Below are positions 1-60,146 of a stretch of 60,146 nt of DNA, piece by piece (position 1 is the stretch's first letter; every line of letters begins with the position of its first letter). The stretch covers positions 1 through 60,146 of the forward strand of contig NZ_JAODIY010000006.1 of NCBI RefSeq assembly GCF_026586665.1. Direction: 5' to 3'. Under the pieces are notes generated by a model. That model saw only the letters and a program-made list of their open reading frames with translations, ran no database searches and was not told where the DNA came from. The translations under genes were made by a program, and so were the position numbers. This DNA comes from Halovenus rubra. GTDB taxonomy: Archaea > Halobacteriota > Halobacteria > Halobacteriales > Haloarculaceae.

Positions 1-170
1 TGTCGTTGTGTCTGCGTCTCGTTATTGCGATCACCAACTACGAACGAGGAGATAATCCGGGAAGCACGATCATCACGGTGTGACAAGAGTTCTATGACAC
101 CCTCAATGCAGCCAGCGAGACCGACTGAAGCGCCGGCTGCAAGCAGTAATTTGCGACGAGTTACGTTCAT
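1..170 (-). CDS. Lipoprotein, N-terminal part only (cut by window edge)
   Basis: Reading leftward from the ATG at 168-170, the frame stays open to the window edge and gives 56 residues. They begin MNVTRRKLLLAAGASVGLAG followed by Cys at position 21. This is a twin-arginine start (TRRKLL), a short hydrophobic stretch and a lipobox (GLAGC), the usual haloarchaeal Tat lipoprotein signal. The mature part that is visible is charged and has no recognisable domain. A T/A-rich stretch with TTTATTTAT lies about 35 bases upstream (near 197-210) and may be the promoter. The protein should be anchored outside the membrane by a lipid on Cys21. Its function cannot be told from this fragment. Confidence 0.75.
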   Translation of the reverse strand, partial: MNVTRRKLLLAAGASVGLAGCIEGVIELLSHRDDRASRIISSFVVGDRNNETQTQR

Positions 171-645
171 TGCTCTATCTGGACAAACGGTACGGATAAA
201 TAAATCAATTCTCTACGTTCAAACTCCGGTTTAATCGTTTCTTCTATCTGTCTTTCGAGGCTTGACAGGTACTCCGACAGCACAAGCAGTTGTCTACGTT
301 ACTGTGAGTAAAGAAGACGCATCGAACAGTTCGCAGACCTTTTTGAGACGGTTTGTAAATAGAGAAAACCATCGCTGATACTGATGGCTGTAACTACGAT
401 TACATACGCAGGAAAATATAGTAGACGATTGGTGAGAAATCGAGAAACAGCCTACGGACTGTTCTCTGATGTCTTCAGGCGACGCTGATCTCTCTGTCTC
501 TGTACCATTCACCTGTCGTTTCAGAGACGAACTCAAGCGCTCATTCCGATGTACCTTTCCCGGTTGGCCGCGTTACTTACGATATGAACGCGAAGTTGCC
601 GGCAGCTTCCGCACAGACGCTGCCACCACGTTCGGAGGGGTACGT
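171..645. other. Intergenic region without a convincing gene
   Basis: These 475 bases separate the divergent lipoprotein and rlmE genes. Open frames on both strands are short and lack acidic haloarchaeal composition. An in-frame extension of rlmE up to 469 exists, but it is basic and unlike the family, so it is treated as untranslated. The stretch probably holds both promoters. Confidence 0.5.
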
Positions 646-1437
646 ATGACCGGAAAAGACGAGTACTACAACCGGGCAAAACAACAGGGCTATCGAGCGC
701 GGTCGGCGTTCAAGCTCGCACAGCTCGATGGTGCAGTGAACCTCCTCGACGACGGTGATACGGTGGTTGACCTCGGCGCTGCACCGGGAGGTTGGATGCA
801 GGTCGCTGCCGAGCGAGTCGGAAACAGCGGAACCGTCATTGGCGTCGACCGCCAGAGTATCGACGAGCTTGAAGACGTAAATGCGACTGTTGAGTATATC
901 CGCGGTGACATCACTGAGGAACGGACAAAAGACCGGATTCGAGACGTAGTAGCCGGAGACGACGATAACCCAGTTGACGTCGTTATCTCGGATATGGCGC
1001 CGAATATGACCGGAGAGTACGACCTCGACCACGCACGGTCGGTTCACCTCGCGAGACAGGCTTCCGAAGTCGCCGACGATATCTTGACCTCAGGCGGTGA
1101 CCTCGTGGTGAAAGTGTTCGATGGTCGCGACCTCGATGACCTCGAATCGAGTATCGAGTCTGCCTTCGAGTATGTCCGGCAGATGCGACCCGACGCTTGC
1201 CGTGATGAATCCTCGGAGTTGTATCTGGTCGCCCGTAACCGACTCACTGCGCCGGTTCGCTCGGGTGATGAGATCGATGTCGAGATTGTCGATACAGGGT
1301 CAGAAGGGGATGGTATCGCCCAAGTTGACGGCTTCACAATTTTCGTCTCGGACGCCTCCGAAGGTGAGCAGATCCATGTTGAAGTCACTGACGTGAAACC
1401 GAACTTCGCCTTTGCCGAGCCAATTGATGAGAGCTAA
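646..1437 (+). CDS. rlmE: 23S rRNA (uridine-2'-O-)methyltransferase RlmE with C-terminal TRAM domain
   Basis: This is an FtsJ/RrmJ-type enzyme that 2'-O-methylates a uridine of 23S rRNA using S-adenosylmethionine. The SAM-binding motif VDLGAAPGGWMQVA is clear. The four family catalytic residues can be placed as Lys in RSAFKL, Asp in ISDMAPN, Lys in VVKVFDG and Glu in SSELYLVAR. The last 60 or so residues (APVRSGDEIDVEIVD onward) form a TRAM RNA-binding domain, as in haloarchaeal RlmE. The ATG at 646 is chosen because MTGKDEYYNRAKQQGYRARS is the family N-terminus and a GGAGGGG Shine-Dalgarno sequence lies just upstream (636-641). The 263-residue length is normal. The next gene follows 26 bases downstream on the same strand. 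Confidence 0.93.
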   Translation: MTGKDEYYNRAKQQGYRARSAFKLAQLDGAVNLLDDGDTVVDLGAAPGGWMQVAAERVGNSGTVIGVDRQSIDELEDVNATVEYIRGDITEERTKDRIRDVVAGDDDNPVDVVISDMAPNMTGEYDLDHARSVHLARQASEVADDILTSGGDLVVKVFDGRDLDDLESSIESAFEYVRQMRPDACRDESSELYLVARNRLTAPVRSGDEIDVEIVDTGSEGDGIAQVDGFTIFVSDASEGEQIHVEVTDVKPNFAFAEPIDES

Positions 1438-1463
1438 GGTGATAGGGGTCGGACGGTAGATAG

Positions 1464-2483
1464 ATGCCTGATACCGGTAAGATAGACCGCACGTTTTTCG
1501 AGACTGTCATTGCATCACGGCTCGGTGCGACACGGCAGGATGTCACCAAGGGACCAGCCCACGGCGTCGACTTCGGCGTTATCGATGTTGGTGACGCTGC
1601 GCTTGCGCTGGCAACGGACCCTATCTCGATTCTGCCCGAAATCGGGCTGGAGCGGGCTGGAAGGTTCGCGATTAGGTTTCTGCTTACCGACGTTGCAGTC
1701 TCCGGACTGGCACCAAGCCACCTTGCTGTCTCGTTCTCGTTACCTCCCGGAATGACAGACGAGGAGTTTGAATCAGTCTGGAAAGCAATCGACCGGGAGT
1801 GTACGGACCTCGGAATCTCTATCGTGACCGGCCATACGGCTCGCTACGAGGAGTGCTCGCTCCCTTGGGTTGGGCACGGAACCATCATGGCTGCTGGGAA
1901 CCATGAGGACATTATCTATCCTGACGGTGCGCGGCCAGGGGATGTCCTTCTCGTGACCAAAGGGCCGGCAGTCGAATCGGTCGGACTGTTGACGACGCTC
2001 TTTCCGGACCTAGTTTCTCTCGATGAATCGACGCTCGACACTGCGCAGTCGTTGCTCGATGAAGCCAAGGCGACTCGGGACGCGATGGCTGTTGCCGACA
2101 CTGGCGGTGTCAGAGCAATGCACGATGCAACAGAGGGTGGACTGGTCGGTGCATTCCATGAGATGGCGGGCAGTGCGGGCGTACAGTTCCGTATCGATAC
2201 CGACGCTATCCCGGTCCAGCCCGGCGTTCGCCAGGGTGCAGACGCGCTCGGTCTCGATATCTGGCATGCAACTTCTTCCGGAACTCTCGTCATCGCCGTC
2301 CAAGAAGAGAAAACAGAGGCCGTCATCGAGACGCTCGAAGCAAGAGGAACGTCGGTCGGTATTGCTGGTCGTGTGACTGATGGAGATGGTGTTGTCCTCG
2401 ATGGGTCGCCGACAGATCCACCCTCCGGTGATGCCTCTTGGCCGGTGTACGAACGGCTCCTCGACGAGCAGGCTGAACAGTAA
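1464..2483 (+). CDS. AIR synthase-related protein, HypE-like
   Basis: The 339-residue protein has the PurM/AIR synthase fold shared by PurM, SelD, ThiL and HypE. Seen in the sequence: an N-terminal half with DPISILPEIGLERAGRFAI and the metal/ATP-type stretch FLLTDVAVSG, then a C-terminal half with the glycine-rich TKGPAVESVG and MHDATEGGLVGAFHEMA, which match HypE closely. The C-terminal Cys tail that true HypE uses to carry the cyano group is missing: the protein ends RLLDEQAEQ. No hydrogenase genes are nearby. The reaction is therefore unknown; an ATP-dependent dehydration or phosphorylation is likely from the fold. It follows rlmE by 26 bases and may be cotranscribed. Confidence 0.8.
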   Translation: MPDTGKIDRTFFETVIASRLGATRQDVTKGPAHGVDFGVIDVGDAALALATDPISILPEIGLERAGRFAIRFLLTDVAVSGLAPSHLAVSFSLPPGMTDEEFESVWKAIDRECTDLGISIVTGHTARYEECSLPWVGHGTIMAAGNHEDIIYPDGARPGDVLLVTKGPAVESVGLLTTLFPDLVSLDESTLDTAQSLLDEAKATRDAMAVADTGGVRAMHDATEGGLVGAFHEMAGSAGVQFRIDTDAIPVQPGVRQGADALGLDIWHATSSGTLVIAVQEEKTEAVIETLEARGTSVGIAGRVTDGDGVVLDGSPTDPPSGDASWPVYERLLDEQAEQ

Positions 2484-2590
2484 CTGTTTGGGCTGGTGAC
2501 CGAGAATCCACTCACCCAAAACCAAAGTACGGGAGCCCAATACTGCCACTGAATGCGAGACACCGACAACCGCTCCGAGAGACTGTAAAC

Positions 2591-2628
2591 TACATTTATA
2601 TCGGAGGCCGTTGAAGGGACAATTGAGG
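2591..2628 (+). promoter_or_regulatory. TATA box deciding the start of the PHA-type operon
   Basis: TACATTTATA at 2591-2600 ends 28 bases before the ATG at 2629. This is the usual archaeal spacing for a leaderless mRNA, and it supports the ATG at 2629 over the in-frame TTG at 2611. Confidence 0.6.
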
Positions 2629-3372
2629 ATGTTACTGGAAGACCGAACCTGCCTCGTCACAGGTGCATCGAAAGGGATTGGAAGGGGAATTGCAGAGGAA
2701 CTTGGAGAAGCCGGAGCTAACGTTGCGGTCAACTACCGTTCATCCGAGGAGGACGCGTATACTGTTCATGACATCATTAATGAAGGGCCGGGCTCTGCAG
2801 TCGTCGCACAGGCAGATGTATCGCGTGAGGACGAGGTTGTGGCGATGTATGAGGCAATCACCAAGGAGTTCGGACAGATCGACGTGCTTGTGAACAACGC
2901 TGGAATTACAGTCGACAAAAAGTTCGAGAACATGACCCGAGAGGACTGGGAACAGGTTATCGACGTCAACCTCGGTGGCGTGTTCAACTGCACGAATGCG
3001 TGTTTCGACGATTTACGTAAGGCCGACAATGGAAGACTTATCAATATATCTAGCGTCGTCGGCCAGCAAGGAAACTACGGACAGGCAAACTATGCAACGA
3101 CAAAAAGTGGTCTTTTCGGGTTCACACGGACTATCGCACTGGAACTCGCAGATCATAACTCCACGGCCAACTGTGTCGCACCTGGGTTCGTGAAAACAGA
3201 TATGCTCGAAGCAGTACCTGAACGGGTCAAAGACCAGATTCTTGAGCGGGTTCCACTGGATAGATTCGCCGAAGTAGAAGATATTGCTGGCATTGTCCGC
3301 TTCCTCGCTACTGAGGAATCCAGCTACATGACGGGGCAGGTGCTGGGGGTCAACGGAGGCATGGAATGGTAA
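2629..3372 (+). CDS. phaB: Acetoacetyl-CoA reductase-like SDR (PhaB/FabG type)
   Basis: A classical short-chain dehydrogenase of 247 residues. It has the NADP(H) loop TGASKGIGRG, NNAG, the catalytic Ser in NISSVVG, and the Tyr/Lys pair in YATTKSG. It should reduce 3-oxoacyl-CoA (acetoacetyl-CoA) to the 3-hydroxyacyl-CoA. The thiolase gene overlaps its end by seven bases (ATGGTAA), and a thiolase partner follows. This is the arrangement expected for supplying 3-hydroxybutyryl-CoA for polyhydroxyalkanoate. No PHA synthase gene is in the window, so a role in fatty acid synthesis or another ketoacyl reduction remains possible. The start at 2629 is preferred because the TATA box sits 28 bases upstream. 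Confidence 0.85.
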   Translation: MLLEDRTCLVTGASKGIGRGIAEELGEAGANVAVNYRSSEEDAYTVHDIINEGPGSAVVAQADVSREDEVVAMYEAITKEFGQIDVLVNNAGITVDKKFENMTREDWEQVIDVNLGGVFNCTNACFDDLRKADNGRLINISSVVGQQGNYGQANYATTKSGLFGFTRTIALELADHNSTANCVAPGFVKTDMLEAVPERVKDQILERVPLDRFAEVEDIAGIVRFLATEESSYMTGQVLGVNGGMEW

Positions 3373-4535
3373 ACGACGTTCGAATCGCCGGTGTCGGAAT
3401 GACACCATTTGGTCGACAATCCGAGCTGACGGTTCGTGAGCTGTTTGGTAATGCAACTGCCGAGGCATTCGACGACGCCTCAGTTCCACGTGACGCTGTC
3501 GAGGAGGTTTATTACGGCAACTACATGGGTGAGTTTGCCGAACAGCAAGGTCATCAAGGACCGATGGTCGCCGAGGCTGCCGGAGTCAAAGCCCCGGCCA
3601 CTCGCATCGATAGCGCCTGTGCATCTAGCGGTGTGGCAACACGCCTTGGCTACGAGAAGATTCGGACTGGTCTCGCCGATGTGGTGCTCGTCGGTGGTAG
3701 CGAACGAATGACAAACCTCTCAACGTCAGATGGAACCCAGGCACTCGCCGCCGCAGCGGATTCCCTGTGGGAAATCCGAGCGGGCGTAACATTCCCGGGA
3801 GCGTACGCGCTCATGGCAAACCGTTACTTCGAGGAGTTCGGCGGCTCGCGTGAAGATCTTGCTCACATCGCTGTGAAAAACCACGAACATGCCCTCGAAA
3901 ATGAACTGGCACAGTTCCAGCGCGCAATCTCACTCGAAGATGTCATCGACGCTGCAGAGATTTGCTCGCCGTTTGGGATGTTCGACTGTTCGCCGATGAG
4001 CGACGGTGCGAGCGCCGCAGTTCTTGTTAGCGGAGAGTTTGCTGAATCACACGGGCTAGACGCACCAGTCAGAATTACTGGTTCTGGACAACACAGTGAT
4101 AACTTCGCGCTGGCTGACCGAGCATCGATGTGTCGGATGCCAGCAGCAGACCGCGCTGCAGAGATAGCTTACGACGACGCAGATATCTCGCCTGCCGATG
4201 TGGATGTTGCCGAGGTCCACGACTGTTTCACGATTGCCGAAGTACTCGCACTTGAATCGCTTGGGTTTTATGAACCAGGTGAGGCAATCACTGCCGCCCG
4301 CGAAGGCGAAACGTCCATCGATGGTGACCTTCCTGTTAACCTCTCAGGTGGCCTGAAAGCCAAGGGCCATCCTGTGGGGGCGACAGGCGGTGCACAGATT
4401 TCAGAAATGACAAAACTCCTCCGTGGCGACCATGTCAATTCCTCGGCTGTTGACGACGCAACCGTTGGACTGACTCACAATGCAGGTGGCACTGTGGCAA
4501 GTTGTGTCGTTCACGTACTGGAGGTGGCAGAATGA
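3366..4535 (+). CDS. Archaeal-type beta-ketothiolase, catalytic subunit
   Basis: A 389-residue thiolase fold protein joining two acyl-CoA units, for example two acetyl-CoA to acetoacetyl-CoA. The nucleophile is Cys85 in DSACASS. The usual His is in GHPVGATGG. The second thiolase Cys is replaced by His in THNAGG, giving the Cys-His-His set of archaeal and SCP2-type thiolases. It overlaps the reductase upstream (ATGGTAA) and the OB-fold gene downstream (ATGA), so the three are surely translated together. In Haloferax, beta-ketothiolases for PHA precursors are known to be made of a thiolase subunit plus an OB-fold subunit, and this pair fits that scheme. Whether it is closer to PhaA or BktB was not decided. 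Confidence 0.87.
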   Translation: MVNDVRIAGVGMTPFGRQSELTVRELFGNATAEAFDDASVPRDAVEEVYYGNYMGEFAEQQGHQGPMVAEAAGVKAPATRIDSACASSGVATRLGYEKIRTGLADVVLVGGSERMTNLSTSDGTQALAAAADSLWEIRAGVTFPGAYALMANRYFEEFGGSREDLAHIAVKNHEHALENELAQFQRAISLEDVIDAAEICSPFGMFDCSPMSDGASAAVLVSGEFAESHGLDAPVRITGSGQHSDNFALADRASMCRMPAADRAAEIAYDDADISPADVDVAEVHDCFTIAEVLALESLGFYEPGEAITAAREGETSIDGDLPVNLSGGLKAKGHPVGATGGAQISEMTKLLRGDHVNSSAVDDATVGLTHNAGGTVASCVVHVLEVAE

Positions 4536-4921
4536 GATACGACACACGAGACAAGGGGTTTGACGACTTCCTCGATGCTGTTGAACAGGGTGAGCCGTAT
4601 TATCTAGAGAGTCCAAGCGGCAACGGGTGGCTCCCGCCACGGGTCGTTGACCCCGAAACTGGTGAGGAAGACCTCGCGGAGGTGGCGCTTCCAGAGCAGG
4701 GCGAAGTGCTAACCCACACGAAAACACACGTCGCCGGTCCCGATTTCGCTGATGATGCTCCGTATACTGTTGCAATCGCATCGTTTGGACCGGTAAACGT
4801 TACTGGACAGGTCCGGAACATCGAAACTGGCAATATCGAAATAGGACAAGCAGTCAAGCTCGGTGTTGAGCGAACCAAGACAACTGAGGATCGCGTGCTT
4901 GTCTTTTATCCTGTGGAGTAG
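4532..4921 (+). CDS. OB-fold (DUF35-like) thiolase partner without zinc ribbon cysteines
   Basis: The 129-residue protein begins at the ATG that overlaps the thiolase stop (ATGA, 4532-4535). Its N-terminal part (LESPSGNGWLPPR) sits where DUF35 proteins normally have a rubredoxin-like zinc ribbon. There is no cysteine in the whole protein, so no zinc can be bound there. The second half (YTVAIASFGPVNVTGQV and onward) looks like the OB fold that contacts acyl-CoA in archaeal thiolase complexes. It is most likely the small non-catalytic subunit of the thiolase encoded just upstream. Confidence 0.82.
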   Translation: MRYDTRDKGFDDFLDAVEQGEPYYLESPSGNGWLPPRVVDPETGEEDLAEVALPEQGEVLTHTKTHVAGPDFADDAPYTVAIASFGPVNVTGQVRNIETGNIEIGQAVKLGVERTKTTEDRVLVFYPVE

Positions 4922-4937
4922 CGACCCTGCACTACTC

Positions 4938-5555
4938 CTAACCTGGATGTTCGACTGCTCGTGCAAGCGAGTAGATCTTTTCTGACTCATCGAGCAGTTC
5001 GGGGTAGGCACCGACCACAGTGAGCAAGTCACCGTTGTTCGAAAGCCGACCGACGTGAACGAAAACGGTCACCGCAGCCCCGGCAACCTCGCGTTGTGTC
5101 TTGTAGCGCGTCAACTCAACATCAGTACCGAGAATCGAGACCACCTGTGTCGACTCTGCTTCGAGACTTCCCTGCTGGCCGCTGACCTGTGCAAGGAGTT
5201 GTTCGTCGTCAAAATTATCGATCGGGTTGATTTCGTTCCCGGCGACTGTAACACTCGGAGTCGAAAAAATCCGGAATGTCGCAGCGTCCGCCCCAACGTC
5301 GCCGGCACCTTTTCCATGTGTAACGAGCCAGTTCGTCAGCCTGAGATCTCTGGACTGTCCAAGCGCATCGACAGTGCGCGTGAACTGTATTTCCTCGTCT
5401 TGTCGATGTTCAAAACCTGTTTGGTCGAGAGCCGGTTGTTCAACACCGGCGGGAGAGGCGTTCTGTTCGAAGGTATCCTGTAAGACGCCACAGCCAGCGA
5501 GCGAGGCCACTCCGGCGACCCCAAGGACTCCGAGAACGCTCCGTCGCGTTTCCAT
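4938..5555 (-). CDS. Haloarchaeal Tat lipoprotein, possibly DUF6517 type
   Basis: The start at 5555 gives METRRSVLGVLGVAGVASLA followed by GC: a twin-arginine signal with a lipobox (SLAGC). The 205-residue protein then has an acidic body with SVTVAGNEINPIDNFDDEQL and VFVHVGRLSNNGDLLTVVGA, a pattern found in a haloarchaeal lipoprotein family that is, as far as I recall, named DUF6517. The longer frame up to 5732 adds a basic stretch before the signal and is rejected. It is convergent with the thiolase operon, with 16 bases between the stops. The function is unknown; it should face the outside, anchored by lipid on the Cys. Confidence 0.75.
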   Translation of the reverse strand: METRRSVLGVLGVAGVASLAGCGVLQDTFEQNASPAGVEQPALDQTGFEHRQDEEIQFTRTVDALGQSRDLRLTNWLVTHGKGAGDVGADAATFRIFSTPSVTVAGNEINPIDNFDDEQLLAQVSGQQGSLEAESTQVVSILGTDVELTRYKTQREVAGAAVTVFVHVGRLSNNGDLLTVVGAYPELLDESEKIYSLARAVEHPG

Positions 5556-5616
5556 ACCAGCACCCAAGACGACCGGACGTATAGTTTTTATCGCCGAGTG
5601 CCAAAAGCGAGCCTTG

Positions 5617-6678
5617 TCAGTCGTCAGCCGGAACCGTTGGGTTTCCGTACTCGATTTCGCCGGCATCGAGGTCAGCTTCGACTTCACGTGTTGCCGTGAC
5701 GAGGTTCTCCATTTTCTGGTATGCGGAGTCACGGGGAAGCAACTTTAGCCCGCAATCAGGACTGACTGTCAACTGCTCTGGCGGAACAACTTCAAGACCT
5801 TTCTTAATGTTCTCCTTGATTTGGTCGACGGACTCGACTTCTTTATCGTGTACATCGACGACACCGAGCGCGAGGTCTTTCGTGAATTCGTGCTCGGTAA
5901 ACACGTCGAGTTGTTCGTAGTCTCCGTTACAGAGCTCAACGTCGAACTCGTGGACAGGGAACTCCAGAATTTCTGGGTAGATGCGCGAGTAATCGCCATA
6001 ACAGACGTGCAAACCAATACGTACGTCCTCAGGGATGCCGTCGACGATGCGTTCGAGACACTCACCGACGATTGCGTGGTCGTCAGGCGTCGTGGCGAGA
6101 GCAGGCTCGTCAATCTGGATGTACCGTGCGCCGGCTTCGACAAGCTGTTCGACCTCTTCGTTGACGAGGTCTGCGAACTCGTATGCGAGGTCTGTCTCGC
6201 TGTTGTAGACCTCGTTGAACGACCAATTTGCAAGCGTATACGGTCCCGTAATCGGAACTTTCACTGGCTGCTCGGTGACCGTCGATGTAAACTCATACTC
6301 GGAGACGAGCCACTCCTCTGCGTAGGAGATTTCTTCGACGACACTTGGTTTGTCGAAGTAGTTATGCCCCCAGACTTTGACCGGGCCGTTACATTCACAA
6401 CCATCGATACGGTGGGCGAAGTACTCGACCATCTCGTTGCGCCGCATCTCGCCGTCAACTACGGCGTCGATGCCGGCACGTTCGTGTTCTTTGGTAATCA
6501 GGCGAGAGGCGTCGTCTTTTGCCTCCTCGAAGTCCTCATCGTCAACTTTCGATTCGTCGTCGTTCCAGAGGTCACGAGCACGGTGGAGCCATTTCGGTTT
6601 TGGATACGAGCCGACCACGGTCGTCAGCAAGAAGTGATCGTGAGGGTGGTCTGCCGGGCGGAACTGCTCTCGTGTCAT
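5617..6678 (-). CDS. metE: Cobalamin-independent methionine synthase, catalytic (MetE C-terminal) half
   Basis: The 353-residue protein corresponds to the C-terminal barrel of MetE, which moves a methyl group from a folate-type donor to homocysteine. Seen: N-terminal LLTTVVGSYPKP, the homocysteine-side motif QIDEPAL, the zinc ligands His and Cys in GLHVCYGDY, and the final Cys in SPDCGLKLLP. The length is that of archaeal short MetE, which has only the catalytic barrel. Its ATG overlaps the stop of the upstream gene (ATGA at 6675-6678), so it is the second gene of a two-gene operon with a MetE-like partner. The natural methyl donor in archaea may not be polyglutamylated methyl-THF. Confidence 0.88.
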   Translation of the reverse strand: MTREQFRPADHPHDHFLLTTVVGSYPKPKWLHRARDLWNDDESKVDDEDFEEAKDDASRLITKEHERAGIDAVVDGEMRRNEMVEYFAHRIDGCECNGPVKVWGHNYFDKPSVVEEISYAEEWLVSEYEFTSTVTEQPVKVPITGPYTLANWSFNEVYNSETDLAYEFADLVNEEVEQLVEAGARYIQIDEPALATTPDDHAIVGECLERIVDGIPEDVRIGLHVCYGDYSRIYPEILEFPVHEFDVELCNGDYEQLDVFTEHEFTKDLALGVVDVHDKEVESVDQIKENIKKGLEVVPPEQLTVSPDCGLKLLPRDSAYQKMENLVTATREVEADLDAGEIEYGNPTVPADD

Positions 6679-7670
6679 GCCACCACCTCCTGTTTTGTTG
6701 CCTCCTCAAGCACAGCGAGTTTTTCTTTGTAGCGTGACACTGGCAGGTACGAGAGTTCGACGTTTGCTGTCGCGTACACTGTTCCGTACTCCTCCAGTGG
6801 GGTTTGTTCCTCAAACCACGCAAGCCGCTCTCGAACTGTGTCGGGATCTTCGACAAGCGTGTTCTGTCCGTCAACGACCCCAAGAGCAACGTCGTCAGGT
6901 GACCCATACTCCTGGATATTATAGATGTTGTTGTCGTGGTCCGAAACGAGGTCATAGCCAAGTGCAGCGAACTCGGCATCGAGGACGTGCGCGTAGACGT
7001 GTTCTTCAAGTGCACCCCAGTAGGGGAAAACGACAACATCGGTGTCCGTTGCTGCTGTAACAGTATTCAGAGCTTCAGAGACGGTTTCTCCTCGCTCGTT
7101 CGCGAAGGGGTTCTCGACGAGGGAAGGTTCAAGCAGAAAGACTGTCTCAACATCAGGGAACGCATCTAGTTCGCCTGCAAGGAACTCAGCGACAGCGGCG
7201 AGGAACTCGTCCTCGTCACCATAGTGTTCGTCTGTTGCTAAGTCAGCAAGTGAGTACGGACCCGGCAACACACCTTGTAGGCCAGCATCGACATGCTCAC
7301 TTGCCTGTTCGAGTTCGGAGGCAACGTCACCATCAAACGTTAGGTCACCGGTGACAACCGGTTCGCGATAGAAGTTGTTGTTATCGTAGTAGCGAACGAT
7401 GCCGTGTGTCTCAACGTTCTCATGAACAGCAAGCGGATGTGCCAGAAAGTCGTCCCAGCGACCCTGTCCCTCAACAACTCTATCGAGGTCAGCGTCCTGT
7501 TGTTGGGCAATAAGATCGTCACGAACCTGACTGTAGGTCTCGGAAACGGCTTCATCTTCAGTGCCATCAATGAGGTCTTCTCTCTGATTTCCTTTCAGGT
7601 CTTGTAGCTGGTCTTTGGCCCAATCGGGGAGGGGACACAATCCCGGTGTTGTTGATACGTACTGTGTCAT
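6675..7670 (-). CDS. MetE-like paralog, first gene of the methionine synthase operon
   Basis: The 331-residue protein opens MTQYVSTTPGLCPLPDWAK and keeps MetE-like phrases such as GVLPGPYSLADLA, VFLLEPSLVENPF and ALGVVDGQNT. The zinc-binding Cys of the catalytic half (PDCG) is not present: the corresponding end reads TANVELSYLP. It therefore may bind folate or act as a subunit but probably does not activate homocysteine on its own. It overlaps the catalytic gene by four bases. The pair likely works as a split or two-subunit methionine synthase. Upstream DNA (7680-7735) is very AT-rich and contains a plausible TATA element (TTATAATAT near 7691-7701). Confidence 0.8.
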   Translation of the reverse strand: MTQYVSTTPGLCPLPDWAKDQLQDLKGNQREDLIDGTEDEAVSETYSQVRDDLIAQQQDADLDRVVEGQGRWDDFLAHPLAVHENVETHGIVRYYDNNNFYREPVVTGDLTFDGDVASELEQASEHVDAGLQGVLPGPYSLADLATDEHYGDEDEFLAAVAEFLAGELDAFPDVETVFLLEPSLVENPFANERGETVSEALNTVTAATDTDVVVFPYWGALEEHVYAHVLDAEFAALGYDLVSDHDNNIYNIQEYGSPDDVALGVVDGQNTLVEDPDTVRERLAWFEEQTPLEEYGTVYATANVELSYLPVSRYKEKLAVLEEATKQEVVA

Positions 7671-7775
7671 TATACCATCGTTTGTAATGCACTGTTATAA
7701 TATTTTCTATAGTGTATTATACATTGCAGTAATCAAAACGCAATGGAACTTGTTCCGAAAAGCAAAACACTAGCT

Positions 7776-8474
7776 CTACTGGTCTCGTTGGGCTTTTCGA
7801 AACGTTCGCCTATCAATAACCGAGCCATCGAGGTCATCTGCTGGTGCCTCTTCGAGCGCCCAGCGGAACTGTTCAGCCACATCTTCGGGCTCGTGACCGT
7901 TCGGACCATTCAATTCGGTTGCGACAAGCCCGGGATCAATCACACCCACATCGTACTCTGTATCCGCGGCAAAGCCACGGGCAACTGCTTCGGCAGCAGC
8001 CTTCGAAACAGCGTAGGAGCCGACACCTTCCGCTGTTCCCCGTGCGACGACACCGGATGTCACAAGCAATGTGGCGTCGTCCGCGAGGTGTGGAATAGCC
8101 TCTCGAAGCGTAGCAAAGACACCACGGGCGTTCGTGTTGATATGGTCATCAAGCGCTGTGTAGCTCTCCTCTTGTAGCGGTGTATGACCAGTTTCGCCGT
8201 GATACACACCTGCGTTTGCGATGACAGCGTCGATTGTGCCCCCCTCAGATGCCGCAATCTCCATCAGATGTTCGACATCGTACTCGTCACGCACGTCGAC
8301 GCGTTTCGTTGTTACCGTGCCGCCTGCATCTCGAATTTCGTCTGCACTTTTCTCGAGGCTGTCGGCACTTCTAGCGCAGATGACAACATGTGCACCCGCT
8401 TTTGCAACCTCGGCGGCAACCGCTTGGCCGATTCCTCTGCTCGCGCCTGTTATCACGACGGTCTTTCCGTCCAT
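7776..8474 (-). CDS. Short-chain dehydrogenase/reductase
   Basis: A 232-residue SDR with the cofactor loop TGASRGIGQA, ANAG, the catalytic Ser in LLVTSGVVARG, and Tyr/Lys in YAVSKAA. The Arg in ICARSAD after strand 2 suggests NADP(H). It is somewhat shorter than usual at the C-terminus, ending in IDRRTFRKAQRDQ. The substrate cannot be inferred. It stands alone, 105 bases downstream of the metE operon promoter region and on the same strand. The next gene upstream is on the other strand. Confidence 0.8.
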   Translation of the reverse strand: MDGKTVVITGASRGIGQAVAAEVAKAGAHVVICARSADSLEKSADEIRDAGGTVTTKRVDVRDEYDVEHLMEIAASEGGTIDAVIANAGVYHGETGHTPLQEESYTALDDHINTNARGVFATLREAIPHLADDATLLVTSGVVARGTAEGVGSYAVSKAAAEAVARGFAADTEYDVGVIDPGLVATELNGPNGHEPEDVAEQFRWALEEAPADDLDGSVIDRRTFRKAQRDQ

Positions 8475-8540
8475 ATGACCCCATTAGGCGGGTGCCCTCT
8501 AGAACCTCTCGGTCCTGCTCTTTGCCAACATCTAACGATG

Positions 8541-8559
8541 TCTGACGTGGGTCTGACGT
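8541..8559 (+). repeat. Two direct TCTGACGT repeats, one helical turn apart
   Basis: TCTGACGT occurs at 8541-8548 and again at 8552-8559, an 11-base spacing. A related TCTAACGA lies just before (8531-8538). Sites on the same face of the helix ahead of the small zinc-finger gene and divergent from the SDR suggest a regulator binding site. This is an inference from spacing only. Confidence 0.35.
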
Positions 8560-8615
8560 ATGTTTTTGAGGACACAAACCATAGCAAGTTACGGGAGGCC
8601 GTCATTCGAACTGTT

Positions 8616-8768
8616 ATGACCGCTGACAACACGATACTCGGACGCTGTCCAGATTGCAACGAGCCTATCTCGGAGACGGAGATGGTTATCGATTACTACA
8701 GTGAACGTGGCAACCGTATCACGACAGCTACCTGTCCGTCGTGTGTTGCCGTTGTTACCGTTGTTTGA
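8616..8768 (+). CDS. Small zinc-finger protein, 50 residues
   Basis: From the ATG at 8616 the protein reads MTADNTILGRCPDCNEPISE and ends with TATCPSCVAVVTVV. Two CxxC pairs about 30 residues apart form a single zinc ribbon. Very small proteins of this plan are common in haloarchaea, some of which I recall being listed as DUF7837. An earlier in-frame ATG at 8538 would add 26 residues, but that stretch overlaps repeated promoter-like bases and does not look like the family, so 8616 is preferred. The role is unknown; regulation or protein contact is typical for such microproteins. Confidence 0.65.
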   Translation: MTADNTILGRCPDCNEPISETEMVIDYYSERGNRITTATCPSCVAVVTVV

Positions 8769-8845
8769 GACCTTCGGCACTCATAACAAAAGAGTCTGCT
8801 GACTGTTTCGACCGGCTTATATTATCTGCTTCCATACGTGTTAGC

Positions 8846-9061
8846 ATGGTCAGTAAGGACGAGTTTCTGGCATATATCCCGCATTATGTCGCGATGGTGG
8901 CTATCGCATTACTTGTGATGACAGCACTCAGAGAAGTTATCGGTGAGCAGCATGTTCTCGTCGAATTCGTGTTAATTCTTGTTCTCATTTTCGGCTACCG
9001 GCCCGTTGTCACACGTCTCGATTTCGTGCCGACACCCAAACTCTGGGATGAGCTAGAGTAG
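8846..9061 (+). CDS. Small membrane protein, 71 residues
   Basis: Starting MVSKDEFLAYIPHYVAMVAI, the protein has two hydrophobic segments (about residues 12-30 and 39-55) and a polar tail ending PTPKLWDELE. A TATA-like TTATATTATC at 8818-8827 lies about 20-28 bases before the ATG, fitting a leaderless transcript and deciding this start over the longer frame from 8741. The stop is directly followed by the last codon of the convergent TbsP gene with no spacer. No family was recognised. Confidence 0.65.
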   Translation: MVSKDEFLAYIPHYVAMVAIALLVMTALREVIGEQHVLVEFVLILVLIFGYRPVVTRLDFVPTPKLWDELE

Positions 9062-9880
9062 TTACGAGAGTTCTCCGCTTACTTTCTGTACAACGGTCTC
9101 GATATCGGCGTCGAGGAGTGTCCCGTTACCAAGAACAAGGCGAAGACGTGGCCGTCCCATCTCGATAGGGACTTTCTCGGTGTCGATGACGCCGGCTGAT
9201 TCGAGCTTGTTTTTTGTTCGGGAGAACGTTGCTTTGCTCGCGAGTCGGACATCTTCACCCCACCGGCTGATATCGTACAGAAGTTCCCTGTTGTTTGCTG
9301 CCACAAGCAACGCAATACTCACTTCATCAAGGCCTTGACCGTCGCCTTCTGCCTTGTCTAAGGTCTCTAAGCTTCTGTTGAAGTCTTCGACGGCTTTGTC
9401 GCCAATGTCTTCGGCCATCGTCTCCCGGACATGTGAAAGTGGTGGCGTTCGCAGGGAGTAGTCAGCCGAGCGGTCCCACCGGCGAGAATACTCTTCGTAC
9501 GTCGATGTGACAAACGAGGCATCTGTCGACGGGAGGGCTACAACACTACCCCCGCTTTCTACAACAGAAACAAGCACCTCTTTGGTCAACAGCAGTTGTG
9601 CACGGGGAACCTCGTCAAGCGTTCGGATGACAAGCTGATCTTTATTGACTAGGTCTGCAAGTCTGCTAGCGATAAGGAAGTCATCGAGAATTGGCTTGAG
9701 CGATGATTCATCGACGAACAACCTGATAGTTGGAGAGTCAGTGGCCGCGGTCAAACTTGTTACGAACTGAGTGATAGCAGTTCGCGTGGGATTGATAACG
9801 AACAACTCCGACTGGGCTGCGTTGATTCCTTTCTCGACAACCTCTGCCATCTCCGCAACGTGGGTATCGGTGAAATCCAT
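9062..9880 (-). CDS. TbsP-family transcriptional regulator (DUF5821-like)
   Basis: The 272-residue protein has an N-terminal ligand-like domain (MDFTDTHVAEMAEVVEKGIN) and a C-terminal winged helix: LDEVSIALLVAANNRELLYD leads into a helix-turn-helix (ASKATFSRTKNKLESAGVI) and a wing (GRPRLRLVLG). This layout matches the haloarchaeal TbsP family, of which the Haloferax member works with TrmB in control of sugar metabolism. Its target genes here are unknown. The ATG at 9880 is used; a GTG at 9910 is an alternative. The AT-rich upstream stretch (9910-9925) holds a possible promoter. Confidence 0.75.
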   Translation of the reverse strand: MDFTDTHVAEMAEVVEKGINAAQSELFVINPTRTAITQFVTSLTAATDSPTIRLFVDESSLKPILDDFLIASRLADLVNKDQLVIRTLDEVPRAQLLLTKEVLVSVVESGGSVVALPSTDASFVTSTYEEYSRRWDRSADYSLRTPPLSHVRETMAEDIGDKAVEDFNRSLETLDKAEGDGQGLDEVSIALLVAANNRELLYDISRWGEDVRLASKATFSRTKNKLESAGVIDTEKVPIEMGRPRLRLVLGNGTLLDADIETVVQKVSGELS

Positions 9881-10083
9881 CGATTGACACACTGTACCAA
9901 CCGCTCTCACTTAATTTTACCTAATTTTGAGTGAATGTAGTGGTGAAATTTCGATTCTCTAACGTGTTTTGGTTTCTGACAACAGCCAGTGGTGTGTCCA
10001 AGGATTGTGGGCTGTGGAACTTCTTACTGTGACCCTTGCATAGCAGTAACAGTTATTCATTGCTCGTCGCCTATCTGTAGGGA

Positions 10084-10407
10084 ATGGCTACGTACTGTCT
10101 GGACTGTGGGGAATCAGTTGACTCGGGAGACAGTTTCTGTTACTACTGTGGAGAACCGCTTGACCAAACAGATGCTGAAGGAAACAATGCTGCTGAAATG
10201 GCTCTTGAGCGCTCCTGTCTCGACTGCGGTGAGCTCGCCCGCGCGGACGATACGTACTGTTATTTTTGTGGCGAACGCCTGCCAGCATATGACGACAAAA
10301 AGACAGCTGACGAACCGACACAAGTTCACTGCTCGGCCTGTGGTGAGACTGTTGACGCGAGTTCGACGTTTTGTATCTACTGTGGGGACCGAATGCTGGA
10401 ACGGTAG
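10084..10407 (+). CDS. Triple zinc-ribbon protein
   Basis: The 107 residues hold three copies of one zinc ribbon unit: YCLDCGESVDSGDSFCYYCG, then SCLDCGELARADDTYCYFCG, then HCSACGETVDASSTFCIYCG. Each has two CxxC pairs 14 residues apart, so three zinc ions are expected. Acidic linkers of about 20 residues join them. There is no membrane segment or enzyme domain. AGTTATTCA about 30 bases upstream of the ATG may be the promoter. Zinc-ribbon arrays usually bind proteins or nucleic acids; nothing here tells which. Confidence 0.75.
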   Translation: MATYCLDCGESVDSGDSFCYYCGEPLDQTDAEGNNAAEMALERSCLDCGELARADDTYCYFCGERLPAYDDKKTADEPTQVHCSACGETVDASSTFCIYCGDRMLER

Positions 10408-10615
10408 CTTTGGTGGCTCCTGTAAGAGAGCGAAGAGTTGCGACAGCTGTCCCTGCACAAGATAGTCTTGTCTAGCTCGAATGTATCCAGAGTAAACCCT
10501 AGTTGTGATATATCCTTCCGGTAGGCAAATACGGATATAAACGGACGCTCATCGGGGTGTCAGCCGTTCAGAGTGGACCACGAGACACAAATATCGGGTG
10601 GCCAAACATTTAGGT

Positions 10616-11515
10616 ATGGTTTCAGAGATATTCGACAGTTCTGAGTGGGAGTCTGTCGACGCCTTCGACTTTGAGGATGTGACGTATCACCGCGGAACGG
10701 ATGTCCCAGCGGTACGCATTGCGTTCGACCGACCGGCAGTTCGCAACGCATTCAGGCCGGAAACGGTCGACGAACTGTATAGGGCACTTGACCACGCCCG
10801 AAAACAGGCAGATATCGGTTGTGTTCTTCTGACAGGGAACGGCCCCTCACCGAAAGACGACGGCTGGGCGTTCTGTTCTGGAGGTGACCAGTCCATTCGC
10901 GGCGACTCCGGGTACGAGTACGAAGACGACAAAGATGAGACACCGGCGACACAGGAAGGGGTCGGCCGTCTCCATATCCTCGAAGTCCAGCGGCTCATTC
11001 GGTTTATGCCAAAGCCGGTCATCTGTGTCGTTCCCGGGTGGGCAGCCGGTGGTGGCCACTCCTTGCATGTTGTCTGTGACCTCACACTCGCCAGCGACGA
11101 ACACGCGATGTTCAAACAGACGGATGCTGACGTGGCATCCTTTGATGGTGGCTTTGGGTCAGCCTACCTCGCACGACAGGTTGGACAAAAGAAGGCTCGT
11201 GAGATTTTCTTCCTTGGCAAGAGCTATGATGCTGCTGAGGCCCAAGAGATGGGGATGGTCAACGAAGTGGTGCCACATGATGCGCTTGAAGCGGTGGCAC
11301 TTGATTGGGCCGACAGAATTACGCGCAAGTCACCGATGGCTATCCGGATGTTAAAATACGCCTTCAATATGGTCGACGACGGTATGGTTGGCCAGCAAGT
11401 GTTTGCAGGTGAGGCGACCCGACTCGGCTATATGACTGACGAGGCTGCCGAGGGTCGGAATGCGTTCAACGAGGGCCGAGAGCCACGTTTCCGCCAGTAT
11501 CCTTGGCATTACTGA
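10616..11515 (+). CDS. menB: 1,4-dihydroxy-2-naphthoyl-CoA synthase
   Basis: A crotonase-fold enzyme of 299 residues that closes the ring of o-succinylbenzoyl-CoA in menaquinone synthesis. MenB-specific stretches are VTYHR, FCSGGDQSIRG, the oxyanion-hole region VPGWAAGGGHSLHVVCDLTL and the active-site run FKQTDADVASFDGGFGSAYL; the C-terminal GREPRFRQYPWHY is a further MenB mark. The start at 10616 (MVSEIFDSSEWE) fits the haloarchaeal N-terminus; an ATG six codons earlier (10598) is possible. No other men genes are in the window. Menaquinone is the main respiratory quinone in this group. Confidence 0.92.
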   Translation: MVSEIFDSSEWESVDAFDFEDVTYHRGTDVPAVRIAFDRPAVRNAFRPETVDELYRALDHARKQADIGCVLLTGNGPSPKDDGWAFCSGGDQSIRGDSGYEYEDDKDETPATQEGVGRLHILEVQRLIRFMPKPVICVVPGWAAGGGHSLHVVCDLTLASDEHAMFKQTDADVASFDGGFGSAYLARQVGQKKAREIFFLGKSYDAAEAQEMGMVNEVVPHDALEAVALDWADRITRKSPMAIRMLKYAFNMVDDGMVGQQVFAGEATRLGYMTDEAAEGRNAFNEGREPRFRQYPWHY

Positions 11516-11581
11516 GGGCGTGTCGCTACCGACAACGTAATCGAAGCAAGCAGTCTTCTGTTTGCAGCCTAATTGCAGGCT

Positions 11582-12583
11582 ATGAACAGACTCGTCGACG
11601 GAGAGTGGCGAACAGAGACATACGAAGCGACAAACGACAATGGTGAATTCGAGCGACAGACGACGCCGTTTCGTGAGTGGGTTCGCGACGACCCTGACGC
11701 ACGGTTTCAGCCTGAGAGTGGACGCTACCACCTGTATGTCTGTTATGCCTGTCCGTGGGCACACCGGACACTGCTTGCTCGCTCGCTGAATGGACTTGAA
11801 GACGCTATCTCTGTTGATTACGTCGACCCATTTCGGGCTGAGGGTGGCTGGCAGTTCACCCCGGATAAGGAGGGCTGTACCGAAGACTCTCTGTACGGAA
11901 GTGATTACCTCCGAGAACTGTACGTCGAAGCGGACCCGAACGCTTCCTGTCGTGTGACTGTCCCGGTGCTCTGGGATAAAAAAGAAGAGACCATTGTCAA
12001 CAACGAGTCCGAAGAGATACTCAGAATGCTTGACACCGAGTTTGACGATGTTGCCGAGCGGAGTATCGATCTTTATCCAGAGGGGTCTCAAGAAGAGATC
12101 GACCAAATCATTGAGGATATCTACGAACCAATCAACAACGGTGTCTATCGGGCCGGGTTCGCTGAGTCACAGACGGCATACGACATGGCAGTCACGGAAC
12201 TCTTCGACGCGCTCGATCACTGGGATAACGTGCTTGCTGATCAGCGGTATCTAGCTGGTGATCGATTGACAGAAGCTGACATCTGTCTGTTCACAACGCT
12301 GGTCCGTTTTGACCAGGTTTATCATACGCATTTCATGTGTAACAAGCAGTTCATCCACCAGTACGACAACCTGTGGCCGTACCTCCGGGATATCTACCAG
12401 ACACCGGGCGTCGCCGACACTGTCCGGATGGACCATATCAAAGAACACTATTATACAACACACCCCGATGTGACGCCAACCCGTATTATCGCGGCAGGGC
12501 CTGAACTTGGCTTTGAGGCGGCACACAATCGCGATGAACTCGCCGGCGAACCGCCTAGCTCTCTTCTTTCGGCAGGAGAGTAA
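11582..12583 (+). CDS. Glutathionyl-hydroquinone reductase family protein (GST omega/Xi type)
   Basis: A 333-residue thioredoxin-fold plus helical GST protein. The N-terminal catalytic motif is YVCYACPWAHRTLLAR, with the active Cys in CPWAH. Further family phrases are VPVLWDKKEETIVNNESEEI for the thiol peptide site and RYLAGDRLTEADICLFTTLV in the helical domain. The family reduces glutathionyl-hydroquinones. Haloarchaea are known to use gamma-glutamylcysteine in place of glutathione, so the true co-substrate is probably that thiol. The ATG at 11582 is chosen over a TTG three codons earlier. It lies 66 bases after menB, which may hint at a role with quinones. Confidence 0.85.
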   Translation: MNRLVDGEWRTETYEATNDNGEFERQTTPFREWVRDDPDARFQPESGRYHLYVCYACPWAHRTLLARSLNGLEDAISVDYVDPFRAEGGWQFTPDKEGCTEDSLYGSDYLRELYVEADPNASCRVTVPVLWDKKEETIVNNESEEILRMLDTEFDDVAERSIDLYPEGSQEEIDQIIEDIYEPINNGVYRAGFAESQTAYDMAVTELFDALDHWDNVLADQRYLAGDRLTEADICLFTTLVRFDQVYHTHFMCNKQFIHQYDNLWPYLRDIYQTPGVADTVRMDHIKEHYYTTHPDVTPTRIIAAGPELGFEAAHNRDELAGEPPSSLLSAGE

Positions 12584-12703
12584 GCAGGCTCGACAGTAAC
12601 GGACGGCTGGCGCATTCCCGGTAGGGTACACCAATCCGGACGGAGTGATACGTCTAGTACGACCAGATTTATTGGTGTAACTGACAAAAAGGGTGATAGC
12701 TGG

Positions 12704-14380
12704 ATGGTCGCATCGTTCTATCTTCCCTTGATGCTTCTTGCCGCCGTTGTCGGTATTGGGTTCGCGACTTTTGCCTGGGTAAAACGGAACAATCGTGGAG
12801 AGACAGCACTGGTCGTGTTCTTGGTGAGCGCTTCTCTCTGGGCGCTTGCAGAAGGACTCACAGTTGCTGTCGGTCAGCTCGATACGATGTTGTTCTGGCG
12901 GCGTGTTGGTCACTCACTATCTGTTGTTGTCCCAGTTGCGTGGCTCGTGTTCGCTCTTGGATATACTGGAGCTAGACAACGAATTGGACGAGTGTTCTTC
13001 GGAGCGTTACTGATCGAACCAGCAGCTTTCATTTGGTTGGTCTGGACAAACGATGCCCATGAGACTGTCTGGTCGAGTACAAATATCATTCCGGTCGGAG
13101 ATGGGCTAAACGTCTTGACAATGGAGTTTGAACTGGCGTTCTGGGGGCATCAGGTCTATTCGTATCTTTTGCTGACTGTCGGGATGGTGCTGGTATTGCG
13201 ACTGGTGATGCGCGCGAACAAGGATGTCCGTCTGCAGGGAACAGTCCTGCTGACAGCCATCACAGTGGCAGGAACGCTCAATGCAATCAACCTGTTTGGT
13301 CCGCTCTCGCCGAATCTTAACCCTGCCGGGGTGGGATATACCTTTGCCGGGCTAATTATCGCGGTCGTCGTACTAGAACCGGAGTTTGCCAGAGTCGCAC
13401 CGGTGATGCGAGACGCGGGCCGTGAGGCACTACTCTCAGAACTTGACGACGCAATTCTCATTCTTGACGATGACGAGTACGTTATCGACCTCAATCCTGC
13501 TGCCCGGGAACTATTCGATGCTGAGGACGCACTTGGCCATCAGCTAGCGACAGTGTCTCAGACACTCTCTCAGCGACTTGATGGGAGTGCAGAGCAAGGG
13601 ACAATCAAGCTTGACCGGGATGGGAAACGACGGACATTCGACCTCCGAGTGTCAACGCTCTCGGGGGCATATGAGACACTTTCCGGGCGAGTGGTGAGCC
13701 TCAGAGACGTAACCGAGCGGCGTCAACGCGACCAACGCCTCGACGTGCTCAACCGATTGCTCAGGCATAACATCAGAAACGAACTGAACGTGGTCCGGGG
13801 AAAAATCGAACTGGCAAAGATGGCGTCCGAAGACGAGCCAGAGACACTGTCAGACGCTATCGAGACGCTCGACGGTGTCGTCGCACGAAGTGATAAGGTC
13901 GGGCGTCTTTCACGGTTACTGGACGCCGAGGAAACGGGATCGCTCGACATTGCTACTGAACTCCGAGAACAGTATACCTCAAATACACAAAACTACCCAG
14001 ACGGAAAAATTGCGGTTGATCTGCCCGAAGAACTATCCGTTAGCGGCGGGGTGTGGCTTGTTTCTGCATTCGACGAACTGGTGACAAACGCACTCGACCA
14101 CAACAACAGCGATGACCCGTTTGTTGAGGTTTCAACCGACGAAGCCAGTAGCGATGACAGCCATGTCGTCATTACGATAACCGACAACGGCCCGGGAATC
14201 AACGAGCAGGAAATCGACACAATTGGGAAAGGGAGAGAGACACCGCTCAATCACTCAAGTGGCGTTGGACTCTGGCTTGTTCACTGGCTTGTCCAACGAG
14301 CGGGAGGGACCCTCTCATTTGTCAACACGGACTCTGGCTGTACTGTCCGTGTTCGTCTACCCAGAGAACCTTCGCCGTAA
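12704..14380 (+). CDS. Histidine kinase: 7TM sensor, PAS, HisKA, HATPase
   Basis: The 558-residue protein starts with about seven hydrophobic segments (residues 1-225), the 7TM sensor module common in haloarchaeal kinases. A PAS domain follows (about 240-345: LDDAILILDDDEYVIDLNPA). The H-box is RHNIRNEL (about residue 353). The ATPase part has an N-box FDELVTNALDHN, G1 ITDNGPGI and G2 SSGVGLWL, so it looks active. No response regulator gene is next to it, which is usual for this group. A TTTATT box about 37 bases before the ATG is the likely promoter. The signal it senses is unknown. Confidence 0.88.
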   Translation: MVASFYLPLMLLAAVVGIGFATFAWVKRNNRGETALVVFLVSASLWALAEGLTVAVGQLDTMLFWRRVGHSLSVVVPVAWLVFALGYTGARQRIGRVFFGALLIEPAAFIWLVWTNDAHETVWSSTNIIPVGDGLNVLTMEFELAFWGHQVYSYLLLTVGMVLVLRLVMRANKDVRLQGTVLLTAITVAGTLNAINLFGPLSPNLNPAGVGYTFAGLIIAVVVLEPEFARVAPVMRDAGREALLSELDDAILILDDDEYVIDLNPAARELFDAEDALGHQLATVSQTLSQRLDGSAEQGTIKLDRDGKRRTFDLRVSTLSGAYETLSGRVVSLRDVTERRQRDQRLDVLNRLLRHNIRNELNVVRGKIELAKMASEDEPETLSDAIETLDGVVARSDKVGRLSRLLDAEETGSLDIATELREQYTSNTQNYPDGKIAVDLPEELSVSGGVWLVSAFDELVTNALDHNNSDDPFVEVSTDEASSDDSHVVITITDNGPGINEQEIDTIGKGRETPLNHSSGVGLWLVHWLVQRAGGTLSFVNTDSGCTVRVRLPREPSP

Positions 14381-14512
14381 CGATTGCTACTACCTGAAGA
14401 CGCTGTCTTCAGTTGGCAAAACAACCTAACTAGTTAGCAATACTCTCTCATTCGGATGGTTACCTGTTTGGTATATGCTCTATGTGAGTGTAGCAGTTAT
14501 ATTAGAATAGAG

Positions 14513-14650
14513 ATGGACGAGTTTGATAAACTCATGAGTGAATTTGAGGAGAAGATGGACGGGTTTGAGGACACGTACGCCGAATATGAAGCAGAGATGA
14601 ACACATACACGAGGGTTATGGAAACAATCAGTATAACAGCCGAGAGCTAA
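14513..14650 (+). CDS. Acidic 45-residue microprotein
   Basis: MDEFDKLMSEFEEKMDGFED begins a 45-residue protein that is almost half Asp, Glu, Met and Phe. A heptad-like spacing of hydrophobic residues suggests one long coiled-coil helix. A TATA box (TTATATTAGA, about 14497-14506) lies roughly 10-16 bases before the ATG, with AT-rich bases back to 14493. The acidic composition and promoter argue that it is real. A longer frame from 14456 adds a Cys-rich stretch and is rejected. No homologue was recognised. Confidence 0.5.
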   Translation: MDEFDKLMSEFEEKMDGFEDTYAEYEAEMNTYTRVMETISITAES

Positions 14651-14860
14651 CGTAACCCAAAAGCAAAAGCGTTCTGTCGAGACTGTGTTTGGTGACTGAC
14701 GTTCTTTAGCTGTCCACTGTCTGAACGGTGAGCTAAGAACACTGTGCATCCGTCTTTAGCCAGGAAACAAACCGCGTGACAGCAGCGGCTTATCGTGGCT
14801 CCTTTTCGAGAGAAATAAGGAACAACAAGTGTGCACAACGAAGTCTCCTCATCGAGAATC

Positions 14861-14949
14861 ATGCGTCGACTCACTACGCTTTTCGATCTGAGTTTCTCGA
14901 AGAGCACGCCGAAGAAATCGGTGTGGTCAAACGGAAAATCACTGCGTAG
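14861..14949 (+). pseudogene. Remnant of an ISH8-like (IS4-family) transposase N-terminus
   Basis: The ATG at 14861 gives MRRLTTLF, the typical start of haloarchaeal ISH8-like transposases. After that the match moves to another frame and continues RSEFLEEHAEEIGVVKRKI until a TAG at 14947-14949. So about 30 codons of the N-terminus survive with one frameshift near 14884, and the rest of the gene (normally about 400 codons) is gone. The flanking 14651-14860 and 14950-15035 hold nothing else that I can read. Confidence 0.6.
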
Positions 14950-15035
14950 TGGGTGTAGGATGTACTCTATGAGATACTGTTTCAGTATCAGAAACTCAAG
15001 AAATAGAGTATACAGACAGCTATACAATACAGCGT

Positions 15036-15446
15036 ATGCCCTCGAATACCCGAATCCCCGAGGCTTGGCACATTGCGTTTCTCGGAACGATAGCTGCACT
15101 ACCCACCACTGTCTTGATCAACTGGCTTCCAAACTCCGAGCTGACTGTCGGTGGTGGGGTAATGTTGGTTGGAGCCACAATCGCAGGAGCTGTCGCAGTT
15201 AAACGCTCGGTAGAGCCGAGTGCTGCTGGCCTCCGTGGCGGATTTCTGGGCAGTATAATTGCAGTCTCTGTATTTATTCTCACAGAAGGGACGACTGTAG
15301 CGTGGTCTCTCAATACGATCGTGTTCTTCCTTATTGCCGTCGTGATGTTTCTGAGTATCTCGCCGGTGTTTGGCCTAATTGCCGGCCGAATTGGTGGCTG
15401 GATAGCAAACTCTGTCGCCGAGTTCAGGGTCGGTCACGCATCGTGA
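15036..15446 (+). CDS. DUF5518-like membrane protein
   Basis: The 136-residue protein has four hydrophobic segments: about 14-30, 38-55 (VGGGVMLVGATIAGAVAV), 69-85 and 92-118. The glycine-rich middle and the phrase SAAGLRGGFLGSIIAVSVF fit the haloarchaeal DUF5518 membrane family. AGAGTATACAGAC about 28 bases upstream of the ATG is a likely TATA region, indicating a leaderless mRNA. The function is unknown. Confidence 0.7.
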   Translation: MPSNTRIPEAWHIAFLGTIAALPTTVLINWLPNSELTVGGGVMLVGATIAGAVAVKRSVEPSAAGLRGGFLGSIIAVSVFILTEGTTVAWSLNTIVFFLIAVVMFLSISPVFGLIAGRIGGWIANSVAEFRVGHAS

Positions 15447-15955
15447 TCAAGCGAGAATGAGCTACCTCCAGTACAGAATCCGTGCTATGTATCTCATAGG
15501 CCGTTGCTATCAGGTGTTGTGAGTATCAGCTTACCGTTAAACTACGGCACTCACAAAGTGAGAGTTGGCAACACCATTGAATCGCCACATGCAGCTGTTT
15601 CTGCTACCTACTACGAGCGACCGCTAGCTCGCAAACACTACTGTGACTGCACGAACGACCGTGTTCAACCAGTGAAGCAACGAGACGCATCGATACCGAT
15701 ACCCCAAGCTGTCCTCGACGGTTACTGCATAGCTAACAGAAAGGGTAGCGACGCCGAACCCTATGTACAACTCTCTTGGCGCTACCCAAGCAAGTTACAG
15801 TCACTTACCGACGATAAAGGGTAGAACAGTCAATCCTTACAAGCGAAGCTCGTTACCGCTACGCAACCGAGGTGTATGGCCTAAGTAAAAACGGATAGAA
15901 CACTGTGAAGAAGCATCGGTATGCTTTTGTTGCGAACGAGGATGTGGGTGCATAT
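15447..15955. other. Intergenic region with a weak open frame and a repeat motif
   Basis: A TTG-initiated frame at 15504-15824 (106 codons) has neutral, Cys- and Tyr-containing sequence unlike haloarchaeal proteins and matches nothing I know. It may be a decayed gene. At 15848-15885 lies one copy of a motif also seen at 59168-59213 and 20879-20910 (see the repeat entries). No clear promoter or RNA was seen. Confidence 0.4.
15848..15885 (-). repeat. Dispersed motif, copy 1
   Basis: On the minus strand this reads ...ACACCTCGGTTGCGTAGCGG followed by TAACGAGC. The copy at 59168-59213 differs by only two bases over this core. It may be the end of a lost insertion element. Confidence 0.5.
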
Positions 15956-16663
15956 ATGGCTCGTGGGGAGCGAGAGCAAATCGCGGAAAAAATCGCAGGA
16001 GAGATTACTCTCAGCGAGGACCCAGGTGCGACGCTCAAGAAATGGCGAAAGGACTTCGAGGTTGCACAGACAGACCTCGCCGACGAACTCAGTATTTCGC
16101 CGTCAGTCATCTCAGACTACGAAAGCGGACGGCGGGAAAACCCGGGTATCGATATTATCCAGCGGTCAATAACAGCACTCCTGAATATCGACGAGCAACG
16201 CGGTGGGAACCATATCCACCAGTTCACCCGTGTTCTTTCGGCGGGGTTCGACAGTGATGTTGTCCACGACCTCCGTGAGTATCCTGCCAATATCCCACTG
16301 GACCGATATTATGATGCAATCGGGGCAACAGAACTCGTCAGTGGGAGCCGAGAGACGGTCGCTGGCCACACTATTATCGACAGTATTGAAGCAATTCGCC
16401 GCCTCTCAAGCGACGAGTTCTACGACCTCTACGGGAAAAGCACGAATCGCGCACTGGTGTTTACTAACGTCACACGCGGAGAGTCCCCATTGGTCGCGAT
16501 GCGCGTCGTCAAACCAACGCCTCATGCTGTTGTCCTCCACGGTATCGAACCCGACAAGGTCTGGGAGTACGCCACTGATCTCGCTGAAACTGACACGTTC
16601 GCACTTGCGGTCTCGAATGTCGACCGAGAGACGCTTCTTGAGCAACACCGGATGCTGCCCTGA
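15956..16663 (+). CDS. XRE-type HTH transcriptional regulator, archaeal
   Basis: From the ATG at 15956 the 235-residue protein opens MARGEREQIAEKIAGEITLS, the start usual for this archaeal regulator family. The helix-turn-helix lies at about 35-75: QTDLADELSISPSVISDYES followed by GRRENPG. The C-terminal two thirds (LVSGSRETVAGHTIIDSIEA and VHDLREYPANIPLDRYYDAI) form a conserved archaeal domain of unknown ligand. A GTG 17 codons earlier (15905) is possible but gives a poorer N-terminus. The target genes are unknown; the amidohydrolase 85 bases downstream on the same strand is a candidate. Confidence 0.82.
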   Translation: MARGEREQIAEKIAGEITLSEDPGATLKKWRKDFEVAQTDLADELSISPSVISDYESGRRENPGIDIIQRSITALLNIDEQRGGNHIHQFTRVLSAGFDSDVVHDLREYPANIPLDRYYDAIGATELVSGSRETVAGHTIIDSIEAIRRLSSDEFYDLYGKSTNRALVFTNVTRGESPLVAMRVVKPTPHAVVLHGIEPDKVWEYATDLAETDTFALAVSNVDRETLLEQHRMLP

Positions 16664-16748
16664 TTATCGCTGTACTCAGAGTGACACTCTGGCATTATTT
16701 CATCAACATATCCGAATAGCTTAGTTCGTGTACAGTGTTGGCTGTGTC

Positions 16749-17981
16749 ATGGTTGAGCGTGTCATTGATTGTGGCCGACTTGTTGACGGAACTGAAAGCA
16801 ATCCACTCCGGGATGCACGATTACTAGTTGCTGATGGGCGGGTCGCTGATGTTGGCACACAGGAGTCTGTACGGAAGCCAGATAACGCCAAACATACGAG
16901 CGTTCCGGATGCGACAGTTATTCCCGGACTCATCGATGCACATCTCCACCTGACAGGCGGTCGGTCGATGGACCCTTTTGACTGGATTACGACGCCAGTG
17001 TCACAGGAGGCTGCGCGCGCGACGGCAGACCTTCGAAAGCTCGTCTCAGCAGGGTTTACTACTGTTCGTGATGTGGGGTCAGACACAGGCATTGGACTCA
17101 GAGAAGCGGTCAACGAAGGAGCCATCCCTGGTCCACGGATTTATACCAGCGGACAATTTATTTCGCAAACTGGCGGACACGGTGACGACCATTTCTTGCC
17201 CCACCAATGGGTGCGCGAGGAAAACAACCGAGGAATTTCGACACTCGCCGATGGCGAAGACGAATGTCGTAAAGAGGCACGAAAGCGCATTCGGGATGGG
17301 GCTGACCTGATCAAGATTATGACGACAGGTGGAGTCCTTTCGGAGAAAGATGCGCCGGACCAGACGCAGTTTACCGAAACCGAGATTCAGGCCTTCGTTG
17401 AAGAAGCCCACAGAGTCGATATTCCGGTCGCGAGTCACGCACAGGGGAGCGAGGGAATCCGTCTGGCCCTCGACAACGGTGTCGACACAATTGAGCACGG
17501 GTTCTGGCTTACCGAGGAAGTTATTGATGCATTCTTGGAGACTGGGGCAACGTACGTCCCGACGCTGTCTATTATGCACCGTCTTTGTGAATACGGCGAC
17601 GAGTATGGAGTCCCTGAGTACGGACTGAAGAAAGCACACAACGCACGTGAAGCTCACTTCGACTCTGTTAAACGCGCCTACGAGGCTGATGTTCCAATCG
17701 CGCTCGGCACTGACTTCATCGGCCCGGAACTCGTGCCACACGGCGAAAACGCGCTCGAAGCCGAACTGTTCGTCGAGGAAGTCGGGATGGACGAACACGA
17801 TGTTGTTCGTGCCGGAACTGCAATCGCAGCGCGGACGCTCCCAGATGACGACCTTGGAACGCTCGAACCCGGCAACCACGCTGACTTCTTGATTCTCGAC
17901 GAGAACCCGCTTGACGATATCAACGCGCTTCGTTCTGCCATCAGAACAGTTTACAAAGGCGGCGAACCTGTTTTAGGCTAA
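16749..17981 (+). CDS. Metal-dependent amidohydrolase (imidazolonepropionase/prolidase-like)
   Basis: A 410-residue member of the amidohydrolase superfamily. The metal site is readable: HxH in IDAHLHLTGG, the probable carboxylated Lys in DLIKIMTTGG, His in ASHAQG, His in IEHGFW and Asp in LGTDF. The C-terminal ADFLILDENPLDDINAL closes the small beta domain. Proteins of this branch cleave cyclic amides or Xaa-Pro peptides; the exact substrate cannot be told. The ATG at 16749 (MVERVIDCGRLVDG) fits the family and is preferred over a GTG seven codons earlier. The protein is cytoplasmic with no signal peptide. Confidence 0.83.
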   Translation: MVERVIDCGRLVDGTESNPLRDARLLVADGRVADVGTQESVRKPDNAKHTSVPDATVIPGLIDAHLHLTGGRSMDPFDWITTPVSQEAARATADLRKLVSAGFTTVRDVGSDTGIGLREAVNEGAIPGPRIYTSGQFISQTGGHGDDHFLPHQWVREENNRGISTLADGEDECRKEARKRIRDGADLIKIMTTGGVLSEKDAPDQTQFTETEIQAFVEEAHRVDIPVASHAQGSEGIRLALDNGVDTIEHGFWLTEEVIDAFLETGATYVPTLSIMHRLCEYGDEYGVPEYGLKKAHNAREAHFDSVKRAYEADVPIALGTDFIGPELVPHGENALEAELFVEEVGMDEHDVVRAGTAIAARTLPDDDLGTLEPGNHADFLILDENPLDDINALRSAIRTVYKGGEPVLG

Positions 17982-18041
17982 TTGGTTACCTGCCTCTCCC
18001 GCAGGCGATACCCATTTTATCGCCCGTCCCATTACCCAAAC

Positions 18042-19394
18042 ATGAAGCGCCGTCAGTTTTTGACCGCGACAACGCTTGCCGTAACTGGTATTGCAGGCTG
18101 TTTGTCTCAGGATGAGACTGCTGAGACTGAAAGCACTGTCCACGATACACCTGACACGGACAGTGATGTGTTCACAGACCTGCCAGACAGCGTTGGTCTG
18201 GAACCCGTTGCTAGCGGTCTCACGGGACCACTTGATGTTGCCTTCGCCGATGGAAAACGGTACATCGCCGAACAACGCGGGACTGTACAGGTCCACGAAG
18301 AGGGAGGCGTGCGTTCTGAGCCATTGGTCAAGTTACAGGATGACCTCGAAACCGGTGGAGAAAAGGGCCTGCTTGGGCTTGCTGTCCACCCAGAAGACGA
18401 CACACGACTGTTTGTCCGCTACTCGGCACCGTCACGGCCGGGAACTCCTTCGGAATTTAGCCATACGTTCGTTCTTTCAGAGTTTCGCGTTATGAAGAAC
18501 GGACGGAGTGTCGACCGTGAGACGGAACGGACCGTTCTGGAAATCCCACAGCCACAAGGCAATCACAACGCCGGTGACATCGAATTCGGCCCGGACGGAT
18601 ACCTCTATGTCGCTGTCGGCGACGGTGGCGCTGGCGGTGACCAAGGTGCCGGCCACGTCGCGGACTGGTATGACGGGGTTGCGGGTGGGAACGGACAGGA
18701 CATCACCGAGAACTTGCTCGGGAGTATCCTCCGAATCGATGTTGATGCCGACCCGACTAGACCGCCCCTACGTGGAAATCCGTCCGACTACGACGACGAG
18801 GCTGGGTACGCAGTGCCGTCAGATAATCCACTTGTCGGGACTGATGGCCGTGACGAGCAGTTTGCTTGGGGGTTACGGAACCCGTGGCGGATGGCTTTCG
18901 ACGGCACAGACCTCTATGCTGGCGATGTTGGTCAGTCTGAGTATGAAGAAGTCGACCACATTGAATCCGGAGGGAACTATGGCTGGAACGTCAGAGAGGG
19001 GCAACACTGCTACCGTACCGATGACTGTCCCGGCACCACCCCAGAAGCTGTAAGAGCCGGTGAACCGCTGGTCGAACCAGTCATCGAGTACCCCCACTCG
19101 GGTTCACCGGTCAGTGGTATTTCGGTCATCGGAGGCAACATCTACCGTGGCTCGACAGTCCCGGGTCTGAAAGGGATGTACATCTTCGGTGATTTCCGCG
19201 CTGGAGGCACACTCTTCGTTGGGGGGCCAACCGAAGACTCAGGCTGGCCGACAACCGTGCTCTCTATTGCAGACGGCGACGCAGAGAAGTTACAACGGAT
19301 TCGGTGGCTTGGCCGCCACAACGGGGAGATGTATGTTGCCGGCGTCGGCGCTGGGTCCGGTGCGCTTCATCGGCTTGTTTCAGCTGAGAAATAA
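18042..19394 (+). CDS. PQQ-dependent sugar dehydrogenase-like lipoprotein (soluble aldose dehydrogenase family)
   Basis: The 450-residue precursor starts MKRRQFLTATTLAVTGIAGC: a Tat signal with a lipobox, giving lipid-anchored Cys20 outside the cell. The body is a six-bladed GDH-type propeller. Family marks are EKGLLGLAVHP, NHNAGDIEFGPDGYLYVAVG with the likely catalytic His, LRNPWRMAFD for cofactor contact, and SGGNYGWNVREG. It should oxidise aldoses with PQQ, although haloarchaea are not generally known to make PQQ. The start is set by the Tat motif and by a TATA-like CATTTTATC about 27 bases upstream. It follows the amidohydrolase by 60 bases. Confidence 0.85.
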   Translation: MKRRQFLTATTLAVTGIAGCLSQDETAETESTVHDTPDTDSDVFTDLPDSVGLEPVASGLTGPLDVAFADGKRYIAEQRGTVQVHEEGGVRSEPLVKLQDDLETGGEKGLLGLAVHPEDDTRLFVRYSAPSRPGTPSEFSHTFVLSEFRVMKNGRSVDRETERTVLEIPQPQGNHNAGDIEFGPDGYLYVAVGDGGAGGDQGAGHVADWYDGVAGGNGQDITENLLGSILRIDVDADPTRPPLRGNPSDYDDEAGYAVPSDNPLVGTDGRDEQFAWGLRNPWRMAFDGTDLYAGDVGQSEYEEVDHIESGGNYGWNVREGQHCYRTDDCPGTTPEAVRAGEPLVEPVIEYPHSGSPVSGISVIGGNIYRGSTVPGLKGMYIFGDFRAGGTLFVGGPTEDSGWPTTVLSIADGDAEKLQRIRWLGRHNGEMYVAGVGAGSGALHRLVSAEK

Positions 19395-19480
19395 CACCAG
19401 ACCACCCGGACGAGAGATGAGCCCGGATAAGCGGGTCCGCAGTTGGCTTTGTCGAGAGTTACGAATTAAAAGAGAGGTCG

Positions 19481-20248
19481 CTACTGTGGTTCCAGCGGTG
19501 TCGAACATCGCATACAGAGAGTGCTGTCCCCAACCCAGTTGACATCACTCGACCCACAGTTTGGGCACTGGTATGTCGCATTGTTGTACTCTGTCGTGCC
19601 ACGAGGTGCAGCGAGATACCCGGATTCGAGCACTGAACTGAGAAGAGAGGGGAACCGCTGGCGCTTGAACGCTGTTCTCTTGGCGAGAAACTGCCCTGGT
19701 GTCGTTGGGTCGGTGCCATGAAGGTCTTCCCACGAAATTGCGATTTCACCGTTAGCTGTGCTCCGTGCCACCTGTTGGAGTGGAACTGTTGCTGCCTGAA
19801 ATAACGGAGTGGTGCTCCGGTACTGTGGGTCGTCGACGGCCTCGGCAGCCTCGTGATATGCGTCAGTTGCTTCACGGTAGCTGTCAGCGACATCGTTCAG
19901 TCCGCCGGCGAGCTTTGCATCCGCGACCAATTCCTGTAAACAGGCCTGCTGTGCGGGATGGGTCAGCCCTGTCTGTAAATCGGCGGCAACGGCAGCAGTC
20001 TCCTTTGCGCGGTGACCTGCCCGATTTTCGGCTTCAGCAACGCGATAACAGAGCGCACTTGTCAAATGATACCGAATTCCAGTTCCGACCCATCCTTTCT
20101 CATCTGCGCCAAACGGTGTTTGGTCGGGCCGTGGGGTGGCCAGCGTTTGCCACCCGGCCCGCGCAAACGCGTCACCAGCTTTCTCGTACCGCCGTTTCGC
20201 GATTGCTGCCACGCCGCGGTCGAAATGGTCGTTCGTTTGTGGACTCAT
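19481..20248 (-). CDS. Helical repeat protein with C-terminal zinc ribbon
   Basis: The 255-residue protein is mainly alpha-helical. Its N-terminal half (FDRGVAAIAKRRYEKAGDAF and on) looks like TPR-type helix pairs, and the phrase DVADSYREATDAYHEAAEAV repeats the pattern. The C-terminus carries a zinc ribbon: CPNCGSSDVNWVGDSTLCMR then C. The start at 20248 (MSPQTNDHF) is preferred; the longer frame adds 44 basic residues. Haloarchaeal proteins of this plan have no known role. It probably acts as a cytoplasmic adaptor. The next gene upstream on the same strand ends 113 bases away. Confidence 0.65.
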   Translation of the reverse strand: MSPQTNDHFDRGVAAIAKRRYEKAGDAFARAGWQTLATPRPDQTPFGADEKGWVGTGIRYHLTSALCYRVAEAENRAGHRAKETAAVAADLQTGLTHPAQQACLQELVADAKLAGGLNDVADSYREATDAYHEAAEAVDDPQYRSTTPLFQAATVPLQQVARSTANGEIAISWEDLHGTDPTTPGQFLAKRTAFKRQRFPSLLSSVLESGYLAAPRGTTEYNNATYQCPNCGSSDVNWVGDSTLCMRCSTPLEPQ

Positions 20249-20361
20249 GTGACACTGTTGGGCTCGACGGTAACAAGCGTTCCCAATCGGCAAAATCCGC
20301 TCTACTGTGACGGTCGATTTCTGTCTGGAAGCTACAGGTCCACCCCGAAAGCAGAGATCAC

Positions 20362-20751
20362 TCAGTCTCGCTGTTCCCACTCGTCAATGAGCTCATGAGC
20401 TTCGTCCAGATCATTGACGGTCGCTTCGAAAAACGAGTACTCGTCTCCAGGGCGCTCGAACTGCATCTTTCCGACGACAGAACTGCCCACAATCCGTATT
20501 ACTGCGGAGGCATCATGATTGTGGAGTATCTTTTTCCCTTTCTCAATTGTATTGACTCCCTCCTGTGGCAGCGGCTCGAACTCTCTGATGTCGTTGATAA
20601 AGACGAAGTCATCGCTTGCTTTCTGTACCATCGTTTCCATCTCTTCGACCAACTCTTCGGCCTGCTCGATGTCGAGCATCCCTTCGATTCGGATTCGGAC
20701 AACGTCTGCTGAGAGCGCATTTTGTTCGTGGTCCAGCTCGTATGATGCCAT
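20362..20751 (-). CDS. STAS/SpoIIAA-like protein, tentative
   Basis: A 129-residue soluble acidic protein. Alternating strands and helices (DVVRIRIEGMLDIEQAEELV, DFVFINDIREFEPLP, ASAVIRIVGSSVVGKMQF) suggest the SpoIIAA/STAS or SEC14-like fold. The family assignment is by pattern only. AT-rich bases directly upstream (20755-20785) with TATAAAAATA at 20776-20785 give a good TATA box on the minus strand and suggest a leaderless start at 20751. The function is unknown. Confidence 0.6.
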   Translation of the reverse strand: MASYELDHEQNALSADVVRIRIEGMLDIEQAEELVEEMETMVQKASDDFVFINDIREFEPLPQEGVNTIEKGKKILHNHDASAVIRIVGSSVVGKMQFERPGDEYSFFEATVNDLDEAHELIDEWEQRD

Positions 20752-20878
20752 ATGTTATCATGTATTTAGCACAGTATAAAAATAACGCAGGTGATTGGTG
20801 ACAGGTACTGCGTTTACTCTGCTTGCGTATCTGCCGTTCATCGCTGCTAGGACCTGACACAGAGATGATTACGGCCCT

Positions 20879-20910
20879 GTCTTTAGCTACGCCTCACACC
20901 TTCGTAGCGG
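20879..20910 (+). repeat. Dispersed motif, copy 2 (short)
   Basis: GTCTTTAGCTACGCCTCACA then CCTTCGTAGCGG resembles the copies at 59168-59213 and 15848-15885 with the middle CGGT-like bases missing. The 288-base spacer 20752-21039 around it holds no gene. Confidence 0.4.
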
Positions 20911-21039
20911 AGTTGATACTAGTGGTTTTGAGCAAAAAACGAAGCAACTGGCTCTTACTGCGTGGAGTAACTAACAACGAATGGGTTCGGCCTTCCCACT
21001 CACAATGATGAGACCACTCAAGACTCCGATAGTAGATAC

Positions 21040-21618
21040 CTACTGTGGGAGAGTTGCATCAGTTGCGGCGACCAACTGCTTGGTTCGGTTCCTAAACCAC
21101 TGTGCCACATCTCTGTGTTGGCCAGCCCACAGATCGTATGCAACGTCAGTATTTGGCTGTCCTTCTGGAGCATCGGGGAGAACCACCCCAAGCTCGTGTC
21201 GGCAGAGCCGTCTGTCGGACTCTTTGACGACAGCAAAATCAGCAGCGGTTGGTTTGAGACTGAATGCTTCCCAGACAACATCTTCAACGCACGATTCGAG
21301 GTCCTGATACTCTTCAAGATGTATTTTTACCGGAGAAATCAGGTCACTAATGTAGGCCTCCTGTGTGTCGTGAAGCAATCCGATTAGTTGGCGTCGACGC
21401 GATTCACCACGGGAAGCAAGATCCTGGCTCACGTAGATCGAGTGCAGGCCGACGCTATAGAAAAACCGCGCTTGGCCCGAGGCACGACAGAGATTCGCGA
21501 GCCCGTGAGCGATATCTTGCAGTCGAACGTCACTGGCACTCGGGTCAAACGGTGTGAACTGGACACCGCTGACCGTCGTCATCGCCGATTCCATCGGTGG
21601 TTGTTTGCTCTCGGGCAT
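21040..21618 (-). CDS. HD-domain hydrolase (YfbR-like nucleotidase fold)
   Basis: The 192-residue protein has the metal ligands of an HD-domain phosphohydrolase: His in YSVGLHSIYVS, the His-Asp pair in IGLLHDTQEAYISD, and the distal Asp in VKESDRRLCRHEL. The spacing and DLISPVK after the HD pair fit the YfbR/HD_3-like nucleotidases, which remove phosphate from 5'-dNMPs. The start is supported by TTTAATATCG about 30 bases upstream. It stands alone between a spacer and the divergent HPP-Usp gene. The natural substrate is uncertain. Confidence 0.78.
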   Translation of the reverse strand: MPESKQPPMESAMTTVSGVQFTPFDPSASDVRLQDIAHGLANLCRASGQARFFYSVGLHSIYVSQDLASRGESRRRQLIGLLHDTQEAYISDLISPVKIHLEEYQDLESCVEDVVWEAFSLKPTAADFAVVKESDRRLCRHELGVVLPDAPEGQPNTDVAYDLWAGQHRDVAQWFRNRTKQLVAATDATLPQ

Positions 21619-21800
21619 AATTGTCGATTAGAATGGATTGTCGATATTAAACCTCTCGTTGTCGACACGGTATGCTTGTTCTTTTCATGCTCTTTTTTCG
21701 GTTGCACTCTCGGTTGTAGTCTCGACAACTCTCAAAGCTTTGCAGTCTGCTTACCACGATAGTCCGCTTTGCTTAACTCTGTGCTCGAAAAATTCGTGGT

Positions 21801-23270
21801 ATGAGCCGACTGCAGGCCAGTGCCCGTTTAGTTGCCGGGCAGATTCGTCGGGTTGGTCGTCAGCGCTGGCGCGACCTCCGTCGCTGGTTGGAAGCAACAC
21901 AAAATATTGTTCATCTGTCTATCTTACTGCTCGTTCCGTTGCTTATTGGCCTTGTAACTGCGATTTCGAATGCTCTTCCCGGACTGTCGTTTCTCTTGTA
22001 CCCGCCACTGGCAGCCGGAGCATTTACGCTTTTTGCAGATCCTGAGGGGCGATACGCCTCGGTCTCACGGTTTGTTGGCGGTTTGACCGTTGGCGCTGTC
22101 TGTGGATGGCTCGCTGTTATCACCGCCTCGGCGCTGATATACGAGCCAGCACCGAACAAAATCAACCCTGTGGGTGCCACTCTTGCAATTTTCCTTACAG
22201 GCCTTGTAACGTGGCTACTTGACACTGAAGAGCCTGCTGCATTTTCGACTGCACTGCTTACCCTGTTTGTTCAGGCACAGGTCGACCGTCCTGAAATATA
22301 CGTACTGAGCGTTGCTGCCTCCAGCGCGCTTGTCGCAGGTGGCTTTGACCTCTGGCGTCGAGTGTTGTACGAACGACGTGACCAGTACCTCTACGAGGCG
22401 ACCCAAGGCGATGACCATATTCTCGTACCAATGCGTGGTCCACGGGCAGAGAACACAGCAAAACTGGCTGCCAGCCTCGCTGAAGCCCATCGTGCCGGCA
22501 AGGTAGTTTTGCTGGACCTTGTCGCAGAGGAATGGATGGCAGACGCCGAGCGGGCACTTCTCGCAGAGCACAGCACGACGCGCCTACCCCAAGCGACCGG
22601 ACGTGTTGATAATCCCGACGATGTTCCAGACCACGAGGCAGTCGCCGAGGCTGTCGACCGCCTCGAGATCCAAGCACACGAAATCGAGCGCTCGGCTGAT
22701 GTTCCCTGTGAAGTCATTGTTGCGGCAGGCGGTCCGGAGCCAGCACAAACGGCACTTCGCGCAGCACAACGGGCGAACTGCGACCTCGTCGCAACGCCGT
22801 ATGAGGCCGACGAGGAGCAACTCTCACAGTTCGTGCGCACGCTGTTCAACGGTGAACATGACGTACTTGTCCACCGAGCAAACAGTGACAAAACGACCTG
22901 GAAGCGCGTCTTAGTTCCGGTTCGTGGGACGAGCGATGTTGCCCACGGAATGGTCGATTTTGCAGCACGGCTCGCTGGCTCCACGGGATTCGTCAGCGTC
23001 GCAAACTGCACTGGTTCCGGTACTGAACGAGGTCGCCGTCAGGCGGAATCAATGCTTTCGGACTTGGTTGAGCCGTTTGCCGGCCCTATCGAGACTCGTG
23101 TTGCGACAATGGATATTGACCCATTTCTCGAGCATAATGCAAGTGAGTATGACTTGGTCATCATGGGTGCAAGCCGAAACCGGAGTCTAGCATCACGACT
23201 ACTTACGCCGCCGACCTTCCAGCGGGTTGGCGACCTTGATACTGACGTGATGATTGTTGACCGAAACTGA
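21801..23270 (+). CDS. HPP membrane domain fused to two universal stress protein domains
   Basis: The 489-residue protein starts with a basic cytoplasmic helix (about 1-35) and four to five transmembrane segments (about 38-180) of the HPP family, including LPGLSFLLYPPLAAGAFTLF and NPVGATLAIFLTGL. Two Usp domains follow: about 207-350 (DDHILVPMRGPRAENTAKLA) and about 365-489 (WKRVLVPVRGTSDVAHGMVD). The last ends with GASRNRSLASRLLTPPTFQR, close to the Usp ATP-binding GxxGxx(9)GS pattern but altered. HPP proteins are linked to nitrite uptake in plants and cyanobacteria. The Usp parts suggest nucleotide control of transport. It is convergent with the next histidine kinase, 10 bases apart. Confidence 0.8.
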   Translation: MSRLQASARLVAGQIRRVGRQRWRDLRRWLEATQNIVHLSILLLVPLLIGLVTAISNALPGLSFLLYPPLAAGAFTLFADPEGRYASVSRFVGGLTVGAVCGWLAVITASALIYEPAPNKINPVGATLAIFLTGLVTWLLDTEEPAAFSTALLTLFVQAQVDRPEIYVLSVAASSALVAGGFDLWRRVLYERRDQYLYEATQGDDHILVPMRGPRAENTAKLAASLAEAHRAGKVVLLDLVAEEWMADAERALLAEHSTTRLPQATGRVDNPDDVPDHEAVAEAVDRLEIQAHEIERSADVPCEVIVAAGGPEPAQTALRAAQRANCDLVATPYEADEEQLSQFVRTLFNGEHDVLVHRANSDKTTWKRVLVPVRGTSDVAHGMVDFAARLAGSTGFVSVANCTGSGTERGRRQAESMLSDLVEPFAGPIETRVATMDIDPFLEHNASEYDLVIMGASRNRSLASRLLTPPTFQRVGDLDTDVMIVDRN

Positions 23271-23280
23271 AAGCGAGCGC

Positions 23281-24954
23281 CTACGACGAGACTTTGGGAA
23301 GGGTCATCTTGACCTGTGTTCCCGGCTCTGACTGAGTTATATTTAGACAGCCACCAGACCTATCGACGTACCAACGCATCAACCATAGCCCGACCCCGGA
23401 GCCATGACTCAGCGCTGTCTCTTCGTTTTCTTGCAGAGGGGTCACTTCATTCGGTGGAATACCGTCGCCGTCGTCTGTGATGTATAACTCAACAAACTCA
23501 TCCGTAACTTCTGTCTGTATATCTACCTGTACCGGTTCACTGTTGTGTTCGACCGCGTTCTCGATGGCATTTTCGATTGCTACCTCAAACCCTTCGACAA
23601 CCTGTACCTTCACATCTGTAACCGCTACCCGGACACTCACAGCATCTCTCTCAGGGTGACAAGTAGAGACAGCAGCTGAGACGAGTCTTTGAAGAGGACA
23701 CTCAAGAAATCGTACATTTGTATCCAAAACCTGTTTGATTTGCTGTGCTTTCTGTGTATGGTTCAGAAGCCGGTTCGATGAATCGATAGCAGCTGCTGTA
23801 CTCCGTTGAACATTTGCCTTCTCTGTGTGCTTTGTTATAAGATCTAGATGCCCCCGTATCACGTTGAGTTCGTTCTTTACGTTATGCCGGAATACTCTGG
23901 AGTAGACGTCTTTTAACATCGATAACTCCAGCTCACGCCGTTTCAGGTCTGTGATATCTCGTAGCACGAATACGCGCCCCTTTGCAGCGTCTTGCCCTAT
24001 CGGAGAGACAGATACAGAGAAATACCGTTTTTCACTATTGACTTTTATTGACACTTCTATCTCATCGTCGATGCGGCCAGCGAGCCTCGACTCTATTTCA
24101 TCGTCAACTACGTCAAACACAGCAACTGCTTGCCGTCCAGTGTAGTCACTGTCAATATCAAACATTTCCAGTGCGGTACGGTTTGCATCAATGACACGGT
24201 TTTTTTGATCGACTGTAATGACAGCATCGTTCATCTTCTGCACTGCAGTTCCGCGTGCGACGGTCGTAACGTCCAAAAAATACCCTTTGAACAAGACTAT
24301 CGTAAGCAGTAGTGCCGACAAAATATACCCAAATGGGGAGATGTCATAGAGAGTGACTCCACCTGTTGTCAACGTTACAATATTCGCAACAATAAACGGA
24401 AGACTACAGACTGCCAGCAGTGCCATCTGATTTTGCCGGAGGCCCTGTGATCGCACAGCCTCAACAGTAAGACGACCAACCCCGAAAGCGACAAAACCAT
24501 AGCTTACTGCGACCTGTATCCAGAAGGCTACCCCGTACTCCGGAACGAGCACAGTTCCTGCCATTCCAAACTCTCCAGAAAAGACGAGATGATGGAACGA
24601 ATTTGTCCAGATGAGGAGCTGAATGCTGGCGAGCCAGGTAAGGAGCATCTTAACTGTCTTCCACGAAACGCTATCTGGTTTTGTAACACTAATTGCTAGT
24701 AAAAACCAGCCAACAGCAGTAATCTCAGCGCCAAGGAGAGATAGTTTATACGCGATAATCGATACTAGCCGGTTGCCTATGAAGTTGCCAACAGCGAGAC
24801 ACCATAACCAGATGCACACCCCAATAATTGTACCACCAAATGCAACGGCACCCGGTGTGTCGCGATTCTCATACACCGGCTTGAGAAATAGGAGGGAAAG
24901 TACACCTGCTATGGCCTGTCCACTGCCGACGACCAGATGCGAGGGACCCATCAT
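23281..24954 (-). CDS. Histidine kinase: 7TM sensor, PAS, HisKA, HATPase
   Basis: A 557-residue kinase with the same plan as the one at 12704-14380. Seven hydrophobic segments fill about residues 1-225. A PAS domain (about 235-335, AVITVDQKNRVIDANRTALE) follows, then the H-box FRHNVKNELNVI (about 352). The ATP site has IENAIENAVEHN, ITDDGDGI and GSGVGLWL, all intact. The start (two ATG codons, 24949-24954) lies about 25 bases after a TTTAAAT box at 24977-24983, so the mRNA should be leaderless. No partner regulator is adjacent. The signal is unknown. Confidence 0.87.
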   Translation of the reverse strand: MMGPSHLVVGSGQAIAGVLSLLFLKPVYENRDTPGAVAFGGTIIGVCIWLWCLAVGNFIGNRLVSIIAYKLSLLGAEITAVGWFLLAISVTKPDSVSWKTVKMLLTWLASIQLLIWTNSFHHLVFSGEFGMAGTVLVPEYGVAFWIQVAVSYGFVAFGVGRLTVEAVRSQGLRQNQMALLAVCSLPFIVANIVTLTTGGVTLYDISPFGYILSALLLTIVLFKGYFLDVTTVARGTAVQKMNDAVITVDQKNRVIDANRTALEMFDIDSDYTGRQAVAVFDVVDDEIESRLAGRIDDEIEVSIKVNSEKRYFSVSVSPIGQDAAKGRVFVLRDITDLKRRELELSMLKDVYSRVFRHNVKNELNVIRGHLDLITKHTEKANVQRSTAAAIDSSNRLLNHTQKAQQIKQVLDTNVRFLECPLQRLVSAAVSTCHPERDAVSVRVAVTDVKVQVVEGFEVAIENAIENAVEHNSEPVQVDIQTEVTDEFVELYITDDGDGIPPNEVTPLQENEETALSHGSGVGLWLMRWYVDRSGGCLNITQSEPGTQVKMTLPKVSS

Positions 24955-25341
24955 TTTTCAAACTGTTTCACGCGCATTTAAATTCATAGAATCTAGTCGA
25001 CAAGTATTACCGGCAGTGAGTGAATATAATGATGAAAAACGATTGTAGACGCTTTCAATTGGCGGTTTTCGTTACCAATTGACATATGAAAGATAAATCA
25101 AGTATGTGATAGTGTTTATTTTGTGGTGGGCTGTTCTAAAAATCTACAGGCCACCGCAACGGACAGATTCCTACGTTCCCGTACCGGCAGTTGTCTTTCT
25201 GTTGGGCCTTTGACCTACCGGACAACAGTCACTCCCTTTGGGATTTTTGTTTATATTTTGACATGCTTACAGCCACCAGCCTTAGTCGTGGTGTGCGGTC
25301 AGACGACACATCCAGAAACCCAATCGGCTTAGTCGCCGCGA
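24955..25341. other. Intergenic region, no gene seen
   Basis: These 387 bases hold the AT-rich promoter of the kinase (24975-24990) and a further AT-rich stretch at 25080-25130. The only open frames are short and not acidic. Nothing else was recognised. Confidence 0.5.
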
Positions 25342-27063
25342 CTACCTGTCTCCCGGTGCAGCCTCTGTCGGCGCGTTCTCTTCTAATAACTCCTCGTCAC
25401 CGTACTGTTCACGAAGGTCCATCTTCGAGAACTTGCCCGTGGCAGTTTTCGGAATCTCGTCGATATAATTGAAGCCGTCTGGAAGCCACCATTTTGGATA
25501 CTCACCGCGCAGCATCTTTTTTAACTCCTCGGTTAGACTCTCACGGTCTACCTCCTCTGAGACGACGACCATCGCGACTGGCCGTTCCTGCCATCGTTCG
25601 TGTGGCACACCGATGACTGCAGCTTCTGAGACCTTGTCGTGAGCCATGATTGCATTTTCGAGCTCTTGGGAAGATATCCACTCACCGCCGGATTTGATAA
25701 CGTCGTCAGCACGGTCAACAAGTTCGATATATCCATCTTCGTCGACTGTCACGATATCCCCGGTTCGGAGCCAGTCCCCTTCGAAATCTGCCTTGTTTGC
25801 TTCGGGCCGCTCGTGGTACTCTGTCGTTACCCACGGGCCACGGACGAGCAATTCACCGAACGCTTCGCCGTCCCACGAAACTTCCCTTCCGTCGTCGTCA
25901 ATGACTTTGAATTCTAGGCCGGGGACGATGATTCCCTGTTTTCCCCGCTTTTCGAGCTGGGTCTCGTATGGCGCGTCCTGTAAGTCATGTGTGAGATTAG
26001 CAACTGATCCAACTGGGGACATCTCGGTCATTCCCCACGCATGGACGACCGAAACATCAAACTCGTCAAACTGCTCGATGACAGCTTTCGGTGCCGCTGC
26101 CCCGCCAATAACGATAGAGTCAAGCGTCGAAAGGTCGCACTCATTTTCCTCCATGTACTCAAGCAGCCCCAGCCATACTGTTGGAACTCCTGCAGCAATA
26201 GTGACGCCTTCCTCCTCTATGAGGTGAGCAATATCTGCGGGTTCAGGTGCTGGCCCGGGAAAAACCTGCTTTGCTCCGGCGGCGGTGGCAGCAAACGGCA
26301 TCCCCCACGCGTTTACATGGAACATTGGCACAATTGGCATAACAACATCAGAATCTTGGATACCGAGTCCCTGTGGCGTCAACATTGCCATCGTATGACT
26401 CCACATCATCTGTTGTGTGTACTCCACACCCTTTGGCTTCCCAGTTGTCCCTGATGTGTAACACATCCCGGCCATATCATCCTGCGAGACGTTCGGCCAG
26501 TCGTATTCCGTCGGTTCGGCCTCGATGAACGACTCGTAATCGGTCAACGGCTCTAGTGGGAGGTCGGGAACAGTCGAACCGATTATAACGAACTGTTCGA
26601 CGCTCTCGAAGGCATCAGGGTCGTATGCTGACGCAAGCTTTTCGGCCAGCGATGGGTCGACAAAGAGGACCTTATCAGCGGCGTCTTCGACAATGTACTG
26701 GATATGGCTGTCCGGCAGTAGCGGGTTAATCGTGTGCAACTGTGCTCCCATATTTGGGACGCCAAAGTACGTCTCGAAATGTCGGTCGTGGTTCCAACAA
26801 AAGGTCCCAACCCGGTCGCTATGCTCAATACCGAGGCTGTCGAGGGCGTTAGCGAGCTGACGGGTTCTGTCTGTAAACTCGCTGTACGTGTATCGTTGTT
26901 TCCCCTCGTGCGTCCGAGCAACGATTTCACGATCTGGATAGATACTTTCTGCACGCCACGAGAACGATTCGAGTGTCTGCTGACATCCCTCCATGGTAAC
27001 AATGTTCACATCCTGTGGTATTAGTAGTTGCCAAAAGAGTGGTTCCACTGTCACGTCAGGCAT
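25342..27063 (-). CDS. Acyl-CoA synthetase (AMP-forming, long-chain type)
   Basis: A 573-residue ANL-superfamily ligase that activates a carboxylic acid, probably a medium- or long-chain fatty acid, through acyl-AMP to acyl-CoA. The P-loop YTSGTTGKPKGVEYT, the A5 motif HAWGMTEMSPVG, WLRTGDIVTVDEDGYIE with the key Asp, and the C-terminal Lys in PKTATGKFSKMDLR are all present. The chosen start (27063) is 28 bases after the histidine kinase stop, so it is the last gene of a three-gene operon with a binding lipoprotein and that kinase. An internal ATG at 26994 (MEGCQQTLESFSW) could also serve. The substrate was not determined. Confidence 0.88.
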   Translation of the reverse strand: MPDVTVEPLFWQLLIPQDVNIVTMEGCQQTLESFSWRAESIYPDREIVARTHEGKQRYTYSEFTDRTRQLANALDSLGIEHSDRVGTFCWNHDRHFETYFGVPNMGAQLHTINPLLPDSHIQYIVEDAADKVLFVDPSLAEKLASAYDPDAFESVEQFVIIGSTVPDLPLEPLTDYESFIEAEPTEYDWPNVSQDDMAGMCYTSGTTGKPKGVEYTQQMMWSHTMAMLTPQGLGIQDSDVVMPIVPMFHVNAWGMPFAATAAGAKQVFPGPAPEPADIAHLIEEEGVTIAAGVPTVWLGLLEYMEENECDLSTLDSIVIGGAAAPKAVIEQFDEFDVSVVHAWGMTEMSPVGSVANLTHDLQDAPYETQLEKRGKQGIIVPGLEFKVIDDDGREVSWDGEAFGELLVRGPWVTTEYHERPEANKADFEGDWLRTGDIVTVDEDGYIELVDRADDVIKSGGEWISSQELENAIMAHDKVSEAAVIGVPHERWQERPVAMVVVSEEVDRESLTEELKKMLRGEYPKWWLPDGFNYIDEIPKTATGKFSKMDLREQYGDEELLEENAPTEAAPGDR

Positions 27064-27091
27064 TCTCGTCAGAACACCTTTTGGGTCAAAA

Positions 27092-29044
27092 TCAGTACGT
27101 TGAGACGTTTGTGTGTAAGAAACGGACTGTTACCCGTGTTCCCCGTGGCTCGACACTGGTAAATTGGAGTTCTCCCTCAACGTGATCGACGAGCCACTTG
27201 ACAAGCCACAATCCTACACCACTCCCGTGTTCGAGCGCCGTTTCCTCCCCGCGATCCAAAACTGCAATTTCGGAGTCAGGAATACCCGGTCCGTTGTCTT
27301 CAACAATTAGCTCGACCCAGGTAACATCCTCGTCTGAAACAGTATGAAGGCGGATGTCGACGTGTGGCTCCCTGCTATCGTTGTGCTCAATTGCGTTTTC
27401 GATCAAGTTATTGATAACAAAATCCATGCCGTTTCCAACTTTTGCGTACGTTTTAAACGAGAGCGTCGCAGATATCGTAGCTTCGGGATACTCATCACGA
27501 TGGTACTTGACGCTTTCTTTCACTACCATTCCAACATCTACGGATGAGAGGTTTTCAGGGTCCGTTCCAACGATTTGCTCAAGATATTTTGATTTTTTCA
27601 CCTTTCGTAACAACCGTTCGGATGTCGTGACGATCTTTTCAAACTCAGTTTCGTGTTCTGGCGGGACATCATCTGAGACACTCTGTGTATACAGTAATAT
27701 ACTCGTCAGACTGTTCCGAAGGTTGTGACGCAACAGTCTGTTTAGGACCGAGATGATAACTTGTTGCTGTTGCAGTTCTTCGTTACTGTTGCTGAGTCGT
27801 TTGCGCATTCGCTCTTCAGCACGGATTGCCAGTGATAGTTCGGTTATCCGCTCCTCAAGCGAGTCGCGCATGCTATCGAACCCATCGTACAGTTGGCCAA
27901 TTTCGTCTTTACGACTTGTTGAGAAATCGACATCGAGATTCCCATCTTCAACTTCCTTGACCTGTTCTGCGAGTCGATTAATCGAGTAGACGGTTCCGCC
28001 TGCAATCGCGATACCAATGACTGCGAGCCCAACAAGTGAGACAAGGATCATCTGAATGAGGTTCGTAATGATATTTGACCGAATGAGATAGACATCATCT
28101 TCTGGCGCATACGTCACAACAGTCCACCCAGTATTTGTCATCGTAGAGTAGGCGGCGACGTAATCTTGCTCAAGCGACGCCTGATTTGGCACGTCCCGCA
28201 TAAACCCGGAACGATCAGTAAGTATAGCGGATACATTGTCGGTACTACTCTCCTCTGCGTACCGTCTCCCAACGTACTGGTCGCCCCTTGTGTCCATTAT
28301 GATTCTGTCATCGTCATCGATGACGGTAATGAACTGGTCCTCTCGCTGCTCTGTGACACGGTTGAGTCGAGTCTGAGCACGGGTTACTGCGACAATAGCT
28401 CGTTCAGGACGCTCTGGAATGGGCGCAACGAATGCAATAGCGGGCACACCCTCATCACGGTATGCCTTAGAAATGAATACATCAGAGAAATTCTCGAACG
28501 AGAGATTCTGTATCCACGGAACTTTTTGTAACCATGGTGTTTCTTCTTTGAACAGGACGGTTCCCTCCTTGCGTCTCTCATTGCTGGCCACTATTTCTGT
28601 CGAGGTGGTATTCAGCAGATAGACCAACCGGACATCTTCTGGCACATTATCTGGCTCCTGTTTTGGTGAGATAGTGTTGTCGGCTTCCTGTTGCAATGAG
28701 ATTGCAATCGGTTCGGTGTTGTTACTTTGCATTACCCCCGTTTTCGAAAGGCTGTTGAGCCACCGTGAACGTTGTTCTCTCCATCTTTGCAACTCTTCGG
28801 TTTGTCTGCCTACATCGCTCAGCAGTTGCTCTGAGACCTGGTTGTTGAGTGTTTCCGTTGTCTCGTTAATCGTGAAAACCCCGGCGACTGAGATTAAGAG
28901 AAAGACGAACAAAAGCGCAACCCCGAATTTCAGAACATAGTTCTGTCGAACAACCTCTGGAAGCAGCCTTCTGAGCCCGGACACGATTTTCCCAGTCGGT
29001 AGACCAGCTTTAGAGGATTCGTCATCTTCGGTACTGCCGGTCAT
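27092..29044 (-). CDS. Histidine kinase with extracellular dCache-like sensor, HAMP, HisKA, HATPase
   Basis: The 650-residue protein has a cytoplasmic N-terminus, a transmembrane helix at about 38-58 (YVLKFGVALLFVFLLISVAG), a large outside domain (about 60-335) of the dCache kind, a second helix at about 340-360, and a HAMP domain (about 365-415, NRLAEQVKEVEDGNLDVDFS). The H-box is LRHNLRNSLTSI; the ATP site has NNLIENAIEHN, VEDNGPGI and GSGVGLWL. A binding lipoprotein gene ends 40 bases upstream and an acyl-CoA ligase starts 28 bases downstream, all on one strand. The dCache domain probably reads an external ligand, perhaps via the binding protein. Confidence 0.87.
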   Translation of the reverse strand: MTGSTEDDESSKAGLPTGKIVSGLRRLLPEVVRQNYVLKFGVALLFVFLLISVAGVFTINETTETLNNQVSEQLLSDVGRQTEELQRWREQRSRWLNSLSKTGVMQSNNTEPIAISLQQEADNTISPKQEPDNVPEDVRLVYLLNTTSTEIVASNERRKEGTVLFKEETPWLQKVPWIQNLSFENFSDVFISKAYRDEGVPAIAFVAPIPERPERAIVAVTRAQTRLNRVTEQREDQFITVIDDDDRIIMDTRGDQYVGRRYAEESSTDNVSAILTDRSGFMRDVPNQASLEQDYVAAYSTMTNTGWTVVTYAPEDDVYLIRSNIITNLIQMILVSLVGLAVIGIAIAGGTVYSINRLAEQVKEVEDGNLDVDFSTSRKDEIGQLYDGFDSMRDSLEERITELSLAIRAEERMRKRLSNSNEELQQQQVIISVLNRLLRHNLRNSLTSILLYTQSVSDDVPPEHETEFEKIVTTSERLLRKVKKSKYLEQIVGTDPENLSSVDVGMVVKESVKYHRDEYPEATISATLSFKTYAKVGNGMDFVINNLIENAIEHNDSREPHVDIRLHTVSDEDVTWVELIVEDNGPGIPDSEIAVLDRGEETALEHGSGVGLWLVKWLVDHVEGELQFTSVEPRGTRVTVRFLHTNVSTY

Positions 29045-29084
29045 GTGTCTGCTCTCTCTGTTTTACTCTCTCGTATCGATTCTG

Positions 29085-30299
29085 TCACGCATTTTGTATG
29101 GTCTCCCATCCGTTTTGATATGCTGTCGTGGTGTCGCCGACGTGTTCAATGAATTCGAGATTCTCCCGAAGATAATCAGGCGGATAAACTCCCGGATCAT
29201 CTAATAGTTCCGGCAGCACCTCCGTTTTTGCCTCTTCGTTGGGCGTCGCGTAAAATGAAAAGTTAGTATTCCGCGCTGAGATTGTCTTGTTTAGCGAATA
29301 ATCGATAAATGTTAACGCCGCATTTGGATGCTGGGCCTTTTTGCTTATTGCCAGCGAATCTACCCACTTTACTCCACCCTCTCTTGGAATACGGTATCTA
29401 ATTGGAGAGCTCCCGTCCTCGTAGAGCTGCTTTCGGGCCGTAATGGCGTCACCAGAGAATGTGTGTACTGGGGTTGCCTGCTCGTTGATGAGGGTCTGGG
29501 TGAATCCAGACTCAGCGTATGAATTGGCTAGTTCTTTCTGTCTGACTAGTATCTCAGTCGCTTCGGCAATTTCTTGTTCATCAGTTGAGTTCAATGAGTA
29601 TCCGAGTCGTTTGAGTGCAGCTGCATACAGCTCACGAGGGAGCTTGAGCAGTTGAATCTGCTTGGCAAACCGTTTGTCCCATAAGGCGTCCCAGCTTCCA
29701 GTGATATCTAACTCATCTATTGGTTTGTTAACAAGGTTCTCATGCCACGCGATTCCGGTTGTTCCCCACAGTGAGGGAACGGAGTAACGTTGACTCCCGA
29801 TATCATAGGGTGCATCACTGATCCAGCGAGTATCGAGGTTGAACCAGTTCGTGAGCCGATTGACCTCAATCGGTTGTAACAGCTCCTCGTCGATCATTCG
29901 AGAGACCATCCAGCTACTTGGGACGATAATATCCCACATATCCAGCCCATCTTTAGCTAGTATCTGGTAGAGCTCCTCGTTGCTTCTGTAGTATCTGCTC
30001 GTGACCGACACATCGTACGCTACCTCAAAATCCCGAATCGTGTTTGGATGCCAGTACTCCGTCCACACCAACAAGTTCAGCTCCGATTCGATATCGTCTT
30101 TTGGCTCCGGTAACCCGAGATCTCGTCTGAATTGCTCATTACCAACTGGTTCAATTGCGCTCGTTACCCCGCTTCCTCCACCGCCTCCAAGGCACCCCCC
30201 CAACCCAACTGTACTACCTGTACAGAGGACTGTCGCACAGAACGAACGCCTGTCACAGCTTCTGTTGTCCCGCCCCAGCCTCGGTGCCCTGTTCCCCAT
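29085..30299 (-). CDS. PotD-like substrate-binding lipoprotein (spermidine/putrescine type)
   Basis: The 404-residue precursor has a Tat signal (CDRRSFCATVLCTGSTVGLG then GC), so it is exported folded and lipid-anchored at the Cys of GLGGC. The mature part is a type II binding protein: LNLLVWTEYWHPNTIRDFEV, then DMWDIIVPSSWMVSRMIDEE, and the hinge region VPSLWGTTGIAWHENLV, all typical of the polyamine-binding PotD/PotF family. No permease or ATPase gene is near; the next gene on the strand is a histidine kinase 40 bases away. It may therefore present a ligand to the kinase rather than to a transporter. A possible operator and TATA lie at 30325-30349. Confidence 0.8.
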   Translation of the reverse strand: MGNRAPRLGRDNRSCDRRSFCATVLCTGSTVGLGGCLGGGGGSGVTSAIEPVGNEQFRRDLGLPEPKDDIESELNLLVWTEYWHPNTIRDFEVAYDVSVTSRYYRSNEELYQILAKDGLDMWDIIVPSSWMVSRMIDEELLQPIEVNRLTNWFNLDTRWISDAPYDIGSQRYSVPSLWGTTGIAWHENLVNKPIDELDITGSWDALWDKRFAKQIQLLKLPRELYAAALKRLGYSLNSTDEQEIAEATEILVRQKELANSYAESGFTQTLINEQATPVHTFSGDAITARKQLYEDGSSPIRYRIPREGGVKWVDSLAISKKAQHPNAALTFIDYSLNKTISARNTNFSFYATPNEEAKTEVLPELLDDPGVYPPDYLRENLEFIEHVGDTTTAYQNGWETIQNA

Positions 30300-30333
30300 T
30301 CTCTACCAGTAAGTACGTTCTACTAATAAAGTA

Positions 30334-30349
30334 TTATGTTAACACATAA
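30334..30349 (-). promoter_or_regulatory. Inverted repeat upstream of the binding lipoprotein gene
   Basis: TTATGTTAACACATAA has 6-base arms (TTATGT/ACATAA) around TAAC. It sits just upstream of a TATA-like ACTTTATTA about 30 bases before the ATG. This is a candidate operator; the regulator is unknown. Confidence 0.35.
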
Positions 30350-30444
30350 CAAATTATCTGTCTATACATAGAATAGGCTGGTAACTCCGGCACCACGGGT
30401 CTTCGAACATATAGTATCTCACACGGAACGCACGAGATTTTCTG

Positions 30445-31020
30445 TTGAGGCGTCGACCTCTTGTTTCCCAGTCACGTAACGACACGTTCCGCTGTTTCCA
30501 ATCGGGGTTGTGTGAGGCTATCGACGCGCCGATATCTGATTGCCTCCACCGGATTGGCGACCAAACCGCAGAGCGGACTCTGTTGATTATTACAGCTGAC
30601 CACGGCCATATAAACACAGACCCAAACCGAAACATCGGCCTTTCGGCGAACTCGACAATGATGGCGAATCTCAAAGAACACGCGAATAGGACGCCTGTCA
30701 GGATGGTCGCCAGCCCGCGTAACGTGCATCTCCATCTTCGTGAGGGGACAGTATCCGAAACGCGACAGGCGCTATCAGACTATGACGCTCAGAGATTTAC
30801 CCGGAAAGAAGCATTCGACCGCGGCCTGTTCGGTGATTGGCCCGTAACTGATCGATTTTGTAGGCGGTGTGGCGACCTGGTTGTCACTCACCGTGATTTG
30901 GGAATGTGGGTTGGTGATATTGAGCCAGATTAACGGTCTCTGGTCGGAATGCACGGTAGGCTCAGTCCAGCAGAAATGCACGTTCCGTTCACAGCGGCCC
31001 GTCTCTCAGAGCTGGTGTAA
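30445..31020 (+). pseudogene. C-terminal part of an alkaline-phosphatase-superfamily phosphodiesterase, broken by an in-frame stop
   Basis: The frame carries the family metal site LIITADHGHINTDP and then MVASPRNVHLHLREGTV, CGDLVVTHRDLGMW and GDIEPD. A TAA (30931-30933) stops it there, but the same frame goes on as RSLVGMHGRLSPAEMHVPFT and AARLSELV to a second TAA at 31018-31020. The homologous family continues through this point without a stop. The N-terminal half with the nucleophile is missing: upstream of about 30440 the frame is closed by stops at 30382-30384 and 30412-30414. So the gene has both a 5' deletion and a nonsense change (probably from TAC or TAT). Confidence 0.75.
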
Positions 31021-31181
31021 CAGACTTTCTCTCACTACTTTGACTGTTTTCTGTGATTATATCTGTCCTAACAGGTCTTCTCTTAGATGTTGCACCGCCA
31101 TAATATGGCTGTGACTGGTTCCAGAACACGCTCATAGAGACAATACGCTTGGACGATCTTTCCAAACGACTAGGTATCGGC

Positions 31182-32501
31182 TTAGATATTTCCGTTGATA
31201 ATATCTGCGACACGTTGACGGTCAAATAGCCGTTCTTCAGCAGGTATCTCGCCGAACCCATGCCACTTACCGTACTCTTCGGGATGCAACTGTTTTGCGA
31301 GCATCTCAGTCTGGAAGAGGTTGATTATTGGCCCCTGTGAGCCGGTTCCGCCCGGATAGAGATGGTCGTCTTGTACTGCCTTAACCTGTTTTGTGACTTC
31401 GTTCTTTTTTATTACATCAATCGTCTTTTCGTAGGCACCGGCGTTTCCGTAGACGTTCTCTCCACCAAACGAGTTCACCGCTTCGTCGAAAATAATCACA
31501 TCGGGATTGATATCGAGCAACTCTTCGAAACCGGCCTTCATACCGTAATGACCGCCTTTCACATACTTATCCTCGAAGGCATCGATTACACTCAGATGAC
31601 CGTACTCTCTGTGTTCGTGTGTCTTCTCGTTTGCAGGCTTTGGATTATTCACCCCGAAAAAGCCGCGATTTTCTGGATTCGTGAATGCGTCGACAGATGC
31701 GATAGACGGCCGCTCCGATTCTGGCGGGAGTCGTGAAGTTATATCGTCTATTGTCGACTCGTACAGGTCAACCATCGCCGCTGCTCGCTCTTGTTCACCG
31801 AAGAGTCTCCCGTACCGCTCGACGAATTCAGGGATATCGTAGTACCCATACTCTTTTTTGTTTGGCCATACTGCCCAGTCGGGTGCACGCTTCGAACGGC
31901 TCTCGTTACCGAAAAATGGGGCAATGTCTTCAGCAAGTTTTGAGACCGTTTCCGTGTCTGAGCCATACCAGTTAATGAAGCGGTTTGGATCGACTGCCAG
32001 TAAGTCTGGGTCGAGGTCATACACCAACTCTTCGTTGATCCGGTAGCTTTTCGAGACCGTTGCAGGGATCTCGGTCGTGTCCCGTGGAGAGACGTTAGGC
32101 AACAACTCGTAGAATCCTTGGTACCAGAAGCCGGGCCGAGACATACCGACAACTCTGTTGGCTTGGCCAAGAGCCATGAGAACATCCCCGACAAAGCCCC
32201 AGCCCCCTACCACAGTCTCCGGTATTTCTTCGAACGAGAGCTCTCCGACCGGCGCCATCGAGGCAGCGTAGCTAGTGTCTTCTTGGGATGTTTGGGACGT
32301 AGGATTTGTCTCTTCGTTACTGTTTGTCTCTGTCGTTGTTTCTGTTTGAGTGGTTGACTGCGACGAACCCTCAGTATCGGAATCATCGTCTCCACCACCG
32401 CCGACACAGCCCGCAAGGAGACTCCCTGCAGCAACCATTCCACCGTACCTGACGAAGCTTCGACGTGTGGACTCACTACAGTCATTGTGTCGTCTGACCA
32501 T
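31182..32501 (-). CDS. Iron-type (cobalamin/siderophore family) substrate-binding lipoprotein
   Basis: A 439-residue precursor. The signal has twin Arg (STRRSFVRYGGMVAAGSLLA then GC) and a lipobox, followed by a Gly/Asp/Thr-rich tether to about residue 85. The body is a class III binding protein (BtuF/FhuD/TroA fold): VVGGWGFVGDVLMALGQANR, LVYDLDPDLLAVDPNRFINW and LLDINPDVIIFDEA match the family. The promoter has two DtxR-like boxes around its TATA box, so iron control is likely. No permease or ATPase gene is adjacent. A relative, cut by the window edge, lies at 59503-60146 with the same C-terminal DRxRVAxIING motif. Confidence 0.85.
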   Translation of the reverse strand: MVRRHNDCSESTRRSFVRYGGMVAAGSLLAGCVGGGGDDDSDTEGSSQSTTQTETTTETNSNEETNPTSQTSQEDTSYAASMAPVGELSFEEIPETVVGGWGFVGDVLMALGQANRVVGMSRPGFWYQGFYELLPNVSPRDTTEIPATVSKSYRINEELVYDLDPDLLAVDPNRFINWYGSDTETVSKLAEDIAPFFGNESRSKRAPDWAVWPNKKEYGYYDIPEFVERYGRLFGEQERAAAMVDLYESTIDDITSRLPPESERPSIASVDAFTNPENRGFFGVNNPKPANEKTHEHREYGHLSVIDAFEDKYVKGGHYGMKAGFEELLDINPDVIIFDEAVNSFGGENVYGNAGAYEKTIDVIKKNEVTKQVKAVQDDHLYPGGTGSQGPIINLFQTEMLAKQLHPEEYGKWHGFGEIPAEERLFDRQRVADIINGNI

Positions 32502-32504
32502 GTT

Positions 32505-32557
32505 TTTTAGGTTTCCCTAAAAGTATAAAACTGCTACGTTTTTTAGGCAGGCCAAAA
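32505..32557 (-). promoter_or_regulatory. TATA box flanked by two DtxR/SirR-like metal boxes
   Basis: TTTTAGGTTTCCCTAAAA at 32505-32522 is a near-perfect inverted repeat with the TTAGG...CCTAA core of DtxR-family operators. It lies between the TATA element (AGTATAAAAC, 32522-32531) and the ATG at 32499-32501. A second, weaker copy (TTTTAGGCAGGCCAAAA) is at 32541-32557, just upstream of the TATA box on the minus strand. A metal-loaded repressor sitting on either box would block the TATA region. The rest of the 295-base spacer to 32796 shows nothing else. Confidence 0.7.
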
Positions 32558-32796
32558 ATAGCGAGAGTCTAACACGCTGGTATGGTAAACAGCTGTTGAC
32601 TGACGAAAAAAGCTAACTCCGTCTGTCGAACTAAAGGAGACAGACAAGCCATCGCCTGCTGGAATAGCTATTGATAGAAAGTGAGGGTTCTCTGTTTCGG
32701 ACGCGCTTGCCAGACGTTTACGACATTTAGTCGGTTCCTCACGTAAGACACAGACAATCGTGTTGAGTGAGGCTAGTCCATCTGATGTCTGTGGAT

Positions 32797-34380
32797 CTAC
32801 TTCTCGGTTATTGTTGCTCCATTGACGTCAAATTCGGACAGCTGACCCTCCAATTCATCAGCCTGTTCGACGAGAGCTGTTAAGTTGGTGGTTATCTCTG
32901 TAATCGACGATGTCTGCTCTTCGGCGGCCGCCGAAACGTTTTCTGCGCGGTCTGCGGTTGTTTGACTAATATCGGCCACATCATCGACTCGTGACACAAC
33001 CCGTTCAGCGGTGTCTGCCTGGTCTTCCATCGCTTGGCTAATCTCTTGGATTCCGTTGTTTGTCTCTTCAATATTGGTTGTCACTTCAGAGAAGGCGTCG
33101 ACAGTCTCATCAACTGCGTCGGTTGCCTGGTCGACGCGACTCTCGGCTAGCATAATTTCGTCGACAGTCGTTTCGGTCTGTGATTTAACTGTCTCGATGA
33201 GACTTGCAATATCTTCAGCAGAATTCTGTGTCTCCTCGGCAAGCTGCTTGACCTCGTCAGCAACAACGGCAAAACCATCACCACTCTGTCCACCTTCACC
33301 GCCAGCCCGTGCGGCTTCGATATTTGCATTCAGTGCGAGCATGTTTGTCTGCTCGGCGATATCACTGATCAACTCCACAATATCGTCGATTTCGATCATC
33401 AACTCGTTTAAATCTTCGACGTTGCTGACCGTCGTCTGCATCGTCTGTTGGACCGACTGAATACCCTCGATGGCTTCTTGGGCTGTTTGTTCGCCGCTTT
33501 CTGTGATCTCTGTTGTCTCACTGGCTGTCTCGGCGACGCTCTGGGCTGTCGCAGCCACTTCTTCGATTGTCGCCGAATGATTGTCCATCTCCTCTGCCAC
33601 ATCCTCAAGACTCTCTCGTTGTGATGCAGTCCCTGCGGCAATCTCTTGCACCGAATCACTTACTGTTTCACTGGCTTTCTTGACCTCGTTTGTGCCGGAG
33701 CTTGCCTCTTCACTTGCTGTCGCAACCTCTCCAGAGAAGGCTTGGATTTCGGCAACAGTCTCTTCCATCGTCTCCAGCATGTCGTTCACGACGACAGTCA
33801 CTTGGTCCATCGCCTCGTTGTCTGTCGTTGACTCGACGCGTACAGTCAAATCCCCGTTTGCTGCATGCTGGAGTGTGTTGCCGGCCTCCACTGCCTGTTT
33901 TTCGAGTTCTTCGGCGAGCTGTTCAATCTCATCTTCTCGCTCTCGTGCACGTTGTTTCGCTTTTTCAGCCTCAGCTTTCTGTTCTTCTGCCTGTTCTTTG
34001 GCACGTTCTGCCTCCTCCCGCTTTTTTTCTGCCTCCTCCCGTTTCTGCGCACGCTCCGCAACTATCCCTTGCATGTCCTCGACAATCGCAAGCGTCGCTG
34101 TCCCTCCAATTGCAAACACTCCGACGGTCGTCGTCATTAACGGTCCTGTTGCAAGATCGAATATCTCTGTTGCCACACCAGCTTTTTCAAGCATAAGGCT
34201 GACAGTCCATGTCGCTCCCAACAGTGAAGCGAAGCTAAACGCCATCCAGAATGCTGCCTCGGCTTCGCTATCGCGGTAGTTTTTGTATCCGAGCAGTGCT
34301 GCGCCGAGGAATCCAAACGCTCCGATTCCATCTCCTATCGGAGCAATTACTGAATCGACAAACGACGCCACGTCAACCAT
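32797..34380 (-). CDS. Methyl-accepting transducer (Htr-type) with short membrane N-terminus
   Basis: The 527-residue protein starts with three hydrophobic segments (about residues 16-34, 43-65 and 76-100). A long charged coiled coil follows (Glu/Lys/Ala heptads, about 105-165), then a HAMP-like stretch (HAANGDLTVRVESTTDNEA) and an MCP signalling domain. The hairpin tip that contacts CheA/CheW is DIAEQTNMLALNANIEAARA. There is no large outside sensor domain. The start at 34380 has a GGTGGT Shine-Dalgarno 5 bases ahead and overlaps the stop of the small membrane gene by 8 bases; 34392 is an alternative. The tight coupling suggests that the small membrane protein is its sensor partner. Confidence 0.87.
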   Translation of the reverse strand: MVDVASFVDSVIAPIGDGIGAFGFLGAALLGYKNYRDSEAEAAFWMAFSFASLLGATWTVSLMLEKAGVATEIFDLATGPLMTTTVGVFAIGGTATLAIVEDMQGIVAERAQKREEAEKKREEAERAKEQAEEQKAEAEKAKQRAREREDEIEQLAEELEKQAVEAGNTLQHAANGDLTVRVESTTDNEAMDQVTVVVNDMLETMEETVAEIQAFSGEVATASEEASSGTNEVKKASETVSDSVQEIAAGTASQRESLEDVAEEMDNHSATIEEVAATAQSVAETASETTEITESGEQTAQEAIEGIQSVQQTMQTTVSNVEDLNELMIEIDDIVELISDIAEQTNMLALNANIEAARAGGEGGQSGDGFAVVADEVKQLAEETQNSAEDIASLIETVKSQTETTVDEIMLAESRVDQATDAVDETVDAFSEVTTNIEETNNGIQEISQAMEDQADTAERVVSRVDDVADISQTTADRAENVSAAAEEQTSSITEITTNLTALVEQADELEGQLSEFDVNGATITEK

Positions 34381-34672
34381 GCTGACCACCATCTCCGTGC
34401 TGGTTCACGATACGTTGTCGTCGCTGATATGCCGCATACAGAAAGACTACTCCTGCAAAGCCGATTCCAACAACGTGTTCGGTCATGTTCAGAACGACTG
34501 GGAGAACGACACCCTCTACGTTAGTGGCTAGTATCCCGACGACCAGCAGTAAGTACCCTGCTGTAAACCATTTTGTGTCTTCCTTGTATTGGCTCAGGAC
34601 TGGTACCAGCCCCAAGACTGACACGACCATTCCGACGAATTCCAAAACGGCGAATGGGCCAATTTCAGCCAT
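34373..34672 (-). CDS. Small membrane protein coupled to the transducer
   Basis: The 99-residue protein (MAEIGPFAVLEFVGMVVSVL on) has three hydrophobic segments at about 6-24, 36-56 and 66-86 and ends QRRQRIVNQHGDGGQHG. Its stop overlaps the start of the transducer gene, so both are made from one mRNA. TATTAATAATA about 30 bases upstream (34693-34703) serves as promoter. No family was recognised. By position it could be a membrane sensor or an assembly partner for the transducer. Confidence 0.7.
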   Translation of the reverse strand: MAEIGPFAVLEFVGMVVSVLGLVPVLSQYKEDTKWFTAGYLLLVVGILATNVEGVVLPVVLNMTEHVVGIGFAGVVFLYAAYQRRQRIVNQHGDGGQHG

Positions 34673-35025
34673 CACCGATAATTGATTATTGTATTATTAA
34701 TACGTTTCTCCGTAATTGTGGTTTTTGATAATGAGTGTTTAAAATATATGTATTCCTAAAATTATAACGTAAATACTGGTAAAATTGTTTGTCTTTGACT
34801 GGCATAAGCGTGATAGATACAGAATCGCTTCTTCTCTTTTTCCTCTCTAACTTTGGGTTTGCGGTGTTTTCTGTGCAAAGTAGCCCTTTTTACTTGCTCC
34901 ATTAGCAAGCAAGAGCCGTGTAATGTAAATGTACTATATCAAACCATATTCAGATATGATGTAGTATATATACACCTCAGACGGCAAAAAGCCCAACATG
35001 CAGGTAACACAAATAAAAATAAGCG
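34673..35025. other. AT-rich intergenic region
   Basis: This 353-base divergent spacer is very AT-rich and contains the promoter of the transducer operon (34690-34705) and TATA-like bases (GTATATATAC near 34965-34974) for the kinase. No gene was seen. Confidence 0.5.
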
Positions 35026-36762
35026 ATGGAGCCAGCAACCGGGTCGCCGTATTTGATAACGCTACTATGTTGCCTTGTCCTGACCAGTTCGGTCGCTGTT
35101 CTTGTCTGGCGGGAGCGACCACAACCTGGTTCGACAGAGTTGGCAGGGCTAATGTGTGCTATTCTTTTATGGGGTAGCATCTATGCAGTCGGGATGATGA
35201 CTCACACTAAGCCGGCACGGAAACTAATTGAACGGCTAATGTGGTTCGGTGTGGCGATTGCACCGGTTGCCTGGGTTGTCTTTTCGCTTGTCTACACCGG
35301 AAGAGGAGGTGACATCACCACCGGGCTAATCGGATGGTTGGTTGCCTTATCGGCAGTGATTGTCGGTCTCATTCTGACCAACCCGGTCCATACCTTGGTG
35401 TGGGCTGATCACGAAGTAGTTATGACTGCTGATATAGCAATCGCACGACAGTCTTTCGGACCGTTGTTTTGGGTCATTTCCTTCTATTTATATATATTAG
35501 TTCTTACTGGGACGTACTTCCTTCTCGAACTCGCATTGACTGGTGAGGGAATCTATCTCGACCAGTCTATTGCATTGATTATTGGTGCCATTATTCCGGC
35601 AGTAGCAAACCTGTCTTCAGTTTTTGGGATTGTGCCTATTGATGGATTGGATATCACGCCGTATGCATTCTCGATAAGCAGTATCGCGTTTGGCTATGCG
35701 CTCGTACGTCATGACCTTTTGCGGTCAGTGCCTGCCGTACGCACACTTGGGAAAGATACATTAATCGAGAGCATCCGTGACCCTGTTCTTATCACTGATG
35801 AAGAACAGCAGATTGTTGAGGTAAATTCAGCAGCAACAGTCCAGTTTGACCTACACACTGAGCAAATAATCGGGACAACAATCACTGACCTGTTTCCGGA
35901 ATCAATTCAGCAAACATCGCTTGACCGGTCGAACAAAACAACAGTACAACATGCCAATCAAGAGTTTGATGTTATCGCGTCACCGGTCGCAGATTGGCAA
36001 GACAGGTCTCTCGGATGTGTCTATGTGTTCCGCAATATCACTGACCGAATTCTCCGTGAAGAACGACTGAGCGTATTCAACCGCCTCTTACGACACAACC
36101 TTCGGAACGAATTAACGGTTATTCAGGGCCGTGCCGCCATTCTCAGCGAGAACCTCGGTGATGGACAACAAGAACACGTTGAGCAAATTCATAACACGGC
36201 AAATCGGTTAGACCATCTTAGTAACAAGGTTCGGACAATCGATCAGAGAATTAATGCCGAAACAGTCCCGTCAGAAGTTGACCTGGCTGAGCGTGTTGAG
36301 TCGGTCATCGCTACTCTCTCCTCAGAGAGACAAGGGACGACAATAAAAACAAATCTTCCCGATGAGCTGACGATATCGTGTGTACACTCCACACTTATTG
36401 ACCTCATCGTCAAGAACCTCGTCGAAAATGCAATCAAACACAATGATAGCGACGACCCTCTCGTTGCTGTTCGGCTGAGCATACGCGGTGAGCGAAACGC
36501 ACCAGTCTCCTTAGTTATTGCAGACAATGGTCCACAGATTCCGCGTCACGAAATCAAGGCTATACGCTCAGACAAGAAAACGCAACTTGAACACTCTGTC
36601 AATATTGGGTTGTGGACAGTCAACTGGTGTGTCCGTCGTCTTGGCGGGTCACTGTCGTTTGATACAAGCCAGTTTGGCGGCAACCGGATCACGATTACAC
36701 TGCCGTCTACACCGCTTCAGCATGAACTCGCCGAGGACTGGTCTGTTCCCCAGCCTGAGTAA
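35026..36762 (+). CDS. Histidine kinase with 7TM and PAS, degenerate ATP-binding motifs
   Basis: The 578-residue protein has about seven hydrophobic segments (residues 8-225), a PAS domain (about 245-345, IRDPVLITDEEQQIVEVNSA) and a good H-box LRHNLRNELTVI (about 360). The N-box KNLVENAIKHN is intact. The G1 box reads IADNGPQIP, losing the second Gly of DxGxG, and the G2 box reads HSVNIGLWT in place of GSGVGLWL, losing two Gly. The kinases at 12704, 23281 and 27092 keep these residues. ATP binding may be weak or lost, so it may serve as a substrate or modulator in a heteromer. No response regulator is adjacent. Confidence 0.85.
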   Translation: MEPATGSPYLITLLCCLVLTSSVAVLVWRERPQPGSTELAGLMCAILLWGSIYAVGMMTHTKPARKLIERLMWFGVAIAPVAWVVFSLVYTGRGGDITTGLIGWLVALSAVIVGLILTNPVHTLVWADHEVVMTADIAIARQSFGPLFWVISFYLYILVLTGTYFLLELALTGEGIYLDQSIALIIGAIIPAVANLSSVFGIVPIDGLDITPYAFSISSIAFGYALVRHDLLRSVPAVRTLGKDTLIESIRDPVLITDEEQQIVEVNSAATVQFDLHTEQIIGTTITDLFPESIQQTSLDRSNKTTVQHANQEFDVIASPVADWQDRSLGCVYVFRNITDRILREERLSVFNRLLRHNLRNELTVIQGRAAILSENLGDGQQEHVEQIHNTANRLDHLSNKVRTIDQRINAETVPSEVDLAERVESVIATLSSERQGTTIKTNLPDELTISCVHSTLIDLIVKNLVENAIKHNDSDDPLVAVRLSIRGERNAPVSLVIADNGPQIPRHEIKAIRSDKKTQLEHSVNIGLWTVNWCVRRLGGSLSFDTSQFGGNRITITLPSTPLQHELAEDWSVPQPE

Positions 36763-37068
36763 CCAAACAACGAGACACGCTGGCTGGGACAACTCAGAGG
36801 TTCTTCTGAAACCATGCCCGAGAGACGGGACACAGACGTGCTAACGACCGGTTGGGAGAAAACATTTCCGTCGACCCGCAATCATCTTCGTTTCCCTGGG
36901 GATCGACGGAAAACCGACACCGCCGACGAGAGGCAGCCCCAGAAAGAATCTAACTCTCTGCTCACTGGCTGTGTATAATTCTATGACACGCATACGTTCT
37001 AGTTTAATCCCGATCAAATTCGCTGCCTAAACTAGAACGTGTGGCGTAGAATGATGATTTACGGATAA
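36763..37068. other. Intergenic region with an inverted repeat
   Basis: About 300 bases downstream of the kinase. There is no convincing gene. It holds the 13-base inverted repeat entered separately (36994-37040). Confidence 0.5.
36994..37040. repeat. Perfect 13-base inverted repeat; third half-copy at 37575
   Basis: ACGTTCTAGTTTA (36994-37006) is matched exactly by TAAACTAGAACGT (37028-37040), 21 bases apart. A third copy of the half-site, TAAACTAGAACG, occurs at 37575-37586 beyond the small membrane gene. CTATGACACGC is found next to both the first copy (36981) and the third (37591). This looks like rearranged ends of a lost mobile element. Confidence 0.6.
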
Positions 37069-37467
37069 TTATTCAACATGGTTGTAATATAGATACAGGA
37101 ATCCGTACCCAGGTCCATTGAATACGAAATATGAGAATAGATACGCAGATGTTGGGAAATAGAGATTCGCCGCGATTGCTGGAACAGCAGATGCGAATGC
37201 AACGACTGCAATCCGTTTTGAGAAATGTTGCTCAGGTGTGTTTTGATGTGTATATGCACCTAGCGCACCAAACAGCAGCCCCAGTACTGAGACCGGAACA
37301 AGTCCAATAGGATTTGCACCCAGGAGTGACACGCTCTCGGGCAGAACCCCAGCTAAAGACAGAGCAACCACATCCGCTGGTAGCGTAATCATGACGACTG
37401 CTGTGAACGCTGGAAGTACCTCAGACGATCTGTCTGTACTTCTCACGGAGTGATTAACATCATCCAT
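37069..37467 (-). CDS. Small membrane protein, four segments
   Basis: The 132-residue protein has hydrophobic segments at about 19-42 (LPAFTAVVMITLPADVVALS), 47-72, 86-103 and 108-128. No family was recognised; it resembles the many small haloarchaeal integral membrane proteins. It is enclosed by copies of the TAAACTAGAACG motif (36994-37040 and 37575-37586), so it may have moved as a unit. The function is unknown. Confidence 0.6.
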   Translation of the reverse strand: MDDVNHSVRSTDRSSEVLPAFTAVVMITLPADVVALSLAGVLPESVSLLGANPIGLVPVSVLGLLFGALGAYTHQNTPEQHFSKRIAVVAFASAVPAIAANLYFPTSAYLFSYFVFNGPGYGFLYLYYNHVE

Positions 37468-38147
37468 ACTTCTCTGGGTCGTTCTGGAAAAATCAATATT
37501 CTGTTTCCGGTTTGTTTTCTTATATAAAGCGATACGACAATATCACTTCACGGAACAGCGCTGGTGTAAGTCGGTAAACTAGAACGGATGCTATGACACG
37601 CTATACCCAAGAGCGGAGTGAAAAACAGAATTTTGACGAGTGTTTGGCGACCTTCTTAGAGATGGTGGAGCACCTCAAACGCCGACTGATTCTCGGCAGG
37701 GGTTGCTGAATAGAATCGCCGTGTTTTCAACTACTGTTGGGGTCTGCAGGATATGTCACTCTCTTAGATTTACTAATTTTGCAGGATGTGACCGATAAAC
37801 ACACATATAAACCTTCCGTCAATTATATATACTGTCATTCAGACTTGATAATGTGAGAGACAATACAGAGTGCCCGGCGTTGCGGATTTCTGGCCCTTGT
37901 AGCCCCAATTGCGGACTACCTAAGCCACGGCAGCTGGTTGCCGGACACTCCGACAGGTCCTCACTGGTCGTTTACCACGATTGTCCGCCCTCCGAGTCGT
38001 TCGGGGAAGTGGGGCCCGTTCACAATCTCGGTGGCCACTCGTGTCGCGGACGCGATATTGCGACGACCACGACCGCGGTTGCCGTCTTTCCCGCCGCCGG
38101 TGTCAACCGGTGGGTTGGAACCAATCGCTGGAGCTTCGAGTGAATTT
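37468..38147. other. Long leader region with a sudden base-composition change
   Basis: Up to about 37850 the DNA is AT-rich, with broken frames that may be transposase remains (GCTATGACACGC and GGGGTTGCTGAATAG are element-like). A strong TATA (ATTATATATACTG, 37823-37835) is followed from 37855 by clearly GC-rich DNA. The frame of the giant propeller gene is open from 37938, but its 70 extra residues are basic and Pro-rich. A 96-codon frame at 37853-38143 overlaps it. Neither is convincing. Confidence 0.4.
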
Positions 38148-41100
38148 ATGATAAGCGAGAATACATCAGTAGAGCATGAGGATTCGGACGCAAAAAAACA
38201 CCACGAATGGGACACGCTACGGGGGGGTATGGACCGGACTGGGTCGGCTGGCGACGCGCCCACCGAGGCCGTCCGGGCCGCCTGGACGTATGAAGGGGAC
38301 CGCGGGCTCGACTCGGCCCCCGCCGTCGACGGTACGACAGCGTACATCGGCGACAGTAGTGAGGTGGCCGCCATCGACATCGAGAGCGGCGACCGGCTCT
38401 GGAGTTTCGAAGCCGACGACACTATTGGGGGCAATCCAGTCGTTGCCGACGGTACGGTGTACGTCGGCAGCTACGACCAGCACTTCTATGCAATCGATGC
38501 TGACACCGGCATGGAAGAATGGGCCTTCGAGCCGACCGGCAGCGGTTTCAGCATCGTCGTATCGACGGCGACTGTCGTTGGTGACAAAGTGTACGTCGGC
38601 TGCAACGACGGCAATGTCTACGCTATTGACACTGAGAGCGGTGAAGAGCGGTGGTCGTTCGCCACGGATGACAAGATAACCAGCTCGCCGGCGGTCGTGG
38701 ACGGCATCGTCTACGTCGCGAGTCAGGACACGACTCTCTACGCGATCAACGCCGAGACCGGTGTCCGGGAGTGGGAATATGAGGCCGGCGGCCGTGTCTC
38801 GATCGAGTCGTCGCCCGCCGTTGCCGACGGAACTGTCTACCTTGCCGGCAGCGGCCGGCTCTATGCGGTCGACGCCGAGACTGGTCAGAAACAATGGTCA
38901 TTCGACTGTTCCTCGGGCAAGAAAACGCCGGTTGTCGGTGACAATCGAGTTTATTTGGCTGGTCAGGGCGAACTCCACGCCGTCGACACTGCCTCCGGCG
39001 AGGAGGTCTGGCAGGCCGAGTTCGAGTACGATCTGGATCTCTCCCCGGTGTATGCCGATGGGACACTCTACCAGCCACACTACGATACTCTGGTTGCGCT
39101 GGACCCTGAGAACGGCGACAAACAGTGGACATTCGAGACCGGTGACTCCATCCAAGCCGCCCCGGCAGTCACGTACGGAGCGCTGTTCCTGACGAGTCAG
39201 GACCGGAACCTGTACGCACTGACCGAGGATGGCGAGCCGGTTGACGTACCTGAAGCTGCCATCGACGACAGCGATGACGACGGTGAAATCGACGTGAGTG
39301 AGGAGCCCGGCTGGTCTACCGACCGCGGCGACCTCGCGCGGACAGGCCATAGCGAAGGTGTCGGCCCGACCGAACAAGTGGAGGCCCGCTGGAGCTACGA
39401 GCCCGAGGACACGAAACAGGGTATCGCGGCACTTGACGGGACAGTATACCTGACCGATGAGTCCGGTGTACTCGTAGCTATCGACCAGGAGACAGGGGCG
39501 CCCGAGTGGGAGTTCGAGGCCGGCCGGGGTATTCCCTGTGCACCCTCGGTCACTGACGGTACCGTCTACGTTGGAAGCCGTGACGAACACCTCTATGCGG
39601 TCGACGCTGAGTCCGGCGAGGAGCAGTGGTCGGTCGAGGCAACCGGCAGCTTCGCTACCTTCGGCTCGCCGCCGACCGTCGCCGATGGGGTCGTCTACGC
39701 CTCCTGTGAAGACGGGACGCTGTACGCGGTCGACGCCGACTCTGGATCTGTTGAATGGACCTTCGAGCGCCGGAGCGACTTTACCTGTAGCCCAGCCGTT
39801 GTCAACGGCATGGCCATCGCCGGTGCCGGAAACACTCTCTACGCCGTCGATATCGAAAGCGGCGAGATGCGCTGGCAGTTCGAATCGGGCGGCATCGGCG
39901 ACATCGATTCCTCGCCCGCGGTCGTCGGAGACACTCTCTACTTCGGCGGCACGGAGAAAGAATTCCACGCGCTCAGTGTCGAACAGGGTATGGAGCAGTG
40001 GACCGTTGAACTCGACGATTCCGTTAATAGTGCCGTGGCGGTCGTTAACGGCACCGTCTACGCCGGTGCTGACGATGCGACGCTGTACGCCTTCGACGCA
40101 GCAACCGGTGACGAGGAGTGGGCGGTTCCGGTCGACAACGCGATGCGGAGTGCGCCTGCCGTCGCCGACGGTATCGTCTACGCGACGAGCGGGTCCCAGA
40201 TTCAGGCCCACGACGCCGACAACGGCCGGGAACTGTTCTCGTTCGAGCATACCGGCGATCTCTCTCTTTCGCCAGTCGTGGCCAACGGCACGCTGTACGC
40301 CGGCGGCTACGAGTTCAACGCCTTCGGAGAGTACCGTCCGGACGCAGTACCGAGCCAGGACGCTAAAGATACTGACGAGGACGCCGAGGCAGCCGCTGAG
40401 GACGCGGACGAGGCTGACGACGCGGCCGAGGACGTGACAACTCCGGACGAAGTCGAAGGTTGGGCAACCCTTCGAGGGACCGTCGACCGGACTGGGTCGG
40501 CTGGTGACGCGCCCACCGAGGCCGTCCGGGCTGCCTGGACGTATGAAGGGGACCGCGGGCTCGACTCGGCCCCCGCCGTCGACGGTACGACGGCGTATAT
40601 CGGCGACAGTAGCGAGGTTGCCGCCGTCGACATCGAGAGCGGCGACCGTCTCTGGAGTTTCGAAGCCGACGACACCATCGGAGGCAACCCAGTCGTTGCC
40701 GACGGTACGGTGTACGCCGGCAGCTACGACCAGCACTTCTATGCAATCGACGCTGACACCGGCATGGAAGAATGGGCATTCGAGCCGACCGGCAGTGGTT
40801 TCAACTACGTCAAATCGACGGCAACTGTCGTTGGCGACAAAGTGTACGTCGGCTGCAGTGATGGCAATGTCTACGCTATTGACACCGATAGCGGCGAAGA
40901 GTGGTGGTCGTTCGCTACGGACGATAAGATAATGGGTTCGCCCGCGGTCGTGGACGGTATCGTCTACGTCGCGAGTCAGGATACGACCCTCTATGCGATC
41001 AACGCCGAGACCGGTGTCCGGGAATGGGAATATGAGACCGGCGGCCGCGTCTCGGTCGAGTCGTCGGCCACCGTTGCCGACGGGACCGTCTACCTTGCCG

Positions 41101-43292
41101 GCAGCGGCCAGCAGCTCTGTGCGGTCGACGCCGAGACCGGTCAGGAACAATGGTCATTCGACTGTTCCTCGGGAAAAAAGACACCGGTCGTCGGTGACAA
41201 TCGAGTTTATTTGGCTGGTCAAGGCGAACTCCACGCCGTTGATACTGTTTCCGGCGAGGAGGTCTGGCAGGTTGAGTTCGAGTACGATCTGGATCTCTCC
41301 CCGGTGTATGCCGATGGGACACTCTACCAGCCACACCACGACACTCTGGTTGCGCTGGACCCCGAGACCGGTGACCAGCAATGGACGTTCGAGACGGGGG
41401 ACTCCATCCAAGCCGCCCCGGCAGTCACGTACGGAGCGCTGTTCCTGACGAGTCAGGACCGGAACCTGTACGCGCTGACCGAGGATGGTGCGCCGGTCGA
41501 TGTACCTGAAGCTGCCATCGACGACAGCGATGACGACGATGCAATCGACGTGAGTGAGGAGCCCGGCTGGTCCACCGACCGGGGTACTCTCGCTCGAACC
41601 GGAGCTATTTCGGGGAGCGGTCCAACGGAGGAACCAACGTCTCGGTGGGAGTACGAAACCGACGACCGGAAGCAGGGCATCGCGGCCCTAAACGGGACGC
41701 TGTATGTGACCAGCGAAGACAGTACGCTTACCGCGCTTGAGCCTTCGACTGGCGCGGCCAAGTGGGAGTTTGAGGCCGGCCGGGGGATCCCCTGTGCACC
41801 CTCGGTCACCGACGAGACCGTCTACGTTGGAAGCCGTGACGAACACCTCTATGCGGTCGACGCCGAGTCCGGCGAGGAACAATGGTCGGTCGAGGCAACC
41901 GGCAGCTTCGCCACTTTCGGCTCGCCGCCGACTGTCGCTGACGGCGTCGTCTACGCCCCCTGTGAGGACGGGACGCTGTATGCAGTCGACACCGACTCTG
42001 GATCTATTGAATGGACCTTCGAGCGCCGGAGCGACTTTACCTGTAGCCCAGCCGTTGTCAACGGCATGGCTATCGCCGGTGCCGGTAACACTCTCTACGC
42101 CGTCGATATCGAGAGCGGCGAGATGCGCTGGCAGTTCGAATCGGGTGGTATCGGTGACATCGAGTCCTCACCGGCGGTTGTCGGAGACTCCATCTACTTT
42201 GGCGGCACGGAGAAAGAACTCCACGCGCTCAGTGTTGAACAGGGCATGGAGCAGTGGACCGTTGAACTCGACGATTCCGTCAAAGGTCCCGTAGCAGTTG
42301 TCGACGGCACCGTCTACGCCGGCACCGACGACGCAACGCTGTACGCCCTTGAGGCTGAGTCCGGCGACGAGGAGTGGGCGGTTCCAGTCGACGACGCGAT
42401 GCGGAGCGGCCCCGCCGTCTCCGACGGTATCGTCTACGCCACTGCCGGGACCCAGATACAGGCCCACGACGCCGACAACGGCCGAGAGCTGTTCTCTGTC
42501 GAGCAGTACGGCGACCTTGATCTGAGCCCCGTCGTCGCCGACGGGACGCTGTACACGGGTGGATACGGATTCAACGCTTACGGCGACCTCGACGACGCAG
42601 GAAACGAATCGGCAACTGATGAGGCCGCTACGGACGACGCAGCCGACGACACCGCGGCGACTGCTGACTCCGGAAGCGTCTCGTCCGACCACGAGCCCGA
42701 CACCAACTTCGCCGCCAGCGCGGCCGACGACACCGAGGACCCGAACGACGACCAACTCAAAGAGGCCATCCTCGGCGTGCTCTGTGACGAATGGCAGCGG
42801 TTCAACCGCGACGTGCGGCTGGGCTTTGACCAGATCACGGACAGGGTCAGCGAGGTCCTCCCCGGCGGGACCGAGGGCCTGGTCAAGCACAACGTCCAGC
42901 GGCTGGCCGAAGATGGCTACGTGGAACTCGGCCCGACCGGTGAGACGGTGTTCCTCCGGGCCCGCGGCGTGGGCAAGTACCAGAATCTCAGCGACGAGCG
43001 TGTCGTGCCCGACGCTGACATCATCGAGGTACTGGACCCCCTCTACGAGCAGGCTCGCCACCATCCGGACCATCCGGGTATGGGTCGCGAGGAGCTCCTC
43101 GAAGAGGTGTATCTCGATGAGGATAAGCTTGACCGGACCATCTGGTTCCTACAGGACGTGGGGATGGACCTCGGCGGTATCATTCTCAACGGCGCCGGCT
43201 ACATCGATGTCGTCGCCCAGGGCAGTTCGCCGTGGTGGATCAGCGTGAACATCAACAAGTTCGGCAAGGACCTTTACGAAGAGCTCTCGTGA
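38148..43292 (+). CDS. Giant PQQ-type beta-propeller protein (about 32 blades) with C-terminal winged-helix domain
   Basis: From the ATG at 38148 (MISENTSVEHEDSDAKKHHE) the protein has 1,714 residues, no signal peptide and no membrane segment, so it should be cytoplasmic. Four modules each start with a GW(S/A)T(D/L)RG...RTG-type phrase (about residues 17, 387, 770 and 1139), and I count eight blades in each, ending W-x-F/Y with AVDAESGEE-like turns. Modules 3-4 are a near copy of 1-2. An acidic linker (about 1480-1535) leads to a C-terminal domain (LKEAILGVLCDEWQRFNRDV to KDLYEELS) related to the end of the pseudokinase at 44108. Such propellers bind proteins, or PQQ in dehydrogenases; no catalytic residues are seen. 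A scaffold or sensor is likely. Confidence 0.85.
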   Translation: MISENTSVEHEDSDAKKHHEWDTLRGGMDRTGSAGDAPTEAVRAAWTYEGDRGLDSAPAVDGTTAYIGDSSEVAAIDIESGDRLWSFEADDTIGGNPVVADGTVYVGSYDQHFYAIDADTGMEEWAFEPTGSGFSIVVSTATVVGDKVYVGCNDGNVYAIDTESGEERWSFATDDKITSSPAVVDGIVYVASQDTTLYAINAETGVREWEYEAGGRVSIESSPAVADGTVYLAGSGRLYAVDAETGQKQWSFDCSSGKKTPVVGDNRVYLAGQGELHAVDTASGEEVWQAEFEYDLDLSPVYADGTLYQPHYDTLVALDPENGDKQWTFETGDSIQAAPAVTYGALFLTSQDRNLYALTEDGEPVDVPEAAIDDSDDDGEIDVSEEPGWSTDRGDLARTGHSEGVGPTEQVEARWSYEPEDTKQGIAALDGTVYLTDESGVLVAIDQETGAPEWEFEAGRGIPCAPSVTDGTVYVGSRDEHLYAVDAESGEEQWSVEATGSFATFGSPPTVADGVVYASCEDGTLYAVDADSGSVEWTFERRSDFTCSPAVVNGMAIAGAGNTLYAVDIESGEMRWQFESGGIGDIDSSPAVVGDTLYFGGTEKEFHALSVEQGMEQWTVELDDSVNSAVAVVNGTVYAGADDATLYAFDAATGDEEWAVPVDNAMRSAPAVADGIVYATSGSQIQAHDADNGRELFSFEHTGDLSLSPVVANGTLYAGGYEFNAFGEYRPDAVPSQDAKDTDEDAEAAAEDADEADDAAEDVTTPDEVEGWATLRGTVDRTGSAGDAPTEAVRAAWTYEGDRGLDSAPAVDGTTAYIGDSSEVAAVDIESGDRLWSFEADDTIGGNPVVADGTVYAGSYDQHFYAIDADTGMEEWAFEPTGSGFNYVKSTATVVGDKVYVGCSDGNVYAIDTDSGEEWWSFATDDKIMGSPAVVDGIVYVASQDTTLYAINAETGVREWEYETGGRVSVESSATVADGTVYLAGSGQQLCAVDAETGQEQWSFDCSSGKKTPVVGDNRVYLAGQGELHAVDTVSGEEVWQVEFEYDLDLSPVYADGTLYQPHHDTLVALDPETGDQQWTFETGDSIQAAPAVTYGALFLTSQDRNLYALTEDGAPVDVPEAAIDDSDDDDAIDVSEEPGWSTDRGTLARTGAISGSGPTEEPTSRWEYETDDRKQGIAALNGTLYVTSEDSTLTALEPSTGAAKWEFEAGRGIPCAPSVTDETVYVGSRDEHLYAVDAESGEEQWSVEATGSFATFGSPPTVADGVVYAPCEDGTLYAVDTDSGSIEWTFERRSDFTCSPAVVNGMAIAGAGNTLYAVDIESGEMRWQFESGGIGDIESSPAVVGDSIYFGGTEKELHALSVEQGMEQWTVELDDSVKGPVAVVDGTVYAGTDDATLYALEAESGDEEWAVPVDDAMRSGPAVSDGIVYATAGTQIQAHDADNGRELFSVEQYGDLDLSPVVADGTLYTGGYGFNAYGDLDDAGNESATDEAATDDAADDTAATADSGSVSSDHEPDTNFAASAADDTEDPNDDQLKEAILGVLCDEWQRFNRDVRLGFDQITDRVSEVLPGGTEGLVKHNVQRLAEDGYVELGPTGETVFLRARGVGKYQNLSDERVVPDADIIEVLDPLYEQARHHPDHPGMGREELLEEVYLDEDKLDRTIWFLQDVGMDLGGIILNGAGYIDVVAQGSSPWWISVNINKFGKDLYEELS
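38200..40335 (+). repeat. Tandem duplication within the giant propeller gene, copy 1
   Basis: The stretch encoding modules 1 and 2. The sequence GACTGGGTCGGCTGG starts at 38237 here and at 40490 in copy 2, so the repeat unit is 2,253 bases (751 codons). Confidence 0.85.
40453..42588 (+). repeat. Tandem duplication within the giant propeller gene, copy 2
   Basis: The stretch encoding modules 3 and 4. Long runs are identical to copy 1 even at third codon positions. The beginning of module 4 (near 41595-41740) is clearly more diverged than the rest. Confidence 0.85.
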
Positions 43293-43447
43293 TTGAGAGC
43301 TTATAGGACCGTCCCGGCCCTGTCCCGATTTTGATATCGGTACGGCGTCAGACCGTCATCCGCACGTGGGCATGTTCTCCATGCCCTGTCCCTGACGGCT
43401 ATTTCGATTCAAACGACAACTACGGCAGAAAGACGCTATCGGATGCG

Positions 43448-43642
43448 TTACCGCGGACCTGGTGTTTGTGGCTCGTCTTCGACGTAGACGACCCGCTCTC
43501 TGGGTATCTTTCGTTCGACTTGCTTTCCGTCCACCTCGAGGATGAGCGAATACATGCCTGATTCGATGTCATATCGGTACCGCGCCGGCTCATAACTCTT
43601 CGTTCCGTCGGACTGTCTCGGGTCTTCGACGATAATTTCCAT
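43448..43642 (-). CDS. Small soluble protein, 64 residues
   Basis: MEIIVEDPRQSDGTKSYEPA begins a 64-residue protein of mainly beta character (RYRYDIESGMYSLILEVDGK), ending EDEPQTPGPR. TTTTATTATAG about 22-30 bases upstream (43664-43674) gives a TATA box for a leaderless mRNA and decides the start at 43642 over the frame opening at 43714. No family was recognised. It lies between the giant propeller gene and pseudokinase 1, convergent with the first. Confidence 0.6.
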   Translation of the reverse strand: MEIIVEDPRQSDGTKSYEPARYRYDIESGMYSLILEVDGKQVERKIPRERVVYVEDEPQTPGPR

Positions 43643-44107
43643 ATTTACTGTAGATAATACTATAATAAAATGGTTGTCATCCAAACTGCACCCAGACCAG
43701 CGGCTGCTTTGCACTCAGAAAACGGAGACAGCTACCCGAGGGATCCATCTGGCTAACAGATATTGTCGCGATCAATTGAGCAGGAGTGGACAACCAGCCA
43801 CGTTTCTGAGTTCAAACCTGGGTATCACGCCCCTCCAGCCAGAGAAAGCAGCCTGTCCTACGGCAATTGGTCGCTTGCCCGCTACCGGGATATCGCGGTT
43901 GCGCTCTGACTGGATGTGTTCACGTGATCGATTGCCAGCCAAAAGCGGTCTACGCGATTCTCGCCCGCCGTGAACGGCGGCACTCCCTCGCTGTATGTGG
44001 TGGCTTCAAGAAGCACCAGAACGCGCCCTCGGAAGTCTGGCCGCTGTTGAGGGACCATCACCTCACGTATGCAGGCCCGACGGGTTCGACTACCTCTGGA
44101 ACGCCCT
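43643..44107. other. Intergenic region, no convincing gene
   Basis: The 465 bases hold the TATA region of the 64-residue gene and then GC-rich DNA up to the stop of pseudokinase 1. Open frames (43867-44148 on plus, 93 codons) are basic and overlap the kinase end. They may be degraded coding DNA, but nothing is recognisable. Confidence 0.4.
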
Positions 44108-47100
44108 CTAGACGATGTCCTCGTAGAGGTCCTTGCCGGCGCCGTTGAGCTTCGCAGTCGCCCAAGGAGTCTGTCCCGTGCTATGGATGTCGAGGTAGCC
44201 GACTGATCCCTTGATGAACAGTAAGTCCTCGACCCACTTGCCGGCGTTCGCGAGATACCAGACGATACGGTCGAGTTCGTCGTCCTCAAGGTAGGTTTGC
44301 TCCTGCAGGTCCGCACGCGAGAACCGTGGGTCCCGTGACTCACGTGTCTGTTCATAGAGGGGCTCGAGAACCTCCAGCAGGTCGACATCGTCGATGACCA
44401 CTTCGCCGGTCACCTCCTCGAAAAACTGGACGCCGGAGGGTCGGCTTGTCACCAGCTGGTAGTCGTTCATGTTGTCCCAGCCGACGTAACCCTTCTCGGC
44501 GAGCCGTTCGACATTGTGCCGGAACAGTTGCGCCGTCGCGCCCGATATCTGGTCAATCGCTTCCGGAACGATGCTGTCGGTCCGGACGGTCACCTGCTGG
44601 TGAGTGGTCTGCCAGGCGTCGATGACGCCGCCGAGAATCACAGCCCGGAGCTCCTCGTCGGTCGGTTCTTCGGGGTCGTCGATGTTCTCGATGGCGAGCG
44701 AGAGGTACTCGTCGCCGCGTTCGACGCCCTCGTCCTCACGGCCGAGATCAGACTCGATGGTCTCCGGTTCGCCCGCCGAACGGCCCTGCGACTTGGGAAT
44801 CATCGTTCGCAACCGACGGTCCCCGTCGACGAACGCCACGCGGTTGTTGCCGACGGTGGGACCAGTCGGGGAGGCGCGGCTCGCGGTGTTGCGCTGCCAG
44901 CAGACCTCGCCGTTGGCCCCATCCAGTGCGAGTATCGCGTCGTGGGCAGCGACGTAGACGGCGTCAGCGACCGCGAGCGGACTTCGAACGGCGCTGCCGG
45001 CGTCATGCACCCAGCGACGGTCGCCACTCTCGGCGTCGAGCGCCGCCACCGTGCCGTCGTTGCCGGCGCAGTAGACTGTCTCACCCTCGACGGCTACCCC
45101 AGTTCGGAACTCGTTGGCGACGGTGACAGACCACTGCTGGGCCCCGGTCTCGGCGTCGACTGCGAGGACGGAACCCTCTGCCGTGGCGAAGTAGAGCTGT
45201 TCGTGTGCGAGCGCGGGGACACCGGCCGTTCCTCGTGGGATGTCGGTCGTCCACTGCTCAATACCGAGACCGGCGTCGAGCGCGGTCAGCGTGCTGCCGG
45301 CCGCAAGATACACCATGCCGTGACCGACGACAGGGGTGTGACTGGCGTCGATCTCCTGACGCCACAGATGCTCCCCGTCCGCGGTCGATAGGGCGTGGAC
45401 TTCCCGATTGTCGAGCGCGTACAGCACGTCGCCGGTGACCGCCGGCGTCTGAAACTCGCCGGTCCCTCTGACCGACCAGACGGGCTCACCGGTGTCGGCC
45501 GAAACCGCCGAGAGCTGGTCGCCGTCAACCCGCGAGTCCGCGTCACCGGCCATGGGTCGACAGACTGTATACACCTGATTGCCGTCGGTCACGGCCTCGT
45601 GGTCGTCGTCAGCGACCCCGTCGGTGGTCCACAGCACGTCGCCCTCGTCGCTGTCGACGGCGTGGAGGGTTGCGCGGTCGTCGCCGACGTAGACGACCCC
45701 GCTGTTGTCCATCGATGGGGGGGAGAGCGCCGCGTTTGGGTCGAACGACCATCTGGCCACGGCGTCCTCGTTCGGCCCGCCGCCACCCGCGTGCCGGCTC
45801 CGTCGTGGCGTCGCGCTCGTGACCCCCCAGCTACCGGGAGGTGACTGCAAGCGCTCCATCGATGGCATCGTCACGTCGCCGCTACAGGTCCCGAACTCAG
45901 GGGTTGGCGTGTCGTTGTCGGCACCCCGAACGGACAAGACGGAACCGTCCGCACCGCCGACAAAGAGGTCTGTCTTGCCGAGTCCGGGCGTCGTTGTGAC
46001 CGCCTCACCGAGGTCGAGCGACCAGGTTTCGGTCCCGGTGTGGGCGTCGACGCCGTACAGCCCAGAATCGGTGCCAAGGAAGACCACACCGTCTGAGACG
46101 ACCGGGCTTGTTGCCGTCGCCCGCTCCTCGAACGTCCACACTTCGTCACCGGTGTCCGCGTCAAGCGCGGTGAGCCCAACCAAGTCGCCGCCGACGAACA
46201 CCGTCCCGCCGTCGACTGCGGGCGTCGCTATGTTCCGAGAGTCGGTGTCGGTCTGCCAGATGCGTGTCCCGTCGGTTGCGTCGAGCGCGTGGACGGTCCC
46301 GCCACGCGCGGCGACGTAGACCCGGCCGTACCGCACGACTGGCGCGTTTTTGACCGACGAAACGTCGTCGAAGGTCCAGACTTCGTCGCCGGTCTCAGCG
46401 TCCAGCGCGTAGACCGTCTCGTCGGTGCCGCCGACGTAGACGGTGCCATCTGCCACCGCTGGCGTCGCGGCCAGCGAACTGCCTGTTTCGAAGCGCCACT
46501 GTTGGTCACCTGTCTCGGCGTCCAGTCCGTAGACGAAGGCGTCGTTACTGGCGACGTAGACTGTGCCATCGTCGACAACGGGCGAGGTCCGGAACCGGCC
46601 TGCCGAGAACGTCCATAGCTCATCACCCGTCTCAGCGTCCAGCGCGTACACCATCTCGCCGCTGGTGACAAAGACTGTGTCGTTGACTACCGCTGGCGTC
46701 GTGAAGATGGTCCCCGGCAACTCGACCGACCACTCGTAGGTGCTGGTTTCGACATCGATGGCGTGGATGGCCTCGTCGTTCCCGCCGACGTAGACCGTCC
46801 CGTCGGCCACGACGGGGGTAGACTGGACCTCGTGATAGCCGGTGTTAACCGACCAGAACTGCTCGACCGGCGCTGTCGGGCCCAGTGCTGGTTCGTGGTT
46901 GGAGTGGGCTGGCCCGCCGCCGAACTGCCGCCACGCGGCGTCGGCCGACGACCCGGTGCGTTCCTGCAGCGCGACCCGGAACGCCTCGACGGTGCGGTAG
47001 CGCTCGGCCGGGTCGGTCGCCAGTGCCGTGGTCACGACCTTGTCGACGCCCGTTGGGAGGTCGGCGTGTTCGCTCGGTGTCGCCGCCGGATCGGTAACGC

Positions 47101-47797
47101 TGTCGAGGACAGCGCCGGTGGCACCCTCGTACGGGCGACTGCCGGTCAAGAGCTCGTAACAGATGACACCCAGCCGGTAGACGTCAGCACGCTGGTCCGG
47201 CTCGCCGAACCGCGCCGGGTCGAACTGCTCCGGGGCGGCATAGGCCGTCGTGAGCGCATCTATACCTCCCACGTGCTCGTCCAGCGCCACACCAGTACCC
47301 GTGTCGAGCAGGACCGGTTCGCCGTCAACGACGAGAATCCGTTCTGGCGTCAACGCGTGATGGTTGACCCGACGGCTGTGGAGGTGTTCGAGTGCCTCAG
47401 CACACTGGCTCGCGAACGCTACCGCCTCGTCGGTATCAAATTGTTCCTCATCGAGCCGGTCCCGCAGCGTCTCTCTACCGGCGCGCTCGGTCGCAACCCA
47501 TGGGCCGTCCTCAGTCACACCCCAGTCGAGTACGGAGCAGACGCCCTCATGATCGTCGACGGCAGCCCACGTCTCCGCGCCGTCGATGTACGCCGACGCC
47601 TCACTTGCAATCGAACCCTGTATCCGCGGGCGGACGAGCGACACCGAACGAGCCTCCCCGTCGACTGTCGCAGTCACCTCGTAGATGTCCGACCCCACCC
47701 TGTGACGCTCCGGCACACCGACATCGAGAGACTTGTACTCAATATCGCCACGCGAGTCCACGTACCAATCGACGCGTTCGCTGTCAGCAACGGTCAT
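44108..47797 (-). CDS. Pseudokinase 1: kinase-like domain, two 8-bladed propellers, C-terminal winged-helix domain
   Basis: A 1,229-residue cytoplasmic protein without signal or membrane segments. Residues about 35-285 follow a Hanks-type Ser/Thr kinase, but the catalytic loop reads HHALTPER (146-153) where HRDLKPEN is expected, and the Lys strand reads SVSLVRPRI without the Lys. DTG (165-167) may stand for DFG; AYAAPEQFDPARFG and DVYRLGVICYELLTG (C-lobe) are well kept. Sixteen propeller blades follow, eight at about 300-640 and eight at about 680-1010. The last 185 residues resemble the end of the giant propeller protein. It is divergent from pseudokinase 2, with a 124-base shared promoter region. 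Confidence 0.85.
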   Translation of the reverse strand: MTVADSERVDWYVDSRGDIEYKSLDVGVPERHRVGSDIYEVTATVDGEARSVSLVRPRIQGSIASEASAYIDGAETWAAVDDHEGVCSVLDWGVTEDGPWVATERAGRETLRDRLDEEQFDTDEAVAFASQCAEALEHLHSRRVNHHALTPERILVVDGEPVLLDTGTGVALDEHVGGIDALTTAYAAPEQFDPARFGEPDQRADVYRLGVICYELLTGSRPYEGATGAVLDSVTDPAATPSEHADLPTGVDKVVTTALATDPAERYRTVEAFRVALQERTGSSADAAWRQFGGGPAHSNHEPALGPTAPVEQFWSVNTGYHEVQSTPVVADGTVYVGGNDEAIHAIDVETSTYEWSVELPGTIFTTPAVVNDTVFVTSGEMVYALDAETGDELWTFSAGRFRTSPVVDDGTVYVASNDAFVYGLDAETGDQQWRFETGSSLAATPAVADGTVYVGGTDETVYALDAETGDEVWTFDDVSSVKNAPVVRYGRVYVAARGGTVHALDATDGTRIWQTDTDSRNIATPAVDGGTVFVGGDLVGLTALDADTGDEVWTFEERATATSPVVSDGVVFLGTDSGLYGVDAHTGTETWSLDLGEAVTTTPGLGKTDLFVGGADGSVLSVRGADNDTPTPEFGTCSGDVTMPSMERLQSPPGSWGVTSATPRRSRHAGGGGPNEDAVARWSFDPNAALSPPSMDNSGVVYVGDDRATLHAVDSDEGDVLWTTDGVADDDHEAVTDGNQVYTVCRPMAGDADSRVDGDQLSAVSADTGEPVWSVRGTGEFQTPAVTGDVLYALDNREVHALSTADGEHLWRQEIDASHTPVVGHGMVYLAAGSTLTALDAGLGIEQWTTDIPRGTAGVPALAHEQLYFATAEGSVLAVDAETGAQQWSVTVANEFRTGVAVEGETVYCAGNDGTVAALDAESGDRRWVHDAGSAVRSPLAVADAVYVAAHDAILALDGANGEVCWQRNTASRASPTGPTVGNNRVAFVDGDRRLRTMIPKSQGRSAGEPETIESDLGREDEGVERGDEYLSLAIENIDDPEEPTDEELRAVILGGVIDAWQTTHQQVTVRTDSIVPEAIDQISGATAQLFRHNVERLAEKGYVGWDNMNDYQLVTSRPSGVQFFEEVTGEVVIDDVDLLEVLEPLYEQTRESRDPRFSRADLQEQTYLEDDELDRIVWYLANAGKWVEDLLFIKGSVGYLDIHSTGQTPWATAKLNGAGKDLYEDIV

Positions 47798-47921
47798 ACC
47801 TTATCTTCAGATGTCACATCAATATTCTTTCGGATGCCTGTGTGACACACCAGCTTCCAGATTCGTTGTCACAGTGCCGACATGAGAACAATTATTACTC
47901 TATTGTCTGTAGGCACCGGGC
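47798..47921. promoter_or_regulatory. Shared promoter region of the two divergent pseudokinases
   Basis: The 124 bases are AT-rich in a GC-rich setting. CAATTATTACTC (47889-47900) is about 25-30 bases before the plus-strand ATG. For the minus gene, ATATTGATGTG and the AAGGT just before the ATG are possible promoter and ribosome-binding bases. Confidence 0.5.
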
Positions 47922-50900
47922 ATGACAGCCAGCGATGAGGGTGGGAGTGCGCACGTACCTGCGAGCGACGACGCACAGAGCCCGGCAGTCGGCGCAGTCG
48001 AACATGGGACAGTCGACGTAGACGGTATCGTTAGCAACGTCGGAAGCAAGACCGTCAAGCGCGTCACATCGCCAGATGACGGGGTAGCGGTTACGAAGCT
48101 CCACTTTGTTAACGCCACCAACAGCGACCTCTCGGGCGCGGTCGAGACCTGGAAGTCGCTGTCTGCACACAGACACGTCGTCGGCCTCGTCGACTGGGAT
48201 GGCGCGGACCGACTAGTGACCGAGCGCATGGACGGGGGGAGTCTTGCCGACCGGCTGGCGGACGACGACGATGGCATCTGGCCAGACGAGGCCGTCTGGA
48301 TTACCGAACGCCTCTGTGAGGCCGTCGAACACGCTCACGACGAGGGAGCCCTCCACACAAGTATCGGCCCGGAGACCGTCCAGTTTCGGGCGGCGACCGA
48401 TGGCTGCTGGGACCTGCCGAAGCTCGGCGGCTGGGGAGTTACACGCAAGGTCCGCGCGGACCCGGACGCGGTAGCCGACTTGGACGGATGCTACGCCCCA
48501 CCGGAGCAGCTCGCGTCGGATCGCTTTGGCGAACCGGACGAACGGACGGAGGTCTACCGGCTCGGGGCCGTCTGCTACGCGCTGTTGGCTGGCCGCGCGC
48601 CAGTGACCGGCACCGGCTACGAGGTCCTGCAGGCGAAACTTTCCGGGGCCGAGCTGGCACCGGTCAGCGAGGAGACGGCCATCGTTCCGGCGGAACTCGA
48701 CGAGGTGGTCCTGAAAGCACTTGAATCCGACCCGGCTGACCGGTACGACAGTGTCGTCGACTTCCGCGCGGCGCTTGAGGCGGTCACGCTCCCCGCTGGT
48801 GCGACGACCGCCGCCATGACCGGGGAGTACCGTCAGTATGCGGGCGGCCCGGCCAACCGAAGTCTCGCCGGCAGCCCTCTGAACGGTGACGACGCCGTCG
48901 CGGAGGCGTGGACTGCACGCAGCGGTGAGTCAATCGACAGCGCTCCAGCCGTCGCGTATGGGACCGTCTATGTCGGCGGCGAGAGCGGTACCCTGTGGGC
49001 GCTCCACGCCGACACCGGAGAGGAGCGATGGGCCGTCTCGCTGGAGGACTGTGCTGACGACCCCGCCGACTCCTACGGGGACCCCTACGCCGTCGAAGCG
49101 CCACCAGCGGTCGGAGACACCACAGTGTGTGTCGGCACTGGTAGCGGCCTGTTCGCGTTCGACGCTGTCGACGGCGAGAAACAATGGGAGCGAGCGTTCG
49201 ACGTCACCGGAGCGGTGACTGTCGACGACGGCCTCGCCTACGTCGCGACTCGGGACGAGACCCTCTGCGCGCTGGACATCGAGTCCGGGGCAACGGAGTG
49301 GGAAACCGAACTCGACGGGGGGGTCAGCTCCAGCGAGGCAACTGCGCCGGCGGTCGCCGACGGGACGGTCACGCTCAACACCGGCGACGGCGTCGCCACG
49401 TTCGAGGCGGCGACCGGCGAGCACCGCTGGACGTTCCCGATTTCGTTCGCTCGACCTCCGTCCATTGCCGGAGGACAAGTGTACGCTGGCGACGAGGACA
49501 CCATCTACGCGGTCGATCTGGCGTCGGGCGACAGCGCGTGGCGAGCCGACATCGAGTACGAAATAGCCGGCCCGCCCGCAGTCGACGACGCAGCGGTGTA
49601 TGTCACGGTTCAAGACGATTGGGGCGGCGTTGAGGCGTTCGACCCCGAGTCAGGGGCTCGACAGTGGACCTACAGCCTCGAAGAGAGAGAGCAGACGCGA
49701 CTGCCGCGGGCGAACGCGGTTGTCGCCGACGACGCTGTGGTGCTCGTACTCGAATCCATTCTATCGAGCGATGACCAGACAGAGGAGGTGGTCGTGCTCG
49801 GTGCCGCCGACGGCCACGAGCGACTCAGCTACGGAATTGACCAGCGCGAACACACGGCACCGGCTGTCGCTGACGACCGACTGATCTGTGCCAACACGGA
49901 GTTCGACGTTATCGCGCTTTCGCTGCCGGCGGACCCAGAAGACCAGACGGCCGACGGCAACCGGAAAGCGGCCGACGGAACCGAATCGGCTGACACTGTT
50001 GACTCGCCAGCGTTCAACTGGAACGACGCGAAGCAGGTATGTGACGTACTCAGAGCACAGACGATGGACGAAATCGAGGAAGACCGGTTGCCAGACAAAC
50101 TCGGTTGGAACGAAGCCCGGACCACGGCAGTCGTCGACGGCATGCAATCACGCGGTATCGTCGAGGTCGACAGCTGGGACGACGTTGGTCTCCTTGAGGA
50201 GCCCGACTGGAGTCAGAGGCTCAGTGACGACGACCTCCCGAAAATCGACTGGAACGACGCGAAGCAGGTGTGTGATGTGCTGAAAAACGAGGTGAACAAT
50301 GAGCTGGACAAAGACTGGCTTCCCGATGAACTCGGCTGGACCGAGGAGCGTACCCGATCGGTTGTCGACGACTTACTAGCCCACGACTACGTCGAAATAA
50401 ACGACTGGGATGAGGTCGTCCTTCTTAGAGAGCCGTCTCGCGACAGCGGGAACAAGACGGACCCGGACGGAAGCGATTCCGGAACGCAGTCTGATGATGG
50501 CCGGGCCGACACGACGGATACCGAGGTGACGAGCGACGATGCCCAAACGCTGCTCGATCTCATCGAGGATCAAGAGGACAGCCGTCTGGTCCAGGATATA
50601 GTCAAGTTCGAGACCGGCTGGTCGGCGGCGAAAGTCGACGCCGTCATCGATGAACTGACCGCAGCTGGGCAGGTCGCAACCAACCAGATCGGCGGTTCAA
50701 CGTTCCTCACGATCGATAAGACAGGCGTCGTCGGCGGTATCGACACCGCGGCCGGACAGGCCCGTCCGGACGCGGACGCCCTCGCCGAGAAGATGGCCGA
50801 CCCTGAGCTCGCAGGGGCGCTCGCAGCGGCCGTCGAAAACGCAAACCCCGACGGGACTGTTGAGCTACTGGACGCGATGGACGACCTCCCGGATAACGAG

Positions 50901-50999
50901 CAGTGGGGGCTACTCGTCGCCAACGGCTATCTCGTCCAGTCCGGCGACGCGTTTAGAATATCACTGCCCGATGGCGTCGAGTTCGAGTTCGCCGGCTGA
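47922..50999 (+). CDS. Pseudokinase 2: kinase-like domain, one 8-bladed propeller, three C-terminal helix-turn-helix-like repeats
   Basis: A 1,025-residue cytoplasmic protein. The kinase-like domain (about 40-285) keeps VAVTKL (55-60) near the Lys strand and the C-lobe (CYAPPEQLASDRFGEPDERT and VYRLGAVCYALLAG). The catalytic loop reads HTSIGPET (145-152) without the Asp, and the DFG site reads LGGWG (168-172), so it cannot be a normal kinase. Eight propeller blades fill about 300-670. Then come two copies of a WNDAKQVCDVL...LGW repeat (from about 699 and 773) and a third diverged one (TSDDAQTLLDLIEDQEDSRL, about 870), each like a small winged helix. The C-terminus (about 925-1025) is acidic. 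It is divergent from pseudokinase 1. Confidence 0.85.
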   Translation: MTASDEGGSAHVPASDDAQSPAVGAVEHGTVDVDGIVSNVGSKTVKRVTSPDDGVAVTKLHFVNATNSDLSGAVETWKSLSAHRHVVGLVDWDGADRLVTERMDGGSLADRLADDDDGIWPDEAVWITERLCEAVEHAHDEGALHTSIGPETVQFRAATDGCWDLPKLGGWGVTRKVRADPDAVADLDGCYAPPEQLASDRFGEPDERTEVYRLGAVCYALLAGRAPVTGTGYEVLQAKLSGAELAPVSEETAIVPAELDEVVLKALESDPADRYDSVVDFRAALEAVTLPAGATTAAMTGEYRQYAGGPANRSLAGSPLNGDDAVAEAWTARSGESIDSAPAVAYGTVYVGGESGTLWALHADTGEERWAVSLEDCADDPADSYGDPYAVEAPPAVGDTTVCVGTGSGLFAFDAVDGEKQWERAFDVTGAVTVDDGLAYVATRDETLCALDIESGATEWETELDGGVSSSEATAPAVADGTVTLNTGDGVATFEAATGEHRWTFPISFARPPSIAGGQVYAGDEDTIYAVDLASGDSAWRADIEYEIAGPPAVDDAAVYVTVQDDWGGVEAFDPESGARQWTYSLEEREQTRLPRANAVVADDAVVLVLESILSSDDQTEEVVVLGAADGHERLSYGIDQREHTAPAVADDRLICANTEFDVIALSLPADPEDQTADGNRKAADGTESADTVDSPAFNWNDAKQVCDVLRAQTMDEIEEDRLPDKLGWNEARTTAVVDGMQSRGIVEVDSWDDVGLLEEPDWSQRLSDDDLPKIDWNDAKQVCDVLKNEVNNELDKDWLPDELGWTEERTRSVVDDLLAHDYVEINDWDEVVLLREPSRDSGNKTDPDGSDSGTQSDDGRADTTDTEVTSDDAQTLLDLIEDQEDSRLVQDIVKFETGWSAAKVDAVIDELTAAGQVATNQIGGSTFLTIDKTGVVGGIDTAAGQARPDADALAEKMADPELAGALAAAVENANPDGTVELLDAMDDLPDNEQWGLLVANGYLVQSGDAFRISLPDGVEFEFAG

Positions 51000-51060
51000 C
51001 CTGAGTAAAACACCTGCTGCTTGAGCAAAAGGTGGTTAATCAGATTGCTGCAAAAGAGCA

Positions 51061-51375
51061 TCAATGATTAGTGTCGGTGGGGCTCCCGAGCTCATCCCTG
51101 ATTCGCGTGACGTGGTCCACGAAGGCGAGAAACAGCGCGCGAGGGACCAGGTCGAATCGTTCGATGTACCCGTCTCTGCGGACTCAGACGGGAACATGGT
51201 CGAGTTGGAACTGAACAACCCAGAGACCGACTGCACAGTCGGACGGCTCGAGACGACGGTCGGTCGGGTCCCAGAAGGGTTGTCGGCCCCAGGCGACGTG
51301 GGACACCTGTCGGTCTTCGCGAATCTCCGATAGCAGTCGATCTATCTCCGCCTCAGCGACGGTCCGGTCCAGCAT
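51061..51375 (-). pseudogene. Small gene interrupted by an in-frame TGA
   Basis: The frame starts at the ATG at 51373-51375, overlapping the end of the 51353-52270 gene by 23 bases. It encodes MLDRTVAEAEIDRLLSEIRE and on to VVQFQLDHVPV. A TGA at 51184-51186 stops it, but the frame continues VRRDGYIERFDLVPRALFLA, FVDHVTRIRDELGSPTDTNH to a second TGA at 51061-51063. Both parts look like one protein of about 104 residues. TGA could come from CGA (Arg) by one transition. The family is unknown. It may be a recent nonsense mutation or a sequencing error. Confidence 0.5.
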
Positions 51376-52270
51376 CGTCGGTGTGACTGGCGAACTCCTC
51401 GACAGTTTCCCGAAGCGAATCGGCTTCATCTGGGTCTGAATCTGCGAGAAACTGCCTGGCGTCGCGGACCCACGCCTGCACGAACCCGTCACAGTCGAAT
51501 CGGAAGCCGTCAGCTGGATACACACCCAGCGGCGTCGCCGAGACTCTCGGTCGAATCCGCAGAACATCGCCTTCGACGCCGTACTCGAAGTCAAGCTTTT
51601 TCGACGTAGGTGCGTCCCCGCAGTCCCACGGCGATGGCTCACTATCGATTGCTGCCTTTGCCCACTTGCCGGCACAGTTGAAGAAGCGACCGGGTCGACA
51701 CGTGAGCCACCCGTGGTTCGCCCACAGAGGAACTCCCGGAACGACGATTCTCACGCGGTCTCGGGTCGGATCGTACTCGAATTGCACTGTGTCGATTGGC
51801 TCTTCACCGAATGGGTCCGGAGATGAGAGAAGTTGTCGAGCCTCGAGCGCGCTGGCTTCTATCTTGACTTTGTTCTCGTGGCCGTTACGGCGGCAGGGCA
51901 GTGCCGACGGCGAGTTCGTCGTACTTACTGTGGCGTTTTCGGGGGCGACGGGCCAGCACCCGCTATCGAAGGTCAGGTCTACGACACGCGAGCCAGAGCG
52001 CTCGATAAGTGTATCCAGCCCTCGAACGTCTCCGACGAGAACGATCTGCTCACCGTTGAGTCGAACGCCTGTTGATCCGTACTCGACGCCAGTGAATGTC
52101 GGGTCGACGACATCGACACCGACCGTACACTCTTGCTCGGTTTGCCCATCGAGAACTCCATCTGGGTCCGCAAGCGGGATTGTCGGTCCGTCCTGGTCGT
52201 ACTCGAGAACCCAGCCTGAGTAGACAGGTCGAACGGTCCCGTGGAGGAAACAGTCTGCATCGATATCCAC
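51353..52270 (-). CDS. Unrecognised soluble protein, 305 residues
   Basis: MDIDADCFLHGTVRPVYSGW starts an acidic protein with many beta strands (VRLNGEQIVLVGDVRGLDTL, LDFEYGVEGDVLRIRPRVSA) and two Cys-containing stretches (CRPGRFFNCAGKWAKAAID and WDCGD). No known domain was identified, and there is no signal or membrane segment. It overlaps the broken small gene downstream by 23 bases, so the two are translationally coupled. It stands in the propeller cluster and is likely part of the same accessory set. Confidence 0.65.
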   Translation of the reverse strand: MDIDADCFLHGTVRPVYSGWVLEYDQDGPTIPLADPDGVLDGQTEQECTVGVDVVDPTFTGVEYGSTGVRLNGEQIVLVGDVRGLDTLIERSGSRVVDLTFDSGCWPVAPENATVSTTNSPSALPCRRNGHENKVKIEASALEARQLLSSPDPFGEEPIDTVQFEYDPTRDRVRIVVPGVPLWANHGWLTCRPGRFFNCAGKWAKAAIDSEPSPWDCGDAPTSKKLDFEYGVEGDVLRIRPRVSATPLGVYPADGFRFDCDGFVQAWVRDARQFLADSDPDEADSLRETVEEFASHTDDAGPDRR

Positions 52271-52484
52271 TGGTCAGTCACCTCCACAGTCTCGTGGTCG
52301 CACTGTTTCTGGCCCCGGTGTCCGGGCCATGGTGTTGTGCCAAGCCGGCCCTGCTCGAAACGAAGCAACCTCGGCGCGTCATGGGTTGTGCGAGATGATA
52401 CTGAAAAATAAAGACTGCGCTCTGCGTTGCCCGCCCGACACAACCGAAGAGCGTGGACTCTATTTATCCAACCACGGCGTCGAT

Positions 52485-53984
52485 CTACGCGCTCCCAACC
52501 TCGTCGAGGGCGTACAGAGTGGTAGTCTCGTCGTTGTTTCTCCCGACGGCATAAATACCGTCCTCGGTGGCGGTGAGGTGGCCGACACCAGTGGGGTAGC
52601 GCCACAGCACCTCGCCGGTCTCGACGTCGATCGCCGTCGCGGCGTCGCCAGCAGTCGTGTAGACGGTGTCGACGACGACGCTCAATTCGGAGGCGTAGCT
52701 CCCGGACTCCCAGCGAATTTCTCCGGTTTCGCGATCGAGCGCGTAGACGGGCGCACTCGGCCCACTGGCAAGGACGGTGTCGTCGGTGACGACCGGTGCG
52801 TACACGAGGTCGTGTCTGATCCGGGCACTATCGTCCCATTGTTGTTCGCCAGTTGCAGGATCGTAGGCGGTGGGTCCCATGCGAGTGTTGTAGTAGACGG
52901 TGCCGTCCGCAACGGTGGGAGTGGCGTGGTATCCCCAGTCGAACATCTCGGGGGTGTGGAGGCGGCGTCGGAGTTCTCCAGTCGTAGCGTCCAGCACAGT
53001 CAGACTACCATCGTTCGCGCTGACGTACACTCGCTCACCGTCGGTCGCCACGGGGAACAGAACGCTATTGCCGGTGGCCAGATCGTAAGAAGTGGGCTCG
53101 ATGGTCGTTTGCCACCGTGGCGTCCCGTCTTTGGCGGCAAGGGCATGGACGGTTCCGGCCTGGGTGCCGACGAACACTCGCAGTTCCCGACCGTCGTTGG
53201 TATCGACTGAGGAAACGGTGGGCTGACCGAAAGTTCTTGCTCGAACATCGCGTTGCCAGTCGATAGCGCCCGAAGTAGCCTCGAGACCGACGATAGTACC
53301 GGTTGCAGTCCCACTGACGATCGTCCCGGTTTCGGGAACCACTCGCGGCTGTAGCGGTTCTTTGTAGGTTGGATCGGTGACGAGAGAGGTACGCCAGTTA
53401 CGCTTCCCACTCTCGCTGTCGACCGCCTCTACTGCCGTCGTCGTTCCGAGGTAAACAGTATTTTCTTCAACGACTGGGCGGCCGATACTAGAATCTCTGC
53501 CGACCGTCCACGATCGACTGACGTCACCTACGTCGTTCCGGGAGGTCTGGCTGTCGGCCGAAATGTCGTGTGCCCGGTCGTACTCGACACTGACAGTTAC
53601 GTACGGCGCCTCGGCATCTCCTGAAAAAGTCTCCGCTGATCTATCGAACAACGTATGACCGAGTGGTATTCCATCGCGTTCCAGGTCACATTCGGGGAAC
53701 ACGAATTCCGAGGAGAACTGACCGAGAGTCGGCGAAACTGCTGGGGTAAGGTCCGGATCGGTGTCTGAAAACCTGAAACTAACGATCAGGGTACCGTACT
53801 TGTCACGTCCGAGTGACGGGAGGATCTCCTTTCGTACTGAGATTGTTCCGGGTGGATATTCCGGCGACGAATCTATCGCCTGTAGACGCAGTATCGCGTA
53901 AACACCGTCATTCCGAGGCGAGTACTCGTCGTGCGAGGCCAGATAGCTGACAGTTGATGAGTCGGTGCGTTCGCTCACAGTCAC
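52485..53984 (-). CDS. Single-propeller protein with an N-terminal beta domain
   Basis: The 499-residue protein starts MTVSERTDSSTVSYLASHDE and has an N-terminal domain of about 150 residues (FRFSDTDPDLTPAVSPTLGQ, beta-rich, unknown). The rest is a PQQ-type propeller of about seven to eight blades: VSRSWTVGRDSSIGRPVVEE, AVDSESGKRNWRTSL, then on to LWRYPTGVGHLTATEDGIYA. The C-terminal 85 residues are closely related to the remnant at 55389-55743. There is no signal peptide, so it is cytoplasmic. The 214-base spacer to the next gene downstream holds nothing recognisable. Confidence 0.75.
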   Translation of the reverse strand: MTVSERTDSSTVSYLASHDEYSPRNDGVYAILRLQAIDSSPEYPPGTISVRKEILPSLGRDKYGTLIVSFRFSDTDPDLTPAVSPTLGQFSSEFVFPECDLERDGIPLGHTLFDRSAETFSGDAEAPYVTVSVEYDRAHDISADSQTSRNDVGDVSRSWTVGRDSSIGRPVVEENTVYLGTTTAVEAVDSESGKRNWRTSLVTDPTYKEPLQPRVVPETGTIVSGTATGTIVGLEATSGAIDWQRDVRARTFGQPTVSSVDTNDGRELRVFVGTQAGTVHALAAKDGTPRWQTTIEPTSYDLATGNSVLFPVATDGERVYVSANDGSLTVLDATTGELRRRLHTPEMFDWGYHATPTVADGTVYYNTRMGPTAYDPATGEQQWDDSARIRHDLVYAPVVTDDTVLASGPSAPVYALDRETGEIRWESGSYASELSVVVDTVYTTAGDAATAIDVETGEVLWRYPTGVGHLTATEDGIYAVGRNNDETTTLYALDEVGSA

Positions 53985-54100
53985 TATCAGATTTGGTCTG
54001 ATACGTACTTCAATCCCGCGCAGCCCGGGTCGTTGTAGCTGAAACTGTCGCAGTCTATTGAAAATCCCCCGAGACGAAAAGCGGTGAGGTAACGTACGAC

Positions 54101-55329
54101 TCAGAGAGTTGCCGACACCCTGGGCGCTCCGGCGTTCGGTGGGAACGATGGCCCGAGACCTTCGCTGACAGTGACGAGAGAACTTGTAACCTCGTCACCT
54201 GTCGTTGGGTCGTCGGACTCATCGGTCTCGTCGTCTACGACGTAGCGAATGTAGCTATCTTCGGCCGTCCAGTAGTAGGGCACGTCGTGGTCGCCCCCAG
54301 TGAGGATATCCATCGCGTTTTCGCCGGGTGGATCGCTACTGTCCGGTCCTGCGTTTGAGATCACGACACTGTCGACCGTTCCATCGATATCGAGGTACCA
54401 GGGTCAACCTCGGTTTGACGATGACACACTTCGTCGCTCGTATCTCGCCCGACCAGTTTGCACAGTACCATCGTATTGACCGCACTGTCGACCCCGTGGT
54501 GGGGCAAGAGGTACACGTCGGCGTTCTGGTAGGGGCTGTTACTGCCAGAAGCGATGTCACCAACCAGACCATACCTGATGTCAGACGGGATGAGGAAGGT
54601 ATGGGTCTCTGACGAGCTGTCGGGTTGGTAGGAGATGGTCAAACCGATCGAATTGCAGTCTTTGTGTCTCCCACAAGTACGCTCATCGGATGGCGGATTG
54701 AATACGTCGACATCAACGTCACCTAGAGTCCCTTCTAGCGCGCCATTGTCGGCGGTAACCGCCTGCCACTCGTTCGCTACCAATCCGTCGTCTATGTACT
54801 CATCCTTTTCTTCGCGCGGATCTGTGCCGGCTTCTGATCCACCGTGTTCCGAGTAGTAGCCGTTCTTTACGTCGAAGTTGTTCACTATGTCTGGAATATA
54901 CTTCTCGTGGTCCCTGTCACCATGTGTGACGACGAGATGGTCGATCTCATTGATTCCTTGGTCATCAACCGCTTCGACCATCTCTGTCCTGTATGGGGTG
55001 TTTGTCCACTCTTCTGGTGAATCGTCCGTACCAGCATCGATCAACATGTTCTCGCCGTTCGGAGCCTCGACGAGGATCGAGGTCCCCTTCCCGACGTTGA
55101 GGAAGGTAACCTCCATCCCGTCGCTGTCACAGTCGCCGGATCCGTCCGTCTCGACGGTTTCGGTGAGTGACACCGAGCCCTGGCCGGCGTGGACGCGATC
55201 ACTGCTGCCGGCACCGACGCCGGGCACCATGATGGAGTCCGCTTCCTCGTCGTCTACGGTCGCCTCCGCGAGACAGTCGTAGTCCGCCCACGGGACGCCA
55301 CTGTCGCTCTCTGCCGCCTCGTCGGTCAT
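54101..55329 (-). pseudogene. ComEC-like metallo-beta-lactamase gene with a frameshift
   Basis: From the ATG at 55329 (MTDEAAESDSGVPWADYDCL) the protein reaches the MBL fold with EVTFLNVGKGTSILVEAPNG, MLIDAGTDDS, the metal site VVTHGDRDHEKYIPDIV, HTFLIPSDIRYGLVGD and VYLLPHHGVDSAVN, all as in the C-terminal domain of ComEC/Rec2. The expected next strand (VVISNAG) is in another frame: SVVISNAGPDSSDPPGENAM runs on from about 54370 to the stop at 54101. Between 54370 and 54490 the reading frame is lost, with about 20 codons more than relatives need. So the gene is probably inactive, or makes a protein without its last strand. No membrane segment is present. Confidence 0.65.
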
Positions 55330-55388
55330 CAACCCTTCGTCCGCCAGCGCGAACTCGCGAACTAATAAAAATCTACTGCGGCGTGGAT

Positions 55389-55743
55389 CTACGTCTTGCC
55401 ACCCTCGTCGAGAGCGTACAGCGTGCTGGTGCCGTCGTTGTTTCTCCCGACGGCGTAGATCCCGCCCTCGGTAGCGGTGAGGTGGCCGACACCGGTCGGG
55501 TAGCGCCACAGCACATCGCCCGTCTCGGGATCGAATGCGGTCGCAGCGTCGCCAGCGGTCGTGTAGACGGTCTCGTTGGCGACACTCAACTCTGAGGGAT
55601 AGGTCCGTCGCTCCCATTCGATCTCTCCGGTCTCAGCGCCGATCCCGTAGAGCCGTCGTCTGGTCCCTGCCAGTTCGGTTTGACAGTCAGCAGCGACGAC
55701 GGTCTCACCGACCCGGACTGGCGGACACAAAGTTGGCCTTCTG
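55389..55743 (-). pseudogene. C-terminal remnant of a propeller gene cut by the insertion element
   Basis: The frame reads RRPTLCPPVRVGETVVAADC from the element edge and continues AETGEIEWERRTYPSELSVA, VLWRYPTGVGHLTATEGGIY to LYALDEGGKT and a stop. The last 80 residues are nearly the same as the C-terminus of the 499-residue propeller protein (52485-53984). The N-terminal three quarters are missing: the frame is ended by the tnpB-type element at about 55743, and no matching piece is found beyond the element. So insertion was followed by deletion. Confidence 0.75.
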
Positions 55744-55750
55744 ACATCCT

Positions 55751-55770
55751 CCCACGGCTAAAGCCGTGGG
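55751..55770. repeat. Right-end hairpin of the IS1341/IS605-type element
   Basis: CCCACGGCTAAAGCCGTGGG folds into a stem of 8-9 pairs. It lies at the 3' end of tnpB and covers its stop codon (55758-55760). Hairpins of this kind mark the right end of haloarchaeal IS605-family elements and are part of the guide RNA scaffold in TnpB systems. Confidence 0.75.
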
Positions 55771-56324
55771 GTTGAACCCACGGAAACGGAGAGGTTCGCA
55801 GGTTCGTCGTCACGTTGGACGATGACCTGCGTTTCGGGCTGTGCCAGTCCAGCCCCCGCCTCGGACAGCGGTTTCGAGAACTTGCCCAAGGCTCGTTTGC
55901 CGATATTCAGCGCACCGTTCTTGTCGGCGTTGTCGTCAAGCCCACATTCGGGACACTCGAAACGTCCCTGCGTTGCTCGGACGCCTTCCCAGGCACAGCG
56001 GTTGCACGTCTGCGACGTGTCGTATTCCTCGACCAACTGCACCTCAATTCCCGCGTCGTGGGCCTTGTACTCGATGTAGTCCAGCAGGCGGGCGAACGGC
56101 ATCTTGTGGGTCTTGTCGTTGACGTATCGCCCCTTGTCGTTGTCTTTGCGAATCCTGCCGAGGTCGCCCACGACAATAACCGCGTTCCGCTCCTCGGCAT
56201 CCTCTACGATTTGCCGTGCAATCTTGTGGAGGCGGTCGTCTACCTTCCGGGCTTCCGCATCACCGATGCGTTCGACCACCTGCTGTCCCTGTCGAGGTTT
56301 CGCCTTCCCGATGGACTTCCGCAC
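55758..56324 (-). pseudogene. tnpB: Truncated TnpB (RNA-guided nuclease of IS1341/IS605 type), C-terminal half
   Basis: The 188-residue frame keeps the RuvC-II region (NAVIVVGDLGRIRKD), the zinc finger (CNRCAWEGVRATQGRFECPE and C in the next turn) and the RuvC-III Asp in DDNADKNGALNIGKRAL. Intact TnpB proteins are about 400 residues, so the N-terminal half with the RNA- and DNA-binding domains and RuvC-I is gone. In the RuvC-II site Gly stands before DL, where many TnpB have Glu. The apparent start at 56324 is probably just the first start codon after the deletion. The remnant cannot cut DNA on its own. Confidence 0.85.
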
Positions 56325-56327
56325 TAG

Positions 56328-57423
56328 ACACTGACCATCTTTTTGTCAGCGGGCAAGGCGAATGCCGTGCTCGAGGTCGCAGACGCTTTCGATTACACTT
56401 TGAGACAACGTATTATGAGTCGTGCCTGCACGTCTCTGGCGTGACTCGCTCGCTCAGTCAGGTGGCCGCCGAAACACTTCGATAGGACTGCGGTTGGGAG
56501 AAGCCAGCTTCTGTGAGTGCCTATTCCCATCCAACTTATTAGCTTAACAAACAGTTTGAAATCATAGTGGGCAACGAAAAGTGAAAAGGAGATTGCGAAA
56601 CAAACAATTTTTGACATTAACCACCATGACTACACTTCATACAGAAAAGACAATAATAAACTTATTTACTGTTTCTTTACTCCACCTATCTTAACGCCGC
56701 TTCCAAAACCCTTGTTTTTATCATCAGTTTAATTATGGTAGTGAAACTATCATAACTATCTGGATTCCTCACTGACATGTAGTCCAGCCCACTTTGGTCA
56801 ACCAGTGCTTCACAATCTCCTTGCCGAGAACATTAATTTCTTCCTCTCACACTCGAAAACAGAATTCATATAACATTCTTTATAAGCATTAATTCCAGAT
56901 CTAAATAATCGAAACATGGATTTAGAGACCGTATATACCAGCTCACTAGGGTGTGCGCGTGAAATGTGCTTGTATAGGCAAAATGACCCTGTTCTTTTGT
57001 AATTCCACACATCTAAACTAATGCCCGAATTCAGGCAGTACAGAGCCTCTATACAGATCGGGGTGCGATAATAACACTACACTGTTATTAAAACTAAATA
57101 TTTACGTGTGCAGTATGCAGAGCCTCTAAGAGTATCGAATCAGTGCTTTACACTATATATTACTCGTTTTACGTGTGCAGTATGTAGCGGGTTCAAAGGT
57201 GTAGTTTTATGATTATTAACTCACTTCGAGAAATTTGATTTTAATATCTTTTTCGTATATTTTTCTCCCAATATTGCGGATTTCAAGTCTCTCAGGCCTT
57301 CTATCGTGTATTCAATTTTCGAAATCCCGATGCATATATAAAAAGTTATGGGATTAGAGCTTATTAGCGTTGTTCTAACTCTCTCTAATCGAATACACAC
57401 CCAAAAAATTCGCAAAAACTTGC
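56328..57423. other. AT-rich region without a convincing gene
   Basis: From about 56530 to 57420 the DNA is strikingly AT-rich. Open frames (56810-57010 and 57221-57427, minus) are basic or hydrophobic and unlike haloarchaeal proteins. A 19-base repeat occurs twice: TTACGTGTGCAGTATGCAG at 57102-57120 and TTACGTGTGCAGTATGTAG at 57169-57187. CAGAGCCTCT occurs at 57041 and 57118. A strong TATA (CATATATAAAAAG, 57333-57345) and an inverted repeat (GATTAGAG/CTCTAATC, 57352-57390) stand at the right end. Confidence 0.55.
57102..57187 (+). repeat. Direct repeat, two 19-base copies
   Basis: TTACGTGTGCAGTATG(C/T)AG at 57102-57120 and 57169-57187, starting 67 bases apart and differing at one base. The repeats may be protein-binding sites or traces of insertion. 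Confidence 0.6.
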
Positions 57424-57915
57424 CCAAAGGGGAATGGCTAGGACAGTGGATTTGAGGGGTCTTAGGAGGTCAGTGAGCTTGGAGACTCAAGGCCGGGGGG
57501 CCAAGCGGAATCATATAAGCCTGTGGAGGTGAAGCAAGCCGGGTGGCTGGGACGGGAGAGATACGCTCCCGGGGGGGAGGGGTGAGTGAGAGTCGGAAGG
57601 GGCGGGAAGTAGACGGCTGATGCCGACGGGGGGAGACTGACGGGTATGTCAGATTGGGCATGCTACGCGATGGGAAGGGTGGGCTGGATTCGGTCTCTGG
57701 CTGAGGGAGTAGGTCAGAGTAGTCAACCCGCGAGGGTGGAGATGGCGTTGGCCAAGGCAGACGCTGGCCGGTGTTAGGGAGGTGATGTATTCTGGTGGGG
57801 TGAGAGTGGAGGGTGGAGAAGTGGGCGCAAGTCCGATGAGTCTGGATGGCGTCGAGGTAGCCGTGACAGTGGGAGACAATCAGAGAGTCGCATGTGACAG
57901 TTATTTCGTGCCAAG
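57424..57915 (+). ncRNA. Candidate large structured non-coding RNA
   Basis: About 490 bases of G-rich sequence (plus strand) begin and end sharply; the left side is very AT-rich. There is no acceptable protein: the only long frame (57470-57919, minus) would be Pro/Ser/His-rich. Many local hairpins can be read: CGGGAGAGATACGCTCCCG (near 57562), CTGACGGGTATGTCAG (near 57637), CGGCTGATGCCG (near 57615), GGCCAAGGCAGACGCTGGCC (near 57750), and GGGCGCAAGTCC with a GCAA tetraloop (near 57823). A TATA box at 57333-57345 is placed to start a transcript near 57370. It did not look like RNase P RNA, SRP RNA or rRNA. Confidence 0.45.
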
Positions 57916-58034
57916 TCATTAGATTTGGCTCTCAGACGGATCTGACGGCATCGCGCCGCTGTCGTTCGTAGCCAACTCTCTGGCTCATTCCTGATCCGGT
58001 AACCGTCCGTACGGACAGATGGGGCAAGTACCCA

Positions 58035-59081
58035 TCAGCTACTCTTCTCAGCGAATATTGGATGGAACGTATTTGTGAGTGTGAGTAACTCATCGACGAT
58101 TGAGTCAACATAGGTATCGTAAGAATCGTCTTCGATAGCAGCTTCGTGCCCTACCTGTTTGGAACCGATATTGACCTTTCGATAAAAACGCCACTTGTAA
58201 TCGGGGAGCGACTCAGTATGTCGTTGGGCCATCGATCTTAGTGATTCCCGTTTTTCCTCGGTGAGCTCGTCCGAGCTTTGGATCTGCAATCTAACATTCG
58301 TGTGGCCTGAATCACCGGTTTTGCCGACAAACACATCGTACCGAACCGCGTCGTGATGGTCCGGATGCGTTGATTTGAACGAGGTGCGCTTGTTGTACCC
58401 TGTATACTCTGGGTCTGATTCAAGATGCGGTATATCCGTCTCAGCCAAAAACTGATCTCGGACTGCATGGAGGGTATCGAAGGCATCGGCTGTAGTTGAT
58501 GTACGAGACCTCGTCAATGCCGTCTCAAACACATCTCGTATGAACTCCGCTCCATCGTGTGCGCTGTTCCCAAGCTGTTCGAGAACGTCCTCATAGTGGA
58601 TGATCGAGTCGAATCCACTCTCATCTTCCTCGGACAGGTACCTTTCAGGGGCTAACAAACAGACGGTGTACGAGTCCCAATCGTCACGTTCGACACGGAA
58701 CCGACCCCGGTTGTAGTATCGCTCAATCTGATCCGGTTGCTTGGTCGCATCTATTTTGTTTTCTACCAACACGATATGTCGGTCCCCACTTTCAGTGAGG
58801 AACCCGAACTCAATATCGGATTCCCCTTCTCCGGCGTAACTCGCGTGTATGGCACCCCCGATGTATCCATCCAGGCCAATAGTCGGATCAACTTGCGAAA
58901 CGAACCAGTTCCTGAATGATTCGGAGGTTTCTACCAACTGAGCCACGGAAAAGTCGATTTCGTGCTCTCCGATAGTCTCGAAGGCTGTACCTTGCTCAAT
59001 TTTCACCTCCGACGATTTGACCGGCCAAGGTATGAGGTTTTCTACGATTGCCGAAGTCCCCCACCGACCGACAGTTATCAA
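58035..59081 (-). CDS. PD-(D/E)XK nuclease superfamily protein
   Basis: The frame encodes 348 residues. The nuclease core is readable: a helix with IEQGTAFETIGEHEIDFSVA, then the metal-binding Asp in GESDIEFGFLTESGD and the E-x-K in IVLVENKIDATKQPDQIERY. This is the order of the PD-(D/E)XK fold (PDDEXK_4-like). The second half (DVFETALTRSRT..., KRTSFKSTHPDHHDAVRYDV) is an alpha/beta region of unknown role. The start is unsure: TTG at 59081, or a GTG at 59006 with AGG just before it. Such genes often belong to defence or mobile DNA. It lies alone, next to a decayed element and the candidate RNA. Confidence 0.7.
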   Translation of the reverse strand: MITVGRWGTSAIVENLIPWPVKSSEVKIEQGTAFETIGEHEIDFSVAQLVETSESFRNWFVSQVDPTIGLDGYIGGAIHASYAGEGESDIEFGFLTESGDRHIVLVENKIDATKQPDQIERYYNRGRFRVERDDWDSYTVCLLAPERYLSEEDESGFDSIIHYEDVLEQLGNSAHDGAEFIRDVFETALTRSRTSTTADAFDTLHAVRDQFLAETDIPHLESDPEYTGYNKRTSFKSTHPDHHDAVRYDVFVGKTGDSGHTNVRLQIQSSDELTEEKRESLRSMAQRHTESLPDYKWRFYRKVNIGSKQVGHEAAIEDDSYDTYVDSIVDELLTLTNTFHPIFAEKSS

Positions 59082-59502
59082 AGTTTACTTAATCTAACAA
59101 GTTAATATTCAATCACAATTTCAGGGTAAAGATAGCACCCCGACCAGTGGAAACGCTGTCAACCATTGGTCTTTAGCTAAGACTCACACCTCGGTTCCGT
59201 AGCGGTAGCGAGCGTCTCCCTGATCGACAGCCCCGCCGTGTGGAGACGCACCCCAAATCGCCGGATGAGTATCGGGGTGCGCTCGTTCTCCCAAACGTCT
59301 TGACTGTCCTCGTTGAACGTCTCGCTGAGCAGGTCTGCGAGTGACATGAACACCTCTCGCTATGGCCTGCTCACTTCTCAGACTCGCTCAACTAGACAGT
59401 GCCAGCCGAACCGTGATCTCAATTGACTAATGGAAGAGATAGACCATCTCTTCCTCCATTCCGAGCGCTCTGAGGGCTGTTTATGATGCAGAGCCGAGAT
59501 TG
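59082..59502. other. Intergenic region with a dispersed repeat copy
   Basis: No gene was found in these 421 bases. The motif at 59168-59213 is entered separately. The rest is ordinary, with AT-rich bases (59085-59115) that probably hold the promoter of the nuclease-like gene. Confidence 0.5.
59168..59213 (+). repeat. Dispersed motif, copy 3 (longest)
   Basis: GGTCTTTAGCTAAGACTCAC followed by ACCTCGGTTCCGTAGCGGTA and GCGAGC. The end of this sequence matches copy 1 (15848-15885, minus) with two differences, and its start matches copy 2 (20879-20910). Confidence 0.5.
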
Positions 59503-60146
59503 TTAGAACTCTCCGTTGATGATGTTCGCGACCCGCTCACGGTCGAACAGCCGTTCGTCGACCGGGATTTCCGGATAGGAATCTTCGCTTCCATCGGCGG
59601 GCCACTCTCCAAAGATGTCCGGATACAGCTGTTTCGCCGTCATCTCAAGTTGGAACAGATGCACTAGGGGTCCCTGGAACGGCGTCCCGGAACTGTACAC
59701 GCGGTCGTTCTGTACGGCTGTGAGTTCGCTTCCGACGGAGTGGTCTTCCAGCGTCTTGCGAATCGCAGCCACGTCGAAAAAGCCGCTGATACCCTGACTG
59801 TGGAGGATTACGTCCGGGTTGGCTGCCAGCATCGCTTCATAGTCGAGGCGTCCGTCTTCGTTCTCGTCGTATGTCTGGTCGCTGTCGGCGAATGCATCCT
59901 GAACACCGAACGGTCGGAGGTGGGCTTTGGCGAACCCAGGGTTATTCAATTTGTAGGGGCGGAACGTACCGTCACTAAACACGATGAGGCCGACCGTCGG
60001 TCGCTCGGACTCCGGCGGGAGGTTCGCCCGAATCCTGCCGTACAGTTCCTCATACTCAGACCGAAACGCCTCGAACCGTCGGCCCTCGCGGAAGACCCCA
60101 GCGACCCGTTCCGAGAGTTCCCACAGGGTGTAATATCGGTAGTCCT
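59503..60146 (-). CDS. Iron-type substrate-binding protein, C-terminal part (cut by window edge)
   Basis: Reading leftward from the window edge, 214 codons are open: DYRYYTLWELSERVAGVFRE, then NLPPESERPTVGLIVFSDGT and DYEAMLAANPDVILHSQGIS, ending DRERVANIINGEF. This is the second lobe of a class III binding protein. It is clearly related to the lipoprotein at 31182-32501: both have LPPESERP, an AANPDV or DINPDV strand, a QGPL/QGPI phrase and the same C-terminal motif. The start and signal lie outside the window. It is probably an iron or siderophore uptake protein. Confidence 0.85.
   Translation of the reverse strand, partial: DYRYYTLWELSERVAGVFREGRRFEAFRSEYEELYGRIRANLPPESERPTVGLIVFSDGTFRPYKLNNPGFAKAHLRPFGVQDAFADSDQTYDENEDGRLDYEAMLAANPDVILHSQGISGFFDVAAIRKTLEDHSVGSELTAVQNDRVYSSGTPFQGPLVHLFQLEMTAKQLYPDIFGEWPADGSEDSYPEIPVDERLFDRERVANIINGEF

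Follow-up and report, generated by a model that had tools for sequence, protein, structure and literature searches.

Catalytically degenerate kinase-propeller proteins with winged-helix-like tails in a GC-distinct gene cluster of Halovenus rubra

AfsK of Streptomyces is a Ser/Thr kinase with C-terminal PQQ repeats; it targets AfsR, an HTH-NB-ARC-TPR regulator (PMC1262709). Published haloarchaeal ESCRT loci carry a kinase and a phosphatase, and one ESCRT type includes propeller proteins (PMC11188069). Our literature search found no work that treats β-propellers, protein kinases, haloarchaea, and PQQ together; it returned an archaeal or haloarchaeal pseudokinase only for the ParB-CTPase fold, which is unrelated to the proteins described here, and nothing on a PLuB system under that name. 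To our knowledge, little work exists on archaeal protein kinases and next to none on archaeal pseudokinases.

The window analysed here is a 60,146-nucleotide stretch of Halovenus rubra DNA, in which a first-pass annotation had singled out four large genes sharing PQQ-type propellers. The features of this cluster are as follows.

38148 to 43292, plus strand: giant propeller protein, 1714 aa, with four PQQ propellers (module A-B duplicated) and a tandem winged-helix tail (modelled)
38208 to 42600 (right end approximate), plus strand: internal tandem duplication of the two-propeller module, period 2253-2256 nt, 91-92% DNA identity
42702 to 43289, plus strand: the giant's tail, two modelled winged helices
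44108 to 47797, minus strand: pseudokinase P2, 1229 aa, with a kinase-like head, two propellers, and a winged-helix tail (modelled)
44111 to 44704, minus strand: P2 tail, homologous to the giant's tail (37% identity)
46928 to 47797, minus strand: P2 kinase-like head; ATP Lys lost, HRD changed to HHA, Asn lost, DFG Asp kept
47798 to 47921, no strand assigned: divergent P2/P3 intergenic region, 124 bases, with three TGTSACA heptamers
47922 to 50999, plus strand: pseudokinase P3, 1025 aa, with a kinase-like head, one propeller, and probably four winged-helix-like units
49923 to 50996, plus strand: P3 C-terminal array, with two WNDAKQVCDVL-type repeats, DUF7343, and one further unit
51353 to 52270, minus strand: ORFan, 305 aa, without a relative in 243 haloarchaeal genomes
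52485 to 53984, minus strand: P4, 499 aa, with an N-terminal part of ~150 aa without known domain and one propeller
55389 to 55730, minus strand: propeller remnant, a partial copy of the P4 C-terminal end (79%)

Pfam HMM searches of each protein find PQQ_2 in the giant, P2, P3, and P4 (E 5e-191, 2e-96, 2e-36, and 2e-35, respectively) and Pkinase in P2 and P3. The propellers are therefore common to all four genes as first described, although P4 is too short to be called large. Hydropathy and sequence inspection detect no signal peptide, lipobox, or transmembrane segment in any of the four proteins, in agreement with the cytoplasmic location initially proposed. All four frames are long and intact with a strong coding signal, and the GC content of the cluster is 62.4%, compared with 52.4% and 52.5% in its flanks. 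We moved the start of the giant from TTG 37938 to ATG 38148; the intervening stretch has no coding character. The duplication within this protein is recent. The giant has no kinase head, yet its tail is related to that of P2. A TnpB remnant, a PD-(D/E)XK protein, and an MBL protein adjoin the cluster.

The heads of P2 and P3 match the Pfam Pkinase profile (PF00069) at 62.8 bits (E 4e-17) and 41.9 bits (E 1e-10), above the cut-off of 31.7 bits, and the nearest solved relatives of P2 are StkP/PknB. Both thus belong to the eukaryotic-like kinase fold family by profile, but the residue set of an active kinase is missing. At the positions of the ATP Lys, HRD Asp, catalytic-loop Asn, and DFG Asp, P2 has V, A, R, and D and P3 has T, S, T, and G; the earlier description of two kinase-like proteins without catalytic residues is borne out, with the DFG Asp of P2 as the one retained position. 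All four residues are kept in 53 of 70 relatives. Our survey places these heads in a large family of haloarchaeal kinases in which an HxD/DWG signature is frequent; its fusion partners include propellers, HEAT, Hsp70, STAND-TPR, and membrane domains, and dead members occur in several of its lineages. In a kinase tree, P2 and P3 lie on long branches among intact members, and support is low. The family members detected in the host genome (P2, P3, and two on contig C1) are all catalytically degenerate, and the genome yields no other Pkinase match at the Pfam cut-off and no PP2C_2 match; it has no detectable intact kinase of the P2/P3 type and no detectable PP2C phosphatase. Scanning the kinase head against genome contigs returned a single distant Aminicenantes match, which was left unused.

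The C-terminal domains of the giant and P2 are related over 198 aa, confirming a previously noted likeness, and are modelled as two winged helices (pLDDT 87). In P3, Pfam recognizes DUF7343 and a lower-confidence structure model gives four winged-helix-like units, in which the protein probably ends; the further unit of its array resembles the opening part of haloarchaeal membrane proteins of ~300 aa (36-41% identity). All three large proteins would thus carry C-terminal winged-helix arrays, of two units each in the giant and P2 and probably four in P3, while P4 has no tail. The shared tail is distantly related to tandem winged-helix domains of haloarchaeal wH-PLD-like and membrane-anchored wH proteins. 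A PDB fold search with it matched single winged-helix domains only, none full-length and none with E below 0.001, and a scan of the tail alignment against genome contigs found no relative. Four diverged proteins retain it, at 37-69% identity to the first and with 40 columns invariant, which implies selection. The modelled fold is consistent with the original label of DNA-binding-like tails, whereas the predicted charge does not favor DNA binding: the tail has a pI of 4.2-4.3, the two winged helices carry net charges of -8 and -14, and the second is strongly acidic, although acidity is general among haloarchaeal proteins.

Full-length copies of the shared tail occur in only two of 392 haloarchaeal genomes. 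In the second, G269, the only ortholog of the giant is isolated, with pyruvate dehydrogenase genes as its neighbours, and among the 125 genomes of its family G269 is the only one with a tail-bearing giant. A paralogue on contig C48 of the host genome adjoins an HTH-nSTAND5-TPR gene, not pseudokinases; nSTAND5-TPR is fused elsewhere to kinases of the P2/P3 family. In other haloarchaea, kinases of this family are clustered, often with divergent neighbours, together with PP2C, AAA, and HEAT genes, none of which was found in the window. The neighbourhood survey found no combination of giant, two pseudokinases, and P4 shared by several genomes.

P2 and P3 are divergently transcribed from the 124-base gap, as annotated. 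The triple TGTSACA in this gap is weak, since 1.1% of shuffled sequences and 4% of tiles of the window do as well, and neither the C48 nor the G269 giant has the motif upstream; autoregulation through a shared operator was therefore dropped as evidence.

The first-pass annotation had suggested an undescribed system, and a conserved machine composed of the giant, both pseudokinases, and P4 would explain why these genes are adjacent, why a tail is shared, why the P2/P3 promoter region is divergent, and why family kinases cluster elsewhere. The neighbourhood survey mostly refutes it, since the G269 ortholog is isolated, the C48 copy has other neighbours, and the 51353 gene is an ORFan. Of the two observations named in advance as damaging to the idea, isolated homologues are largely what we see, while exported localization shows no sign; we rank this reading as the least probable of those weighed here. 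A conflict or defence module, with the propellers as a sensing platform and effectors encoded elsewhere, fits the strain-specific and GC-distinct character of the island, the adjoining TnpB remnant, the weak matches of the PD-(D/E)XK and MBL neighbours to PADLOC or NCBIfam defence models, and the nSTAND5-TPR associations of the C48 paralogue and of family kinases. It is nevertheless decidedly unlikely: none of the four proteins has an effector domain, matches to the PD-T4-6, MADS6, and PglW models are limited to the generic kinase domain, scores stay far below the NCBIfam cut-offs, and the tail has no relative in the scanned viral contigs, phage records, or plasmid records. The search for a complete anti-phage system returned only these generic kinase-domain matches together with partial MBL and partial nuclease matches.

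Alternatively, the cluster could be akin to haloarchaeal ESCRT loci and encode a coat-like or protein-sorting scaffold, whose winged helices would be protein adaptors, as in ESCRT-II, instead of DNA binders. Some loci of the kinase family do contain PP2C, a wH protein, a Cas2-like protein, a coiled-coil protein, and an AAA ATPase whose N-terminus is MIT-like. This content agrees with the published ESCRT loci that carry kinase and phosphatase, one type of which also has propeller proteins (PMC11188069), and P3 gives a weak EAP30/Vps36 score (E 0.009). Because no window gene matches the AAA, ESCRT-III-like, or PP2C counterparts of L070, the genome gives no PP2C_2 match, and the fold search gave no significant match to ESCRT-II, we consider this scaffold very unlikely. 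Little credence also goes to unconstrained expansion and decay, in which imported genes, with duplicating propellers and dead kinases, would have no present function. The recent duplication in the giant, the truncated P4 copy, the loss of catalysis, and the single-strain distribution are what decay would produce, but four long, intact frames with strong coding signal and a tail under apparent selection argue against it.

Our preferred reading, held with middling confidence, is that this strain-specific island encodes cytoplasmic propeller/winged-helix proteins that descend from soluble kinase-propellers of haloarchaea with an AfsK-like layout and act as phosphorylation-free sensor-scaffold regulators. 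They resemble modified copies of archaeal kinase-propeller signalling proteins that are already known, not parts of a conserved new system. Their kinase heads would have lost catalysis, and their C-termini would have gained winged-helix arrays. The propellers may be platforms for protein or ligand binding, the dead heads may serve without catalysis in docking or as conformational modules, and the arrays may bind DNA or partner proteins; with these parts the set could act as regulators without phosphorylation, sensing a ligand or partner and possibly regulating each other. The genes may co-operate; the two pointers to this are their proximity and the shared tail. A more ambitious form of this reading, which we think unlikely, is an archaeal regulatory module independent of phosphorylation, where multi-propeller platforms and dead kinase heads would control the action of winged-helix arrays on DNA. 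It would amount to an AfsK-type relay with the chemistry lost and sensor, scaffold, and DNA-binding output fused in single giant proteins. At this locus, dead kinase heads are coupled to winged-helix tails. Should the proteins bind DNA, they would be giant regulators in which the kinase fold has outlived its chemistry, an idea made testable by culturable haloarchaea.

Among known systems, BamB and the PLuB PQQ-repeat protein share the propeller repeat, but BamB is an exported scaffold, and scores of 67.0, 53.1, and 17.4 bits fall short of the PLuB PQQ-repeat cut-off of 250 bits; across the PQQ-repeat and AAA (cut-off 999 bits) models of PLuB, the one further score is 25.2 bits. The PQQ-dependent dehydrogenase model TIGR03075 (cut-off 480 bits) reaches at most 346.7 bits, on the repeat-rich giant. 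Haloarchaeal ESCRT-associated kinases and propeller adaptins draw on the same kinase family and use propellers and wH domains as building blocks (PMC11188069); they differ in that no ESCRT core gene was found near the window genes. Membrane-anchored haloarchaeal pseudokinase-propellers (C1 and L012 in the same genome, L103 in the same genus) resemble P2 and P3 in having a degenerate kinase head and a propeller, but have a twin-Arg-like membrane segment between these parts, so that the propeller probably lies outside, and the kinase tree places them in a different branch. AfsK likewise has a kinase head followed by a PQQ-type propeller, and the layout of AfsR is comparable to that of the HTH-nSTAND-TPR neighbour of the C48 paralogue. 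Unlike AfsK, which is an active, membrane-associated kinase, P2 and P3 are predicted to be inactive and to carry wH tails; because their catalytic residues are missing, they do not qualify as active kinases phosphorylating an AfsR-type regulator, and their scores against the AfsK model NF053615 (NCBIfam) are 208.6 and 84.4 bits, with a cut-off of 1300 bits.

The general statement that known PQQ propellers are mostly exported overlooks both AfsK and the soluble kinase-propellers on haloarchaeal plasmids, which are among the known systems closest to this locus. P2 and P3 are colinear through kinase and propeller with the soluble Halomicrobium protein L066_10383 (33% identity over 646 aa and 30% over 725 aa), and the Halapricum plasmid protein WP_229126546 matches both in the same parts. 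No signal or membrane segment was detected in the Halomicrobium kinase-propellers, whose genes lie in a multi-kinase, PP2C cluster, with HEAT repeats at the front of L066_10383. These plasmid-borne proteins, including the Hmc. mukohataei counterpart WP_012807464, have the same N-to-C order as P2 and P3; they differ in their lack of a winged-helix tail and in their intact catalytic residues, with HLDLKP or HLDIKP and a DFG-type Asp retained in L066_10383 and WP_229126546.

The window, contig C45, comes from a draft haloarchaeal genome of 3.57 Mb, and its propeller genes lie in an island whose GC content is 10 points higher than that of the flanks. A codon-based gene call leaves the bounds of three of these genes unchanged and moves the start of the largest from 37938, as proposed in the first-pass annotation, to an ATG at 38148, the extra 70 residues having no coding character.

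38148-43292, + strand: giant propeller protein (1714 aa, ATG start)
44108-47797, - strand: P2, pseudokinase-propeller
47922-50999, + strand: P3, pseudokinase-propeller
52485-53984, - strand: P4, single-propeller protein

Pfam confirms PQQ propellers in all four proteins and kinase domains in P2 and P3, and finds DUF7343, there a winged-helix-like unit, in P3; as previously described, hydropathy gives no membrane or signal segments in the four. A two-propeller module is duplicated in the giant (three 300-nt segments repeat at 2253-2256 nt with 91-92% identity), and 55389-55730 is a surviving 79% copy of the P4 end. The divergent P2/P3 promoter region (47798-47921) holds three of the 13 TGTSACA copies in 60 kb, a signal that is weak against shuffles. 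The next gene, 54361-55329, encodes an MBL-fold protein whose HGDRDH motif is ComEC-like and which is weakly similar to several defence-associated MBL proteins. A C-terminal TnpB fragment with a Cas12f1-like TNB domain (55758-56324) lies at the island edge, where GC is back to 52%, and 58035-59081 encodes a PD-(D/E)XK family protein (PDDEXK_4) weakly similar to PADLOC PDC-S26.

We aligned 70 kinase domains from haloarchaeal neighbourhoods. The ATP Lys, catalytic Asp, Asn, and DFG Asp are all retained in 53, with the catalytic Asp mostly in HLD rather than HRD and the DFG Asp mostly in DWG. At the ATP Lys/HRD/Asn/DFG positions, P2 has V/HHA/R/DTG and P3 has T/HTS/T/GWG, bearing out the earlier view that both heads lack catalytic residues. 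The alignment contains further dead lineages of HGAL- and related types. The host's two other family members, both on contig C1, are likewise degenerate by inspection; no additional host protein exceeds the Pfam kinase cut-off, and PP2C_2 has no match in the host genome. Pseudokinase-propellers of a receptor-like type, with a twin-Arg-like membrane segment between head and propeller, occur beside IleS in the host (locus L012, 5261-7345) and in another genome of the genus (L103, 8605-10647).

The giant and P2 do have a C-terminal domain in common (198 aa, 37% identity), modelled by AlphaFold2 as two winged helices (pLDDT 87, 12-row alignment). Two further copies stand at the ends of propeller proteins: one of 1382 aa with three propellers, on host contig C48, and one of ~2050 aa (open frame 2082) in another haloarchaeal genome, G269. 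Weaker relatives are tandem winged-helix proteins of 170-340 aa from haloarchaea, several of which carry a PLD-like part thereafter (assigned by eye), and membrane-anchored proteins; among these distant kin, L018, L019, L020, L024, L026, and L028 hold ~330-340-aa tandem winged-helix proteins with a PLD-like C-terminal part. P3 ends differently: a model of lower confidence (pLDDT 71) shows four winged-helix-like units, and the fourth shares 36-41% identity with the N-terminal part of membrane proteins of ~300 aa from haloarchaea. The tails have a pI of 4.2-4.3, which does not help the idea of DNA binding, although the whole proteins are just as acidic.

The four genes had been proposed to form an undescribed system, and we find no evidence that such a system is conserved. 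The full-length tail occurs in 2/392 genomes of the order, only in the host among 146 genomes of its family and only in G269 among 125 of its own, whereas relatives of the kinase head occur in 140/392. The G269 giant is flanked by NUDIX and pyridine-nucleotide disulphide oxidoreductase genes, with E1 and E2 genes near and no kinase genes close by, and gene 51353 of the island has no relative among 243 genomes. On C48, the tail-bearing giant divergently adjoins a 1267-aa HVO_A0261_N-FilR1-nSTAND5-TPR protein (L010, 7737-15903; contig positions about 297736-305902), whose layout resembles that of AfsR.

Kinase-family genes elsewhere stand in runs of two to seven, frequently divergent (G254, G059, G060, G062, G120, and G079). 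Annotated runs on Halomicrobium pHmuk01 and Halarchaeum pCBA1220-02 are accompanied by PP2C, cpn60-like, restriction-endonuclease, AAA, and HEAT-type (PDS5) genes. One locus has four consecutive kinase genes in alternating orientation, including two near-identical copies with many membrane helices ahead of the kinase (L064, 7302-19327; G254:C6). Other members are fused to Hsp70 (DnaK; L069, 14010-17138, Pfam-tested; L077, 6904-10251, by resemblance) or to an nSTAND5 NTPase and TPR repeats (L089, 6479-10711; L093, 7127-11008). One kinase-propeller gene (L100, 4372-6849, against L099, 11729-14227) is intact in G060 and in two frames in G059, reflecting either a frameshift or an assembly error.

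The island is rare, internally duplicating, and distinct in GC from its flanks. In the simplest history, a kinase-propeller gene would have been imported or expanded, then lost catalysis and gained winged-helix tails. The likely function is non-catalytic sensing or scaffolding, with tails that would bind DNA or protein. Two less likely explanations are a defence module, suggested by the neighbouring genes and the STAND link, and protein sorting, suggested by ESCRT parallels. Haloarchaeal ESCRT loci with a kinase and a phosphatase have been described (PMC11188069), and certain kinase loci that encode an AAA ATPase together with coiled-coil, Cas2-like, and winged-helix proteins appear, from gene content, to match them.

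The combination of a kinase with PQQ repeats has long been known from AfsK (PMC1262709). Closest to P2 and P3 in architecture is a soluble kinase-propeller from the haloarchaeal plasmids named above, which aligns colinearly with them over 646 and 725 aa. The window set comprises genuine, unusual proteins that are a variation on a known kinase-propeller kind.
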